DNA from: Onthophagus taurus
Taxonomy: Eukaryota > Arthropoda > Insecta > Coleoptera > Scarabaeidae
Direction of reading: 5' to 3'
NCBI RefSeq assembly: GCF_036711975.1
Contig: NC_091972.1
Span: forward strand, 24,743,001 to 24,807,000
DNA: 64,000 bases
The notes below the pieces were generated by a model that saw nothing but the letters and a program-made list of their open reading frames with translations, was not told the origin of the DNA and made no database searches. A program made the translations under genes and the position numbers. Shown here one piece after another: positions 1 to 64,000 of this stretch (its first letter is position 1; the number at the start of each line of letters is the position of its first letter).

Positions 1-1
1 A

Positions 2-16
2 TTCATTGAAGTTTAA
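2..16 (+). pseudogene. ATP: Last codons of Polinton A packaging ATPase
   Basis: The window opens in the final five codons (FIEV, stop) of the FtsK/HerA-type ATPase. The identity is taken from the same sequence at the end of the ATPase gene at 13587-14268. The rest lies outside the window. Confidence 0.7.
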
Positions 17-67
17 AACTAACGACATCAGCTGTACACTTCTTAGTAACTTCACATACATCATACA

Positions 68-1249
68 ATGAACAAGACGATAGCTGCAGAACTTATCGCA
101 GCACGAGAAGTTGTGAGAGACAAAATTCGTTCTTTAAAAGAGGACTTAGAGGAGTCAAGGATTCGGTCGGAAACCGCATATGCACCCATCGCGAGACCGT
201 TACAGGATATTGTCGCAAAACTTGACACTGCGCCTTTACTATCCATTCCAAAACGAAGTTTATCTCCAAAAGAAGAAAAATTGATATCTAAGATACAACG
301 TTACTCGCCGGATATTTCTGACGTACCAGCTAAAACCGAGACCGAATATTTTATTCGAAAACCGAAAGCGCCATTAAAAGAACAGCGACGAAAATTTGCT
401 ACATCGACTCCTGAAAAAAGGTTGGTATCTTCTTCTACGTCTTCTCCTCTTGGTCCATTAGCTCATGCAGAAGAAGAAGTATATGAAGTTCCGCCGGGCG
501 AACAAGAAGAACTCCTCGATTCTAGCGAGGATACCGGAGCTCTTATTTCGGACGCACATAATCGAATAGAACGACTTAAAGATGAAATAGAAGAAAGATT
601 GGAGTCTCCAGAGGTACAAGCCGCTTTGAGTCAGTTTCATCCTTTGCCCAGAACGTATATAACTGATTTACTGATAACTGATAACTGATTAACTGATTTA
701 AAAGATGATTATGATCGTTTATACGGTGTTCGCGAAACTCCCGAAGGTTTCTACATTGGAGTCAGTCCTGTTCACTTTGAGGATCAGGATATTCACGTTG
801 GAAACTTCAAATATACGGGAACCGTTGGTTTATATGATTTACTATTTAAAAACGAACCGGGCAAATTTACAATTCAGGACATGCGCAACTACAAAGATAT
901 CTTACTACGTTCAAATGCTCCGTACATTAATTACATTCCAGAGGCAGGTATGACTACTGAGGACGACAGTGAGAAATTTCAGAATATTATCAAGCCTATC
1001 GCTGAAGGTAACAAACCCAAGGTGCATTGGGCTAAATACTGGCCGAATCCGAAGAAAAAAGTCGGTGGTGTATTACAAAAACAAGTCGTCCCTGGGGCTC
1101 TTATCGAATACGAGTACTGGGACGATCCCAACGAACTTTTCGATAGACTGCGTTTGTTGATGGCCTCGCAAACGGCAGGTCATTCTGCACATGTCAATGA
1201 AATATCATCGATAATATCGGAGCTAACAGAGGCCGAGATTATACGTTAA
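68..1249 (+). pseudogene. Polinton late-region protein, DUF8207-like (Polinton A)
   Basis: The frame runs from ATG 68 to TAA at 1249 (about 393 codons), broken only by an in-frame TGA at 686-688. The stop lies in a short tandem array of ACTGAT-like units, so it probably arose by slippage. The N-terminal half is charged and predicted coiled coil (residues 1-60) followed by a low-complexity Ser/Pro/Glu linker. The conserved C-terminal half has blocks PRTYIT, YTGTVGLYDLLF, NYKDIL and EYEYWDDPNEL. Homologues sit at the same place, between ATPase and the small gene, in Polintons B and C. I relate it to the family annotated DUF8207 in insect genomes from memory; the function is unknown. The identical stop in copy B shows the lesion predates the duplication. 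Confidence 0.75.
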
Positions 1250-1318
1250 AATAATATCATAAATATACGACTCTCACATCTTTTGTTTTAAACCACCGAC
1301 GTTTATGAACTAGAGAAG

Positions 1319-1744
1319 ATCAGTTTAAGCAAGTTCGGAAAACATTCGTCTAGTATGACGATCGATAAGTTTGGTAAACACGTACACGGACACAACATTG
1401 CTGCTCATTTTAAGAAACGTGAAAACGTACAACGATATTTCAAACAACCAACAATACTTACGTTTAGCGGAGATGGAACTACGGATACAACGGATAATTA
1501 TTACATTGTTCAAAATTTAGGTTACGTAAGTAAATATATAAACTTTTTCTATATTGGTGAAATAGTGCATCACCGATTTGAAGGAGACGTTGAAATGATT
1601 ATTAACGGGAGTATCTTCGATCCAAATAAAAAGCTAAATGTTCTCTCCTTTGGAGATAAAATAGTTTACAAACCCAGAACAAAGACCACTTTACTCAAGA
1701 AACCATTTATGGTAGAACTGCTCATTGAAATATACAGAAAATGA
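1319..1744 (+). pseudogene. Small KFGKH-motif Polinton protein (Polinton A), start codon lost
   Basis: About 140 codons lie between the DUF8207-like gene and integrase. By alignment with the 135-aa homologue in Polinton C (24128-24535), translation should start at 1319, where the codon is ATC instead of ATG; the next ATG is at 1355. The N-terminus carries the motif KFGKH twice (SKFGKH and DKFGKH). The rest is predicted beta-rich, with LTFSGDG, a conserved FY near residue 78, and a hydrophobic end (FMVELLIE). The stop overlaps the integrase start (ATGA at 1741-1744). No function is recognised; a structural or capsid accessory role is only inferred from position. Confidence 0.65.
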
Positions 1745-2676
1745 GCGATATTAAAAGGTCCGTAGTAAACCAGTTGCACGCGTCCGTGAGGAAAAATTAT
1801 AAACGCAGACGTGTTATTATTAAAGGTTTAACGGACTTATTTCAAGCTGATTTAGTGGAGATGATACCTTATTCAAAAGCAAATGGTAATTTTAAGTATA
1901 TTCTAACAGTTATTAATGCTTTCTGAAAGTATGGATGGGCTGTACCACTAAAAAACAAAACTGGTAAAGAAGTTACGCGAGCTATGGAAACAATTCTATC
2001 GGAAAAGCGGAAAAACATACCGAAGAATCTGCAAACGGACAACGGAAAAGAATTTTACAATGAGGATTTTAAGAAGCTCGTGTCACGATATCACATCAAT
2101 CACTACAGTTCATTTTCCAATTTAAAGAGTTCTATTGTTGAACGGTTTAATAGAACAATAAAAGAAAAAATGTGGAAAGAATTTAGTATGCAAGGTAGCT
2201 ATCGTTGGTTGGAATTGCTTCCCAAATTAATTCTGGATTATAACAACCAAGTACATAGGACGATAGGAATGAAACCTAGCGAGGTAAATAACAGAAACGC
2301 ACCGACACTGTTAAAAACTGTTTATAATTACATAAAAATTGCTGATCCTTATACCAAAAAATTTAATGTCGGTGATCAGGTCAGAGTGAGCAAGCATCGA
2401 CACGCCTTCACCAAAAACTATACTCCCAATTGGTCTAACGAAGTGTTTACAATACATTCTGTTCGTAATACTTTCCCAACAACATATCTGCTCAAAGATG
2501 CATCCAATGAAAAAATTATGGGTGGTTTTTATCGAGAGGAATTACAAAAAGTTAAATATCCTGACGTCTACTTGGTGGAAAAAGTGCTACGGCGAAAAGG
2601 AAATCAAGTGTTTGTGAAATGGTTAGGATTAGGTCCGTCTCATAATTCTTGGATCTCAAAAACTAACGTTCTTTAG
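1741..2676 (+). pseudogene. INT: Retroviral-type integrase with chromodomain-like end (Polinton A)
   Basis: Polinton integrase of the rve superfamily, expected to insert the element into host DNA. All three catalytic acidic positions are visible (D in FQADLVEM, D in LQTDNGKEF, E in IVERFNRT). The C-terminus (YLVEKVLRRKGNQVFVKW, then NSWI) resembles a chromodomain. One in-frame TGA at 1924-1926 replaces the Ser codon of the conserved INAFSKY block, so the protein would stop after about 61 residues. The same stop is in copy B (16148-16150). The homologue in Polinton C is uninterrupted (311 aa). It lies tail to tail with POLB, 110 bp apart. Confidence 0.9.
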
Positions 2677-2786
2677 AACGTATATGTCGTATATATAAAC
2701 CCCTATATAAAAGTTCACAAGACTTTATTAACAATCGAACATTACAAATACATTATTATTATTATTCTTTACAATTTTTTCTAAAA

Positions 2787-4127
2787 TTAAATTAATTTAT
2801 TCGAATTCAATCTTTTTATCAACCAATGACCCCACGCCAAAGTATTACATCCGTTCGGTAATATGTATCGTTTATCATCGCACGATGAAAGAGCAATTTT
2901 ATTCTTTAATTCGGTATACATAGTATGAAATTCTGACTTAAAAATGTACATTTTTTTATGAATCGATCCGCCACATTCAACCACACGTTTATAATCGGTC
3001 ACGCTTAAATGTTTATCTATAACATATTTCTTTACTCCTTTAGCCTTTTTTACATTATCATTCAACAAGGTGATGCAGTACGCTTTAGCTCCTGTTCCAA
3101 CAAATGACGTTATGCACCTGTTTGGATATTCATCTTTCATTCTTCCCAACACAGATCGACCGCGAGGAATATTGTGTATATTCTCTAACGGATAATTGGA
3201 CGTATCAAAAAATTCAATATTTTCTTTTATATCCTCATATACATTGGGAGTAGTAATCTCTAGGATGAGGGAGTCAGTATCGGTGTATAAAAGTGTTATG
3301 TTATTTCCATATTTAACTTTTAAGTAATCATAGAAGAAGCTGTACATTCCGGTTTTCGAAAGCTCTAATATACTGAAATCCACATACAGCGGTTTGCAAT
3401 AACGAACTTCCGCGACGTTCAATTGAACGGCTATCAAATTATCGCAAAATATTTTTGAAGATTTAAAATTTGGTTTGGCTATTAGGGCTTCCACACCTGG
3501 TTTTTTATGACGACATTCCCAGTGGGTAACTAGTCTTACATCCACTCGCTTTTCCACATTTTCCATTGTCTTACCGTATACGATGTTATTCATTGCTTTG
3601 TAATGATTTTTTTCAAATTCATTCGTAGCTTTCGCACGTTTATCGGAATTGAAATCGATGTAGCTCCGCATCCAGTTGGATTGTTTAAATTCTAATACTC
3701 TGTAAATCTTCATTAGGTTCAATCCGAACTTGAGACACTGCTTTAGTTTCACGTAATGAATGATGTATTTTGTTTTATTTTCCAAATTTGCTATTAACTT
3801 TGCATTTTTTGAACCTGGTAAATCGTTGTGTTCATCATGTATTGCTTCCGGATACTCTAAATCTACCTCGAACACGTAACCCTTTTCGGAATCGTCTTCC
3901 GTATTGTAAATATCTAATTTTTGAATCTCCTCATCTGATAGCCATCGAAATCCTCCCGTCGGTAATTTTCGTCTCATTGCGTGTCCATACAAATTCGTAG
4001 CGTCGAGATACAAAATATAAGATGGGTCTTTGGTTTCATCAAATTCCATCATTAATTTATTGTTAGCCTTCGCACTGCGTTTAGTGCACATACTTAATCC
4101 ACCATTTCTTTCCCCATCAAAAAGCAC
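2787..4127 (-). pseudogene. POLB: Protein-primed DNA polymerase B, C-terminal part (Polinton A)
   Basis: This is the palm and thumb portion of a Polinton DNA polymerase. Motif A reads YLDATNLYG, motif B is YKAMNNIVYGK, and motif C is YTDTDSLIL with the two metal-binding aspartates. A 27-bp in-frame deletion relative to copy B (present there at about 18037-18070) removes residues before the PGSK block. The polymerase reading frame stops at the foldback element at 4104-4337. The N-terminal exons continue beyond it at 4586-6127, with roughly 370 codons of the middle (exonuclease region and what follows) missing compared with Polinton C. Confidence 0.9.
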
Positions 4128-4337
4128 ATTTTAATCTAGTAGCGCATGAATGTTTTACACTGGATGTTATTTTTGTCCAAATATCAAGTAGCGCTAGACA
4201 CAAAAGAAACAATTAAACTTTATTTTGTAATAAACATCTACTTATTTATTTATTTGGACAAAAATAACATCGATTGTAAAACATTCATGCACTACTAGAT
4301 TAAAATGTCAGGTTGATTTTTGATGGGGAAAGAAATG
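4104..4337. repeat. Foldback/MITE-like inverted repeat inside POLB
   Basis: Arms at 4104-4184 and 4251-4337 are inverted repeats of each other (about 80 bp, few mismatches plus a short indel) around a loop of about 65 bp containing AGTAGCGCT. The outermost 20 bp of the arms, reading GATGGGGAAAGAAATG, coincide with the first codons of the downstream POLB frame, so the palindrome reaches into coding sequence. It is present in both Polinton copies (also 18354-18588). No TSD is evident. Confidence 0.75.
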
Positions 4338-4585
4338 AATTTTTAAGAAAAACAAAATACTGTCGTAAAAAGAATGTTTTTAGGATCTCAATAATAAAAA
4401 AAAATGTTGGCATTCCATTTAAAAAAAAAGTTGACAGTCGCCATTTTGAAATAATTCGTCCAATTGAAAATCTGGTATCACCATCGTGTAGAGAATGTCC
4501 TAAAACATATTACTGCCAAATATTTTGAAAGTAGTACCCATAGTGTAGCTAAAAAAAAATAAGGCGCTTACTCTGAATCAGGCTG
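4338..4585. other. Unassigned filler between POLB fragments
   Basis: This stretch replaces the missing middle of POLB. The first about 100 bp are shared with copy B (to 18690); 4442-4585 is unique in the window. I see no coding frame matching POLB here. It contains an A-run (4551-4559) and no recognisable repeat ends. Confidence 0.5.
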
Positions 4586-6127
4586 TATATCCAAAACGTC
4601 ATGTTCCAACTTGCTCATGAAAATTTGAGCAGCATTACGTCCGCGATATATAAACTTCGACAATGATTCGTCCTAAGAACATTTTATATAATATGCAAAT
4701 GCATAAGGTTCGTGTTTGAAACATTTGACGGAGTATGAATTATCATCGTTAAGTTCAGTTGCTTCCGCATCGGCGATCGGTTTCTGTAATGCTTCAAATC
4801 TGCATACACCACAAACGGTATTTTTAATTGTCGTTCAAAATTTTCGAACTGTAATATATTTTCCTTTTCTTCATTTCCATATTTATTTATTATCAAATTT
4901 GTTGTTGGTAAAATTGCCCTTACCTTGCTACAATCGTCACTTTGATGACGGATAAGTTTATTTTCTGACGTAAAGAACACCAAGCATCCATCGCAAATAT
5001 ACTTTTCATGACCATTCTGCGATGCTTGCGATGATAGTAATCGAGACAGATTTTTTATCCAACAATAGTGACTATTTCCGGAATCATTTGTAACCAATAA
5101 TAAATTTATATGTCTTTCTTCTTTTTGCCGACATATATACATTGTAATTATGTCATAATTCGTAATACCGTCTTTAAAATACTCATTTATTCCATATACA
5201 TTAATAGATAATTTGTTCTGCTTTTCAAATACAGGTATATCACGTAATTTAACTGGAAAAACAATATTTGAATAGTCAAAGCCGCAGTCCAGGTAATTCG
5301 GATACGAAGATGTTCTCTGTGGTAAACCGTTCGGTTCATGTAGTGCGGATGTTACAGCCCATGCAAAACATGCATCATCCACGTTTTGTATATTTATCAC
5401 AGCATGCTTTGCTTTTATTTGCGGCGGTAAATCGATGTAATTAGATGCTCTTATAGGATTATATTTGTTTAAATTTAACTCCATATAGAGGATTTGCATT
5501 AAAGTCCATCCTAAATAAAAGATTGAAACATTTATTTTTTTAATGCGTAGGTATGTTATGTCTCATTACGCTTACCTGAATCTCGTTCCTGGAATTCTGA
5601 CATTTTTGATGAAATTTCATCAATAAATTCCTTATATATTTTATATAGATCCGACGCTAATGATACTACCTTATTTTTCGTATTGAATGATTTTATTTCA
5701 CAATCTTCCTTTGATTGTAAAAAATACCAAAACATTCCATATTTAATTTTACATTTCGGTGAATATCGATTGCGCTTTGTATCAGATTTAGTATTTTTTC
5801 TCGAATTCTATGTGAAAATTCATCCAAATCCACAAAAAAACCTTCTTCACTTATTCGATAACTGACGATTTTATCGCCGAATGCTCCAGCTATTCTCTCC
5901 ACTCCATCATCGATTATAACAAAACCGTTACGCTTATGCGCGTTGCTTCGTAAATGTGCAGAGTAACATTGTTTATTTACATAATCATCGCAAGCCTCAC
6001 ATTTTACTGCTTTTGGAATTTGCGGTGCGTCAAACTTGATTCTCTTGCCAATACAAGATAATCGTTGATGCCTTTTTAAATTGTCAACTCGAGTAAAACT
6101 TTTTCCACAATCCTCACACACGACCAT
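4586..6127 (-). pseudogene. POLB: DNA polymerase B, N-terminal exons (Polinton A)
   Basis: Starts at ATG 6127 with a C2H2-type zinc-finger region (CEDCGKSF...H, then CEACDDYV...H). Exon 1 carries a frameshift near 5700-5715. A GT-AG intron lies at 5511-5575, at the same position as in Polinton C. Exon 2 continues through blocks also found in C (IKNLSRL, CDGC, VVYAD of the first exonuclease motif), is frameshifted again near 4700, and homology ends near 4586 after IYRGRNAA. In the current frame the exonuclease glutamate that should follow VVYAD is lost. Together with 2787-4127 this is one broken polymerase gene. Confidence 0.85.
5511..5575 (-). other. POLB intron (Polinton A)
   Basis: GTAAGC donor next to 5575 and TTATTTAG acceptor ending at 5511, 65 bp, between coding blocks FQERDSG and WTLMQILY. 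Polinton C has an intron at exactly the same point (19782-19840), which supports real splicing. Confidence 0.8.
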
Positions 6128-6970
6128 TTTACAATTTAATGTTGTACACTTCTACTTGTTATGAAAGAACTACGTCAATACCACATTTCGCAGGCGTTTA
6201 TAAACCCTCACCGCTCCTGAAACTTATTGGGAGGAGGAGGATGCATCGAGTGCGTTTGTATACATGTATATTTTTAAACTCCGTATACCTTTGCATAATA
6301 AATTAAAAAAATATATCTCGCAGGTAGATCATGACTCACTTACTAGTATTAAGTTAATTGACCTCCTCGAACGTATCCCCCAAAAAATTTGCCGATTTAA
6401 GAACCTCCTCGCATATTTTAAAGCCCCGTATACCTTTACATAATAAAATAAAACAATATCCCGCAGGTAGGCCATGACTCACTTATTTGTATACCTACAT
6501 GTCTCAAAACCGTATACCTTTTTGTGTATAATAAGTTATAAGATATATCGAAGACATGTTCTAACAGTTCATTGAGAAACGTCGAAGGATAAACATAGTC
6601 ATTGTTTTCATCTAGGTAAACAAGTTACATATAAAGATAAATTTTTAACTTAATAAATTAATAAAACTTAAAATTTTTAATTTAATAAATTTTTCTTTCT
6701 CAAAATAACATGACCTAAATAAATAAAGAAATAAATAAATAAATAAATAAATTTTTAATAATTTCGTCAAAATAACACGACCTTCTCAAGTTAATTGACC
6801 TCCTCCTCTCCTCATCGAATCTCCTCCGACCCCTAAAAGAATCGCCGATTCAAGAACCTCCTCTCCTCATCGAACCTCCTCTGACCCCCAAAAAATTTGC
6901 CGATTCAAGAACCTCCTCCTAGAACGCAGGTTCGAGGAGAAGGTTCTAGAATCGGCGAATCTATACTACT
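6128..6970. repeat. Terminal region of Polinton A (TIR and POLB 5' region)
   Basis: Non-coding stretch upstream of POLB. It contains a repeat that starts with CGTATACCTTT at 6282, 6427 and about 6510 (spacing about 145 bp for the first two), short repeats of CCTCCTC, and GCCGATTC(A/T)AGAACC blocks near 6846 and 6899. The last 70 bp (about 6899-6956) form an inverted repeat ending at the terminus near 6970, the same design as the terminal hairpin of Polinton C. The partner TIR is outside the window. Confidence 0.7.
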
Positions 6971-6972
6971 CA

Positions 6973-7137
6973 TTAGATTTGACGGCGGTTTGGTTTAAAT
7001 TACCGTTGAAGTATAGAAACGATGAGCGATTACAAAGCAAGCTGCCCTGTTTTGAACATTATAATTTGCCTCATAGGGAAACGCATATTGATGGTCCACC
7101 ATCGGCAAGAAAGGATTGTTCTTTATGTAAGGTTTAA
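6973..7137 (+). pseudogene. 3' remnant of the conserved Polinton gene seen at 39935-40270
   Basis: A 54-codon open stretch ending in TAA at 7135-7137. It aligns with the C-terminus of the 111-aa protein of Polinton C: KLPCFEHYN and ETHIDGPPSARKDCSLC here, KLPCLEHYN and ETHFDGPPPPKMHCIKC there. The two Cys and the His-x-DGPP block are conserved. The 5' half is missing because the sequence starts at the Polinton A terminus. Function unknown. Confidence 0.8.
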
Positions 7138-7289
7138 TATATAAACATTGTCAGTTATAGATTGTAAATTATAATAGTAATAATAATAAAAGATTGTAAA
7201 AAGTGTAAAAAGTTGTTTTAATTTGAAAGAAAAAAGCATTTGTATACGTTGGGTTGGGTACTGTTGGGTTGTAAAAATTGTTGTAAATT

Positions 7290-7400
7290 GAAAGGAAAAA
7301 TCAAGAAAAGGAAGGAAGAAAAAGAAGGAAAGAAGAGGAAAAAAGGAAAAAAAGAAGAAAAAAGAGGAGAAAAAAAGAAAAAGGGAAAAGGATTGTTTAT
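7290..7400 (+). repeat. Purine-rich tract
   Basis: About 110 bp of almost pure A/G on the + strand (AAGGAAGG, GAAGAAA units). It lies in the gene-free stretch 7138-7540, of which the remainder is AT-rich and then C-rich. No coding support. Confidence 0.8.
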
Positions 7401-7484
7401 TGAAGCTCCTCCCATGCTTCTCCTCAGGCTCCTCCCAAAAGTGGAGATGGAAGAGTAGGGATGGGAGTCTAACTAACTCTAACT

Positions 7485-7590
7485 CCGCCCATTCCCCCAC
7501 TCCTCCCCCTTTCCACGCCCCACCCCACGCCCCCCTTCATTACTTTACTATAAGAAGGCACCTCCCAGCCTTTGAAAGTCACTTCAGTGT
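7485..7590 (+). promoter_or_regulatory. Putative late promoter of Polinton B
   Basis: A C-rich stretch with CCACGCCCC-type boxes (7492-7536) is followed by TATAAG at 7549-7554 and an arthropod initiator TTCAGT with its A at 7586. The first splice donor (GTAAGT) follows at 7611. Spacing from TATA to Inr is slightly long (37 bp). Its place directly upstream of the leader units suggests it drives the capsid/packaging gene block. Confidence 0.55.
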
Positions 7591-8086
7591 TTGTGTTCTT
7601 CAGTTTTTTGGTAAGTACAACTTTCTTTATTATCATGTTTATATAACGTTCATTTTCTCTCCATCACTACAGATCTTTCTACAAGTTTCTCTTTTTTTGG
7701 TGAGTAAAACTATATTTGTTTTGCATGTTTATATAATATTTAAAATTATTTTTTTCCCAGTCCTAGACATCCTTCAGCTTTCTCTTTTTTGCTGACGTGT
7801 TTTATTTGGTAAGTAACCTTTTTTACTTTGCTTATACATATAATATGTAAAATATTCTTGTTTTGTTTCATCATAACACCTCTTTCTACTTTGTTTTTGT
7901 GAGTACAACTTGTTTATTTGTTTGTTATGTTAAATTGTTATTTTTATTTTTTCAATTCCTACAGGACCTTACTGCTGATCACTTCCATTTTTTTGTTTGA
8001 TCAGTTCGATCAGTTTTGATAACTTCGTTATCTCGGCTACTTTTTTCTGGTAAGTATAGCCTTCTTTTTCTTTGCATATATTGTTG
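7586..8086 (+). other. Series of mini exon-intron leader units (Polinton B)
   Basis: Consecutive donor and acceptor motifs define short introns: 7611-7672 (GTAAGT...CTACAG), 7700-7760 (GTGAGT...TCCCAG), a donor at 7809 (GTAAGT), a donor at 7899 (GTGAGT) with acceptor TCCTACAG ending at 7964, and a donor at 8050 (GTAAGT). The exons between are about 27-85 nt and pyrimidine-rich. The units resemble each other (donor followed by AACTT or similar, then TTTGCATATA), so they look like tandem duplicates. The series is cut by the LTR-like insertion at 8087 and resumes at 11837. No coding potential is seen. Confidence 0.6.
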
Positions 8087-8477
8087 TGTAACGGTTTTGT
8101 TTTCCGTTACTTATATTTTTGTGTTTGGTTAAAATTTTTTTTAAAATTTTAGTTCAAATTATCGTTGGAGATTGGTTGTGAGATTGTCGCTTTTTGATTG
8201 GTTCGAAGGTGGTTTGTAGCGAGCGACGGGTGGTTGATTTCTTGATTTGCCAGTCTCGTTCTAATCGTTGAGTAACGATAGTCATTTTTATCTTACGCTC
8301 CGTAAACATTATAAGAAAGCGTGGTTATTTAAGAAAAAGTTTTCAATTGTTGAATTTTTGGTTGTGATAAGGCTTTTTCGTCACGTTGTTGTAGATTTGG
8401 ACTCGTTTTTCTTTGGAAATCATATCGATTTACGCCGATGTATTCGGATTTAAAACGTTAAACACGTGAGACGTTCT

Positions 8478-10864
8478 TTAACCCTTAACTGGTCCGGTGA
8501 CTCATTTGTCGCACTAACAGTCAGGCGTAGTCTCCAGGACTACTTAACTTAATAGGTCAATAAGACTGCAAATGTGCAAATAAACTCAATATTTTGTTCA
8601 TTACTGGATACTATAGATATTAGGAAACTTGTATGCATAGAAATAAACTGAACTAAAGCAATATATAAAAAGAGTTTACCTAAATTATAATTTTTTCCGA
8701 AAAGTTAATTAAATCTAGTTTTATAGTAAGTACTTAATTATTATAAAACCTTAACAAACTTTCGTTTATGTTATTAGTTATGTTAGGTATTAGACAAACT
8801 AAAAAATAAAGGATAAATAAATTTGACAAAAATATCATATTCCAGCAAGGGCCAAAGTTTTTTATTTTTCAGCGCAGTCATTGCAGACTGGTTTTGTACA
8901 TTGTAGACAAACCGGCTTTTTGCAAGCAAGACACAAGTATTTTGTCATTCTATGTTTCTTTGAACGACACAAGTAGCAAATTTTATGTTTTTCTAGAATC
9001 AGATCATATGTCTTGGGTTCTTCTGCACCTGGGACTCCAAGTATTCTACCAATAGTACTGCGTAGTTCGCGTGGGATAACCGACATCGTCAACCGCCGTC
9101 TCATGTGATCCTCTACCAATTGCTTGGCTAGCTGCATTCCAAAAATACTTTTTTCTTTAATGGTTGGATTATCTCTATAACATTGGTGTAAGATATATGA
9201 ATTGATCACAGAAATGTCTAGTAGGCGAAAAAAAATTGCTAAAGGCCATCTTCGAGTGCGACGACTTGAGGTGCTTTTCGAACATTTTTCGTCCAGAGAA
9301 TCTACTCCGCCTTTATTTTCATTGTAGTAGGAAACTATTTCGGGCTTTTGTACTAATGGATCATCAAATCGTCTGTTATGCATGGACGATATTAGTATCG
9401 TGGCTTTTCCAATTTTACCAACATATGAAATCAACGTGCATTCTTTCCTGAATCCATACAGTGTTGAGTTAGCTGCTCTTTTCTTATTGGGTTGAAAAGA
9501 TTGTGGTATTTCGGCCTTATTTTTTTTTAGTCAAATTATTTTTCCATAACAGATCAACTACTTGTATGGAAGAATACCAATTGTCAGCTGTAATATTACG
9601 ATTGCTGTTAAAGATTGGTTTCGCTAAACGTAACACAGCTTGAGTAGGCTTTAGTAACCTCTTCTCTTCACCATTGAGACCAAAACTATCAGAATCTTTT
9701 CCCGTATAGATGTATGCGTTATATAGATAACTGTTTCGTGCGTCGGTAAGGCACTGTATTTTGAGGCCGTACTTTGCCGGTTTATTAGGAATGTGCACTT
9801 TGAAGCGGCACCTTCCTCGGAAGCATTTCATCTATTGTAACAGACTGTCCAAGTCCATAAACATTTTGACATTTTCTACAAATGTGTTGAAAACAAATGA
9901 AAATGCTGCAGCCGGATCGTTCTTCTTCCGCTCTTCCCTGTCCTGAGAATTGTCGAATCGTATAGCCGTCAAAAGAACAGCAAATCTCTTCTTACTCATG
10001 ACTGCTCTAAATATTTCTCTTCCACTTCCGTCCGTTGCGAATATACGGTCTATATTTTCATGACTCGAATTGAATATCGCCGTATATACTAGAAGCCCTA
10101 AAAATGCCTTCAGCTCAGTGATATCTGTGTCTGTTACATGATGTCTGGATTGTATAGAATATCTCTCACGAATTGAACTTAGTTTTTGGTTGGTGTGCTG
10201 TAGAATATGTTGAAACATTTTGTTATCGAAAAGCAAATTCCAGATTGGCAATGGATTCGCAGCATCATCGAGGTTACGTGCTTTTGATTTTAGAATCGGA
10301 ATTTTTATTATAATATTATGCTTTCGGGTCCGAGATGAAGGCAAAACTTCCGACGTACACCATCTATACCGATTTTTGCCATATAAATACTTCTTGTTCA
10401 CATTATCTACAATATTTACACTTTCATCTACGAAGTCCTCGCTAGCAGACAGTTCTGAATCGCTATCGTGCTCTAATTCAATTAGATTGTCTTCCGATAC
10501 GTTATCTATGTCGCTGTCGCCGCTGTCTGTAGTATTTTCGTACCATTTTAAAAGAGCTTTATCAAAATCAGGATCGTCACAAACCACTCGTTTTGAAGAC
10601 CCGGCCATATTTCGGTAAATCTACCACTAACAAAAAAGTTACACAAATGGACCGACGTAGTCTGAGAGACTATTATAGATATCTTACCCGTTATAACTTT
10701 TAAGCCGATGTTACAATCACGGTACAAATTTGTATACTAATGATGCTCAGAGAGGTGGGAGATTAGGCGGAAGGACAGGTTTGTACACGCTTTTAATAAC
10801 CGCTGAGAAACAAGTATTTCAATCGCGTAGTCTGCTGGACTACACCGGACCAGTTAAGGGTTAA
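8478..10864 (-). mobile_element. piggyBac element
   Basis: TTAA target duplications at 8478-8481 and 10861-10864. The element is 8482-10860 with terminal inverted repeats of about 18 bp (CCCTTAACTGGTCCGGTG). Subterminal GTAGTCT...AGACTAC-type blocks occur near 8524, 10649 and 10829. It carries one transposase pseudogene on -. Confidence 0.93.
8862..10608 (-). pseudogene. piggyBac transposase, frameshifted
   Basis: DDE transposase of the piggyBac family. The start is ATG 10608. An acidic N-terminus is followed by the catalytic core (TELKAFLGLL...; the second catalytic Asp in ITADNWYSS; the third in GGVDSLDEKCS) and a Cys-rich C-terminal zinc-binding region (CYLCRSKKHR, CLACKKPVCLQC, CNDC). 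Two closely spaced frame changes lie around 9820-9855, next to the first catalytic Asp block, and another lies in an A-run at about 9523-9532. It cannot make a full protein. Confidence 0.92.
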
Positions 10865-11836
10865 AGCCGCCCAAAAACTAAGGTACGTTATTCTATTGTG
10901 TAGATTTTGATTAATAATTGGATTCTTTTCTCGTTGTACGCTTTTTTTTTATTTTTTTTATCCTCGTTTTCATTTGCAATTTTATTTCTACTTCTATCAT
11001 TTGAAATTGCTATTGCTGCGTCATATAATTGTTTTGTGCCAATGGTTTGGTGACATTTCAACCTTTTGAGACCGTGGTGACCTTGGAAATATCGAATGGG
11101 TTGGCATCTCTGGTTGAAAGTTTAGATTTGTTGACATTAACCTACAAGACGTAAATTTGGTGGAACTTGGAAATTTGGTGGAACTTGGAAATTTGGAACT
11201 TGGAAGTTTGGGGGAACAGAGAAATTTTGGAGAGAACGTGAAGATCTGATTATCGAATAAATTAAAGGATCAGATAAGATATATATATATGTTTCATATT
11301 TTTTTCTACTGGATAATTTTCTTATAAGTTTTTTGTTATCGAATTATAATTACAATTTTTTTTGTGCACTTGGTCGCATTTGAGGAGTAATTTTTTGATA
11401 CGTGATTGTTGATTTTGTTTAAACGAATTTAAACGAATGTTTTGATTTTTATTTCCATATGCGATCTTGTTTAATCTTTACATGTGTAACTTCGATGAAA
11501 TCTATTATTTGCTTAAACATTTATACTGAAACGTTGTTATCTACGATTGAGAGGAATTGATATTTTATCAATATATATATGTTTACCAACATCATTTCAA
11601 TATTATTTCTCCGATTAATTGACTTGTTATAATATATTATTTGTTTATGTGTCTCTGGTTTCGGATTTTATTGGAGTGTGTGCTATATTTCTGGTAGGAA
11701 CCAAGGGATAAAATCCGTGGCGCCCTTAAAAAAAATTGATCGAACTCACCCGTCTCGACTGTTTCAAAGCTAGCTTGTGGTAGGGTTTCTATTGGGAATT
11801 GCTCTGTTTTTGAGTGTGTGTAAGTAAGGCGCGACA

Positions 11837-12076
11837 GTTGTTAATCTGTTTTTTTCATTCCTATACCTCCTTCTATTTTAAATTTCAATTTTTGTTGGTA
11901 AGTATAACTTTATTAGTCGAACGTTTGTATCATAATATCTACAATAATTTTTTATCATTCTATCATTCAGCACCCACTGCAATTAGATTTTAACGTTCTT
12001 TTCATCAAGCGATGTAAATATACATGATTTTTTATTAAAATAAAATAAATTTATGTATGAATCTTTTTTTATCAAG
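11837..12076 (+). other. Last leader unit and 5' UTR before the 12077 gene
   Basis: The leader series continues after the LTR-like insertion. An exon ends at 11897 before donor GTAAGTATAACTTT, the intron is 11898-11970 (acceptor TCATTCAG), and a final exon runs into ATG 12077. The donor context is almost the same as at 7611 and 8050. Confidence 0.55.
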
Positions 12077-13046
12077 ATGTCTCAAGACGGTTTTAGTCAA
12101 ATTGATTTAACTGCTCTCGGTTTCGCCAGCAGCCAGGAGTCATTCCTTTTAAACAGTTTTGACATAAACCTGTTGAACATATCGACTGTTGAGAAGGCGC
12201 TGGATCCAAACGTGCAGCCTAATGACCATCTAATGCGCAGATCCGTCGCTTCTGAACGTCGCAGGTTCCGCGAATGTCGACGATAAAAATGTGAAACGCC
12301 TTTCACTTCGTCGGAATTCGGGGAACCGTGAACATTGGAAGAAGGCTGCAGGTGTGTGGGTACCGTCAGAAAAGTATAGAGAGGAAAGACAAGAAAGAAG
12401 GGAGGCACGTGCTCGTTCGCGACGTAGCCAACGCAAGTATGTGTCAGTTGAACCAGCGACCCCGTCGAAGGTTGAAATGACACAGTCGAAAGTGGTTATC
12501 GAGAACGAGTCCGATAAATCCGACAACTCTCTTGCTTTAATAGCGGTATCACAACACTGTAGTACCGTAAACCGGAAGTATCTTAAAGCTACTAAGGCTT
12601 CTTCTTCTAAAGCTTCATTAACTCCTGCTCCCGTTACTAACTTAAATATTCCTAACACCGAAATTCCTTCGTTAAGCCCGCAAGTACACATCTTAAGGGT
12701 TGACAATATTCCTGCTAATATTCCTGCTACTTCAGATATTTCCGATGTGTCTGCCAGCCTTTTTTCAAACGCAATGTGTACAGCAGTAGAAACTACCAAA
12801 GGGGTGATTTTAGCCGAAATTAATAGTTTATACCCAAATTTTTATAAAGACCTTCATGAAAAGGTTCGTCAATTGCAAACCTCTTTGAGAGAGCTTTCAC
12901 AGTTTAGAGAAGGGCTGGCGTCGAGCTGTAACAATTCTTTAACAATATCGCTCGACATCACCATAGCATCATTAACCTGTGAAATTAAAAAGGCTGAATC
13001 TATTTTATCTAGTTTCACTACTAATAGCGTAAACTTTCCTTCCTAG
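12077..13046 (+). pseudogene. Unrecognised Polinton B late-region protein, frameshifted
   Basis: ATG 12077 is preferred over 12053 because it directly follows the leader exon. The first frame (MSQDGFSQIDLTALGF...) runs to 12286. A second frame is open from 12234 to 13046, so the coding continues through a frame change in the 53-bp overlap. The second part has a basic Arg-rich stretch (EERQERREARARSRR), then a Ser/Thr/Pro-rich linker, then an alpha-helical C-terminal region (LHEKVRQLQTSLREL). It occupies the position of the Pro-rich gene at 38399-39470 in Polinton C, but I see no clear sequence similarity. Whether the frame change is decay or programmed cannot be decided here. Confidence 0.6.
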
Positions 13047-13053
13047 CTTAAAG

Positions 13054-13384
13054 ATGACTGCTAACATGAGAGTTAATCACATGGTTAGATTGTGTGAATT
13101 GGAGCAGAAAGTTGCCTCGTTGGAGGTAAAATTAGAAGCTCTATTTAAGTTGGTACGTTATACTTATAATACTTTTTTCCATGCCATTAATTTTATCTTC
13201 TCAGCTGCAGAGCGTGTCAGAATCGGCAGTGGTGAGGGGTGAAGTGCATGTGCAAAACATGCACATTAACCGTTGCACTACATCTGTTAGTTCACCGACT
13301 CCGGCAACGACTCCGGCACCAGCAGCACCACCTCCTTACGAAGAAGTAAACCAAATATATCAAGACGAGGAGGAGGAGTGGTAA
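13054..13384 (+). CDS. Small spliced coiled-coil protein with PPPY motif
   Basis: Exon 1 runs from ATG 13054 to 13152 and ends in a leucine-rich coiled coil (LCELEQKVASLEVKLEAL). A 52-bp GT-AG intron (donor GTACGT at 13153, acceptor TTCTCAG ending at 13204) joins it to exon 2 in frame, which continues to TAA at 13384. Exon 2 carries a Pro/Ala/Thr-rich linker, the PPPY motif and an acidic end (EEEEW). PPxY is the known docking site for Nedd4-type ubiquitin ligases and is used by many viral structural proteins; that role here is inference. It starts 8 bp after the preceding gene. Reading through the intron would give a different short tail, so splicing is favoured by the motif-rich exon 2. Confidence 0.6.
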
Positions 13385-13406
13385 CTACTCCTTCTCCTCT
13401 TTTTTT

Positions 13407-13470
13407 AAGTTAATTATTAAGTTGATTATTAAGTTAATTATTAAGTTAATTATTAAGTTAATTATTAGGT
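13407..13470 (+). repeat. 13-bp tandem repeat
   Basis: About five copies of AAGTTAATTATTA with single-base variants, between the PPPY gene and the ATPase promoter. Confidence 0.85.
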
Positions 13471-13511
13471 TAAATTGACATTATTTTATAGTTATTGATA
13501 AATATAGTATG

Positions 13512-13547
13512 TATATAAAGTTACTTTTGCTATATTTTTATTCAGTC
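13512..13547 (+). promoter_or_regulatory. TATA/Inr promoter of the ATPase gene (Polinton B)
   Basis: TATATAAAG at 13512-13520 and initiator TTCAGTC with its A at 13544, 32 bp apart, the usual insect core-promoter spacing. ATG follows at 13587. Confidence 0.65.
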
Positions 13548-13586
13548 TTATCCTGTTAATGTCATAATTCATTTAGTGCGAGAATC

Positions 13587-14268
13587 ATGATCGATAAGAA
13601 ACTAAAGTGTTTACCGCAACCGCTAACACTGCCAATACTAAATTTTAGTAAAGGTACGACCGAAGAACACTTTACAAGACACAGTAATTTATTTGGTGGA
13701 AGATGTAAGCGAGGTTTAATTTTAGGACCCTCTGGTGTCGGAAAAACAAATGCTATGTTATCGCTTTTACTTGCACGTAATGGCCTGCGCTTCCTAAACT
13801 TATACTTATGCTCCAATTCGTTATACCAAAATAAGTACGATTTTTTAAGACGTTTAATTGAACCTATAAAAGATTGCGGTTACTATGAATTTTCTAATAT
13901 AGATGAGTTTATTCGACCGGAAGATGCGAAAGAATATTCGATAGTCGTATTTGACGATGTTTCCTGTACAGGTCAAAATGTCATTAAGGAATTTTTTTCG
14001 TATGGTCGACATAAAAACATTGATTGCTTTCTAATTTGTCAAAGTTATAGTGCAATTCCAAAACTTTTTAGTGTTATTTAAACAAGACTTAACAAATTTA
14101 AAACACGTGTTTGAAGATCACATAATGAGCGATATGGAGTTTCATCGGCTAAAGGAAATTAGCGACGCTTGTTGGGAGAATAGACACGGCATCCTAGTTA
14201 TTGATTTAGATTGCAGTGTATCTAAGGGACGTTACCGGAAGGGTTTTGATAAATTCATTGAAGTTTAA
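13587..14268 (+). pseudogene. ATP: FtsK/HerA-type packaging ATPase (Polinton B)
   Basis: A32-like DNA-packaging ATPase of Polintons, expected to pump DNA into the capsid. The Walker A motif GPSGVGKT is near residue 52 and Walker B (SIVVFDD) near residue 117; the conserved end is HGILVIDLDC...GRYRKGFD. Compared with the Polinton C copy, a small deletion near 14060 removes about eight residues (the QLLRDNCN block) and shifts the frame, giving a stop at 14081; the correct frame resumes to 14268. Total length is about 227 codons, close to the C copy. Confidence 0.9.
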
Positions 14269-14319
14269 AACTAACGACATCAGCTGTACACTTCTTAGTA
14301 ACTTCACATACATCATACA

Positions 14320-15473
14320 ATGAACAAGACGATAGCTGCAGAACTTATCGCAGCACGAGAAGTTGTGAGAGACAAAATTCGTTCTTTAAAAGAGGACTTA
14401 GAGGAGTCAAGGATTCGGTCGGAAACCGCATATGCACCCATCGCGAGACCGTTACAGGATATTGTCGCAAAACTTGACACTGCGCCTTTACTATCCATTC
14501 CAAAACGAAGTTTATCTCCAAAAGAAGAAAAATTGATATCTAAGATACAACGCTACTCGCCGGATATTTCTGACGTACCAGCTAAAACCGAGACCGAATA
14601 TTTTATTCGAAAACCGAAAGCGCCATTAAAAGAACAGCGACGAAAATTTGCTACATCGACTCCTGAAAAAAGGTTGGTATCTTCTTCTACGTCTTCTCCT
14701 CTTGGTCCATTAGCTCATGCAGAAGAAGAAGTATATGAAGTTCCGCCGGGCGAACAAGAAGAACTCCTCGATTCTAGCGAGGATACCGGAGCTCTTATTT
14801 CGGACGCACATAATCGAATAGAACGACTTAAAGATGAAATAGAAGAAAGATTGGAGTCTCCAGAGGTACAAGCCGCTTTGAGTCAGTTTCATCCTTTGCC
14901 CAGAACGTATATAACTGATTTACTGATAACTGATAACTGATTAACTGATTTAAAAGATGATTATGATCGTTTATACGGTGTTCGCGAAACTCCCGAAGGT
15001 TTCTACATTGGAGTCAGTCCTGTTCACTTTGAGGATCAGGATATTCACGTTGGAAACTTCAAATATACGGGAACCGTTGGTTTATATGATTTACTATTTA
15101 AAAACGAACCGGGCAAATTTACAATTCAGGACATGCGCAACTACAAAGATATCTTACTACGTTCAAATGCTCCGTACATTAATTACATTCCAGAGGCAGG
15201 TATGACTACTGAGGACGACAGTGAGAAATTTCAGAATATTATCAAGCCTATCGCTGAAGGTTACAAACCCAAGGTGCATTGGGCTAAATACTGGCCGAAT
15301 CCGAAGAAAGGGGGGGGGGGGCTCTTATCGAATACGAGTACTGGGACGATCCCAACGAACTTTTCGATAGACTGCGTTTGTTGATGGCCTCGCAAACGGC
15401 AGGTCATTCTGCACATGTCAATGAAATATCATCGATAATATCGGAGCTAACAGAGGCCGAGATTATACGTTAA
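14320..15473 (+). pseudogene. DUF8207-like Polinton protein (Polinton B)
   Basis: Near-identical to 68-1249, with the same in-frame TGA (14938-14940). In addition the segment from about 15308 is replaced by a run of 12 G (15310-15321) with a net loss of 28 bp, which shifts the frame before the EYEYWDD block. The run looks like a repair scar or a sequencing/assembly error. Confidence 0.75.
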
Positions 15474-15542
15474 AATAATATCATAAATATACGACTCTCA
15501 CATCTTTTGTTTTAAACCATCGACGTTTATGAACTAGAGAAG

Positions 15543-15968
15543 ATCAGTTTAAGCAAGTTCGGAAAACATTCGTCTAGTATGACGATCGATAAGTTTGGTA
15601 AACACGTACACGGACACAACATTGCTGCTCATTTTAAGAAACGTGAAAACGTACAACGATATTTCAAACAACCAACAATACTTACGTTTAGCGGAGATGG
15701 AACTACGGATACAACGGATAATTATTACATTGTTCAAAATTTAGGTTACGTAAGTAAATATATAAACTTTTTCTATATTGGTGAAATAGTGCATCACCGA
15801 TTTGAAGGAGACGTTGAAATGATTATTAACGGGAGTATCTTCGATCCAAATAAAAAGCTAAATGTTCTCTCCTTTGGAGATAAAATAGTTTGCAAACCCA
15901 GAACAAAGACCACTTTACTCAAGAAACCATTTATGGTAGAACTGCTCATTGAAATATACAGAAAATGA
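15543..15968 (+). pseudogene. Small KFGKH-motif protein (Polinton B), start codon lost
   Basis: Copy of 1319-1744 with the same ATC in place of the start codon at 15543-15545 and one coding substitution (Tyr to Cys near 15890). Its stop overlaps the integrase start at 15965. Confidence 0.65.
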
Positions 15969-16900
15969 GCGATATTAAAAGGTCCGTAGTAAACCAGTTG
16001 CACGCGTCCGTGAGGAAAAATTATAAACGCAGACGTGTTATTATTAAAGGTTTAACGGACTTATTTCAAGCTGATTTAGTGGAGATGATACCTTATTCAA
16101 AAGCAAATGGTAATTTTAAGTATATTCTAACAGTTATTAATGCTTTCTGAAAGTATGGATGGGCTGTACCACTAAAAAACAAAACTGGTAAAGAAGTTAC
16201 GCGAGCTATGGAAACAATTCTATCGGAAAAGCGGAAAAACATACCGAAGAATCTGCAAACGGACAACGGAAAAGAATTTTACAATGAGGATTTTAAGAAG
16301 CTCGTGTCACGATATCACATCAATCACTACAGTTCATTTTCCAATTTAAAGAGTTCTATTGTTGAACGGTTTAATAGAACAATAAAAGAAAAAATGTGGA
16401 AAGAATTTAGTATGCAAGGTAGCTATCGTTGGTTGGAATTGCTTCCCAAATTAATTCTGGATTATAACAACCAAGTACATAGGACGATAGGAATGAAACC
16501 TAGCGAGGTAAATAACAGAAACGCACCGACACTGTTAAAAACTGTTTATAATTACATAAAAATTGTTGATCCTTATACCAAAAAATTTAATGTCGGTGAT
16601 CAGGTCAGAGTGAGCAAGCATCGACACGCCTTCACCAAAAACTATACTCCCAATTGGTCTAACGAAGTGTTTACAATACATTCTGTTCGTAATACTTTCC
16701 CAACAACATATCTGCTCAAAGATGCATCCAATGAAAAAATTATGGGTGGTTTTTATCGAGAGGAATTACAAAAAGTTAAATATCCTGACGTCTACTTGGT
16801 GGAAAAAGTGCTACGGCGAAAAGGAAATCAAGTGTTTGTGAAATGGTTAGGATTAGGTCCGTCTCATAATTCTTGGATCTCAAAAACTAACGTTCTTTAG
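15965..16900 (+). pseudogene. INT: Integrase with shared internal stop (Polinton B)
   Basis: Copy of 1741-2676. It has the same TGA (16148-16150) and the same intact catalytic positions and chromodomain-like end, with one residue change (Ala to Val in the block before DPYTKKF). The shared stop shows it was dead before the duplication. Confidence 0.9.
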
Positions 16901-17010
16901 AACGTATATGTCGTATATATAAAGACCTATATAAAAGTTCACAAGACTTTATTAACAATCGAACATTACAAATACATTATTATTATTATTCTTTACAATT
17001 TTTTCTAAAA

Positions 17011-18378
17011 TTAAATTAATTTATTCGAATTCAATCTTTTTATCAACCAATGACCCCACGCCAAAGTATTACATCCGTTCGGTAATATGTATCGTTTATC
17101 ATCGCACGATGAAAGAGCAATTTTATTCTTTAATTCGGTATACATAGTATGAAATTCTGACTTAAAAATGTACATTTTTTTATGAATCGATCCGCCACAT
17201 TCAACCACACGTTTATAATCGGTCACGCTTAAATGTTTATCTATAACATATTTCTTTACTCCTTTAGCCTTTTTTACATTATCATTCAACAAGGTGATGC
17301 AGTACGCTTTAGCTCCTGTTCCAACAAATGACGTTATGCACCTGTTTGGATATTCATCTTTCATTCTTCCCAACACAGATCGACCGCGAGGAATATTGTG
17401 TATATTCTCTAACGGATAATTGGACGTATCAAAAAATTCAATATTTTCTTTTATATCCTCATATACATTGGGAGTAGTAATCTCTAGGATGAGGGAGTCA
17501 GTATCGGTGTATAAAAGTGTTATGTTATTTCCATATTTAACTTTTAAGTAATCATAGAAGAAGCTGTACATTCCGGTTTTCGAAAGCTCTAATATACTGA
17601 AATCCACATACAGTGGTTTGCAATAACGAACTTCCGCGACGTTCAATTGAACGGCTATCAAATTATCGCAAAATATTTTTGAAGATTTAAAATTTGGTTT
17701 GGCTATTAGGGCTTCCACACCTGGTTTTTTATGACGACATTCCCAGTGGGTAACTAGTCTTACATCCACTCGCTTTTCCACATTTTCCATTGTCTTACCG
17801 TATACGATGTTATTCATTGCTTTGTAATGATTTTTTTCAAATTCATTCGTAGCTTTCGCACGTTTATCGGAATTGAAATCGATGTAGCTCCGCATCCAGT
17901 TGGATTGTTTAAATTCTAATACTCTGTAAATCTTCGTTAGGTTCAATCCGAACTTGAGACACTGCTTTAGTTTCACGTAATGAATGATGTATTTTGTTTT
18001 ATTTTCCAAATTTGCTATTAACTTTGCATTTTTTGAACCTGGGGGTACAATCCGTTCTGGACAAAATGGTAAATCGTTGTGTTCATCATGTATTGCTTCC
18101 GGATACTCTAAATCTACCTCGAACACGTAACCCTTTTCGGAATCGTCTTCCGTATTGTAAATATCTAACTTTTGAATCTCCTCATCTGATAGCCATCGAA
18201 ATCCTCCCGTCGGTAATTTTCGTCTCATTGCGTGTCCATATAAATTCGTAGCGTCGAGATACAAAATATAAGATGGGTCTTTGGTTTCATCAAATTCCAT
18301 CATTAATTTATTGTTAGCCTTCGCACTGCGTTTAGTGCACATACTTAATCCACCATTTCTTTCCCCATCAAAAAGCAC
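17011..18378 (-). pseudogene. POLB: DNA polymerase B, C-terminal part (Polinton B)
   Basis: Copy of 2787-4127 that keeps the 27 bp missing in A (residues FCPERIVPP before GSK). Motifs A, B and C are all readable. The N-terminal exons, present in A at 4586-6127, are absent because the element ends at the satellite junction 18690. Confidence 0.9.
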
Positions 18379-18588
18379 ATTTTAATCTAGTAGCGCATGA
18401 ATGTTTTACACTGGATGTTATTTTTGTCCAAATATCAAGTAGCGCTAGACACAAAAGAAACAATTAAACTTTATTTTGTAATAAACATCTACTTATTTAT
18501 TTATTTGGACAAAAATAACTTCGATTGTAAAACATTCATGCACTACTAGATTAAAATGTCAGGTTGATTTTTGATGGGGAAAGAAATG
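18354..18588. repeat. Foldback/MITE-like inverted repeat, second copy
   Basis: Same structure as 4104-4337, with one visible base difference in the right arm. It shows that the insertion or inversion predates the duplication of the Polinton segment. Confidence 0.75.
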
Positions 18589-18690
18589 AATTTTTAAGAA
18601 AAACAAAATACTGTCGTAAAAAGAATGTTTTTAGGATCTCAATAATAAAAAAAAATGTTGGCATTCCATTTAAAAAAAAAGTTGACAGTC

Positions 18691-18778
18691 GCCCAATGAA
18701 TGTGCCCAAAACGTGATATTATGACGTTATACGCCGTTCTGAGCCATGTTTGAACTTTCTATCACTTTTGGTTCCGAT
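18691..18778 (+). repeat. Partial 152-bp satellite monomer
   Basis: From about 18697 the sequence is satellite (ATGTGCCCAAAACGTGATATT... to GGTTCCGAT) and ends exactly at the Polinton C terminus. It is the left flank of C; the right flank at 46629 is also satellite. The join to Polinton B is at the shared string CAGTCGCC. Confidence 0.93.
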
Positions 18779-18791
18779 AGTAGTAGATAAA

Positions 18792-18908
18792 AGCCGATTC
18801 TAGAACCTCCTCTCAGAACCTCAGGTCAAGGTCAAGGCCAAGGTCACGTTGAGTGGCCATGACCTTGACCTTGCCCTGAGGTTCTGGGAGGAGGTTCCAG
18901 AATCGGCT
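18792..18908. repeat. Terminal hairpin-forming palindrome
   Basis: AGCCGATTCTAGAACC at 18792 pairs with GGTTCCAGAATCGGCT ending at 18908. The arms, about 55 nt each, remain largely complementary toward the centre (AGAACCTCAGG against CCTGAGGTTCT). The mirror copy lies in the right TIR (about 46499-46615). Confidence 0.85.
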
Positions 18909-19168
18909 ATTGCAAAGGGGGTCGTTGACCAGTAACCTTGACCTAAACAATGACCTTTACTTTGAGCTCACCTCAGGTCAAGATCACGTTGAGTGACCAT
19001 CACCTTGATCAGTAACCTTGACCTGAGCAATGACCTTTACTTTGACCTCAACGGAGACCTTGAACTCAACCTTAATTGTAACCATGACATTGACCTTGTA
19101 CGTGACCTGAAATGAAGGTTACACGACGTGAGTTCATTGAAAACCCCACTTCGGAGGAGGTATGCTTT

Positions 19169-19200
19169 AAATAGCAGATAGAAAATCGTGTTCAACAGTA
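19169..19200 (+). promoter_or_regulatory. TIR-borne promoter for POLB (and mirrored for the right-end gene)
   Basis: TTTAAATAG at about 19167-19175, then TTCAACAG about 25 bp later, then the POLB ATG at 19223. The same block in the right TIR faces the gene starting at 46125, so both outer genes share one promoter sequence. Confidence 0.5.
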
Positions 19201-19222
19201 TTGAAGTAAGAGTGTTGTGAAC

Positions 19223-22200
19223 ATGTTGACCTGCGACGTGTGTTACAAAGAGTTTACTAGACCAGATAATCTTGTGAGACATCAACGCACAGCATGTATT
19301 GGGAAACGTCGAAAGGTGGAAGAGGATCAACAAGGAGATGTTATAGTGTGTGAAATATGTGATGAACACGTAACCAGACAATGTTACTCCTCACATCTGC
19401 GCAGCAACAAACATAAACAGAAAGCCTTCGTAATAATAGATGATGGTGTAGAAAAAATAGATTCGATATTTGGAGATAAAATATGTAGTTTTAGAGTGAG
19501 CGATCATGAACGGAAGTACGTAGACATGAAGGAATTCAGTAACCGAATTAGAAAAAAAGTTATCAGTTTGATACAGTCCGTGAGGAATGTAAATGGTAGT
19601 TTAAAAGTGAATACGGAAATTTTTGGATTGTATTTCATAAATACGAAGGAAGAAGTGGAAATCAAATCATTCAATACAAAAAATAAAATTATAACAGTAG
19701 CCGTAGACTTGTACCAAACATACGAGGACTTTATGGACGAGATTATGGTGAAAATGTCGGAATTCCAAGAACGGGACTCAGGTAAGAGTATAAGAATAGA
19801 AAAGTAGTAAAATGCGAAACTAAAGGTGTTAATACTGCAGGTTGGACCTTGTTGGAAATATTATATCTTGAAGTGAACTGTAACAAGTTTAATCCTACAA
19901 GAGCATCTAGCTACATCGACTTACCGACATCCATAAAAGGGAAGAGAGCGGTAATAAACGTGCAAAATAACGATAATAAGTGCTTTGCTTGGGCACTGAT
20001 GTCCGCGCTGTACCAACCCACAGGTTTACCGCAAAGAATATCATCATACCCAGATTATAGGGAAATAGAATTAAAGTTTGACTGCGTAACATTCCCAGTA
20101 CCCATCAGAGACATACCAAAATTTGAGGAAGAAAGTAACATTTCAATTAACGTCTATGGTATAAATTCTTGGTATAATGGAGAGTAAATGGTAGATGATA
20201 TTGTAACTGTATGTATATGTAAACAGAAACGGGAGAGTCATGTAAACTTATTAGTAGTCAGCGACAATTTCGGGAATAACCACTATTGTTGGATAAAAAA
20301 CTTATCTCGACTGATAAATGCACAATCATCGACTCATGAACATCAAAGATATATTTGTGAGGGTTGTTTGCAATACTTTTCAACTGAAGACAAGTTGGTA
20401 CGACATCAGATGGATGACTGTAAAAAAGTGAAAGCAACAGTACTAAGCGAACAAATAAAAGTGAATAAGTTCGGACATCTAGAAAAGGAAAATGTTTTAC
20501 AATTTGAAGGATTTGAAAAAAAAATGAAAGTTTCGTTTGTGGTGTATGCCGATTTCGAGGCGATTCTGAAACCCTTAACGCCCGAAGAAGGAAAAGTTTA
20601 CGATGATAATAAACCATATACGGCCCGATGTTTTGAACACGAACCATACGCGTTTGCGTACTACATTAAGTGTGCTTACGATGATAACTTATCGAAATTC
20701 CAAATATACCGAGGGCGAAACGCTGCTCTGGAATTTATTATAAGATTGGAGAAGGATGTAATAGAGATCTATAAACAACATTTGAGGCAAACAAAGGATA
20801 TGATACCGCTAAGCTGTCTGGACCAATTTGTACATGAACTTAGTTCCGTATGTCACATTTGTGATAAACCAATAAACAAAGAAGAGAAAGTGTGTGATCA
20901 CGATCACTTGACAGGATTGTTAGGGGTCCTGCGCATTCCGTCTGCAATATAAATTATAAATTACCGATGTTTATCCCTGTGTTTTTCCACAACCTGTCGA
21001 ATTACGACGCCCACATGTTTGTGAAAAGTATTGCCCTAAACAAGGAGGAAGTAGAGGTGATAGCACAAAACAAAGAAAAATATATTTCTTTTTCCAAAAA
21101 AATAGTTGTCGGAGAAACAACCGATAACAAGGGAAAGAAACGCAAAGTGTTTATGAAAATAAGATTCGTCGACTCGTTTAGATTCATGGCGAGTTCTTTG
21201 GAAAAGTTGGTTTCATATTTGGATGATAAGGATTGTGTGGAAGTGAAAAAAAAAATTCAAAGACTCTGAAGAATTTAGATTGATGAGCCAGAAAGGTGTA
21301 TTTCCATATTCGTTCGTAGATTCGTTTGAAAAGTTGGAGTATAGTAAATTGCCTGATCATACACAGTTTTACGACATATTGAGTTCAAGTAATATTTCAA
21401 AGGAACAATACTCTAGAGCACAGACTGTATGGAATAAATTTAAGTGTACAACGTTGGGAGAATACAGTGACCTGTATTTGACGTCAGATGTGTTAATGTT
21501 GACTGATGTCTTTGAAAATTTCAGGACAATATCTTTGGAGAATTACAATCTGGATCCTTGCCATTATTATACTGCGCCCGGGTTTGGGTGGGATGCTCTG
21601 TTAAAAATGACAGGTGTAAAATTAGAATTGTTATCAGACATTGACATGTTACACTTTTTTAAGAAAGGAATTAGAGGCGGTCTCTGTATGTGTGTAAAAC
21701 GATCTGCAATAACAAACAACAAGTTCCTTGACGATTTTAACCCGGAAAAACCATCATCATATATTCTATACTTGGACGCTACCAATTTGTATGGGTATGC
21801 AATGAGTTGTAAATTACCAACAGGCGGTTTTCGATGGTTGTCGAACCAAGAAATAGCAGATATAGATGTGGAGTGTTTAGATGATGAACACCTTGGTTAT
21901 GTGTTTGAAGTGGATTTGGAGTATCCCAAAAGGTTACACAACCAGCATGATGATCTACCGTTTTGTCCCGAAAACATAATCGCTCCCGGATCGAAGCATC
22001 CTAAGTTGATTGCGAACTTACAAAATAAATCGAAATACATAATTCACTATGTAAACCTACGTGAATGTGTGAAAAAAGGTCTTAAGCTAACCAAAATACA
22101 CCGTGCATTGCAATTTCAACAATCGGTGTGGATGAAACCATATATCGATTTTAACTCTGAGAAACGAATGAATGCTACGAATGAATTTGGGAAAAATCAT

Positions 22201-23057
22201 TATAAACAAATGAATAATATCGTGTATGGAAAAACGATGGAAAATGTTGAAAATAGAGTCGATATACGATTAGTGTCACATTGGGAGAATCGTTACAGGA
22301 GACCCGGTGCAGAAGCTCTTATCGCAAAGCCGACTTTCAAGTCATCGAAAATTTTCTGCCATAATTTGGCAGCCATTGAAATGCAGAAGGTGGAGGTCAA
22401 ATATAACAAATGTGTGTGTATGTAGGGTTTAGCGTACTGGAATTGTCGAAAGCGGTCATTTATAACTTTTTTTATAATTTTTTAAAAGAGAAATATGGTG
22501 AAAACGTATTATTGTTATATACAGATACGGATTCGTTAATTCTCGAAATATTTACTGAGAATGTATACCAGGATATCAAAGAAAATATAGAGATGTTCGA
22601 TACCTCTAATTACAAGTTAAACAACAGACATAATATTCCTCCAGGGCCGCCGATAGTTGGAAAAATGAAAGATGAGTACCCAAATACGATATTAACATCG
22701 TTTTATGGTACAGGAGCTAAAGCTTATTGTATTAACACTTTGGAAGGAGTTGTCAAGCGTGCCAAGGGTGTGAAAAAGTATGTTATCGATAAAAACTTAA
22801 GTGTTTCAGAATATAAACGGATTATCGAAGATGGAGGTTCTGTGCGAAAAAAGATGTATGTCTTTCGCTCCTCCTATCACACGATGTATACAGAACTAAA
22901 GAATAAAGTGGCGCTCTCTGCACATGACGATAAACGTTACGTGATGGAGGATGGATGTCATACGTTAGCTTGGGGAAACTATCTTATTGAAGATCTACGC
23001 AGGGAAGATCTTTTGGACAACTTATTGGAGTTGTTAAACGTAAACATGTATGGCTAG
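19223..23057 (+). pseudogene. POLB: Protein-primed DNA polymerase B (Polinton C)
   Basis: Exon 1 (from ATG 19223) has C2H2-type zinc-finger motifs (CDVCYKEF, CEICDEHV). After a 59-bp intron, exon 2 shows exonuclease motifs YADFEAIL, FHNLSNYDAH and YLTSDVLML, an HNH-like Cys/His cluster (CHICDKP...CDHDHLTG), and polymerase motifs YLDATNLYG, YKQMNNIVYGK and YTDTDSLIL. Total about 1,258 codons, normal for Polintons. Breaks: in-frame TAA at 20185-20187, a frameshift near 20920-20935, a frameshift in a 10-A run at 21246-21255, and a 2-bp GT expansion near 22411-22419. All catalytic motifs survive, so decay is fairly recent. It is tail to tail with integrase, 135 bp apart. Confidence 0.95.
19782..19840 (+). 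other. POLB intron (Polinton C)
   Basis: 59 bp, donor GTAAGAG, acceptor AATACTGCAG. It lies between the conserved blocks FQERDSG and WTLLEILYLE, at the same position as the intron in Polinton A although intron sequences differ. It contains in-frame stops, so it must be removed to make one polymerase. Confidence 0.85.
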
Positions 23058-23192
23058 TTAAATTGCGATCAGTTAATTTGTAAAAAAAAAAAAAACTTGC
23101 TTGTATCACAAAACTTGTATATAAAGTAGAAAGTAGGTTAAAAAGGTTACTTGAAATAAAATCAATTTCAAATCATTTTCTTAGTGTAAAAA

Positions 23193-24128
23193 TTATAATA
23201 CATCCTTTTTTGCAATCCAAGAATTATGAGAGCTATCCATTCTCAACCATTTCACTCGGACTTTATTTCCTTTTCGACGAAGAACTTTTTCAATTAAAAA
23301 TACATCCGGGTGTTTGACACGTTGTAATTCTTCGTCGTAAAATGCTCCAAGAATGGGTTCTCCTCTACCATCTTTAATAAGGTAAGTCCTGGGATTAGTA
23401 TTTTGAACTGTCGCTATGGTGAAAATTTCATTGGACCAAGTTGGTTGGTAACCTTTAGCAAAAGCGTGTCTGTACTTGCTAATTCGCACGTGTTCCCCCA
23501 CATTAAATTTACGGTGGTTGGGGTCGACAACTTTAATGGAATTGTATACAGTATTTAACAGAGCAGATTCATTTCGTCGATTAACAGCTGAAGGTTTCAT
23601 GTGAATGGTGCGATGTATTGTGTTGTTGTAAGATTTTAGTAATTTGGGTAGTAAGTCTAACCAGCGATAATTTCCTTGCATACTAAATTCTTTCCACATT
23701 TTATTTTTTAGGGTTCTATTAAACCGTTCGATAATCGAGCTTTTTAAAGTGGAATAGGTGCTGTAATGATTAATGTTAAGTTGTTCCATTAATTTTTGAA
23801 AATCGCTATTGTAAAACTCTTTCCCATTATCGGTTTGTAAGTTGCTCGGGGTAATATTCTTTTTACTATGCAAAATGTCCTTCATAGCTTGAGTAACCTC
23901 TTTCCCAGTTTTGGTTTTGAGTGGTAAGGCCCATGCGTATTTTGAAAAAGCGTTGATAACAGTCAGTATATACTTGTAACCTTTATTGACCGACGCATAT
24001 GGGATCATTGCAACCAAATCAGCTTGATAAAGATCCAATAGTCCGTGAAGCAGAACGCGGCGTCGCCGATAATGTCGTCTCGCAGGTGCATGTAGTTCGT
24101 TAACGAGATCTCGCTTAACACTAACCAT
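23193..24128 (-). CDS. INT: Retroviral-type integrase with chromodomain-like end (Polinton C)
   Basis: Uninterrupted 311 residues. Catalytic triad: D37 (YQADLV), D100 (LQTDNGKEF) and E134 (IIERFNRT). The core is followed by a basic linker (VGEHVRISKYRHAF) and a chromodomain-like C-terminus (FLIEKVLRRKGNKVRVKW). It is expected to bind the TIRs and catalyse strand transfer. Its start overlaps the stop of the upstream KFGKH gene (TAATG at 24128), suggesting co-expression from one transcript. It is about 75% identical by eye to the A/B copies, which have a stop. It is the only integrase in the window that could still be made. Confidence 0.95.
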   Translation of the reverse strand: MVSVKRDLVNELHAPARRHYRRRRVLLHGLLDLYQADLVAMIPYASVNKGYKYILTVINAFSKYAWALPLKTKTGKEVTQAMKDILHSKKNITPSNLQTDNGKEFYNSDFQKLMEQLNINHYSTYSTLKSSIIERFNRTLKNKMWKEFSMQGNYRWLDLLPKLLKSYNNTIHRTIHMKPSAVNRRNESALLNTVYNSIKVVDPNHRKFNVGEHVRISKYRHAFAKGYQPTWSNEIFTIATVQNTNPRTYLIKDGRGEPILGAFYDEELQRVKHPDVFLIEKVLRRKGNKVRVKWLRMDSSHNSWIAKKDVL

Positions 24129-24535
24129 TACTCTACAACCCCTTCAATCAACAACTCTACAAGAAAAGGTAGTCCTCCTATCGGTACATTATTTTTACAC
24201 TTAATGGTATCTCCGCGTTTGAGTTGGACTCCCTGGAGCGACTTAATAACGATATCGTTAACAAGTAACTGAACATGAGCGGACTTTACAACATCTTTTA
24301 TCATACCTTCGTAGAAAGAATTGATGTAATCCGTAATTCCACTTTTGTTTGTGATTTTATAAAGTTTTGTTTTTGGATCAACATCTCCATCACCACGTAA
24401 AGTTAAAATAAATGTTGATGAAGGTTGTAGAACCTCGGATCTTGCTATGTGGTTCTGTATAACATGGTGGTGAACATGCTTACCAAATTTATCGATAGAT
24501 GTAGAACCATGTTCACCAAAACGGTTTAAAGGCAT
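24128..24535 (-). CDS. Small KFGKH-motif protein (Polinton C)
   Basis: An intact 135-residue frame. The N-terminus has two related motifs, NRFGEHG and DKFGKHVHHH, followed by a probably beta-rich body (FILTLRGDGDVD, YINSFYEGMI, LPFLVELLIE). It is conserved in order and sequence with the A and B copies and always directly precedes integrase. No known domain is recognised. A TATA/Inr promoter lies just upstream, so it heads its own small transcription unit with integrase. A fibre-like or capsid-decoration role is possible but unsupported. Confidence 0.8.
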   Translation of the reverse strand: MPLNRFGEHGSTSIDKFGKHVHHHVIQNHIARSEVLQPSSTFILTLRGDGDVDPKTKLYKITNKSGITDYINSFYEGMIKDVVKSAHVQLLVNDIVIKSLQGVQLKRGDTIKCKNNVPIGGLPFLVELLIEGVVE

Positions 24536-24542
24536 ATTGGCT

Positions 24543-24577
24543 TCTGAAGCGTCACAGAAACAGAAAAAAGTTTATAT
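24543..24577 (-). promoter_or_regulatory. Promoter for the KFGKH/integrase pair
   Basis: On the - strand GTATATAAAC (24570-24579) is followed about 30 bp later by CTTCAGA (24543-24549) and then ATG at 24535. It sits in the short gap after the DUF8207-like gene. Confidence 0.55.
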
Positions 24578-24581
24578 ACCC

Positions 24582-24884
24582 TTAACGAATGACTTGCGCT
24601 TCCCGTAATTCCTCTATGAGGGATATAATTTCGTTATGATGAGCAGTATGACCTGTTGTTTCGGAAGCAAGTAGTAAACGCAACCGATCAACTAATTCGT
24701 TCACGTCGTCCCAGTATTCGTACTCTTTAATTGCAGCAGGTACTAACAACTTATTTAAGTGACCTGATCCAGTTTTAGGTTTTGGCCAATATCGAGCCCA
24801 GTACACATTTGGTCTTTGACCCAAGGAAATTGGTTTGATTATGTTCACAAACTTTTCATTTTTATCATCAGTTATGATACTTTT
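24582..24884 (-). pseudogene. DUF8207-like gene, 3' part, cut by BEL insertion (Polinton C)
   Basis: Carries the conserved C-terminal blocks (NIIKPI, VYWARYWPKP, EYEYWDDVNEL, SETTGHTAHHNEI). Its 5' part is at 35629-36477, 10.7 kb away. CTTTT at 24880-24884 is one of the two target duplications; the reading frame rejoins across the insertion. Confidence 0.9.
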
Positions 24885-25116
24885 TGTTTTTGATTTTATC
24901 TGGTTCGCGCTGGTTAACACGAATTCTTTTAGTTTTTGATTTATTCGATGTTTATTAATTATTTATCTTAGACGATGAATACGGCGTGATGCCAGCGAAA
25001 CGAATTTTTTGCTACTCACTCATTTTTTTTTATTTGTTTGTATCGACGAACACTAAATTTTCAAAGCAATAGGCAACCCAAGTTGCAGGTAACAATAATT
25101 CTAATTAATCTAAACA
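24885..25116 (-). repeat. BEL 3' LTR, with polypurine tract beside it
   Basis: 232 bp, pairs with 35397-35628 with about three differences. The adjoining 25117-25130 reads on - as a G-rich polypurine tract (AAGGTGGGGGG). Confidence 0.95.
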
Positions 25117-25213
25117 TACCCCCCACCTTGAAAGAACCCCTTTCAATACAACAAAAAGATATGACATAAATATAAAATAAAAAGTCTCAAACTGCAAAGT
25201 TTTATAACACTGT

Positions 25214-26884
25214 TCAAATAGGTAGCGGACACAACTTCACTACTGCTCGTTTTATTGTGTTTGATGCTGTTTTTACTGTTGCTACACGCACAATTCCATC
25301 TTCTCCCGGGTGCAGTTTAATAATTCTTCCCATAGCCCATTTTAATGTAGGTAAATTGTCTTCTTTAATCACTACTAATTGATTTTCTTTTAAATTGTTG
25401 TCACCATTTACCCACTTGGAACGTTTCTGGAGTTCCGCCAAGTATTCTTTGGACCATCTTGACCAAAAATGTTGTTGCACTTGCTGAATGTGTTGGAAAT
25501 TAGACAAACGATTGATTTTGATATGCCTCAAATCTGCATCAGCCGGTGATGTGAGTGTTTTACCAATTAGGAAATGTGCTGGGGTTAAAGGAGTCATATC
25601 GTCGGGATGTGTGGATAACGAAGTTAGCGGACGGGAATTAACAATCGCTTCGATCTGAACCAGCAATGTTACAAAATCTTCAAAGGTAAATGAAGTGTTA
25701 CCAGTTACACGTTTAAGATGGAATTTAACTGATTTAATTCCCGCTTCCCATAGTCCACCAAAATGGGGTGAATTTGGAGGGATAAAAGACCAATTAATGG
25801 ATGCTTCGTTGATGATATGAGTTAAATTATTACAATTACTTATTAAGAAGTTACCTAATTCGTTTAGTGCACGATTTGCACCCACAAAATTTGTACCATT
25901 ATACAAGAACATTTGTTGAGGCATACCTCTCCTACCCGCGAAACGCCGTAGTGCAGATATAAAACAATCGGTAGTTAGTTCGCTCACCAATTCAAGGTGA
26001 ATAGCTCGCGTAACAAAACACACGAACAAACATATGTAGCACTTGATAGTTTTTGAACCACGACCTTTCTTATTTTTGAGCATGAAAGGACCCACGTAAT
26101 CTACACCGGTAGTATGAAAAGGCGGAGCCGGACTCACACGTTGACAAGGTAAATTGCCCATTTGAGGTTGTGGACATCGTGGCTTTGCTCGAAAACATTT
26201 TGTGCATTCACGTGTTATCTTTTTTGATAAATTTCGCCCCCCTATAGGCCAAAATCGCTCGCGAATAGAGGCCAGCAAATGCTGTGGACCTGTGTGCAAT
26301 AACATCTTATGTTCATTCTCAAAAATTAATCGTGCTAAAACATGTTTGCAAGATATAACTATTGGAAATTTTTTATCAAAAGTATAGTTAGAGTTTCCTA
26401 ATCGACCACCTACGCGTAATATTCCATCGTTGTCTAAAAATACATTTAATTTTGCCAATGGATTTTTCTTTGGTATATTTTTAGCATTTTTTAAAAACGA
26501 TATTTCATTTAAAAACGATTGTTGTTGACTACATCTTATGATAAAACTCATAGCATCTCGTAGTTCGTCGCTTTTCAAAGAATCAGCGCGCTTTGTATTA
26601 GCTGGTTTACAATTATTACAGAATCTAATCATATATGCGACAACTCGTTTTAAACGTGTCAATGAAGAAAATTTAAAAAATGGGACAATACAATCTGTTG
26701 TTGTCGTTATGGAGGCAATAGTTTGTTTAATTTCAGGTAAAATTTCTTTTCTGAAAACACGTGTGGGCCACATACTTTCATCTTTTCTTAACCATTCTGG
26801 TCCGTTCCAATAAATACATAAACCTGACAATTCGATTGCTTCGACCCCACGCGAAACTGGATCGGCCGGGTTATCAGATGATAC
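25214..26884 (-). pseudogene. pol: BEL pol, C-terminal part: integrase
   Basis: Starts at the Gypsy insertion point and continues the frame of 31765-35221. It contains a His/Cys zinc region (HKMLLHTG...CTKCFRAKP), the rve integrase core (first Asp in GVDYVGPF, Glu in FGGLWEAGIK) and the BEL-type C-terminal domain (LVVIKEDNLP...GRIIKLHPG). The second catalytic Asp, in a block that normally reads SDNGTNF, is Tyr here (LYNGTNF; codon at 25901-25903), so strand transfer should be dead. The frame is otherwise open to the stop at 25214. Confidence 0.93.
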
Positions 26885-27280
26885 TGTCACCAAGTACGAA
26901 TTGAGCGCCGTTCGATCTGCTTGCCCATTGGTCGTCAACCCGACCTACGGATCGGACGGTCGCCAACCAACCACAACGCCCGGTTGATAGAGTTTTACCC
27001 AAGGGCGCCTATTTAAGGCGGCCGGGTTTCCATCAGCGGTGAATTCCAACCGAACTCCGAAGCGACAACAACAGCGACAACGATAACAGCGACAACAGCA
27101 GCGACAACGATAACAGCGACAACAAGCCAGCACTTCAACCGCCAATTCGAAGACGACCCCTTTCGTCTAAAAAAAAAAAACCTTTGAGGGTTTTTTTTTG
27201 TACATATTTTTGTAAATAAATTATTTCGTTTTATTCAACAACTGTTGTTTCTTCTTCGGCGCAATCCATCTCCCGTAACA
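26885..27280 (+). repeat. Gypsy 5' LTR (396 bp)
   Basis: TGTCACCAAG...CCGTAACA. Contains TATTTAAG near 27008, an expanded run of GCGACAACAGC/ACGATAAC-type units (about 27061-27125) absent from the 3' LTR, an A-run/T-run hairpin around CCTTTGAGGG (27171-27200), and AATAAA-type signals near 27217. Confidence 0.95.
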
Positions 27281-27282
27281 AT

Positions 27283-27300
27283 TGGCGCCCAACGTGGGGC
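27283..27300 (+). promoter_or_regulatory. Gypsy primer-binding site
   Basis: TGGCGCCCAACGTGGGGC starts two bases after the LTR. From memory it is complementary to the 3' end of insect tRNA-Lys(CUU). Confidence 0.8.
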
Positions 27301-27306
27301 CCGATA

Positions 27307-28284
27307 ATGCCAAAAGGACCAACAACGAGAAGCCGTTCATTGTCGACACGGCCATATCCGACGAAGGAAGATTTGGCAAGCTCTTCAGAAGAAGAGGGGT
27401 CCACCCAACCGATTAAAGAAGAGAAGAAAGGAAAAGAATCCCAAACGCAGAAGATGGGGAAAACCGCCGAAGAACCGAAACAAGACAGTGCGACCGTTCA
27501 GACACAGGTTTGCGCCCTGTCAAAGTTATTGGCCGAACATGTCTGCATTCCAAAAGCCGAGCCCCCGTGCTTCACCGGCGATTCCTTGGAGGATCCTGCA
27601 GAATTCATCAAGGTAATAAAGACATATTTCACTGACACCGGCATTCCATCAGCGGAACAAACAAAGAAAGCGACCAGTTTTCTTCGAGAAGATGCCGCTG
27701 TGTGGTGGAGTGCATTCGATGATTTGGAGATGTCCTTCGCGGAATTTCACCAAGCGCTGTTGGAAAGGTTCAACAGTCCGCAAATATTGGCACAAGTCAA
27801 CGGCCAATATTTCAGCCGCCATCAGCAGACTGATGACTCGGTGCAATCGTTTTTGAAACGCAAACACCTGCAAGCCCGTCGTCTGCACCGAAAACCGGAC
27901 GACGACATTGGAATGATGGTTGCCCTGCTGCTACCTCAGCTACAGCTGCACCTGTCCCCCACGCCGGCCAACATACACGAGTTGCGACACAAAGCAATTC
28001 GCACGGAGGCGCTTCTGAAGAAGTCGGGCCTCCTCAAACAACCCACAACACCATCTCCAAAGGGTAAGAAGACTCCTGAAGGGGACAACGAGGACCCCAA
28101 GAAGAAGGTGCCCCGATGCTGGTACTGCCCCGGGTACCATTGGAACCGTGACTGTCCCCTACAACGCAGCACCGGGAAACGAAACGGCGGCCGTTCGCCC
28201 AGGACAACCCGGACGGCCGCAGTAATCTCTACATTGGAGGAACCTGGTTGCTCCAGCCGCTCGACTGTAATAATCGAGAAATAA
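27307..28284 (+). CDS. gag: Gypsy Gag
   Basis: 325 residues from the first ATG after the primer site. It has a charged N-terminus, a capsid-type core (FTGDSLEDPAEFIKVIKTYF, then WWSAFDDL) typical of retrotransposon Gag, and one CCHC zinc knuckle (CWYCPGYHWNRDC, near residue 277) that would bind genomic RNA. Pol lies in a different frame (+1 relative to gag), open from 28274, so an 11-nt overlap is available for a frameshift. Intact. Confidence 0.95.
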   Translation: MPKGPTTRSRSLSTRPYPTKEDLASSSEEEGSTQPIKEEKKGKESQTQKMGKTAEEPKQDSATVQTQVCALSKLLAEHVCIPKAEPPCFTGDSLEDPAEFIKVIKTYFTDTGIPSAEQTKKATSFLREDAAVWWSAFDDLEMSFAEFHQALLERFNSPQILAQVNGQYFSRHQQTDDSVQSFLKRKHLQARRLHRKPDDDIGMMVALLLPQLQLHLSPTPANIHELRHKAIRTEALLKKSGLLKQPTTPSPKGKKTPEGDNEDPKKKVPRCWYCPGYHWNRDCPLQRSTGKRNGGRSPRTTRTAAVISTLEEPGCSSRSTVIIEK

Positions 28285-31200
28285 TCGGGGGGCGAAAGGA
28301 AGGCGCAGCCTAGCTCTCCTGGATTCCGGCTCGACAAGCAACTTCGTCAGCTCAAGAGCCGTCGCGTCTTATAAACCGCTGGGAGACACCTACGCCACCC
28401 AAGCGGACCCGAATGCCCAGCTGCCCATCCTCGGGAAGGCCGAAATCCAGTTCACCATCGGTGGACTCCAGTGCACCCAGCAGTTTTTGGTGGTTCCCCG
28501 ACTCAGCACCCCGTTTGTTTTTGGGGATCCCTGGTTCCGCGACCAAGGGGTGATCCTCGATTTCCAACGAGGCTGTTTTCACTTCGGGAAAGAGAAGAGG
28601 ACCACGATGTACTTCCGACGGGGCAGCCCCACTGCGCCACTGCCCGCTCTGGACGTCAGTACTATCCGTCACCAATTTCCGGACAAACACAAAGAGGCCT
28701 TTCTAACGACGCTTCGTGCGTTCCCCGACGTGTTTGCCGACTCCCATAAGAGTACCACAGGGGCAACTCAGCACAAACTGGAGCTCACCGAAGGAGCAAG
28801 GCCGTTTCGACTACCGCCATACCGCTGCTCCTATACCAAAAAGGAATTTATCGCCCGTGAAGTAGAGAAGATGTTGGCGGAAGGTGTCATTGAAGCCAGT
28901 CGTTCCCCGTATTCATCTCCGATCGTACTGGTGGAGAAGAAAGATGGGGCCAAGAGGTTTTGCGTCGACTACCGTCGATTAAACCAGCAAACGGTGGACG
29001 AGTCCTCAGCGTTGCCAATCATCCACGAGACGCTGCGGGACCTCAGCCAGGCTACCGTTTTTTCGAGCCTCGACCTGCGGTCCGGATATTGGCAAATCCC
29101 AATGGAGAAGGGGTCTCGACCCTTAACCGCCTTCACAACTCCCGACGGTGCCACCTACCAGTTTCGCGTCATGCCTTTCGGATTGAAGAATGCCCCGGCG
29201 ACGTTCCAGAAGTTGATGACGCAAGAAGTGCTCCCTGGATACCTCCGGAAATTCGCCCTGGTGTACCTGGATGATGTCATCGTCTACAGCAACTCCTGGG
29301 AAGAACACCTTAGACACTTACACCTGGTGTTTGAACGACTCCGGTTACACAACTTCCGGTTATCACCGGAAAAATGCCACTTGGGGGCAACAACCATCGA
29401 CTACCTGGGTCACCGGATTACACCAGGAGGAGTGGAGCCCTTACCGAACCACGTCAACTCCCTCTGCGACGCATCGAGACCGTCCAACAAGAAGCAGCTG
29501 CGATCCTTCTTGGGACTGTGTAACTGGCTACGCGGGTTTATTCCACGCTACGCCGAAGTGTTAACCCCGCTGACAGATCTCTTGCGGGGCCAGAAACAGT
29601 TTAAGTGGACAGCTGAAGCCGAGAACGCCTTTCTCGAGATTAAACAGCTACTGAGCCGCCCACTGCAACTTAGACGCCCGGACTTCACTCAACCTTTCGT
29701 GCTACAGACCGATGCCAGCGGGAAGGGAATTGCCGCGGTCCTCTACCAAGAACCGGGAAGGAAGATCATCGCATTTGCCAGCGCCAAGTTGTCTCCCACT
29801 GAGCAGCGCTACCATGCTAACGAACAGGAATGCTTGGCCGTCGTCTGGGCGATGCGATTTTTCCGACCGTACCTGGAGGACAGAAGATTCACCCTGCGCA
29901 CCGACAGTAGAGCATTGTTATGGCTTGACACCATGAAGGACCGGAACGCCAAGTTAACCCGGTGGGCGCTCCTTCTTCAGGAATATAAATTTGACGTACA
30001 ACACGTCCCGGGGGAACAGAACGAACTCCCGGACTTTTTCTCGCGCCAACCCGGGCATGAGCCAACGACCCCTGCGGGTCACACAGCTGACGTCGACCGG
30101 ATGTTTCTTCCACCATCCGCCGAACAAGAACCAAAAAACGTCCGACCCCACATCGCATGTGTCGAATTCCCTGGGCTAGCAGACGACTTAAACGACAGTC
30201 AACGACGAAATCCCCACAGCCAAAACCTGATTCGTACCCTGGACGGAATCAACGAGGCGGGTCCCGCAAACCCGGCGGAAGCTAGAGTCGCCGCCCAGTA
30301 TTTAGTGCATGATGGGCTTTTGTGGAGACGACATCCCGATGGTAACCGATTGATCGTGCCACAGGACATGCACGACCAGGTGTTGCACGCCTACCATGAC
30401 GCGTCCACCGCAGGCCATCCCGGAGCTGAGGAAACCACGAGGGTCATCCTGAGGAAATACTGGTGGCTCGGCGTAGAGGAAGACGTGGCCAGACACGTCC
30501 GGGATTGCTGGGCCTGCTCATCGCTCAAGCGGGGACCCCTACAGGAACGGGCTCCATTACGACCACGAGCGCCCACACAACCATGGGAAGTTTTGGCAGT
30601 AGACCTCATGGGCCCATACGTGAAAACACGAGATAACAACAGGTTTGTGTTCGTTGTCACCGACCTGTTCAGTCGATGGGTGGAGGCGTTTCCGGCCGCT
30701 ACCAGCAGCGCTCCGAAAATCATATATATCCTGGAGAGTGAGGTGTTTCCCCGGTATGGTTATCCAAGGGCCATTTTATCCGACAACGGGCCTCAGTTTA
30801 CCAGCGCCAACTGGGACTCCGCGCTGAGACGTTGGGGGTGCCACCACTGGACGACGCCGATATACCACCCTCAGGCCAATCCTGCGGAGAGGAGGATTCA
30901 AGAAATAAAGAAATGCATACGGATCCAACTCCAGGGCATAAATCCAACGACCTGGGATCGACACATCAATCGGGCTCTATTCAACGTTCGGTCACGGCGC
31001 AACGCGGCGACAAGAGAAACCCCCGCCGCCCTGCTGTTGGGATACGAGTTACCGCGACCTGGGGAATGGTTTCTTGAGGGCCCCGAAGATGGTCAACAGC
31101 CAGCGGCAGGACGGGCCGAGAGAAGAAGACGAGCGCACAGGAACGAGCACCGATACCGCCAGCGATACGCTGGGGCTGTACCACCACCCAGGCGGTTCCT

Positions 31201-31414
31201 GCCAAGGCAGCTCGTAATGGAGCGGGCTCATGTAGCGACGCCGTTTGGTCCTCGTTGGATAGGACCCCACATGGTTATAGAGGAGGCCGGACCTACAACG
31301 TACTGGATCCGCAGACACCAAACTGCAGAGCCCAGCAAAGTCCACATCAACGACCTACGTCTGGCTCCTCCACCACATCGACACCCACCTGCGCAGCCCG
31401 AACCAGCGCCTTGA
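28274..31414 (+). CDS. pol: Gypsy Pol: protease, RT, RNase H, integrase
   Basis: Open from 28274 with no early ATG, as expected if made by frameshift from gag. Protease active site LLDSGSTSNF near 28316. Reverse transcriptase with FCVDYRRLN and the catalytic YLDDVIV (about 29266). RNase H with LQTDASGKG. Integrase zinc finger (HDASTAGH...CWACSSLK), catalytic Asp in AVDLMGP, Asp in LSDNGPQF and Glu in PAERRIQ. It ends at 31414 with a Pro-rich tail, next to the polypurine tract. No lesion seen. Confidence 0.95.
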   Translation, partial: SRNNRGAKGRRSLALLDSGSTSNFVSSRAVASYKPLGDTYATQADPNAQLPILGKAEIQFTIGGLQCTQQFLVVPRLSTPFVFGDPWFRDQGVILDFQRGCFHFGKEKRTTMYFRRGSPTAPLPALDVSTIRHQFPDKHKEAFLTTLRAFPDVFADSHKSTTGATQHKLELTEGARPFRLPPYRCSYTKKEFIAREVEKMLAEGVIEASRSPYSSPIVLVEKKDGAKRFCVDYRRLNQQTVDESSALPIIHETLRDLSQATVFSSLDLRSGYWQIPMEKGSRPLTAFTTPDGATYQFRVMPFGLKNAPATFQKLMTQEVLPGYLRKFALVYLDDVIVYSNSWEEHLRHLHLVFERLRLHNFRLSPEKCHLGATTIDYLGHRITPGGVEPLPNHVNSLCDASRPSNKKQLRSFLGLCNWLRGFIPRYAEVLTPLTDLLRGQKQFKWTAEAENAFLEIKQLLSRPLQLRRPDFTQPFVLQTDASGKGIAAVLYQEPGRKIIAFASAKLSPTEQRYHANEQECLAVVWAMRFFRPYLEDRRFTLRTDSRALLWLDTMKDRNAKLTRWALLLQEYKFDVQHVPGEQNELPDFFSRQPGHEPTTPAGHTADVDRMFLPPSAEQEPKNVRPHIACVEFPGLADDLNDSQRRNPHSQNLIRTLDGINEAGPANPAEARVAAQYLVHDGLLWRRHPDGNRLIVPQDMHDQVLHAYHDASTAGHPGAEETTRVILRKYWWLGVEEDVARHVRDCWACSSLKRGPLQERAPLRPRAPTQPWEVLAVDLMGPYVKTRDNNRFVFVVTDLFSRWVEAFPAATSSAPKIIYILESEVFPRYGYPRAILSDNGPQFTSANWDSALRRWGCHHWTTPIYHPQANPAERRIQEIKKCIRIQLQGINPTTWDRHINRALFNVRSRRNAATRETPAALLLGYELPRPGEWFLEGPEDGQQPAAGRAERRRRAHRNEHRYRQRYAGAVPPPRRFLPRQLVMERAHVATPFGPRWIGPHMVIEEAGPTTYWIRRHQTAEPSKVHINDLRLAPPPHRHPPAQPEPAP

Positions 31415-31423
31415 GGGAGGGGG
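31413..31423 (+). promoter_or_regulatory. Gypsy polypurine tract
   Basis: GAGGGAGGGGG immediately before the 3' LTR; it overlaps the pol stop codon. Confidence 0.85.
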
Positions 31424-31764
31424 TGTCACCAAGTACGAATTGAGCGCCGTTCGATCTGCTTGGCCATTGGTCGTCAACCCGACCTACGGATCGGACGGTC
31501 GCCAACCAACCACAACGCCCGGTTGATAGAGTTTTACCCAAGGGCGCCTATTTAAGGCGGCCGGGTTTCCATCAGCGGTGAATTCCAACCGAACTCCGAA
31601 GCGACAACAAGCCAGCACTTCAACCGCCAATTCGAAGACGACCCCTTTCGTCTAAAAAAAAAAACCTTTGAGGGTTTTTTTTTGTACATATTTTTGTAAA
31701 TAAATTATTTCGTTTTATTCAACAACTGTTGTTTCTTCTTCGGCGCAATCCATCCCCCGTAACA
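31424..31764 (+). repeat. Gypsy 3' LTR (341 bp)
   Basis: Same as the 5' LTR except that it lacks 55 bp of the GCGACAAC-type repeats and has a few single-base changes (for example CTTGGCC for CTTGCCC). Confidence 0.95.
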
Positions 31765-34700
31765 ATACTACATATCTCCAATTTTCAACACATGTTTTTT
31801 CCAAAATACGAGCAATTCGATTTCCTACAAAGACTTGTAATTTCGAATGATCCATAGCCAACCATCCCAAAACTACACTAGAATCAGTCCAACAGACTAT
31901 TCGCGATATGTCCAATCCTAAGGCTACATTTACTTTGATTATTAAATCAGAGAGTAACAATGCGCCCAATAACTCTAACCGCGGTACTGTAACTCTCTTC
32001 AACGGCGCAACCCGAGATTTTGCGCAAACCAATTGAACTGAAATATTTTTATGCGATTCAAATGAACGTAGGTATACGCAAGCACCATACGCTTGAGTTG
32101 ATGCGTCCGAAAAGCCATGTATTTCGATGATTTTTGATTGTTTTAATGAAATACAACGCGGTATTCGTACGGAATTCAGGCAAGACAGCTTGTCGCGAAA
32201 CTTTAGCCAACTGGTGTACAAGCTGTTAGGTAATGGTTCATCCCAATCTAGACCGGTTTGCCAGATTTTTTGTAGTATGATTTTTGCTTTAATTATAACA
32301 GGACATAGTAATCCGAGTGGGTCAAAAATTTGCGCGATGTCGGAAAGAATAGCTCTTTTTGTTAACGAATTATCCGAGTTTATCTTTATTCTGTAATGAA
32401 ATTCATCTTCGGTAGAATTCCACAATAAACCTAGAGTACGGGTATTCTCATTTCGACCAAGATCAACTGACTCTGAACTATTACTTTCTGTAAATTCTTG
32501 CAAAAGTTGTGGGTCGTTTGACGTCCATTTGGCTAATTGAAATCCGCTTTTTTCAAGATTGCTCTGAACCTCGCGAATGATATAACTAAGTTCATCTAGA
32601 GAGTTTGCTCCAGTCAATAGATCGTCGACATAAAAGTGGTTACCAATAACGTTTGCTACAACCGGATCGGAGCATTCCAAGCTTATTTGTTTTAGGCAAC
32701 GCGTGGCTAAATAACTAGCTGATGCTGGACCGTATGTCACAGTTAATAATTCGTATGTGTCTATTGGAAGTTCAGAAGAATCACGCCAAAGAATTCGCTG
32801 AAGTTTTGTCTGTTCGGGATTTATTAAACACGCCCGATACATTTTTCTAATATCTGCAGCCATTACGTAAATATATTTACGATATCTGATTAAAGCGCTG
32901 AACAAATCAGGCTGTAAATTAGGACCAACTATTTGTAAATCATTAAGGGAATACCCAGTAGTTGTTGAGCAAGAACCATCGAAAACAACTCGCAATCTGG
33001 TAGTAGTGCTAGATTCGTTTATAACCCCGTGATGTGGTAAATAATAATGCAAATCAGCTGATGTTTTGCAATTTATCTTACGCATGTGCTTTAATTCGAG
33101 ATATTCGTGCATGAACCTTTTATATTGTTCACCAAACTCAGGAAGTCTTTTGAATTTGCGCTCCATACTTAATAATCTACGTTCCGCGCTTTTGTGGGAC
33201 TCACCCAATCGTTCTATGCTTTCTTTAAAAGGAATTGTTACAGTAAATCGGCCATCAGGTGCGCGATATGTCGTTTTGTTGAAATGTTCTGCACAAATCA
33301 TTGCTACATTTGACATTGGAGCTTGAGTTTGTACCGCTTCGATTTCCCAAAAGCGTTCTAATTGTTGACATAATATTGACGAGAAACTCTTATCATTCAC
33401 GTCAGAAGTAACCGAGAGTTTAGAAAAATTGCAATGTGAGGTCAATTTTGCGCTTGCGGAAACTACAGGCCCTGAAATAACCCAACCGAAACGCGTATTT
33501 TGCATTATTGGACCAGTAGGAAGCTTAACTTGACCGACGCACAATAATTCCCAAAAATAATCTGCTCCAATCAACATATCTATTTTGTCTGGTTTGTTAA
33601 ACGATGGATCTGCTAGTCGAAGATTAGTTGGAATTTGTAGATCATTCGCGTTTACTACGAAATTTGGCAAATCACTCGTGATTTCCCCAATGACAAGACA
33701 ACGAAGTTTCAGCGAAAAATCAGTATAACGAGAATAAATTTGTATCAAACACGAACTATTAATTGTAGATTGTAACTGATTTATACCTGCGACATTAACA
33801 TGTGTTTCTCTTTCACTTAATCCTAGCCGTTGACGAGTTTCCGACGAAATAAAACTGCTTTGGCTACCCGGATCTAAAAGTGCTCGAATCAAATATTTTC
33901 GGTTATGTTTGTTATAGGCATGAATTATGATTGTGGAAAGTAAGACGTTTGAATACGCGTTTGTATTAGATGCAAAATGTATGTTGTGAGCCTGCGTAGT
34001 CGTTGATGACTGTGAGGGCGGTTCTGGTCGATTATATTCTAAATGAAGTAATGTGTGATGTCTAGCTTTACATTTTTTACAAGAACTTGAGCGACATTGC
34101 TGAAGATAATGACCGGTTCTAAGACAATTGATGCAAAGTTTTAAACGTTTAACCTGATCAATTCGTCCTTGTACGGAAAGTTTTGCGAAATTTGGGCAAT
34201 CTTGTATGTAATGTTCGCCTTTACAAATTGCACAGACTCTAACGTTTGATTCATTCGCCACTATAAATGATTTCGTACGCGCGTTTGTCTTTGATTTTGA
34301 AGCTATTGGTTGCTTTACTTCTATGTGATCGAGTGTTTCTAATAGATCCGCACGATTTTTTAATAGTTCTAGTAAATCTTCCAATTCGGGACCTTTTAAT
34401 GAAACTTTATGTTGTTCCCATTCACGGTTAGAGCCACTGTCTAATTTAGTTGTAGCTAAATAAATAATAATCGTGTCCCAGTTCTCCGTAGGCTCTTTTA
34501 AAGCAGCTAAAGCGCGCATGTGTTTACGAATATCATCAATAAATTTTCGAATTAAATGTGCTTTTTCTAAAGCAATTTTTTCTATATCAAATAATGATTT
34601 AAGATGAATTTGAATTAAAATTCGCGAATTATTATAACGTGTACATAATAAATCCCAAGCAACGTCATAATTTATTTGAGTTATTTCTAAGCTTGATATT

Positions 34701-35221
34701 ACTTCACGAGCGGACCCGGATAATGCGGATATCAGATAATGAAATTTTTGAATATTGTTTATAGCGTTGTTGTTATGTATTAACGATTCGAATATATCGC
34801 GAAATTCCAACCAGGTTTCATATTCGCCTTTAAATTTCGGTAAGTCGATTACCGGGAGTCGCACACTCTGATCCGGAGTAGGACTCGCTACAAATAATGA
34901 ATCGCTACACATGGTTTTGTTCGAAAGTAGGCGCTTGACTTTCGCGGTGCTAGAGTAAAATGACCCTTCAAATGTTTCTCGTTCGTCATCCTGCGTCTCA
35001 CTATCGACGCCCAACACATCAATTTCATATTGAACATCCTCAAATTCATCTATTATTTTAATTGCGCGATCATAACGATTTTGTAATTCTAATAATAATA
35101 ACTCATGATCTTTTTCGCCATCCGTGATATCAGATTCAAATTTATTAATAAATTTAACAAAATTCGTTAGTTTTGCTTTTATAACCCCCCGCTTTCTAAT
35201 TAAATTATCTAGTTGACTCAT
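31765..35221 (-). pseudogene. gag-pol: BEL/Pao gag-pol, N-terminal part
   Basis: From ATG 35221, about 1,150 codons reach the Gypsy insertion. Order: Gag (helical, DUF1759-type), three Cys/His knuckles near residues 330-395 (CAICKGEHYIQDC, CINCLRTGHYLQQC, CKKCKARHH), aspartic protease (ALLDPGSQSSF, about residue 447), reverse transcriptase (FYVDDLLTGA, about residue 864) and RNase H (HGFSDASTQAYGA, about residue 1040). The frame is open; it is interrupted only by Gypsy. The apparent stop at 31715 belongs to the Gypsy LTR. Confidence 0.95.
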
Positions 35222-35375
35222 TTTGCATGCAAATAAAAACTTGGTTCAGATCGAAAACGATAGGGAAAGATAGGAAATTGGAAAAAAAGGAAAGGGACTC
35301 ACAACACAATAATGGCGGCGGCGTCGCGTTCAATTCGGCTTGGCGATTTTTCAATAATTCTTAAATTTCTTCAAA

Positions 35376-35392
35376 TCCGGCTTGAAGGACCA
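35376..35392 (-). promoter_or_regulatory. BEL primer-binding site
   Basis: On - it reads TGGTCCTTCAAGCCGGA, four bases inside the 5' LTR. From memory this matches the 3' end of insect tRNA-Tyr with one mismatch. Confidence 0.7.
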
Positions 35393-35396
35393 TTTA

Positions 35397-35628
35397 TGTT
35401 TTTGATTTTATCTGGTTCGCGCTGGTTAACACGAATTCTTTTAGTTTTTGATTTATTCGATGTTTATTAATTATTTATCTTAGACGATGAATACGGCGTG
35501 ATGCCAGCGAAACGAGATTTTTGCTACTCACTCATTTTTTTTTATTGGTTTGTATCGACGAACACTAAATTTTCAAAGCAATAGGCAACCCAAGTTGCAG
35601 GTAACAATAATTCTAATTAATCTAAACA
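35397..35628 (-). repeat. BEL 5' LTR
   Basis: 232-bp partner of 24885-25116; differences are single bases (for example GAGATTTTT for GAATTTTTT near 35515). Confidence 0.95.
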
Positions 35629-36477
35629 CTTTTTGAAGCGTCATAATCTCTTTTATGTACATTCGAACGTTGTAAGATATCTTTGTAATTTCTCGCATCT
35701 GGTAAAGTAAATTTACCCGGTTTATTTTTGAATAACAACTCGTATAACCCCGGTGTTCCTGTATACGTAAATTCACCCACCAAAATGTTTTTCCCGTCAA
35801 ACGTTATTGGTTGATTTGCGATATACAATCCATCGGTAAGTGCACGAACACCGTAAGTTTGATCGAACTCGTTATTTACATCTACTATTAAACCCGTAAC
35901 ATAGGTACGTGGTAAGGGGTCCAGCTGTCCTAAAGCTTCTCGAATAACTGTCTGTTCCATCATTCCCTCCATATTCTCTTTCATGCGCGCCAACTGCTCC
36001 CTAGCGTCCCGCTCGTAGACATCTAAAGATGTGTCTGACTCACGAACAGAAAACTCGACCCTCGAACACCTCTTCGTCGCTGAGAAATTGCGGACTCCGT
36101 GCGAGTTCCGGTGAAACATCCATGCTAGCTCCCGGTTTAATGGGTGTTGACGTAACTCTACGTTTAGGTTTCACTCTAGGAGTTTCCAGTTTAAGTCCTT
36201 TAGAAGGTTTCTGCAAGTCAGCCAGTAAGGCTGAGATATCTGGTGACTGCTCCTTTTTCGGGGTAAATAAATCACGTTTTATCCCGAATTTATTGTCGAG
36301 CGCTAATAAATTGACAGTTTGTAATTTTTTGGAAATATCTCTCAGAGGTTCTTTCAGTGGAGCGAGTTGAGCTTCGGCAATGGACTGCTTCTGTTTTATA
36401 TCTCCTTTCAAAGTGCGTATTTTATGTTTAACATCTTCTCGCGCAGCTATTAACTGTTGTGCAACATTATGATTCAT
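35629..36477 (-). pseudogene. DUF8207-like gene, 5' part (Polinton C)
   Basis: ATG 36477 begins a coiled-coil N-terminus (AAREDVKHKIRTLKGDIKQK), then a Ser/Pro/Lys linker. The frame shifts near 36050 (after EEVFEG) and continues through GQLDPLPRTYVTGL, YTGTPGLYELLF and NYKDIL to the BEL insertion at 35628. Two independent lesions, frameshift and insertion, therefore hit this gene. Confidence 0.88.
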
Positions 36478-36540
36478 AGTTCAACGTGATAGTGTAATGA
36501 TCGCACAGAGACTGAGCATGCAGTCGTAAAGTCAATGGTT

Positions 36541-37242
36541 TTACAGTATAATGTACTCATCGAAACCTTTCCGATAGCGTCCGTTATTTTTATCGCAATC
36601 TAAATCAATAACTAATATACCGTGCGGTGTATCCCAACAAGTTCGACAAATTCTGACAAAATCATCCCACATAATGTCCCCTAGCAAATGATCGTTGTAA
36701 ATATGTTTCAAGTTAGTGAGATCTTGTTTAAATAAAACTAAAAGGTTGCAATTGTCACGTAAAAGCTGCTTGGAAATGGCGCTATAACTTTGAGCGAGTA
36801 AAAAAGTATCAACGTTTCTATGACGACCGTATGAAAAATATTCCTTGATAATCTGTTGCTCTGTAGGAGCAATATCATCAAAAATAATAATTGAATATTC
36901 TTTCACCTTTGACGGTGGTAGAAATCGTCCGACATCTGAGTATGCATAATAGCCGCAAGAGCGGATAGGTTTAAGTAATTGTCGTAGAAATTCGTATTTG
37001 ATTTGTTAGAGTGAATTAGAGCACAAATATACATTCAAAAAGCGCAACTCGTTGAGAGCTGTCAATAAAGTTAACATTACGTTTGTTTTTCCGGCACCTG
37101 AAGAACCAATTATCAAACCACGTTTACATTCCCCACCAAATAATTCGCTATGTCGTTTAAATCTATTTGCAGCGAAGTCGTTATGAAGATTACAGATTGG
37201 TAGTGTTAAAGGTTGGCTAACAAACTTAACGTCTTCAACCAT
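36541..37242 (-). pseudogene. ATP: FtsK/HerA-type packaging ATPase (Polinton C)
   Basis: 233 codons from ATG 37242, broken by one in-frame TAA at 37003-37005 right after the CSNSL block, where copy B has a Tyr codon. Walker A GSSGAGKT near residue 48, Walker B SIIIFDD near residue 117, then conserved FSYGRH, LLAQSYSA and HGILVIDLDC blocks. It is the packaging motor in the Polinton scheme. It lies upstream of the DUF8207-like gene, 63 bp apart, same strand. Confidence 0.93.
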
Positions 37243-37768
37243 GCTGACGGGTGATACTTGAACGGGAGATTAACAAGAAATGAAGTCGTAGTAGAAAACA
37301 ATGTTTATTTTATCATAAAATGTGGCATACAAAAAATTTCAGCAGATTATTTATTATCATTGTTTCAAAATAATGGTTTACAACACTTTAACTATATAAA
37401 CTGTTAACATTGAGTTTGAAAGTTATTTAAAGCGTGCGTAATATTACACAATATTTATTTTACAATAAGACGTGGTATACATAAATTCGCAAAATTATTT
37501 ATTATCATGATTTCAAAAGTATCTGTATGGTTGATGTAGTAGAACCACCAGTGGGTTATTCACATACAGATGTTATGTGATTAAACAAAATAAAGCAGTG
37601 TAAGTCACAGTACAATTTACACTACTTAGTATTAAATTAACAATAAGTAGATACGGTAAATATTCAAATAAATAATTAATAATACATATTAACAAAAGCA
37701 TGGGAGCGGAACGATTTTCAGTATCATACAAGGATGGTGTACAAATTTGAAAAACCACCTACAACATA
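37243..37768. other. Gene-free spacer with an imperfect duplication
   Basis: AT-rich. Two related stretches of about 80 bp (about 37300-37380 and 37448-37530) share TTTATTTTA...GTGG(C/T)ATAC and ATTATTTATTATCAT blocks. No coding frame is supported. It may be 3' UTR plus upstream region of the ATPase. Confidence 0.5.
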
Positions 37769-38353
37769 TTAGTTGCTGAGAAATCCCTCCGACAATTCCT
37801 CAGTACTTTGATCCTCCTCAAGTTGTGGTTTAAAACAGACTCGAAACAAAGACACACGACAACACATCGCACACCAATATTTTTTATTTAAAATAATAGT
37901 CTGCAATCGTTCAGAAGATGCATACTTTATTTTCGAGCGCAATTTCACACGACAATCCAGTTGTAAAACGTTCGTTATACTAATATGGTGTAGGCGGCGT
38001 CGACAACGATAGCAAAGGTTGCCCAAATGTGATTCATAAAAAACATACCTTGCTTGATACTGAAGACCCACTCCGAAAGTTGAACTCCAATCAACCGGAG
38101 AACCGTGGAACAACTTATGTACGGTGCCTTGCGACATTTTCTTTCCAAAGCGTTCCACGGTGGGGAAGCAAACCTCCCCAAGATTGATTCGATCGCCCTT
38201 TCGGGATATTCGACGCCAGAAGCATATGTCCCAGCTGTACATTACGTTTAGTAGTAGAATCTTTGGTAAAACATCTACTAACCGCAACGTACGGTCTTTA
38301 CGGGAAATCGTCGAATTAACGCTCTCCATAGCCAACTCCTGCAACGTTAACAC
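37769..38353 (-). CDS. Cys-rich protein of unknown function (Polinton C)
   Basis: 194-residue open frame between the Pro-rich gene and ATPase. It contains Cys/His clusters LCYRCRRRLHH and WCAMCCR that could bind zinc, and a basic middle; no signal peptide or membrane segment is evident. The composition is unusual and I recognise no family. It occupies the place of the PPPY gene in Polinton B but shows no PPxY. It could be real or part of a spliced gene; there is no second copy in the window to test conservation. Confidence 0.45.
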   Translation of the reverse strand: MLTLQELAMESVNSTISRKDRTLRLVDVLPKILLLNVMYSWDICFWRRISRKGDRINLGEVCFPTVERFGKKMSQGTVHKLFHGSPVDWSSTFGVGLQYQARYVFYESHLGNLCYRCRRRLHHISITNVLQLDCRVKLRSKIKYASSERLQTIILNKKYWCAMCCRVSLFRVCFKPQLEEDQSTEELSEGFLSN

Positions 38354-38398
38354 TGCAATAGAGAAAAAAACTGAACGAGCTTCAAAAAAAAAACGCTA

Positions 38399-39470
38399 TT
38401 AACCGTTGTCAGGCAGCAGCCTGAGAAGGGACTTATACAGGTAAATTTTGGTGTTGTACATGTTAAGGATGTTTGAAGAAGCAGCAAAACAGACGGTGGG
38501 ATTCTGGATTACTGCATCCAACGCGTTCACGAAGTGTCGCTTATGATGTTCCAAAGTCGTCATTTTGGTTTGCAATTGAGGTTTCAAGCCCAAGATGAAA
38601 AAATCCTCTTGGGACAAAAGACTGCTTGCCAAGTTGGTTGTTGAATGCAGAAACGCATCAACCCATGGGTCGGGATGTGCGGTATTTACAGCTGGAAGAT
38701 TTTGCCTCTGCAGGATACTAGGGATAGGTAAAGGTGGTGGGAACACCACATTTTGTGGTGGGATAGTTGTGATAGGTGGCGGGCTGTCACGGATGTCGAT
38801 GGTCACCTCTGGCGGAGATGAATCTACAGGAGTCTTGTGAAGCAGGAGAAGGGTTTGGGTGGGTAGTTTGTTTCACGCAACCCCTTGACAACAAGTTGAC
38901 GCGTTTTTTTATACGGCGGGATGTGTACCGTATGGGTCCACTCGAGAAGACAGGCGAAACACATATCCTATCGGAGGGTTGGGATACGTCTTCCGTCGCT
39001 GGTACAGACGGTGCCGCAAGCACCTGGTTTTCAGCAGGTGCTTGACTTGTGACATCTGTATGTACAATATCTGAAAGTGGTTGTACCACGTCGGCCTGAT
39101 TGGTAGCAGGTTCAGGTGGCACAACAACTTCCTGATATGTTCCTTCTTCTCGTATCTCCATACTGATGCGAGTTAAGCCGTAGGACAACAAGGTTGGACT
39201 GGTGGTAACAATCGCACCATTGTCGTTCCCTGGCTGTGACCGGAGCTCATTCATTATTTGCTCGTACAGTGGTGGGTCTGTTGTGAAATCCTGCATGGTA
39301 CGGCTCAAACCGTCAAAGTTGCCGCTGCAATATAATGGTAACGACGGTAGGCTTGACTCAACAACATTCGTACTGTCGTTATTGCGTGGCAGCACGGCAA
39401 CCAGTGGGTCGGTCATACCATCGGTATTATCGCTTGCACGAGCGTGGCTGTTACCAATTAAGTTAAGCAT
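38399..39470 (-). pseudogene. Pro/Ser/Thr-rich Polinton protein, frameshifted
   Basis: Starts at ATG 39470, directly after the tandem leader units. The first frame (to 38787) is rich in Ser, Thr, Pro and Val with few hydrophobic blocks. The frame changes near 38835-38850, and the second frame carries a Pro-rich stretch (DSPPPITTIPP, FPPPLPIPS) and a helical C-terminal region ending LLRLLPDNG at 38399. No family is recognised. Position and leader suggest a late structural gene, equivalent in place to 12077-13046 of Polinton B. Confidence 0.6.
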
Positions 39471-39546
39471 AATGGGAAAGACTTCAAGGAATCAAAAGGG
39501 TTACAAAAAATTTGGATTATTTTATTAAAATTATACGTTCGCTCAT

Positions 39547-39828
39547 GTCTGACAAGTTTGCAATGCGCTGAAGAACCACTTTTCTCAGCGTATAACAATT
39601 AATGTCTGAAATCATCACAAACATACATGAAGAAAACCGATAAAAATTGTATTGATGTAACTTACTTTTCAAATGGTTTTCTATCACGTCTGACAGGTTT
39701 GCAATGCGCTGAAGAACCACTTTTCTCAGCGTATAACAATTAATACCTGAAATCATCACAAACATACATGAAGAAAACCGATAAAAATTGTATTGATGTA
39801 ACTTACTTTTCAAATGGTTTTCTAGCAG
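39547..39828 (-). repeat. Two tandem 141-bp exon-intron units (Polinton C leader)
   Basis: Units 39547-39687 and 39688-39828 differ at only a few bases. On the - strand each contains a donor GTAAGT and an acceptor TGATGATTTCAG, defining 60-bp introns at 39747-39806 and 39606-39665 with an 81-nt exon between. The open frame that happens to run through them (39517-39870) is repeat-driven and I do not call it a gene. Confidence 0.75.
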
Positions 39829-39934
39829 AAGGCGATTTCTTCGTGGTCGGAAAAACACAGTTTTTAACAAAATCCGTTATTAGGGAAGAGGTTTCTTTAA
39901 ATAAAACTCATCAATATGGATAAAAAAATAACAT

Positions 39935-40270
39935 TTATTTCTTTTCTAACGTACATTTAATACAATGCATTTTAGGTGGTGGTGGTCCATCGAAATGAGT
40001 TTCCGCACAATCATTATTATAATGTTCAAGACACGGTAACTTCATTTGTAACATTTTCGACTGCTGGTAGGCGAACGGTAGTTGGGTCCAAATTCTTCGT
40101 AATTCCATAGATGGTACTTTATCGAAATAATACTGTGTTGGTAAATATTTTAAATCACGAGCTGGAATGTTCGCAAATGAGGCGTCTCGTTCATATTTTT
40201 TCATAACGCTGTACACTTTCTTGGCAGATGTAAGTGGCCAACACCCAAACACAGTGAACACTTGTTCCAT
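39935..40270 (-). CDS. Small conserved Polinton protein with His/Cys end
   Basis: Intact 111 residues: MEQVFTVFGCWP..., a conserved tail with KLPCLEHYN, ETHFDGPPPPKMHCIKC and a lysine end. The tail is preserved in the remnant at 6973-7137, so the protein is a real family member in both Polinton lineages. Two Cys and two His in the tail could form a metal site. It stands between the paralogous gene (40321-40842) and the leader units. Function unknown. Confidence 0.75.
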   Translation of the reverse strand: MEQVFTVFGCWPLTSAKKVYSVMKKYERDASFANIPARDLKYLPTQYYFDKVPSMELRRIWTQLPFAYQQSKMLQMKLPCLEHYNNDCAETHFDGPPPPKMHCIKCTLEKK

Positions 40271-40320
40271 CGCAACCAGCTCTTAACTATCCCCCATTAC
40301 GACTTGTCTCTGCTTTATAG

Positions 40321-40842
40321 TCACCGACTGTCTTTTGCATCCTTGTTTTGCACCCCCTCTTCGACAACTTCTTGTAAGTGGCGTACATTGGAAAGAGCGC
40401 ACATACTTCTTCGTCGCGAGTGAAAAGCACAGCTCGGTATACCCATCTCAAGTTTATAGATACTACCTTCCAACGCAATTATCGGCGCGGAAATAATATG
40501 TCTTAAAAATTTAATTTTTTCAGGTCCTTTAACATACACTTTCTTGACATTCCGACACAGATATTTGACTATGGCGTCGAATTCCATTGGATGGATAAAA
40601 CCAACTTTCCAGTCGATGCAATGATGATGTGTCATTAACCAGTTTGCAGTATTCCTATATTTAGATGGTAATGAAGCTATACTGCTACTCGGTTGAAAAA
40701 CGTGGTGGGTAATGTATTCGTTACTATCACATGATGCTAATTCTTTAGGTACGAACTGATCTTCGTTGACCATGAAACCTTGTATATCGAGAATTATGTA
40801 TTGAGTTTTATTTGAATACATCTTGCTTCCGTACATCAACAC
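40321..40842 (-). CDS. Unknown Polinton protein, paralogue of 45647-46125
   Basis: 173 residues, open. Blocks shared with the second gene: IILDIQGF near the start, HHVFQP, VYVKGPEKIKFLR, a CAFH block and CAL/CAI-NV-L at the end. The pattern of an early Asp, HHHCIDW and later acidic and Cys/His positions could be a nuclease-like fold, but I do not recognise it and assign no function. It lies downstream of the major capsid gene on the same strand. Confidence 0.7.
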   Translation of the reverse strand: MLMYGSKMYSNKTQYIILDIQGFMVNEDQFVPKELASCDSNEYITHHVFQPSSSIASLPSKYRNTANWLMTHHHCIDWKVGFIHPMEFDAIVKYLCRNVKKVYVKGPEKIKFLRHIISAPIIALEGSIYKLEMGIPSCAFHSRRRSMCALSNVRHLQEVVEEGVQNKDAKDSR

Positions 40843-41010
40843 AATTATCCATACTATGCAGCCGTAGAAATCTGTCGCACAACTTATACTCTACGACTTT
40901 TTTTGTTTACGCTGGATATAGAAGTCTCACATTTCGGATGATGAGCTACGGGTGCGATGCGGCTCAGGATCCGATCCAACTACACACTACCAACCCTTCT
41001 TTCCCCATAC

Positions 41011-42273
41011 TCAAGTCATTTGTTTGACGATTTTTGTTAGTGGAGAATATTGAAACGCCTTATCATGTAAAACTAAACAGTATGCTGTGGTACCATCAGG
41101 AATCGGATTTTTTGTCGTAAATTCTATCCGTATTTCTACCTCACTTTTGTGTAGCGCTTCTGCTTGATATGTACAATCAATTCCAATCAGTGGATAATTT
41201 TCAATAAATTATTTCGGAGTGAGTAATGGTTCTCCTTCCTTCCCATAGTAGGACTTTTGAAAGCGTGTATACATGTCATATAACACTGCGACACGATTAC
41301 TATCAAAGTCCACGTTCAGATTATCGTATGGGTAGCGTTCACCGTTTAGGAATACCGTCAAATTGGTGAGTTTTACATTATCAAAGGTTGCCATGTTCGC
41401 CAACTGTTTTCCTTTCTTCTTTGTTTGAAACCCAATTATTATAAATCTAGGTGTTTCCAACTGCGGAGCTGTTTTCACAGCCCATGACTGCTTTGTTGTT
41501 TGAGGTAAAGAAGGATATTCATGTACTTCCCAACTGCGAAAAGGTATTTGCAGATCAATATTTCGTCCTGCTATTTTTGTTAGAGCTAATTGTTCTCGTA
41601 AGCCTACGGCTAGATGGGGCATTCTCCACACAACTTTATCGATTTTTAACTGTAACGGTTCTTGTACCGTATTCACAAGCACATCATTATCATCATTATT
41701 ACGAATTAACACTAGCTCTTGTCTCACATTCATCACAATTGTTTTAAAATCTTCAGCAAACCCTATTAATGTCTTTAGCGGTACACTCAATCAGAAATTT
41801 CCATTTTTATCCATTATTGCACCCGTTACAGGGGATGTTTGGACCACTTGACCTAGCAGATCCTCGCCCATGTTCCAACCTGCGTTCGCCAACTTTATTA
41901 TATCGTGAGGGGTATACGAAAAGTATCCTTTCATACATGATGTTAACCCCACGTTTCTCACACCATCTATTTGAACACCATTTATAAGATAGCGAATATC
42001 ACTGAACATAAACGCTACAGGATTATTTACCAATTTTGCAGTTGAACTAGCATCTTTTGTTGCTTTACCACTCGCATCCAGTTTACGTACGCTCCCTTCC
42101 ACATACAAAAAACTTTCATGAGGCAATGTGTAATTGTCTATTTCGGGTATGCCTATACGAATTTCATCATGGTTACCGAAGCTAGTAGAACCAAACGGTT
42201 GATGGGAATGATATTCGTAACTTACAATCTAGTTATCTACTTTTATTTTCTCCGTGACGTTTAAGGACTCCAT
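41011..42273 (-). pseudogene. Major capsid protein (double jelly-roll type), three in-frame stops
   Basis: One continuous frame of 421 codons from ATG 42273 to TGA 41011-41013, with premature TAG at 42229-42231 (codon 15), TGA at 41791-41793 and TAA at 41209-41211. Landmarks are YEYHSHQPFG, DEIRIGIPE, LPHESFLYVEG, RYLINGVQIDG, and VFLNGERYPYDN with YDMYTRFQ in the second half. These fit the Polinton major capsid family, which forms the hexon-like shell. It directly follows a small basic gene and the penton gene. No frameshift is seen; decay is by substitution only. Confidence 0.85.
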
Positions 42274-42444
42274 TTATAGTAGTTGAAAACCTAAGTTGCT
42301 TAAATACTGACGATTGACGCGTGTTAACTGGGTAGTTGATTTTCGCTTACTCTTAGGTTTTACATCCTTTCGTACCGTTTTATACATTACTCTATCACCC
42401 AGACTTTCCTGTGCTTTTCTTCGAACGTCGTACACTATACCCAT
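42274..42444 (-). CDS. Small basic protein between penton and major capsid
   Basis: About 56 residues from ATG 42444, ending one base before the major capsid ATG. Lys/Arg-rich (KDVKPKSKRKS) with the C-terminal block NRQYLSNLGFQLL. Short proteins with a similar LGF ending stand at this place in other Polintons as I recall. A role in capsid assembly is inference. Confidence 0.55.
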   Translation of the reverse strand: MGIVYDVRRKAQESLGDRVMYKTVRKDVKPKSKRKSTTQLTRVNRQYLSNLGFQLL

Positions 42445-42461
42445 ATTAAATACCCTACTAC

Positions 42462-43205
42462 TCAAACCGATTTCAAGTGCACTCTCACGGTCACTTCTTC
42501 GTCTCTGAAGTTTACCAACCGACCGTCCTGATCAAGTGTGCGTACTATTAAGGTACTAATCACGTTCGTTGTAACAGGTAAGTAAATCGGTTGTTGCGGA
42601 GCTTCTATTATTTTAAAACCAGCCGGTACGTTCGGGAAGAAATGATACAACACGTGCATGGGTTGTCCATTCGTATACGATCCGGAGCTCAAATTACAAT
42701 AAATTTGTAATGCATTCGTTTTATTTATATTCACGATATGATCCGATTCTGTTATCGTGTTTTTAGGTATAACTTTAGGGTTAAAACCAAGTAAGGAACC
42801 GATTGAATTATCGCTAGCAAAATTTATTCGCCGGTTTGTTTTTATCTCAGCACGTTGCGTATTATTATTACCTCTTATGCGTATCTGTGTACCCGGTGTA
42901 GTCACGCTGAGAATATTCCTCGCTGTTAATGTTTTTTTAACGTATTCGTTAATATCGTTAATATCGTATGTTCCTAGCGGTATTTCAATATTCTGTGTAA
43001 AATTTCCCATATGATCTTCATATTGTAAAATATTGTTTGTTGAATCGATGTTAGGTAACGTATTGAACGTTTCGAAATTTAAAAGAGCTAACTCGTATGT
43101 ACCGAGTTCATTCAAATAAATCGGTGGGTTAAAGTTACAAGACAACTCCGATCCCCTTCCGGTGAGCGTAAATGTATAACTTGTATGTATTGTATCTTGT
43201 TCCAT
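42462..43205 (-). CDS. Minor capsid (penton-type, single jelly-roll) protein
   Basis: An intact 247-residue frame from ATG 43205. It opens with SYTFTLTGRGSELSCNF and NPPIYLNE, followed by YELALLNFETFNTLPNI, NFTQNIEIPLGTYDI and a C-terminal half rich in beta-strand patterns (PIYLPVTTNVISTLIVRTLD). These are typical of the Polinton penton protein that fills capsid vertices. It is one of the few late genes in this element with no lesion. The usual neighbours, protease upstream and major capsid downstream, support the call. Confidence 0.85.
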   Translation of the reverse strand: MEQDTIHTSYTFTLTGRGSELSCNFNPPIYLNELGTYELALLNFETFNTLPNIDSTNNILQYEDHMGNFTQNIEIPLGTYDINDINEYVKKTLTARNILSVTTPGTQIRIRGNNNTQRAEIKTNRRINFASDNSIGSLLGFNPKVIPKNTITESDHIVNINKTNALQIYCNLSSGSYTNGQPMHVLYHFFPNVPAGFKIIEAPQQPIYLPVTTNVISTLIVRTLDQDGRLVNFRDEEVTVRVHLKSV

Positions 43206-43225
43206 TGTTGTTCTCAAGACTAATC

Positions 43226-43633
43226 TTACACGGAAACTTCCTTGGTATTTAAACTATCTAAGAAATGCAAACACAATTGTCCACAATTTGTTTGATCTTC
43301 TTTTTGATATCGTCGATAATTATACCTCACAATATTTCTCCCCCCATCCGATATAAAATACTTCTCCACTTCAATCGGTGGTCGTAAATCTCCATAACTG
43401 TCAAAGTAGTTAACATTTACACCATCCTTGTTGTAAGCTGTCCAGTGAGTACCGGGACCCGTACGATTATCAAGATTTATTATCCCACTCTCTCGTTTTC
43501 GGATTTTCTTCGGTAAATTGTTTCTCATGTACACCCCACGAAAGTTTAACAGATCAAGCGCTCGTGCATATCGCCTTAACTCTACATCCGTTAAAGAATG
43601 TTGGGGTATTTTTATTAGTTTTTTGCTACAGTT
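43226..43633 (-). pseudogene. PRO: Adenain-like cysteine protease, start not found
   Basis: The conserved catalytic region is intact: His in PGTHWTAYN, Asp in FDSYGDLRPP, and Cys in QTNCGQLCLHF. The family cuts capsid precursors during maturation. The N-terminal block (SLTDVELRRYARALDL, FRGVYMRN) is readable upstream of the first internal ATG, and the frame is open back to a stop at 43634-43636, but no ATG lies before that block. The start was either lost or comes from an upstream exon. The 5' part overlaps the end of the 43615-43836 gene in another frame. Confidence 0.85.
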
Positions 43634-43836
43634 TTATAACCACAACCCTTTTTATATGGATTAATAAACATTCCTGTACCAATTTTGTTCGCCCTCTTGG
43701 TGCGTTTTAGTCGCTTTGATTTTCGCGATACCGTTTTCATGACTAGTCCGCAACCTTGCTTATATGGTTTAATATACAAACCAGACCAGACCGTTTGCTT
43801 GATCGATGCATACTGTTTCACTGTCCTAACATTCAT
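43615..43836 (-). CDS. Small basic protein with a duplicated GxYIKPYKxGCG motif
   Basis: 73 residues, 18 of them Lys or Arg. Two related motifs, GLYIKPYKQGCGLV and GMFINPYKKGCGYK, flank a basic centre (RKSKRLKRTKRANK). This layout recalls small DNA-condensing or core proteins of adenovirus-like systems, but that is an analogy only. It lies just upstream of the protease. Confidence 0.6.
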   Translation of the reverse strand: MNVRTVKQYASIKQTVWSGLYIKPYKQGCGLVMKTVSRKSKRLKRTKRANKIGTGMFINPYKKGCGYKTVAKN

Positions 43837-43926
43837 ACCATTATATTTAATAGCTTTCGCACATTATTCGGTGAATATTGGATGGTTAATAATACGCTCA
43901 CATTTGAAAAAAAATATTTATTTATT

Positions 43927-44151
43927 TTAAGTCATTACATATTTAAATCTTTCATGAAAAAACTTATTTCTAAATTCGCTGCTTAAGTACAGGTGTAACA
44001 TATCATTTACATAACTTATTCTATTCTTAAATCTAAGACGATCTAAATACATTTCCTCCCAATTACACTTTCGTGATTGTCTATACGCATAAGTCCATGC
44101 ATACATTCTATGCATCTCATTTTTACTCTCATCAATCCGCACCTTACCCAT
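43927..44151 (-). CDS. Small hypothetical protein
   Basis: 74-residue open frame four bases downstream of the preceding gene, ATG 44151. Tyr/Arg/Met-rich and predicted helical (MYAWTYAYRQSRK, MYLDRLRFKNR). No family recognised; tight spacing with the upstream gene supports it being real. Confidence 0.5.
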   Translation of the reverse strand: MGKVRIDESKNEMHRMYAWTYAYRQSRKCNWEEMYLDRLRFKNRISYVNDMLHLYLSSEFRNKFFHERFKYVMT

Positions 44152-44155
44152 GTCT

Positions 44156-45052
44156 TTATTGATTGTGAAATAATTTAAACAAATCTACATCCAACAAGAT
44201 TTTATCGAAATTGTACAACATCACTTCCTTACTTATACATATTTGTTCAGAACACGATTGATTGAGCATCGTTAACATATTACGTTTCACATCTCCATCC
44301 ATTGCAGCTAACGCGTTTATAACACTATCATAATATGCTTTGTAATTCAGAGTTCTCAATAATTTCAGTCGAGTTGCTACTAAATCTGCTACGTTCCAAA
44401 GCTCATGCAACGATTCATATGCAATATATACATATTCTCCACCCCTCTCCAACTTTAAAATCTTGCAAACGTTTTCCATCCAATCGCACGATATACTGAC
44501 ACCACACAACACTATCTGCGACGGAGACTGATTAGCAAAACTGTTTGTGATTGTTGACTTATACATAATAATGTTGTGCCAATCGTTTTCCGTTAATGTT
44601 AAACATTGACCTTTTCCCATTAACCTTACCACTGGTTCAAAATGTAAGTCGGCACTTAATCCTATTGCCACACATTTCGTGCGGCTCTTATTTAGTGCAT
44701 ACACTGTTTCCGAAAATAGAGGACCTCTACTTGCTCTTACTGTACTGTCCGACATGTTGGTTAAGCTCTCCATGTTATCTATTCTCGAAACTACTTCATT
44801 ATTACCGTTAACACTTTGCGTCATAATAAAAGGGCTTAAGTCTGCAAACGAATCTTTTCCATCAGCGACCGCTTGCATATTGTTACCACACTCTATAACT
44901 GTATTAAACTTTTCTTGTTTTAACACCTCTTCAGATGCCACGGGTGTCAACGAGGGTTTTATCAGCTTATATGCTCGCTTTTTTGGACACCGCCTGTTGA
45001 ACCTCGAGACTTCTCTTCGGTGCTTTTGTATATTGTTGTCTGGAACCCACTA
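44156..45052 (-). CDS. Unknown Polinton late-region protein, no clear start codon
   Basis: A continuous frame of about 298 codons from 45052 to 44156, without an ATG in its first 50 codons; the first in-frame ATG is near 44878. The N-terminus is basic (RREVSRFNRRCPKKR), followed by a Ser/Thr-rich part and a folded-looking C-terminal half (CVAIGLSADLHFEP, YVYIAYESLHELW). A donor GTAAGT at 45107 and acceptor ATACTTAG ending at 45053 would define a 55-bp intron directly upstream, so a spliced start is possible. No family recognised. Confidence 0.5.
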
Positions 45053-45107
45053 AGTATATATAACATTAATACTTCTGCTGTAAGACAAGTGTTTATGGAC
45101 TTACTTG

Positions 45108-45646
45108 TTCTGCGTTGTTATGTCACCACTACGTCGGATGATTTCAATGAAACTAATCTTTTATGAACCTTACTTGCTATTTATGCACATCATTTTAGGT
45201 GGGGATGTCACGGTCACAATTAAGGTTGACTTCAAGTTCTCCGTTGAGGTCAAAGTAAAGGTCATTGTTCAGGTCAACGTTACTGATCAATGTCATGGTC
45301 ACTCAACGTGATCTTGACCTGAGGTGAGCTCAAAGTAAATCCAACCCGGTCATGCTCCACTCCGCCGGGAGCACCCGAGAAGAGCCATCACTCGACTTGA
45401 GTACACCAAAAAGACATCATGAACTGCTAACTCGGGGGCGTCGAGTTGACACCATAAATAATACGTTAAAAAGATATGCAATTGTTTATCATTTATTAAA
45501 GACGAGTTCAATCAATTAAATGAAATTTAATTCGGTTGTTTTTCTTTTCCATTTTATATATTAGGATTAGGAATGTGATACATTTAAATTGAATAAAAAA
45601 AGTCAGTACAATAAAAATTAATTTATTTAAATTTTAAATTTTAACA
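45108..45646. other. Gene-free stretch with a displaced TIR fragment
   Basis: 45205-45343 repeats part of the right TIR (about 46315-46450, same orientation) with several differences. Next to it, 45344-45430 is a GC-rich segment (CCCGGTCATGCTCCACTCCG...) unlike its surroundings and of unknown origin. 45480-45646 is AT-rich. Confidence 0.7.
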
Positions 45647-46125
45647 CTAATTTAAATCTATTTTTAAAAATTTCAAAATTAATTTAACATTTTCAATAGC
45701 ACAACTGCTTTCCGATTTATAATGATATGCGCAAGAATTTTGACTCAACGAAAGCAAAGGGCAATATATATTATCTTGTAAATTAATAATCACTGGCTTT
45801 ACCGATGATAATAGGTCTCTCAATACCTTTTCTTTTTGAGATCCCTTTACAAACACCACCTCCACTCCGCATGTATGCTGATCCAGAATGTCTTTCAGTT
45901 GATTATAGGACACATATCCATTCTCGTAATGCAAATGGTGTAAGTTATTCTCCTCCCAACCCACTTGTCGACATTCTCGTTGAGTCTTTCATACCTTATA
46001 TCAGGTTGAAATATGTAATGGGAAATCGACTCACCATCACCGATAGCCAATTCTTTAACTCGAAATCGCGAAGATAAAGTAAACCCTTGCATATCGATGA
46101 CTTTAATTGGATTTCTCGATGCCAT
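45647..46125 (-). pseudogene. Right-end Polinton gene, paralogue of 40321-40842, frameshifted
   Basis: ATG 46125 is the first gene after the right TIR. The first frame carries IKVIDMQGFTL and ISHYIFQP. A frame change near 45945-45960 moves to the second frame with VEVVFVKGSQKEKVL, LQDNIYCPLL and CAYH...CAIENVKLIL to the stop at 45647. The block order equals that of 40321-40842. Driven presumably by the TIR promoter. Function unknown. Confidence 0.75.
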
Positions 46126-46182
46126 TATATTTAAGCGATGTAAACTGCTTAAAATAGGAGCTACAACTTCCTCAATTTCTTT

Positions 46183-46628
46183 ATGTTCACAACACTCTTA
46201 CTTCAATACTGTTGAACACGATTTTCTATCTGCTATTTAAAGCATACCTCTTCCGAAGTGGGGTTTTCAATGGACTCAAGTCGTTTAACCTTCATTTCAG
46301 ATCACGTACAAGGTCAATGTCATGGTCACAATTAAGGTTGACTTCAAGGTCTCCGTTGAGATCAAAGTAAAGGTCATTGTTCAGGTCAAGGTTACTGATC
46401 AAGGTCATGGTCACTAAACGTGATCTTGACCTGAGGTGAGCTCAAAGTAAAGGTCATTGTTTAGGTCAAGGTTACTGGTCAACGACCCCCTTTGCAATAG
46501 CCGATTCTGGAACCTCCTCCCAGAACCCCAGGGCAAGGTCAAGGTCATGGTCACTCAACGTGACCTTGGCCTTGACCTTGACCTGAGGTTCTGAGAGGAG
46601 GTTCTAGAATCGGCTTTTATCTACTACT
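46183..46628 (-). repeat. Right TIR of Polinton C (446 bp)
   Basis: Inverted copy of 18779-19224, with the same terminal hairpin, AGGTCA half-site cluster and promoter-like inner end. Confidence 0.95.
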
Positions 46629-49600
46629 GATATTCAGGGGCCAAATGTCATCTTGGAGCATGTTGGAGATAAAAAACAAAATGTGCCCAAAACGTGATAT
46701 TATGACGTTATACGCCGTTCTGAGCCATGTTTGAACTTTCTATCACTTTAGGTTCCGATAATTCTGTTGACCATATTTGTGATATTCAGATGCCAAATGT
46801 CACATTGGAGCATGTTGGAGATAAAAAACAAAATGCGCCCAAAACGTGATACTATGACGTTATACGCAGTTCTGAGCCATGTTTGAACTTTCTATCACTT
46901 TTGGTTCCGATAATTCTGTTGACCATATATGTGATATTCAGTCGCCAAATGACACGTTGGAGCATGTTGAAGATAAAAAACAAAATGTGCCCAAAACGTG
47001 ATATTATGACGTTATACGCCGTTCTGAGCCATGTTTGAACTTTCTATCACTTTTGGTTCCGATAATTCTGTTGACCATATTTGTGATATTCAGGCGCCAA
47101 ATGACATATTGGAGCATGTTGTAGATAAAAAACAAAATGTGCCCAAAACGTCATATTATGACGTTATACGCCGTTCTGAGCCATGTTTGAACTTTCTATC
47201 ACTTTTGGTTCCGATAATTCTGTTGACCATATTTGTGATATTCAGATGTCAAATGTCACATTGGAGCATGTTGGAGATAAAAAACAAAATGTGCCCAAAA
47301 CGTGATATTATGACGTTATACGCCGTTCTGAGCCATGTTTGAACTTTCTATCACTTTTGGTTTCGATAATTCTGTTGACCATATTTGTGATATTCAGGGG
47401 CCAAATGTCATCTTGGAGCATGTTGGAGATAAAAAACAAAATGCGCCCAAAACGTGATATTATGACGTTATACGCCGTTCTGAGACATGTTTGAACTTTC
47501 TATCACTTTTGGTTCCGGTAATTCTGTCGACCATATATGTGATATTCAAATGCCAAATGTCACATTGGAGCATGTTGGAGATAAAAAACAAAATGTGCCC
47601 AAAACGTGATATTATGACGTTATACGCCGTTCTGAGCCATGTTTGAACTTTCTATCACTTTTGGTTCCGATAATTCTGTTGACCATATTTGTGATATTTA
47701 GATGTCAAATGTCACATTGGAGCATGTTGGAGATAAAAAACAAAATGTGCCCAAAACGTGATATTATGACGTTATACGCCGTTCTGAGCCATGTTTGAAC
47801 TTTCTATCACTTTTGGTTCTGATAATTCTGTTGACCATATTTGTAATATGCAGATGTCAAATGTCACATTGGAGCATGTTGGAGATAAAAAACAAAATGT
47901 GCCCAAAACGTGATATTATGACGTTATACGCCGTTCTGAGCCATGTTTGAACTTTCTATCACTTTTGGTTCCGGTAATTCTGTCGACCATATATGTGATA
48001 TTCAGATGCCAAATGTCACATTGGAGCATGTTGGAGATAAAAAACAAAATGTGACCAAAACGATATATTATGACGTTATACGCCGTTCTGAGCCATGTTT
48101 AAACTTTCTATCACTTTTGCTTCCGGTAATTCTGTTGACCATATATGTGATATCCAGATGCCAAATGTCACATTGGAGCATGTTGGAGATAGAAAACAAA
48201 ATGCGCCCAAAACGTGATATTATGACGTTATACGCCGTTCTGAGACATGTTTGAACTTTCTATCACTTTTGGTTCCGATAATTCTGTTGACCATATTTGT
48301 GATATTCAGGCGCCAAATGACATATTGGAGCATGTTGGAGATAAAAAACAAAATGCGCCCAAAACGTGATACTATGACGTTATACGCAGTTCTGAGACAT
48401 GTTTGAACTTTCTATCACTTTTGGTTCCGATAATTCTGTTGACCATATATGTGATATTCAGTCGCCAAATGACACGTTGGAGCATGTTGAAGATAAAAAA
48501 CAAAATGTGCCCAAAACGTGATATTATGACGTTATACGCCGTTCTGAGCCATGTTTGAACTTTCTATCACTTTTGGTTCCGATAATTCTGTTGACCATAT
48601 TTGTGATATTCAGGCGCCAAATGACATATTGGAGCATGTTGTAGATAAAAAACAAAATGTGCCCAAAACGTCATATTATGACGTTATACGCCGTTCTGAG
48701 CCATGTTTGAACTTTCTATCACTTTTGGTTCCGATAATTCTGTTGACCATATTTGTGATATTCAGATGTCAAATGTCACATTGGAGCATGTTGGAGATAA
48801 AAAACAAAATGTGCCCAAAACGTGATATTATGACGTTATACGACGTTCTGAGCCATGATTGAACTTTCTATCGCTTTTGGTTCCGGTAATTCTGTTGACC
48901 ATATTTGTGATAATTAGGGGCCAAATGTCATCTTGGAGCATGTTGGAGATAAAAAACAAAATGTGCCCAAAACGTGATATTATGACGTTATACGCCGTTC
49001 TGAGCCATGATTGAACTTTCTATCGCTTTTGGTTCCGGTAATTCTGTTGACCATATTTGTGATATTCAGGCGCCAAATGACATGTTGGAGCATGTTGGAG
49101 ATAAATAACAAAATGTGACCAAAACGTGATATTATGACGTTATACGCCGTTCTGAGCCATGTTTGAACTTTCTATCACTTTTGGTTCCGATAATTCTGTT
49201 GACAATATTTGTGATATTCAGATGACAAATGTCACATTGGAGCATGTTGGAGATAAAAAACAAAATGTGCCCAAAACGTGATATTATGACGTTATACGCC
49301 GTTCTGAGCCATGTTTGAACTTTCTATCACTTTTGGTTCCGGTAATTCTGTCGACCATATATGTGATATTCAGATGCCAAATGTCACATTGGAGCATGTT
49401 GGAGATAAAAAACAAAATGTGACCAAAACGATATATTATGACGTTATACGCCGTTCTGAGCCATGTTTAAACTTTCTATCACTTTTGCTTCCGGTAATTC
49501 TGTTGACCATATATGTGATATCCAGATGCCAAATGTCACATTGGAGCATGTTAGAGATAAAAAACAAAATGCGCCCAAAACGTGATATTATGACGTTATA

Positions 49601-52600
49601 CGCCGTTCTGAGACATGTTTGAACTTTCTATCACTTTTGGTTCCGATAATTCTGTTGACCAGATTTGTGATATTCAGATGCCAAATGTCACATTGGAGCA
49701 TGTTGGAGATAAAAAACAAAATGTGCCCAAAACGTGATATTATGACGTTATACGCCGTTCTGAGCCATGTTTGAACTTTCTATCACTTTTGGTTCCGATA
49801 ATTCTGTTGACCATATTTGTGATATTCAGGCGCCAAATGACATATTGGAGCATGTTGGAGATAAAAAACAAAATGCGCCCAAAACGTGATACTATGACGT
49901 TATACGCAGTTCTGAGCCATGTTTGAACTTTCTATCACTTTTGGTTCCGATAATTCTGTTGACCATATATGTGATATTCAGTCGCCAAATGACACGTTGG
50001 AGCATGTTGAAGATAAAAAACAAAATGTGCCCAAAACGTGATATTATGACGTTATACGCCGTTCTGAGACATGATTGAACTTTCTATCGCTTTTGGTTCC
50101 GGTAATTCTGTTGACCATATTTGTGATATTCAGGCGCCAAATGACATGTTGGAGCATGTTGGAGATAAATAACAAAATGTGCCCAAAACGTGATATTATG
50201 ACGTTATACGCCGTTCTGAGCCATGTTTGAACTTTCTATCACTTTTGGTTCCGATAATTCTGTTGACAATATTTGTGATATTCAGATGACAAATGTCACA
50301 TTGGAGCATGTTGGAGATAAAAAACAAAATGTGCCCAAAACGTGATATTATGACGTTATACGCCGTTCTGAGCCATGTTTGAACTTTCTATCACTTTTGG
50401 TTCCGGTAATTCTGTCGACAATATATGTGATATTCAGATGCCAAATGTCACATTGGAGCATGTTGGAGATAAAAAACAAAATGTGACCAAAACGATATAT
50501 TATGACGTTATACGCCGTTCTGAGCCATGTTTAAACTTTCTATCACTTTTGCTTCCGGTAATTCTGTTGACCATATATGTGATATCCAGATGCCAAATGT
50601 CACATTGCAGCATGTTGGAGATAAAAAACAAAATGCGCCCAAAACGTGATATTATGACGTTATACGCCATTCTGAGACATGTTTGAACTTTCTATCACTT
50701 TTGGTTCCGATAATTCTGTAGACCAGATTTGTGATATTCAGATGCCAAATGTCACATTGGAGCATGTTGGAGATAAAAAACAAAATGTGCCCAAAACGTG
50801 ATATTATGACGTTATACGCCGTTCTGAGCCATGTTTGAACTTTCTATCACTTTTGGTTCCGATAATTCTGTTGACCATATTTGTGATATTCAGGGGCCAA
50901 ATGTCGTATTGGAGCATGTTGGAGATAAAAAACAAAATGTGCCCAAAACGTGATATTATGACGTTATACGCCGTTCTGAGCCATGATTGAACTTTCTATC
51001 GCTTTTGGTTCCGGTAATTCTGTTGACCATATTTGTGATATTTAGGGGCCAAATGTCATCTTGGAGCATGTTGGAGATAAAAAACAAAATGCGCCCAAAA
51101 CGTGATATTATGACGTTATACGCCGTTCTGAGACATGTATGAACTTTCTATCACTTTTGGTTCCGGTAATTCTGTCGACCATATATGTGATATTCAGATG
51201 CCAAATGTCACATTGGAGCATGTTGGAGATAAAAAACAAAATGTGCCCAAAACGTGATATTATGACGTTATACGCCGTTCTGAGCCATGTTTGAACTTTC
51301 TATCACTTTTGGTTCGGGTAATTCTGTCGACCATATATGTGACATTCAGATGCCAAATGTCGCATTGGAGCATGTTGGAGATAAAAAACAAAATGCGCCC
51401 AAAACGTGATATTATGACGTTATACGCCGTTCTGAGCCATGTTTGAACTTTCTATCACTTTTGGTTCCGATAATTCTGTTGACCATATATGTGATATTCA
51501 GTCGCTAAATGACACGTTGGAGCATGTTGAAGATAAAAAACAAAATGAGCCCAAAACGTGATATTATGACGTTATACGCCGTTCTGAGCCACGTTTGAAC
51601 TTTCTATCACTTTTGGTTCCGATAATTCTATTGACCATATTTGTGATATTCAGGCGCCAAATGACATATTGGAGCATGTTGGAGATAAAAAACAAAATGC
51701 GCCCAAAACGTGATACTATGACGTTATACGCAGTTCTGAGCCATGTTTGAACTTTCTATCACTTTTGGTTCCGATAATTCTGTTGACCATATATGTGATA
51801 TTCAGTCGCCAAATGACACGTTGGAGCATGTTGAAGATAAAAAACAAAATGTGCCCAAAACGTGATATTATGACGTTATACGCCGTTCTGAGACATGATT
51901 GAACTTTCTATCGCTTTTGGTTCCGGTAATTCTGTTGACCATATTTGTGATATTCAGGCGCCAAATGACATGTTGGAGCATGTTGGAGATAAATAACAAA
52001 ATGTGACCAAAACGTGATATTATGACGTTATACGCCGTTCTGAGCCATGTTTGAACTTTCTATCACTTTTGGTTCCGATAATTCTGTTGACAATATTTGT
52101 GATATTCAGATGACAAATGTCACATTGGAGCATGTTGGAGATAAAAAACAAAATGTGCCCAAAACGTGATATTATGACGTTATACGCCGTTCTGAGCCAT
52201 GTTTGAACTTTCTATCACTTTTGGTTCCGGTAATTCTGTCGACCATATATGTGATATTCAGATGCCAAATGTCACATTGGAGCATGTTGGAGATAAAAAA
52301 CAAAATGTGACCAAAACGATATATTATGACGTTATACGCCGTTCTGAGCCATGTTTAAACTTTCTATCACTTTTGCTTCCGGTAATTCTGTTGACCATAT
52401 ATGTGATATCCAGATGCCAAATGTCACATTGCAGCATGTTGGAGATAAAAAACAAAATGCGCCCAAAACGTGATATTATGACGTTATACGCCATTCTGAG
52501 ACATGTTTGAACTTTCTATCACTTTTGGTTCCGATAATTCTGTAGACCAGATTTGTGATATTCAGATGCCAAATGTCACATTGGAGCATGTTGGAGATAA

Positions 52601-55600
52601 AAAACAAAATGTGCCCAAAACGTGATATTATGACGTTATACGCCGTTCTGAGCCATGTTTGAACTTTCTATCACTTTTGGTTCCGATAATTCTGTTGACC
52701 ATATTTGTGATATTCAGGGGCCAAATGTCGTATTGGAGCATGTTGGAGATAAAAAACAAAATGTGCCCAAAACGTGATATTATGACGTTATACGCCGTTC
52801 TGAGCCATGATTGAACTTTCTATCGCTTTTGGTTCCGGTAATTCTGTTGACCATATTTGTGATATTTAGGGGCCAAATGTCATCTTGGAGCATGTTGGAG
52901 ATAAAAAACAAAATGCGCCCAAAACGTGATATTATGACGTTATACGCCGTTCTGAGACATGTATGAACTTTCTATCACTTTTGGTTCCGGTAATTCTGTC
53001 GACCATATATGTGATATTCAGATGCCAAATGTCACATTGGAGCATGTTGGAGATAAAAAACAAAATGTGCCCAAAACGTGATATTATGACGTTATACGCC
53101 GTTCTGAGCCATGTTTGAACTTTCTATCACTTTTGGTTCGGGTAATTCTGTCGACCATATATGTGACATTCAGATGCCAAATGTCGCATTGGAGCATGTT
53201 GGAGATAAAAAACAAAATGCGCCCAAAACGTGATATTATGACGTTATACGCCGTTCTGAGCCATGTTTGAACTTTCTATCACTTTTGGTTCCGATAATTC
53301 TGTTGACCATATATGTGATATTCAGTCGCTAAATGACACGTTGGAGCATGTTGAAGATAAAAAACAAAATGAGCCCAAAACGTGATATTATGACGTTATA
53401 CGCCGTTCTGAGCCACGTTTGAACTTTCTATCACTTTTGGTTCCGATAATTCTATTGACCATATTTGTGATATTCAGGCGCCAAATGACATATTGGAGCA
53501 TGTTGGAGATAAAAAACAAAATGCGCCCAAAACGTGATACTATGACGTTATACGCAGTTCTGAGCCATGTTTGAACTTTCTATCACTTTTGGTTCCGATA
53601 ATTCTGTTGACCATATATGTGATATTCAGTCGCCAAATGACACGTTGGAGCATGTTGAAGATAAAAAACAAAATGTGCCCAAAACGTGATATTATGACGT
53701 TATACGCCGTTCTGAGCCATGTTTGAACTTTCTATCACTTTTGGTTCCGATAATTCTGTTGACCATATTTGTGATATTCAGGCGCCAAATGACATATTGG
53801 AGCATGTTGTAGATAAAAAACAAAATGTGCCCAAAACGTCATATTATGACGTTATACGCCGTTCTGAGCCATGTTTGAACTTTCTATCACTTTTGGTTCC
53901 GATAATTCTGTTGACCATATTTGTGATATTCAGATGTCAAATGTCACATTGGAGCATGTTGGAGATAAAAAACAAAATGTGCCCAAAACGTGATATTATG
54001 ACGTTATACGACGTTCTGAGCCATGATTGAACTTTCTATCGCTTTTGGTTCCGGTAATTCTGTTGACCATATTTGTGATAATTAGGGGCCAAATGTCATC
54101 TTGGAGCATGTTGGAGATAAAAAACAAAATGTGCCCAAAACGTTATATTATGACGTTATACGCCGTTCTGAGCCATGATTGAACTTTCTATCACTTTTGG
54201 TTCCGATAATTCTGTTGACCATATTTGTGATAATTAGGGGCCAAATGACATGTTGGAGCATGTTGGAGATAAATAACAAAATGTGACCAAAACGTGATAT
54301 TATGACGTTATACGCCGTTCTGAGCCATGTTTGAACTTTCTATCACTTTTGGTTCCGATAATTCTGTTGACCATATTTGTGATATTCAGGCGCCAAATGA
54401 CATATTGGAGCATGTTGGAGATAAAAAACAAAATGCGCCCAAAACGTGATATTATGACGTTATACGCCGTTCTGAGCCACGTTTGAACTTTCTATCACTT
54501 TTGGTTCCGATAATTCTGTTGACCATATATGTGATATTCAGTCGCCAAATGACACGTTGGAGCATGTTGAAGATAAAAAACAAAATGTGCCCAAAACGTG
54601 ATATTATGACGTTATACGCCGTTCTGAGCCATGTTTGAACTTTCTATCACTTTTGGTTCCGATAATTCTGTTGACCATATTTGTGATATTCAGGGGCCAA
54701 ATGTCGTATTGGAGCATGTTGGAGATAAAAAACAAAATGCGCACAAAACGTGATATTATGACGTTATACGCCGTTCTGAGCCGTGTTTGAACTTTCTATC
54801 ACTTTTGGTTCCGATAATTCTGTTGACCATATTTGTGATATTCAGGCGCCAAATGACATGTTGGAGCATGTTGGAGATAAAAAACAAAATGTGCCCAAAA
54901 CGTGATATTATGACGTTATACGCCGTTCTGAGCCATGATTGAACTTTCTATCGCTTTTGGTTCCGGTAATTCTGTTGACCATATTTGTGATATTTAGGGG
55001 CCAAATGTCATCTTGGAGCATGTTGGAGATAAAAAACAAAATGCGCCCAAAACGTGATATTATGACGTTATACGCCGTTCTGAGACATGTATGAACTTTC
55101 TATCACTTTTGGTTCCGGTAATTCTGTCGACCATATATGTGATATTCAGATGCCAAATGTCACATTGGAGCATGTTGGAGATAAAAAACAAAATGTGCCC
55201 AAAACGTGATATTATGACGTTATACGCCGTTCTGAGCCATGTTTGAACTTTCTATCACTTTTGGTTCGGGTAATTCTGTCGACCATATATGTGACATTCA
55301 GATGCCAAATGTCGCATTGGAGCATGTTGGAGATAAAAAACAAAATGCGCCCAAAACGTGATATTATGACGTTATACGCCGTTCTGAGCCATGTTTGAAC
55401 TTTCTATCACTTTTGGTTCCGATAATTCTGTTGACCATATATGTGATATTCAGTCGCTAAATGACACGTTGGAGCATGTTGAAGATAAAAAACAAAATGA
55501 GCCCAAAACGTGATATTATGACGTTATACGCCGTTCTGAGCCACGTTTGAACTTTCTATCACTTTTGGTTCCGATAATTCTATTGACCATATTTGTGATA

Positions 55601-58501
55601 TTCAGGCGCCAAATGACATATTGGAGCATGTTGGAGATAAAAAACAAAATGCGCCCAAAACGTGATACTATGACGTTATACGCAGTTCTGAGCCATGTTT
55701 GAACTTTCTATCACTTTTGGTTCCGATAATTCTGTTGACCATATATGTGATATTCAGTCGCCAAATGACACGTTGGAGCATGTTGAAGATAAAAAACAAA
55801 ATGTGCCCAAAACGTGATATTATGACGTTATACGCCGTTCTGAGCCATGTTTGAACTTTCTATCACTTTTGGTTCCGATAATTCTGTTGACCATATTTGT
55901 GATATTCAGGCGCCAAATGACATATTGGAGCATGTTGTAGATAAAAAACAAAATGTGCCCAAAACGTCATATTATGACGTTATACGCCGTTCTGAGCCAT
56001 GTTTGAACTTTCTATCACTTTTGGTTCCGATAATTCTGTTGACCATATTTGTGATATTCAGATGTCAAATGTCACATTGGAGCATGTTGGAGATAAAAAA
56101 CAAAATGTGCCCAAAACGTGATATTATGACGTTATACGACGTTCTGAGCCATGATTGAACTTTCTATCGCTTTTGGTTCCGGTAATTCTGTTGACCATAT
56201 TTGTGATAATTAGGGGCCAAATGTCATCTTGGAGCATGTTGGAGATAAAAAACAAAATGTGCCCAAAACGTTATATTATGACGTTATACGCCGTTCTGAG
56301 CCATGATTGAACTTTCTATCACTTTTGGTTCCGATAATTCTGTTGACCATATTTGTGATAATTAGGGGCCAAATGACATGTTGGAGCATGTTGGAGATAA
56401 ATAACAAAATGTGACCAAAACGTGATATTATGACGTTATACGCCGTTCTGAGCCATGTTTGAACTTTCTATCACTTTTGGTTCCGATAATTCTGTTGACC
56501 ATATTTGTGATATTCAGGCGCCAAATGACATATTGGAGCATGTTGGAGATAAAAAACAAAATGCGCCCAAAACGTGATATTATGACGTTATACGCCGTTC
56601 TGAGCCACGTTTGAACTTTCTATCACTTTTGGTTCCGATAATTCTGTTGACCATATATGTGATATTCAGTCGCCAAATGACACGTTGGAGCATGTTGAAG
56701 ATAAAAAACAAAATGTGCCCAAAACGTGATATTATGACGTTATACGCCGTTCTGAGCCATGTTTGAACTTTCTATCACTTTTGGTTCCGATAATTCTGTT
56801 GACCATATTTGTGATATTCAGGGGCCAAATGTCGTATTGGAGCATGTTGGAGATAAAAAACAAAATGCGCCCAAAACGTGATATTATGACGTTATACGCC
56901 GTTCTGAGCCGTGTTTGAACTTTCTATCACTTTTGGTTCCGATAATTCTGTTGACCATATTTGTGATATTCAGGCGCCAAATGACATGTTGGAGCATGTT
57001 GGAGATAAATAACAAAATGTGCCCAAAACGTGATATTATGACGTTATACGCCGTTCTGAGCCATGATTGAACTTTCTATCGCTTTTGGTTCCGGTAATTC
57101 TGTTGACCATATTTGTGATATTTAGGGGCCAAATGTCATCTTGGAGCATGTTGGAGATAAAAAACAAAACGCGCCCAAAACGTGATATTATGACGTTATA
57201 CGCCGTTCTGAGACATGTATGAACTTTCTATCACTTTTGGTTCCGGTAATTCTGTCGACCATATATGTGATATTCAGATGCCTAATGTCACATTGGAGCA
57301 TGTTGGAGATAAAAAACACAATGTGCCTAAAACGTGATATTATGACGTTATACGCCGTTCTGAGCCATGTTTGAACTTTCGATCACTTTTGGTTCGGGTA
57401 ATTCTGTCGACCATATATGTGATATTCAGATGCCAAATGTCACATTGGAGCATGTTGGAGATAGAAAACAAAATGTGCCCAAAACGTGATATTATGACGT
57501 TATACGCCGTTCTGAGCCATGTTTGAACTTTCTATCACTTTTGGTTCCGATAATTCTGTTGACCATATTTGTGATATTCAGGCGCCAAATGACATATCGG
57601 AGCATGTTGGAGATAAAAAACAAAATGCGCCCAAAACGTGATATTATGACGTTATACGCCGTTCTGAGCCATGTTTGAACTTTCTATCACCTTTGGTTTC
57701 GGTAATTCTGTCGACCATGTATGTGATATTCAGGTGCCAAATGTCACATTGGAGCATGTTGGAGATAAAAAGCAAAATGTGCCCAAAAAGTGATGTTATG
57801 ACGTTATACGCCGTTCTGAGACATGTTTGAACTTTCTATCACTTTTAGTTCCGGTAATTCTGTCGACGATATATGTGATATCCAGATGCCAAATGTCACA
57901 TTGGAGCATGTTGGAGATAAAAAACAAAATGTGCCCAAAACGTGATATTATGACGTTATACGCTGTTCTGAGCCATGTTTGAACTTTCTATCACTTTTGG
58001 TTCCGGTAATTCTGTCGACCATATATGTGATATTCATATGCCAAATGTCACATTGGAGCATGTTGGAGATAAAAAACAAAATGCGCCCAAAACGTGATAT
58101 TATGACGTTATACGCCGTTCTGAGACATGTTTGAACTTTCTATCACTTTTGGTTCCGGTAATTCTGTCGACCATATATGTGATATTCAGATGCCAAATGT
58201 CATCTTGGAGCATGTTGGAGATAAAAAACAAAATGCGCCCAAAACGTGATATTATGACGTTATACGCCGTTCTGAGCCATGTTTGAACTTTCTATCACTT
58301 TTGGTTCCGATAATTCTGTCCACCATATTTGTGATATTCAGGCGTACAAATGTCATCTTGGAGCATGTTGGAGATAAAAATCAAAATGCGCCCAAAACGT
58401 GATATTATGACGTTATACGCCGTTCTGAGACATGTTTGAACTTTCTATCACTTTTGGTTCCGGTAATTCTGTCGACCATATTTGTGATATTCAGATGCTA
58501 A
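46629..58501 (+). repeat. 152-bp satellite array, first part
   Basis: About 78 head-to-tail monomers of 152 bp (landmarks: ACGTGATATTATGACGTTATACGCC, TTTGAACTTTCTATC, GGTTCCG(A/G)TAATTCTGT). Variants at the CAGNNGCCAAATG segment recur at fixed spacings: blocks repeat after 1,824 bp (12 monomers, about 50041 and 51865) and after 2,128 bp (14 monomers, about 53719 and 55847), so there are higher-order repeats. It ends at the TAA target of the Harbinger-like element. Confidence 0.97.
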
Positions 58502-60070
58502 GGGCTGCATTCAGAGACGATTCTACATCATGTAGATTCTACAATTGTAGACCGAGAATCTGTTCGGACGAGCTCGGCATCCAGGCGATCGACGTCGTCT
58601 CGACTCACGCCAGGTGCATAGCAATGAATCTATCGCACTTTAAGAAAGTGTTTGTATGTTTGGTTTATTTTTCGTAATGAGCAAAAATTATAATTAAAAA
58701 AAATTGTTTTGGTTTTAAAACCATATTTTTTATTATGTTATTAATATTAACGGCAGAATATTTTTATTATACTTTTCGTTTAAAATTTTACATTTCATGG
58801 GTATTAGAATAATATGTAGGAACACATATTTAATAAAACAGATAAGAAACCGAAGATTCTATTCTTCACAATTCATTTATTTACATATTTGTTTTAATTC
58901 TGTATATCGGGTATCAATATTATTGATGTAAGAATACTCCTCAAAATTACAGGTAAGTACTCAAACAACACAAAAATAATGTTATTAAAAAAAAAGTTGG
59001 AAAAAAATATATTAAAAGTTGATCTTTATACAGGTGTCTCAGCGAGACCGGTCATTAGACGTTTCTGGGGTTCTGGCCAAACAAAAAATTTGAGAATGCA
59101 GACTTAAGTATTATCAATTACGTTCTCTTCATCTAAAATATTTTCAGATTTCTAGCGCTTCCGGTTGATAATACTTAAGTCTGAATTCTCAAATTTTTAT
59201 TTTCGCCAGAACCCAGAAACGTCTAATGACCGGTCTCGCTGAGACACCCTGTATATGTGTTCGATGAACTCGTTAAAATCGTCGTCTTAATAATAAAAAA
59301 AACTCAAAAAATATAAATAGCACCTGCACTACAAAAACAAAAAATTATTAAAAGTAATAGTAAACACCTAAAAATAAATAAAAGAAATCCAATATGAAAA
59401 ATACCTACATACAAAACAGTAAAAATTAATATTAATTACTTTACAAAGTAGAAATAAAACAAAGAAATAACAATAGGCTACACTACGAAAATACAAAAAT
59501 AATTAAAATTGCACTAAACTTAAAAAAAAAAAAAATATACCGAATATAATAATGAAAACAAAGTACCTACTCTACAAATAGAAACAATAACGCTAATACT
59601 GAACACTTATTACAACAAAACCACAAACATTATCGAAAAACTACAAGATATACAGAATTAAAACAAATATGTAAATAAATAAATTGTGAAGGATAGAATC
59701 TTCGGTTTCTTATCTGTTTTATTAAATATGTGTTCCCACATATTATTCTAATACCCATGGAGTGTTAAATTTAAACAAAAAGTATAATAAAAATTAAAAT
59801 ATTCTGCTGTTAATACTAATAACATAATAAAAAATATAGTTTTAAAAGTAAAATGTTTTTTTTTAATTATAATTTTTTTCTCATTTCGAAAAATGAACGA
59901 AACATACGAACGCTTTCTTTAAAGTGTGATAGATTCATTGCTATCAATTGCTGTACGCCTCGCGTGAGTCGAGACGACGTCGATCGCCCAGATGCCGAGC
60001 TCGTCCGAACTGATTCTTGGTCTACAATTGTAGAATCTACATGATGTAGAATCGTCTCTGAATGCGGCCC
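58502..60070. mobile_element. PIF/Harbinger-like non-autonomous element
   Basis: Flanked by TAA (58499-58501, 60071-60073). TIRs of about 410-425 bp (58502-58909 and 59647-60070) begin GGGC(T/C)GCATTCAGAGACGA. The 3-bp TWA target and GGGC start fit PIF/Harbinger. No transposase frame; the inside is AT-rich and holds one nested MITE. Confidence 0.85.
59029..59253. mobile_element. Palindromic MITE with TA target
   Basis: TACAGG(G)TGTCTCAGCGAGACCGG at both ends, arms of roughly 85 bp and a short loop (about 59108-59160), flanked by TA dinucleotides. Consistent with a Tc1/mariner-type MITE. Nested in the Harbinger-like element. Confidence 0.8.
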
Positions 60071-63000
60071 TAAATGTCACATTGGAGCATGTTGGAGATA
60101 GAAAACAAAATGTGCCCAAAACGTGATATTATGACGTTATACGCCGTTCTGAGCCATGTTTGAACTTTCTATCACTTTTGGTTCCGATAATTCTGTTGAC
60201 CATATTTGTGATATTCAGATGTCAAATGTCACATTGGAGCATGTTGGAGATAAAAACAAAATGTGCCCAAAACGTGATATTATGACGTTATACGCCGTTC
60301 TGAGCCATGTTTGAACTTTCTATCACTTTTGGTTCCGATAATTCTGTTGACCATATTTGTGATATTCAGGCGCCAAATGACATATTGGAGCATGTTGTAG
60401 ATAAAAAACAAAATGTGCCCAAAACGTCATATTATGACGTTATACGCCGTTCTGAGCCATGTTTGAACTTTCTATCACTTTTGGTTCCGATAATTCTGTT
60501 GACCATATTTGTGATATTCAGATGTCAAATGTCACATTGGAGCATGTTGGAGATAAAAAACAAAATGTGCCCAAAACGTGATATTATGACGTTATACGAC
60601 GTTCTGAGCCATGATTGAACTTTCTATCGCTTTTGGTTCCGGTAATTCTGTTGACCATATTTGTGATAATTAGGGGCCAAATGTCATCTTGGAGCATGTT
60701 GGAGATAAAAAACAAAATGTGCCCAAAACGTGATATTATGACGTTATACGCCGTTCTGAGCCATGATTGAACTTTCTATCGCTTTTGGTTCCGGTAATTC
60801 TGTTGACCATATTTGTGATATTCAGGCGCCAAATGACATGTTGGAGCATGTTGGAGATAAATAACAAAATGTGACCAAAACGTGATATTATGACGTTATA
60901 CGCCGTTCTGAGCCATGTTTGAACTTTCTATCACTTTTGGTTCCGATAATTCTGTTGACAATATTTGTGATATTCAGATGACAAATGTCACATTGGAGCA
61001 TGTTGGAGATAAAAAACAAAATGTGCCCAAAACGTGATATTATGACGTTATACGCCGTTCTGAGCCATGTTTGAACTTTCCATCACTTTTGGTTCCGATA
61101 ATTCTGTTGACCATATTTGTGATATTCAGGGGCCAAATGTCGTATTGGAGCATGTTGGAGATAAAAAACAAAATGTGCCCAAAACGTGATATTATGACGT
61201 TATACGCCGTTCTGAGCCATGATTGAACTTTCTATCGCTTTTGGTTCCGGTAATTCTGTTGACCATATTTGTGATATTTAGGGGCCAAATGTCATCTTGG
61301 AGCATGTTGGAGATAAAAAACAAAATGCGCCCAAAACGTGATATTATGACGTTATACGCCGTTCTGAGACATGTATGAACTTTCTATCACTTTTGGTTCC
61401 GGTAATTCTGTCGACCATATATGTGATATTCAGATGCCAAATGTCACATTGGAGCATGTTGGAGATAAAAAACAAAATGTGCCCAAAACGTGATATTATG
61501 ACGTTATACGCCGTTCTGAGCCATGTTTGAACTTTCTATCACTTTTGGTTCGGGTAATTCTGTCGACCATATATGTGACATTCAGATGCCAAATGTCGCA
61601 TTGGAGCATGTTGGAGATAAAAAACAAAATGCGCCCAAAACGTGATATTATGACGTTATACGCCGTTCTGAGCCATGTTTGAACTTTCTATCACTTTTGG
61701 TTCCGATAATTCTGTTGACCATATATGTGATATTCAGTCGCTAAATGACACGTTGGAGCATGTTGAAGATAAAAAACAAAATGAGCCCAAAACGTGATAT
61801 TATGACGTTATACGCCGTTCTGAGCCACGTTTGAACTTTCTATCACTTTTGGTTCCGATAATTCTATTGACCATATTTGTGATATTCAGGCGCCAAATGA
61901 CATGTTGGAGCATGTTGGAGATAAAAAACAATATGTGCCCAAAACGTGATATTATGACGTTATACGCCGTTCTGAGCCATGTTTGAACTTTCTATCACTT
62001 TTGGTTCGGGTAATTCTGTCGACCATATATGTGATATTCAGATGCCAAATGTCACATTGGAGCATGTTGGAGATAAAAAACAAAATGTGCCCAAAACGTG
62101 ATATTATGACGTTATACGCCGTTCTGAGCCATGTTTGAACTTTCTATCACTTTTGGTTCGGGTAATTCTGTCGACCACATATGTGACATTCAGATGCCAA
62201 ATGTCGCATTGGAGCATGTTGGAGATAGAAAACAAAATGTGCCCAAAACGTGATATTATGACGTTATACGCCGTTCTGAGCCATGTTTGAAATTTCTATC
62301 ACTTTTGGTTCCGATAATTCTGTTGACCATATTTGTGATATTCAGGCGCCAAATGACATATTGGAGCATGTTGGAGATAAAAAACAAAATGCGCCCAAAA
62401 CGTGATATTATGACGTTATACGCCGTTCTGAGCCACGTTTGAACTTTCTATCACTTTTGGTTCCGATAATTCTGTTGACCATATATGTGATATTCAGTCG
62501 CCAAATGACACGTTGGAGCATGTTGAAGATAAAAAACAAAATGTGCCCAAAACGTGATATTATGACGTTATACGCCGTTCTGAGCCATGATTGAACTTTC
62601 TATCGCTTTTGGTTCCGGTAATTCTGTTGACCATATTTGTGATATTTAGGGGCCAAATGTCATCTTGGAGCATGTTGGAGATAAAAAACAAAACGCGCCC
62701 AAAACGTGATATTATGACGTTATAAGCCGTTCTGAGACATGTATGAACTTTCTATCACTTTTGGTTCCGGTAATTCTGTCGACCATATATGTGATATTCA
62801 GATGCCTAATGTCACATTGGAGCATGTTGGAGATAAAAAACAAAATGTGCCTAAAACGTGATATTATGACGTTATACGCCGTTCTGAGCCATGTTTGAAC
62901 TTTCGATCACTTTTGGTTCGGGTAATTCTGTCGACCATATATGTGATATTCAGATGCCAAATGTCACATTGGAGCATGTTGGAGATAGAAAACAAAATGT

Positions 63001-64000
63001 GCCCAAAACGTGATATTATGACGTTATACGCCGTTCTGAGCCATGTTTGAACTTTCTATCACTTTTGGTTCCGATAATTCTGTTGACCATATTTGTGATA
63101 TTCAGGCGCCAAATGACATATCGGAGCATGTTGGAGATAAAAAACAAAATGCGCCCAAAACGTGATATTATGACGTTATACGCCGTTCTGAGCCATGTTT
63201 GAACTTTCTATCAGCTTTGGTTTCGGTAATTCTGTCGACCATGTATGTGATATTCAGGTGCCAAATGTCACATTGGAGCATGTTGGAGATAAAAAGCAAA
63301 ATGTGCCCAAAACGTGATGTTATGACGTTATACGCCGTTCTGAGACATGTTTGAACTTTCTATCACTTTTAGTTCCGGTAATTCTGTCGACGATATATGT
63401 GATATCCAGATGCCAAATGTCACATTGGAGCATGTTGGAGATAAAAAACAAAATGTGCCCAAAACGTGATATTATGACGTTATACGCCGTTCTGAGCCAT
63501 GTTTGAACTTTCTATCACTTTTGGTTCCGGTAATTCTGTCGACCATATATGTGATATTCATATGCCAAATGTCACATTGGAGCATGTTGGAGATAAAAAA
63601 CAAAATGCGCCCAAAACGTGATATTATGACGTTATACGCCGTTCTGAGACATGTTTGAACTTTCTATCACTTTTGGTTCCGGTAATTCTGTCGACCATAT
63701 ATGTGATATTCAGATGCCAAATGTCATCTTGGAGCATGTTGGAGATAAAAAACAAAATGCGCCCAAAACGTGATATTATGACGTTATACGCCGTTCTGAG
63801 CCATGTTTGAACTTTCTATCACTTTTGGTTCCGATAATTCTGTCCACCATATTTGTGATATTCAGGCGTACAAATGTCATCTTGGAGCATGTTGGAGATA
63901 AAAAACAAAATGCGCCCAAAACGTGATATTATGACGTTATACGCCGTTCTGAGACATGTTTGAACTTTCTATCACTTTTGGTTCCGATAATTCTGTTGAC
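60071..64000 (+). repeat. 152-bp satellite array, second part
   Basis: About 26 more monomers, running off the window. The stretch about 62630-63960 is nearly identical to 57100-58430, with the same private variants (AAAACGCGCCC, GATGCCTAATG, CTTTCGATCAC), so a block of about 1.3 kb was copied within the array. Confidence 0.97.

Follow-up and report, generated by a model that had tools for sequence, protein, structure and literature searches.

A predicted spliced 5′ leader with seven short introns in a Polinton family of Onthophagus taurus

Within a 64,000-nucleotide stretch of Onthophagus taurus DNA (the window, whose numbering is used throughout), the splice motifs found between 7586 and 12076 in Polinton B are real and lie far above chance expectation. 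Our best explanation is that they probably mark the spliced 5′ leader of a transcription unit containing two open reading frames, X and X2, in a Polinton family of this beetle. In uninterrupted copies, a TATA box is followed by a candidate start site, seven GT-AG introns of 53–79 nt and the ATG of gene X; the seven leader exons sum to approximately 280–300 nt, and the seven introns fit into approximately 740 nt of leader. At the sequence level, the original prediction of a non-coding leader composed of several exons and preceded by a TATA box is supported in families B and C, which share the order small gene, leader, unknown gene and ATPase but differ in leader sequence.

At least 41 matches to the leader were found in the O. 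taurus genome (40 of 91 candidates scored), two of which fall within one neighbouring copy and one of which is the window itself. We retrieved 39 copies (L009–L047) and excluded L036 from the leader alignment because no X start was found; counts over 40 rows comprise the other 38 copies plus the window copy, entered as two separate rows. All seven introns were called by pattern in 30 of the 38 copies, 6 of which duplicate an earlier sequence, leaving 24 distinct. The other 8 copies lack at least one called intron, owing to deletion, mutation or a pattern miss. Ten further copies, several of them truncated, were kept outside the main counts, including L057, which was used for a comparison of splice bases.

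In the window copy, where the leader lies on the forward strand, the TATA box (TATAAG, 7549–7554) was read in the sequence and in the row alignment. The probable start, TCACTT (7579–7584), places its A at 7581, 32 nt past the TATA T; GTCACTT is present in 38 of 39 rows, the distance from TATA box to start is fixed in 35 of the 36 rows measured, and the long start-region string ACTATAAGAAGG occurs in 28 of 39. A start at 7586, proposed previously, was rejected, as its Inr motif (TTCAGTG) is found in 7 of 39 rows. Exon 1 (7581–7610) is followed by intron 1 (7611–7672, 62 nt), exon 2 (7673–7699) and intron 2 (7700–7766, 67 nt), which ends in TCCTAG, with AG in 38/38 other copies. This position replaces the acceptor originally set at 7760/7761, where 29 of 40 rows (the sum of three patterns) have CCAC in place of the CCCAG that ends at 7760. 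Then come exon 3 (7767–7808), intron 3 (7809–7879), exon 4 (7880–7898), intron 4 (7899–7964, 66 nt), exon 5 (7965–8049) and intron 5 (8050–11866), the last of which measures 62–72 nt in complete copies without an insertion. Here it carries an insertion of approximately 3.75 kb (8087–11840, ends approximate) that is missing from the other aligned copies and was rejected as part of the leader architecture. Nested in this insertion is a TTAA-flanked piggyBac-like element on the reverse strand (8482–10860; DDE_Tnp_1_7 at 9832–10608). Exon 6 (11867–11897), intron 6 (11898–11970, 73 nt) and exon 7 (11971–12013) lead to a seventh intron (12014–12076, 63 nt), overlooked in the earlier reading, whose acceptor ends at the X start codon and reads AG in 36/38 other copies.

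All six donors named in the original prediction (7611, 7700, 7809, 7899, 8050 and 11898) are present. Matching acceptors were recovered for introns 1, 4 and 6 (ending at 7672, 7964 and 11970), but those of introns 3 (7878–7879) and 5 (11865–11866) read AC in the window, each being AG in 37/38 other copies, so that not every donor is paired with an acceptor in this copy. The intron 7 donor is GTAAAT, compared with GTAAGT in 34/38 others. With two acceptors lost, one donor weakened and X frameshifted, the copy in the window is a decayed one.

Splice-like motifs arising by chance in T-rich DNA are a very improbable source of this pattern, although the leader is T-rich and the copies are related, meaning that their agreement is not independent. 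Each leader has 7 GTRAG[TC] donors, against shuffled means of 0.31–0.45 (maximum 3–4 in 1,000), and the splice chain was reached by 0 of 1,000 shuffles in each of 4 copies tested out of the 38. Likewise, 0 of 1,000 shuffles equalled the chain of window positions 7581–8153. When 506 windows of 750 nt were scanned on both strands, a chain of at least two introns was found only in those starting at 7251 and 7501, making this the sole such region. Over the 38 copies, the chain scorer recovered five introns in 31, four in 4 and three in 3. Chance is further disfavoured by Polinton C, which has a leader of a different sequence.

Comparison across the aligned copies revealed that the splice sites are maintained in dozens of copies, with donor GT in 36–38 of 38 and, for introns 2–7, acceptor AG in 36–38 of 38; for intron 1, the acceptor count is obscured by where the alignment gaps fall, and the motif is visible in the aligned rows. 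The diverged copy L057 keeps 16/16 core splice bases at 87.4% identity elsewhere, which is no more than suggestive. Between subfamilies, identity is 0.919 in exons and 0.942 in introns (20 pairs from 9 copies). The argument that a conserved position with changed sequence implies function is therefore weaker than originally claimed, as exons are not better conserved than introns. Among the matches listed (40 of 79 candidates scored), we found no processed (spliced) copy, and none spans the predicted junctions with one exception, the window copy, in which an 86% match to query positions 1–50 extends beyond the first predicted junction.

Of the 30 copies in which every intron was called, 29 have ATG-free exons, and the 5–8 upstream ATGs of each complete copy are located in introns. 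When the intron mask was shifted, equally few exonic ATGs were obtained in 8–30% of shifts for six B copies and in 10% for C; taken alone, the ATG pattern is weak evidence.

Polinton C carries a different AUG-free leader in which an exon-intron unit is tandemly repeated. Its two identical 60-nt introns, on the reverse strand at 39747–39806 (unit 1) and 39606–39665 (unit 2), lie 141 nt apart, with 0 ATGs in exons and 3 in each intron, and at the sequence level they show a fresh case of tandem duplication of such a unit. The C copies are nearly identical and have thus probably spread recently. In B, 3 of 21 intron pairs from the one copy examined have a resemblance that 0–1 of 300 shuffles match. 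The small gene said to precede both leaders is complete in C (39935–40270, reverse strand) but partial in B, where a match to the C form, at genomic positions 24749970–24750131, identifies a remnant on the forward strand (6970–7137; residues 54–107 of 111). Stretches before more distant ATPases either have zero GTRAG[TC] donors (L062, L063, L064 and L066) or contain one acceptor-like site each without such a leader (L065 and L067). They further weaken the argument from conserved position and rule out that every Polinton of the genome carries such a leader. The stretches downstream of other small genes (L068–L072) added no leader type: the two-unit C form recurs in L069, a single unit truncated by foreign sequence is present in L070, and L068, L071 and L072 have nothing clear.

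The elements encode a protein-primed type B DNA polymerase (PF03175 in Polinton C, E=1.8e-16; the polymerase fragments in B and A have no Pfam match), a retroviral-type integrase (rve in C, E=2.9e-13; rve and Chromo in B) and an A32/FtsK-type packaging ATPase. A search of IMG/VR yielded no relatives of the integrase, and neither Pfam nor PHROGs recognised major or minor capsid proteins or a protease in the frames scanned. Downstream of the leader, again on the forward strand, gene X (12077–13046; relatives P0001–P0005) is broken into frames 12044–12286 and 12234–13046. An acceptor with a branch-point-like ACTAAT (13020–13046) overlaps the X stop codon ahead of X2 (13054–13384), which contains a 52-nt intron (13153–13204). 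The first part of the ATPase frame (13587–14081; Pox_A32, E=6.5e-08) follows a TATAAA at 13514 with TCAGT 30 nt on (13514–13546), also found in L025. The suggested role as a late leader coordinating a capsid/packaging block is hypothetical: the frames scanned yielded no recognisable capsid gene, and the ATPase appears to carry a TATA/Inr of its own. X is predicted to be largely disordered, with low-confidence helices towards the C terminus (mean pLDDT 44.5); this model and that of frame 15516–15965 (mean pLDDT 45.6) were both too poor for a fold search. In the protein collection searched, X2 has no relatives and X′ returned one protein, from O. taurus. A PDB sequence search with two frames gave no match for one and a single match, not credible (E=0.13), for the other.

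If the leader is spliced as proposed, RNA polymerase II would start approximately 32 nt past the TATA box, and the seven short introns would be removed to join seven small exons. As the resulting leader would almost always be AUG-free, a scanning ribosome would meet the X start codon first. Tandem duplication of exon-intron units probably gave rise to at least some of the introns. Using the second acceptor, directly before X2, the same transcript could also be joined to X2, and an adenovirus-like shared leader is possible given that this acceptor is used in one NCBI protein model: P0007 corresponds to GCAG^ in X joined to CCTTCCTAG^ ahead of X2 and to excision of the intron within X2. The reading in which X alone has an ordinary 5′ UTR with many introns, spliced and AUG-free but unshared with X2 and with introns multiplied by unselected tandem duplication, is unlikely, yet it would explain why the final acceptor coincides precisely with the X start codon, why exon sequence has no extra conservation and why the ATPase has promoter-like sites of its own. 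It accounts less well for the X2 acceptor, which P0007 uses and which was found in 37 of the 39 rows passing a filter that admits a row without an X start.

Tissue-limited splicing is known from the P element, and a switch in which the upstream ATGs of retained introns block X in some tissues, with intron removal turning X on, would fit the intronic position of these ATGs and the low scores of several donors (introns 4 and 6). P0001 (labelled isoform X1) also begins within intron 7, indicating that this model retains intron 7 or starts inside it, a point against the removal of all seven introns. We nevertheless regard such a switch as improbable, as most donors are near the standard consensus and so look routinely spliced.

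Returning to the leader that X and X2 may share, its seven mini-introns, which dozens of copies have retained, provide a concrete candidate transcript map for a beetle, and family C follows the same logic with a different leader. It resembles insect multi-intron 5′ UTRs in its short U2-type introns of approximately 60 nt, TATA promoter and AUG-free exons, but packs seven introns into its short length, resides in a mobile element and probably arose at least partly from unit repetition. Polintons and adenoviruses are kin, and adenovirus leader introns are far longer than those described here. The adenovirus tripartite leader, as given in passages of PMC7851563, is a spliced, AUG-free sequence of 201 nt that is joined to different mRNA bodies. 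The Polinton leader is likewise short, predicted to be spliced, almost always AUG-free and followed by acceptors before X and X2, but it has seven small exons rather than three leaders and, compared with the adenovirus late unit, only two candidate bodies and no recognised capsid gene. Literature searches in a library with few subscription papers turned up nothing on spliced Polinton leaders. It is doubtful that Polintons in general have an adenovirus-style unit, with one promoter, a multipartite AUG-free leader that grows by exon-intron duplication and alternative acceptors before successive ORFs. The findings bear on a possible older origin of leader splicing of the adenovirus type; were such a unit general, spliced multipartite leaders would predate adenoviruses in this DNA-virus lineage.

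The leader also documents introns multiplying through tandem duplication. In one model of this process, the copied exon piece bears AGGT. Polinton C is similar in having two 141-nt exon-intron units with identical introns, but differs in that a whole intron plus exon, rather than an AGGT-bearing exon piece, is copied.

Window positions 7500-8200, at the start of the predicted non-coding leader before gene X of Polinton B, give at least 41 genomic matches, 40 of the 91 candidates having been scored. Of these places, 39 were fetched for comparison, and 38 were aligned together with the two halves of the window copy. Across the aligned copies the leader is continuous and carries seven introns, with a start-to-ATG length of 724-751 nt in the six copies measured. 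GT is present at the donors in 36-38 of 38 copies, as is AG at the acceptors of introns 2-7, the count for intron 1 being obscured by gap placement. The X start codon immediately follows the last acceptor. None of the candidates scored (40 of 79) proved to be a processed, spliced copy.

The window copy contains an insertion of ~3.75 kb within intron 5, itself holding a piggyBac-like element; introns 3 and 5 lack an acceptor AG, donor 7 is weakened and X is frameshifted. All six donors named in the original prediction are present, but its acceptors are found only in part. One neighbouring copy, L025, is missing the stretch from intron 5 to intron 7. In copies on contig C10, such as L051 (G000:C10:15176900-15177900), everything between the promoter and part of exon 5, promoter included, is missing, yet their X is open. 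Three leader copies at G000:C11:4060000-4103000 (L048-L050) are spaced about 19.3-19.5 kb apart, and X frames occur repeatedly behind the leader there.

The proposed splice sites exceed chance when scored against shuffled sequence. The four copies tested, of the 38, each contain 7 GTRAG[TC] donors, compared with shuffled means of 0.31-0.45, and none of 1,000 shuffles reached their above-threshold chains of five introns. A two-intron chain at 7581-8153 was likewise reached by no shuffle, and, with 253 windows per strand scanned, only two windows, both over the leader, gave chains of at least two introns. Five introns were chained in 31 of the 38 copies, four in 4 and three in 3. All seven introns could be called in 30 copies; in 29 of these the exons (260-295 nt in sum) are free of ATG, the exception being a single ATG in L013, while introns (426-472 nt) contain 5-8. 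Taken alone, this AUG-free pattern is weak evidence, since a mask-shift control gave equally few exonic ATGs in 8-30% of shifts for six Polinton B copies and 10% for Polinton C.

The copies are related to one another, and their exons are no more conserved than their introns, although intron ends (0.966, 0.964) are somewhat more conserved than intron middles (0.926). In the diverged copy L057, core splice bases are kept at 16/16 positions tested, the rest of the sequence being 87.4% identical. Two subfamilies are 98% alike from exon 1 through intron 2 while their X start differs by 11-12%, so this stretch may have been kept alike through exchange between copies. In L062, L063, L064 and L066 the stretch before a more distant ATPase contains no GTRAG[TC] donor, and that of L062 holds an integrase-like frame (read by eye); a single acceptor-like site is present in L065 and in L067.

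We place the putative transcription start at 7581. The initiator originally proposed, TTCAGTG, occurs in only 7 of 39 rows; of the 36 rows holding both GTCACTT and TATAAGAAGG, 35 have the two at a constant spacing.

In 37 of 39 rows a further acceptor, ACTAAT...TTCCCTTCCTAG, sits just upstream of the next ORF, X2, where it overlaps the stop codon of X. The NCBI protein model P0007 corresponds to a donor inside X (GCAG^GT) joined to this acceptor, with the X2 intron removed; the match indicates that an annotation pipeline has, in its model, spliced across the X and X2 ORFs. A second model, P0001, begins within intron 7, which counts against simple splicing. In Polinton C, the ORF after the X counterpart is also preceded by a pyrimidine-rich, acceptor-like stretch. 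The ATPase is probably transcribed on its own, given its promoter-like TATAAA and TCAGT, 30 nt apart in the window and in L025. No capsid gene was recognised among the frames scanned, leaving the proposed coordination of a capsid/packaging block unsupported. The closest proteins to X are all named Onthophagus taurus, and its structure prediction (mean pLDDT 44.5) shows mainly disorder, with long helices at the C terminus. PPxY is a late-domain motif; X2 (13054-13384) ends with PPPY and an acidic tail terminating in tryptophan, and P0007 has PPPPY and a similar acidic tail.

The adenovirus tripartite leader is short, spliced and free of AUGs, and several different bodies are joined to it (PMC7851563). 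The predicted beetle leader appears built like it, being short, spliced and AUG-free; this likeness is one of structure and does not by itself imply membership in that class, which would depend on bodies, timing and descent as well.

Some introns probably arose when exon-intron units were duplicated in tandem. Once the splice sites are left out, the intron bodies of copy L019 are alike beyond shuffles for introns 2 and 3, 3 and 5, and 2 and 6 (1, 1 and 0 of 300), and not for most of the 21 pairs. The Polinton C leader shows what looks like a fresh unit duplication: two units lie 141 nt apart, with identical 60-nt introns and nearly identical exons. In L061, a copy of this leader, exons lack ATG and each intron has three; the window's own copy has an ATG in the last leader exon that L061 lacks. 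The Polinton C family, judged at 35500-41000 in the window, probably spread recently, because 40 scored places match its leader at 99-100% identity and, the window not counted, 61 listed places match its ATPase piece at 97-99%.

The elements are recognised as Polintons by PolB (PF03175 in C), an integrase and an A32-type ATPase. Pieces A and B lie in tandem, parts of 1-4115 being repeated at 14253-18366, and C is inverted, interrupted at 24585-35221 by Pao/BEL-type and Gypsy-type retroelement frames. A frame of ~150 aa adjoins the integrase in B (15516-15965) and C (24131-24571, minus strand), 38% identical between them; its model is mostly beta, at low confidence. On the plus strand at 47031-60618, 103-aa frames are spaced by multiples of some 152-304 bases, suggesting a satellite-like array.
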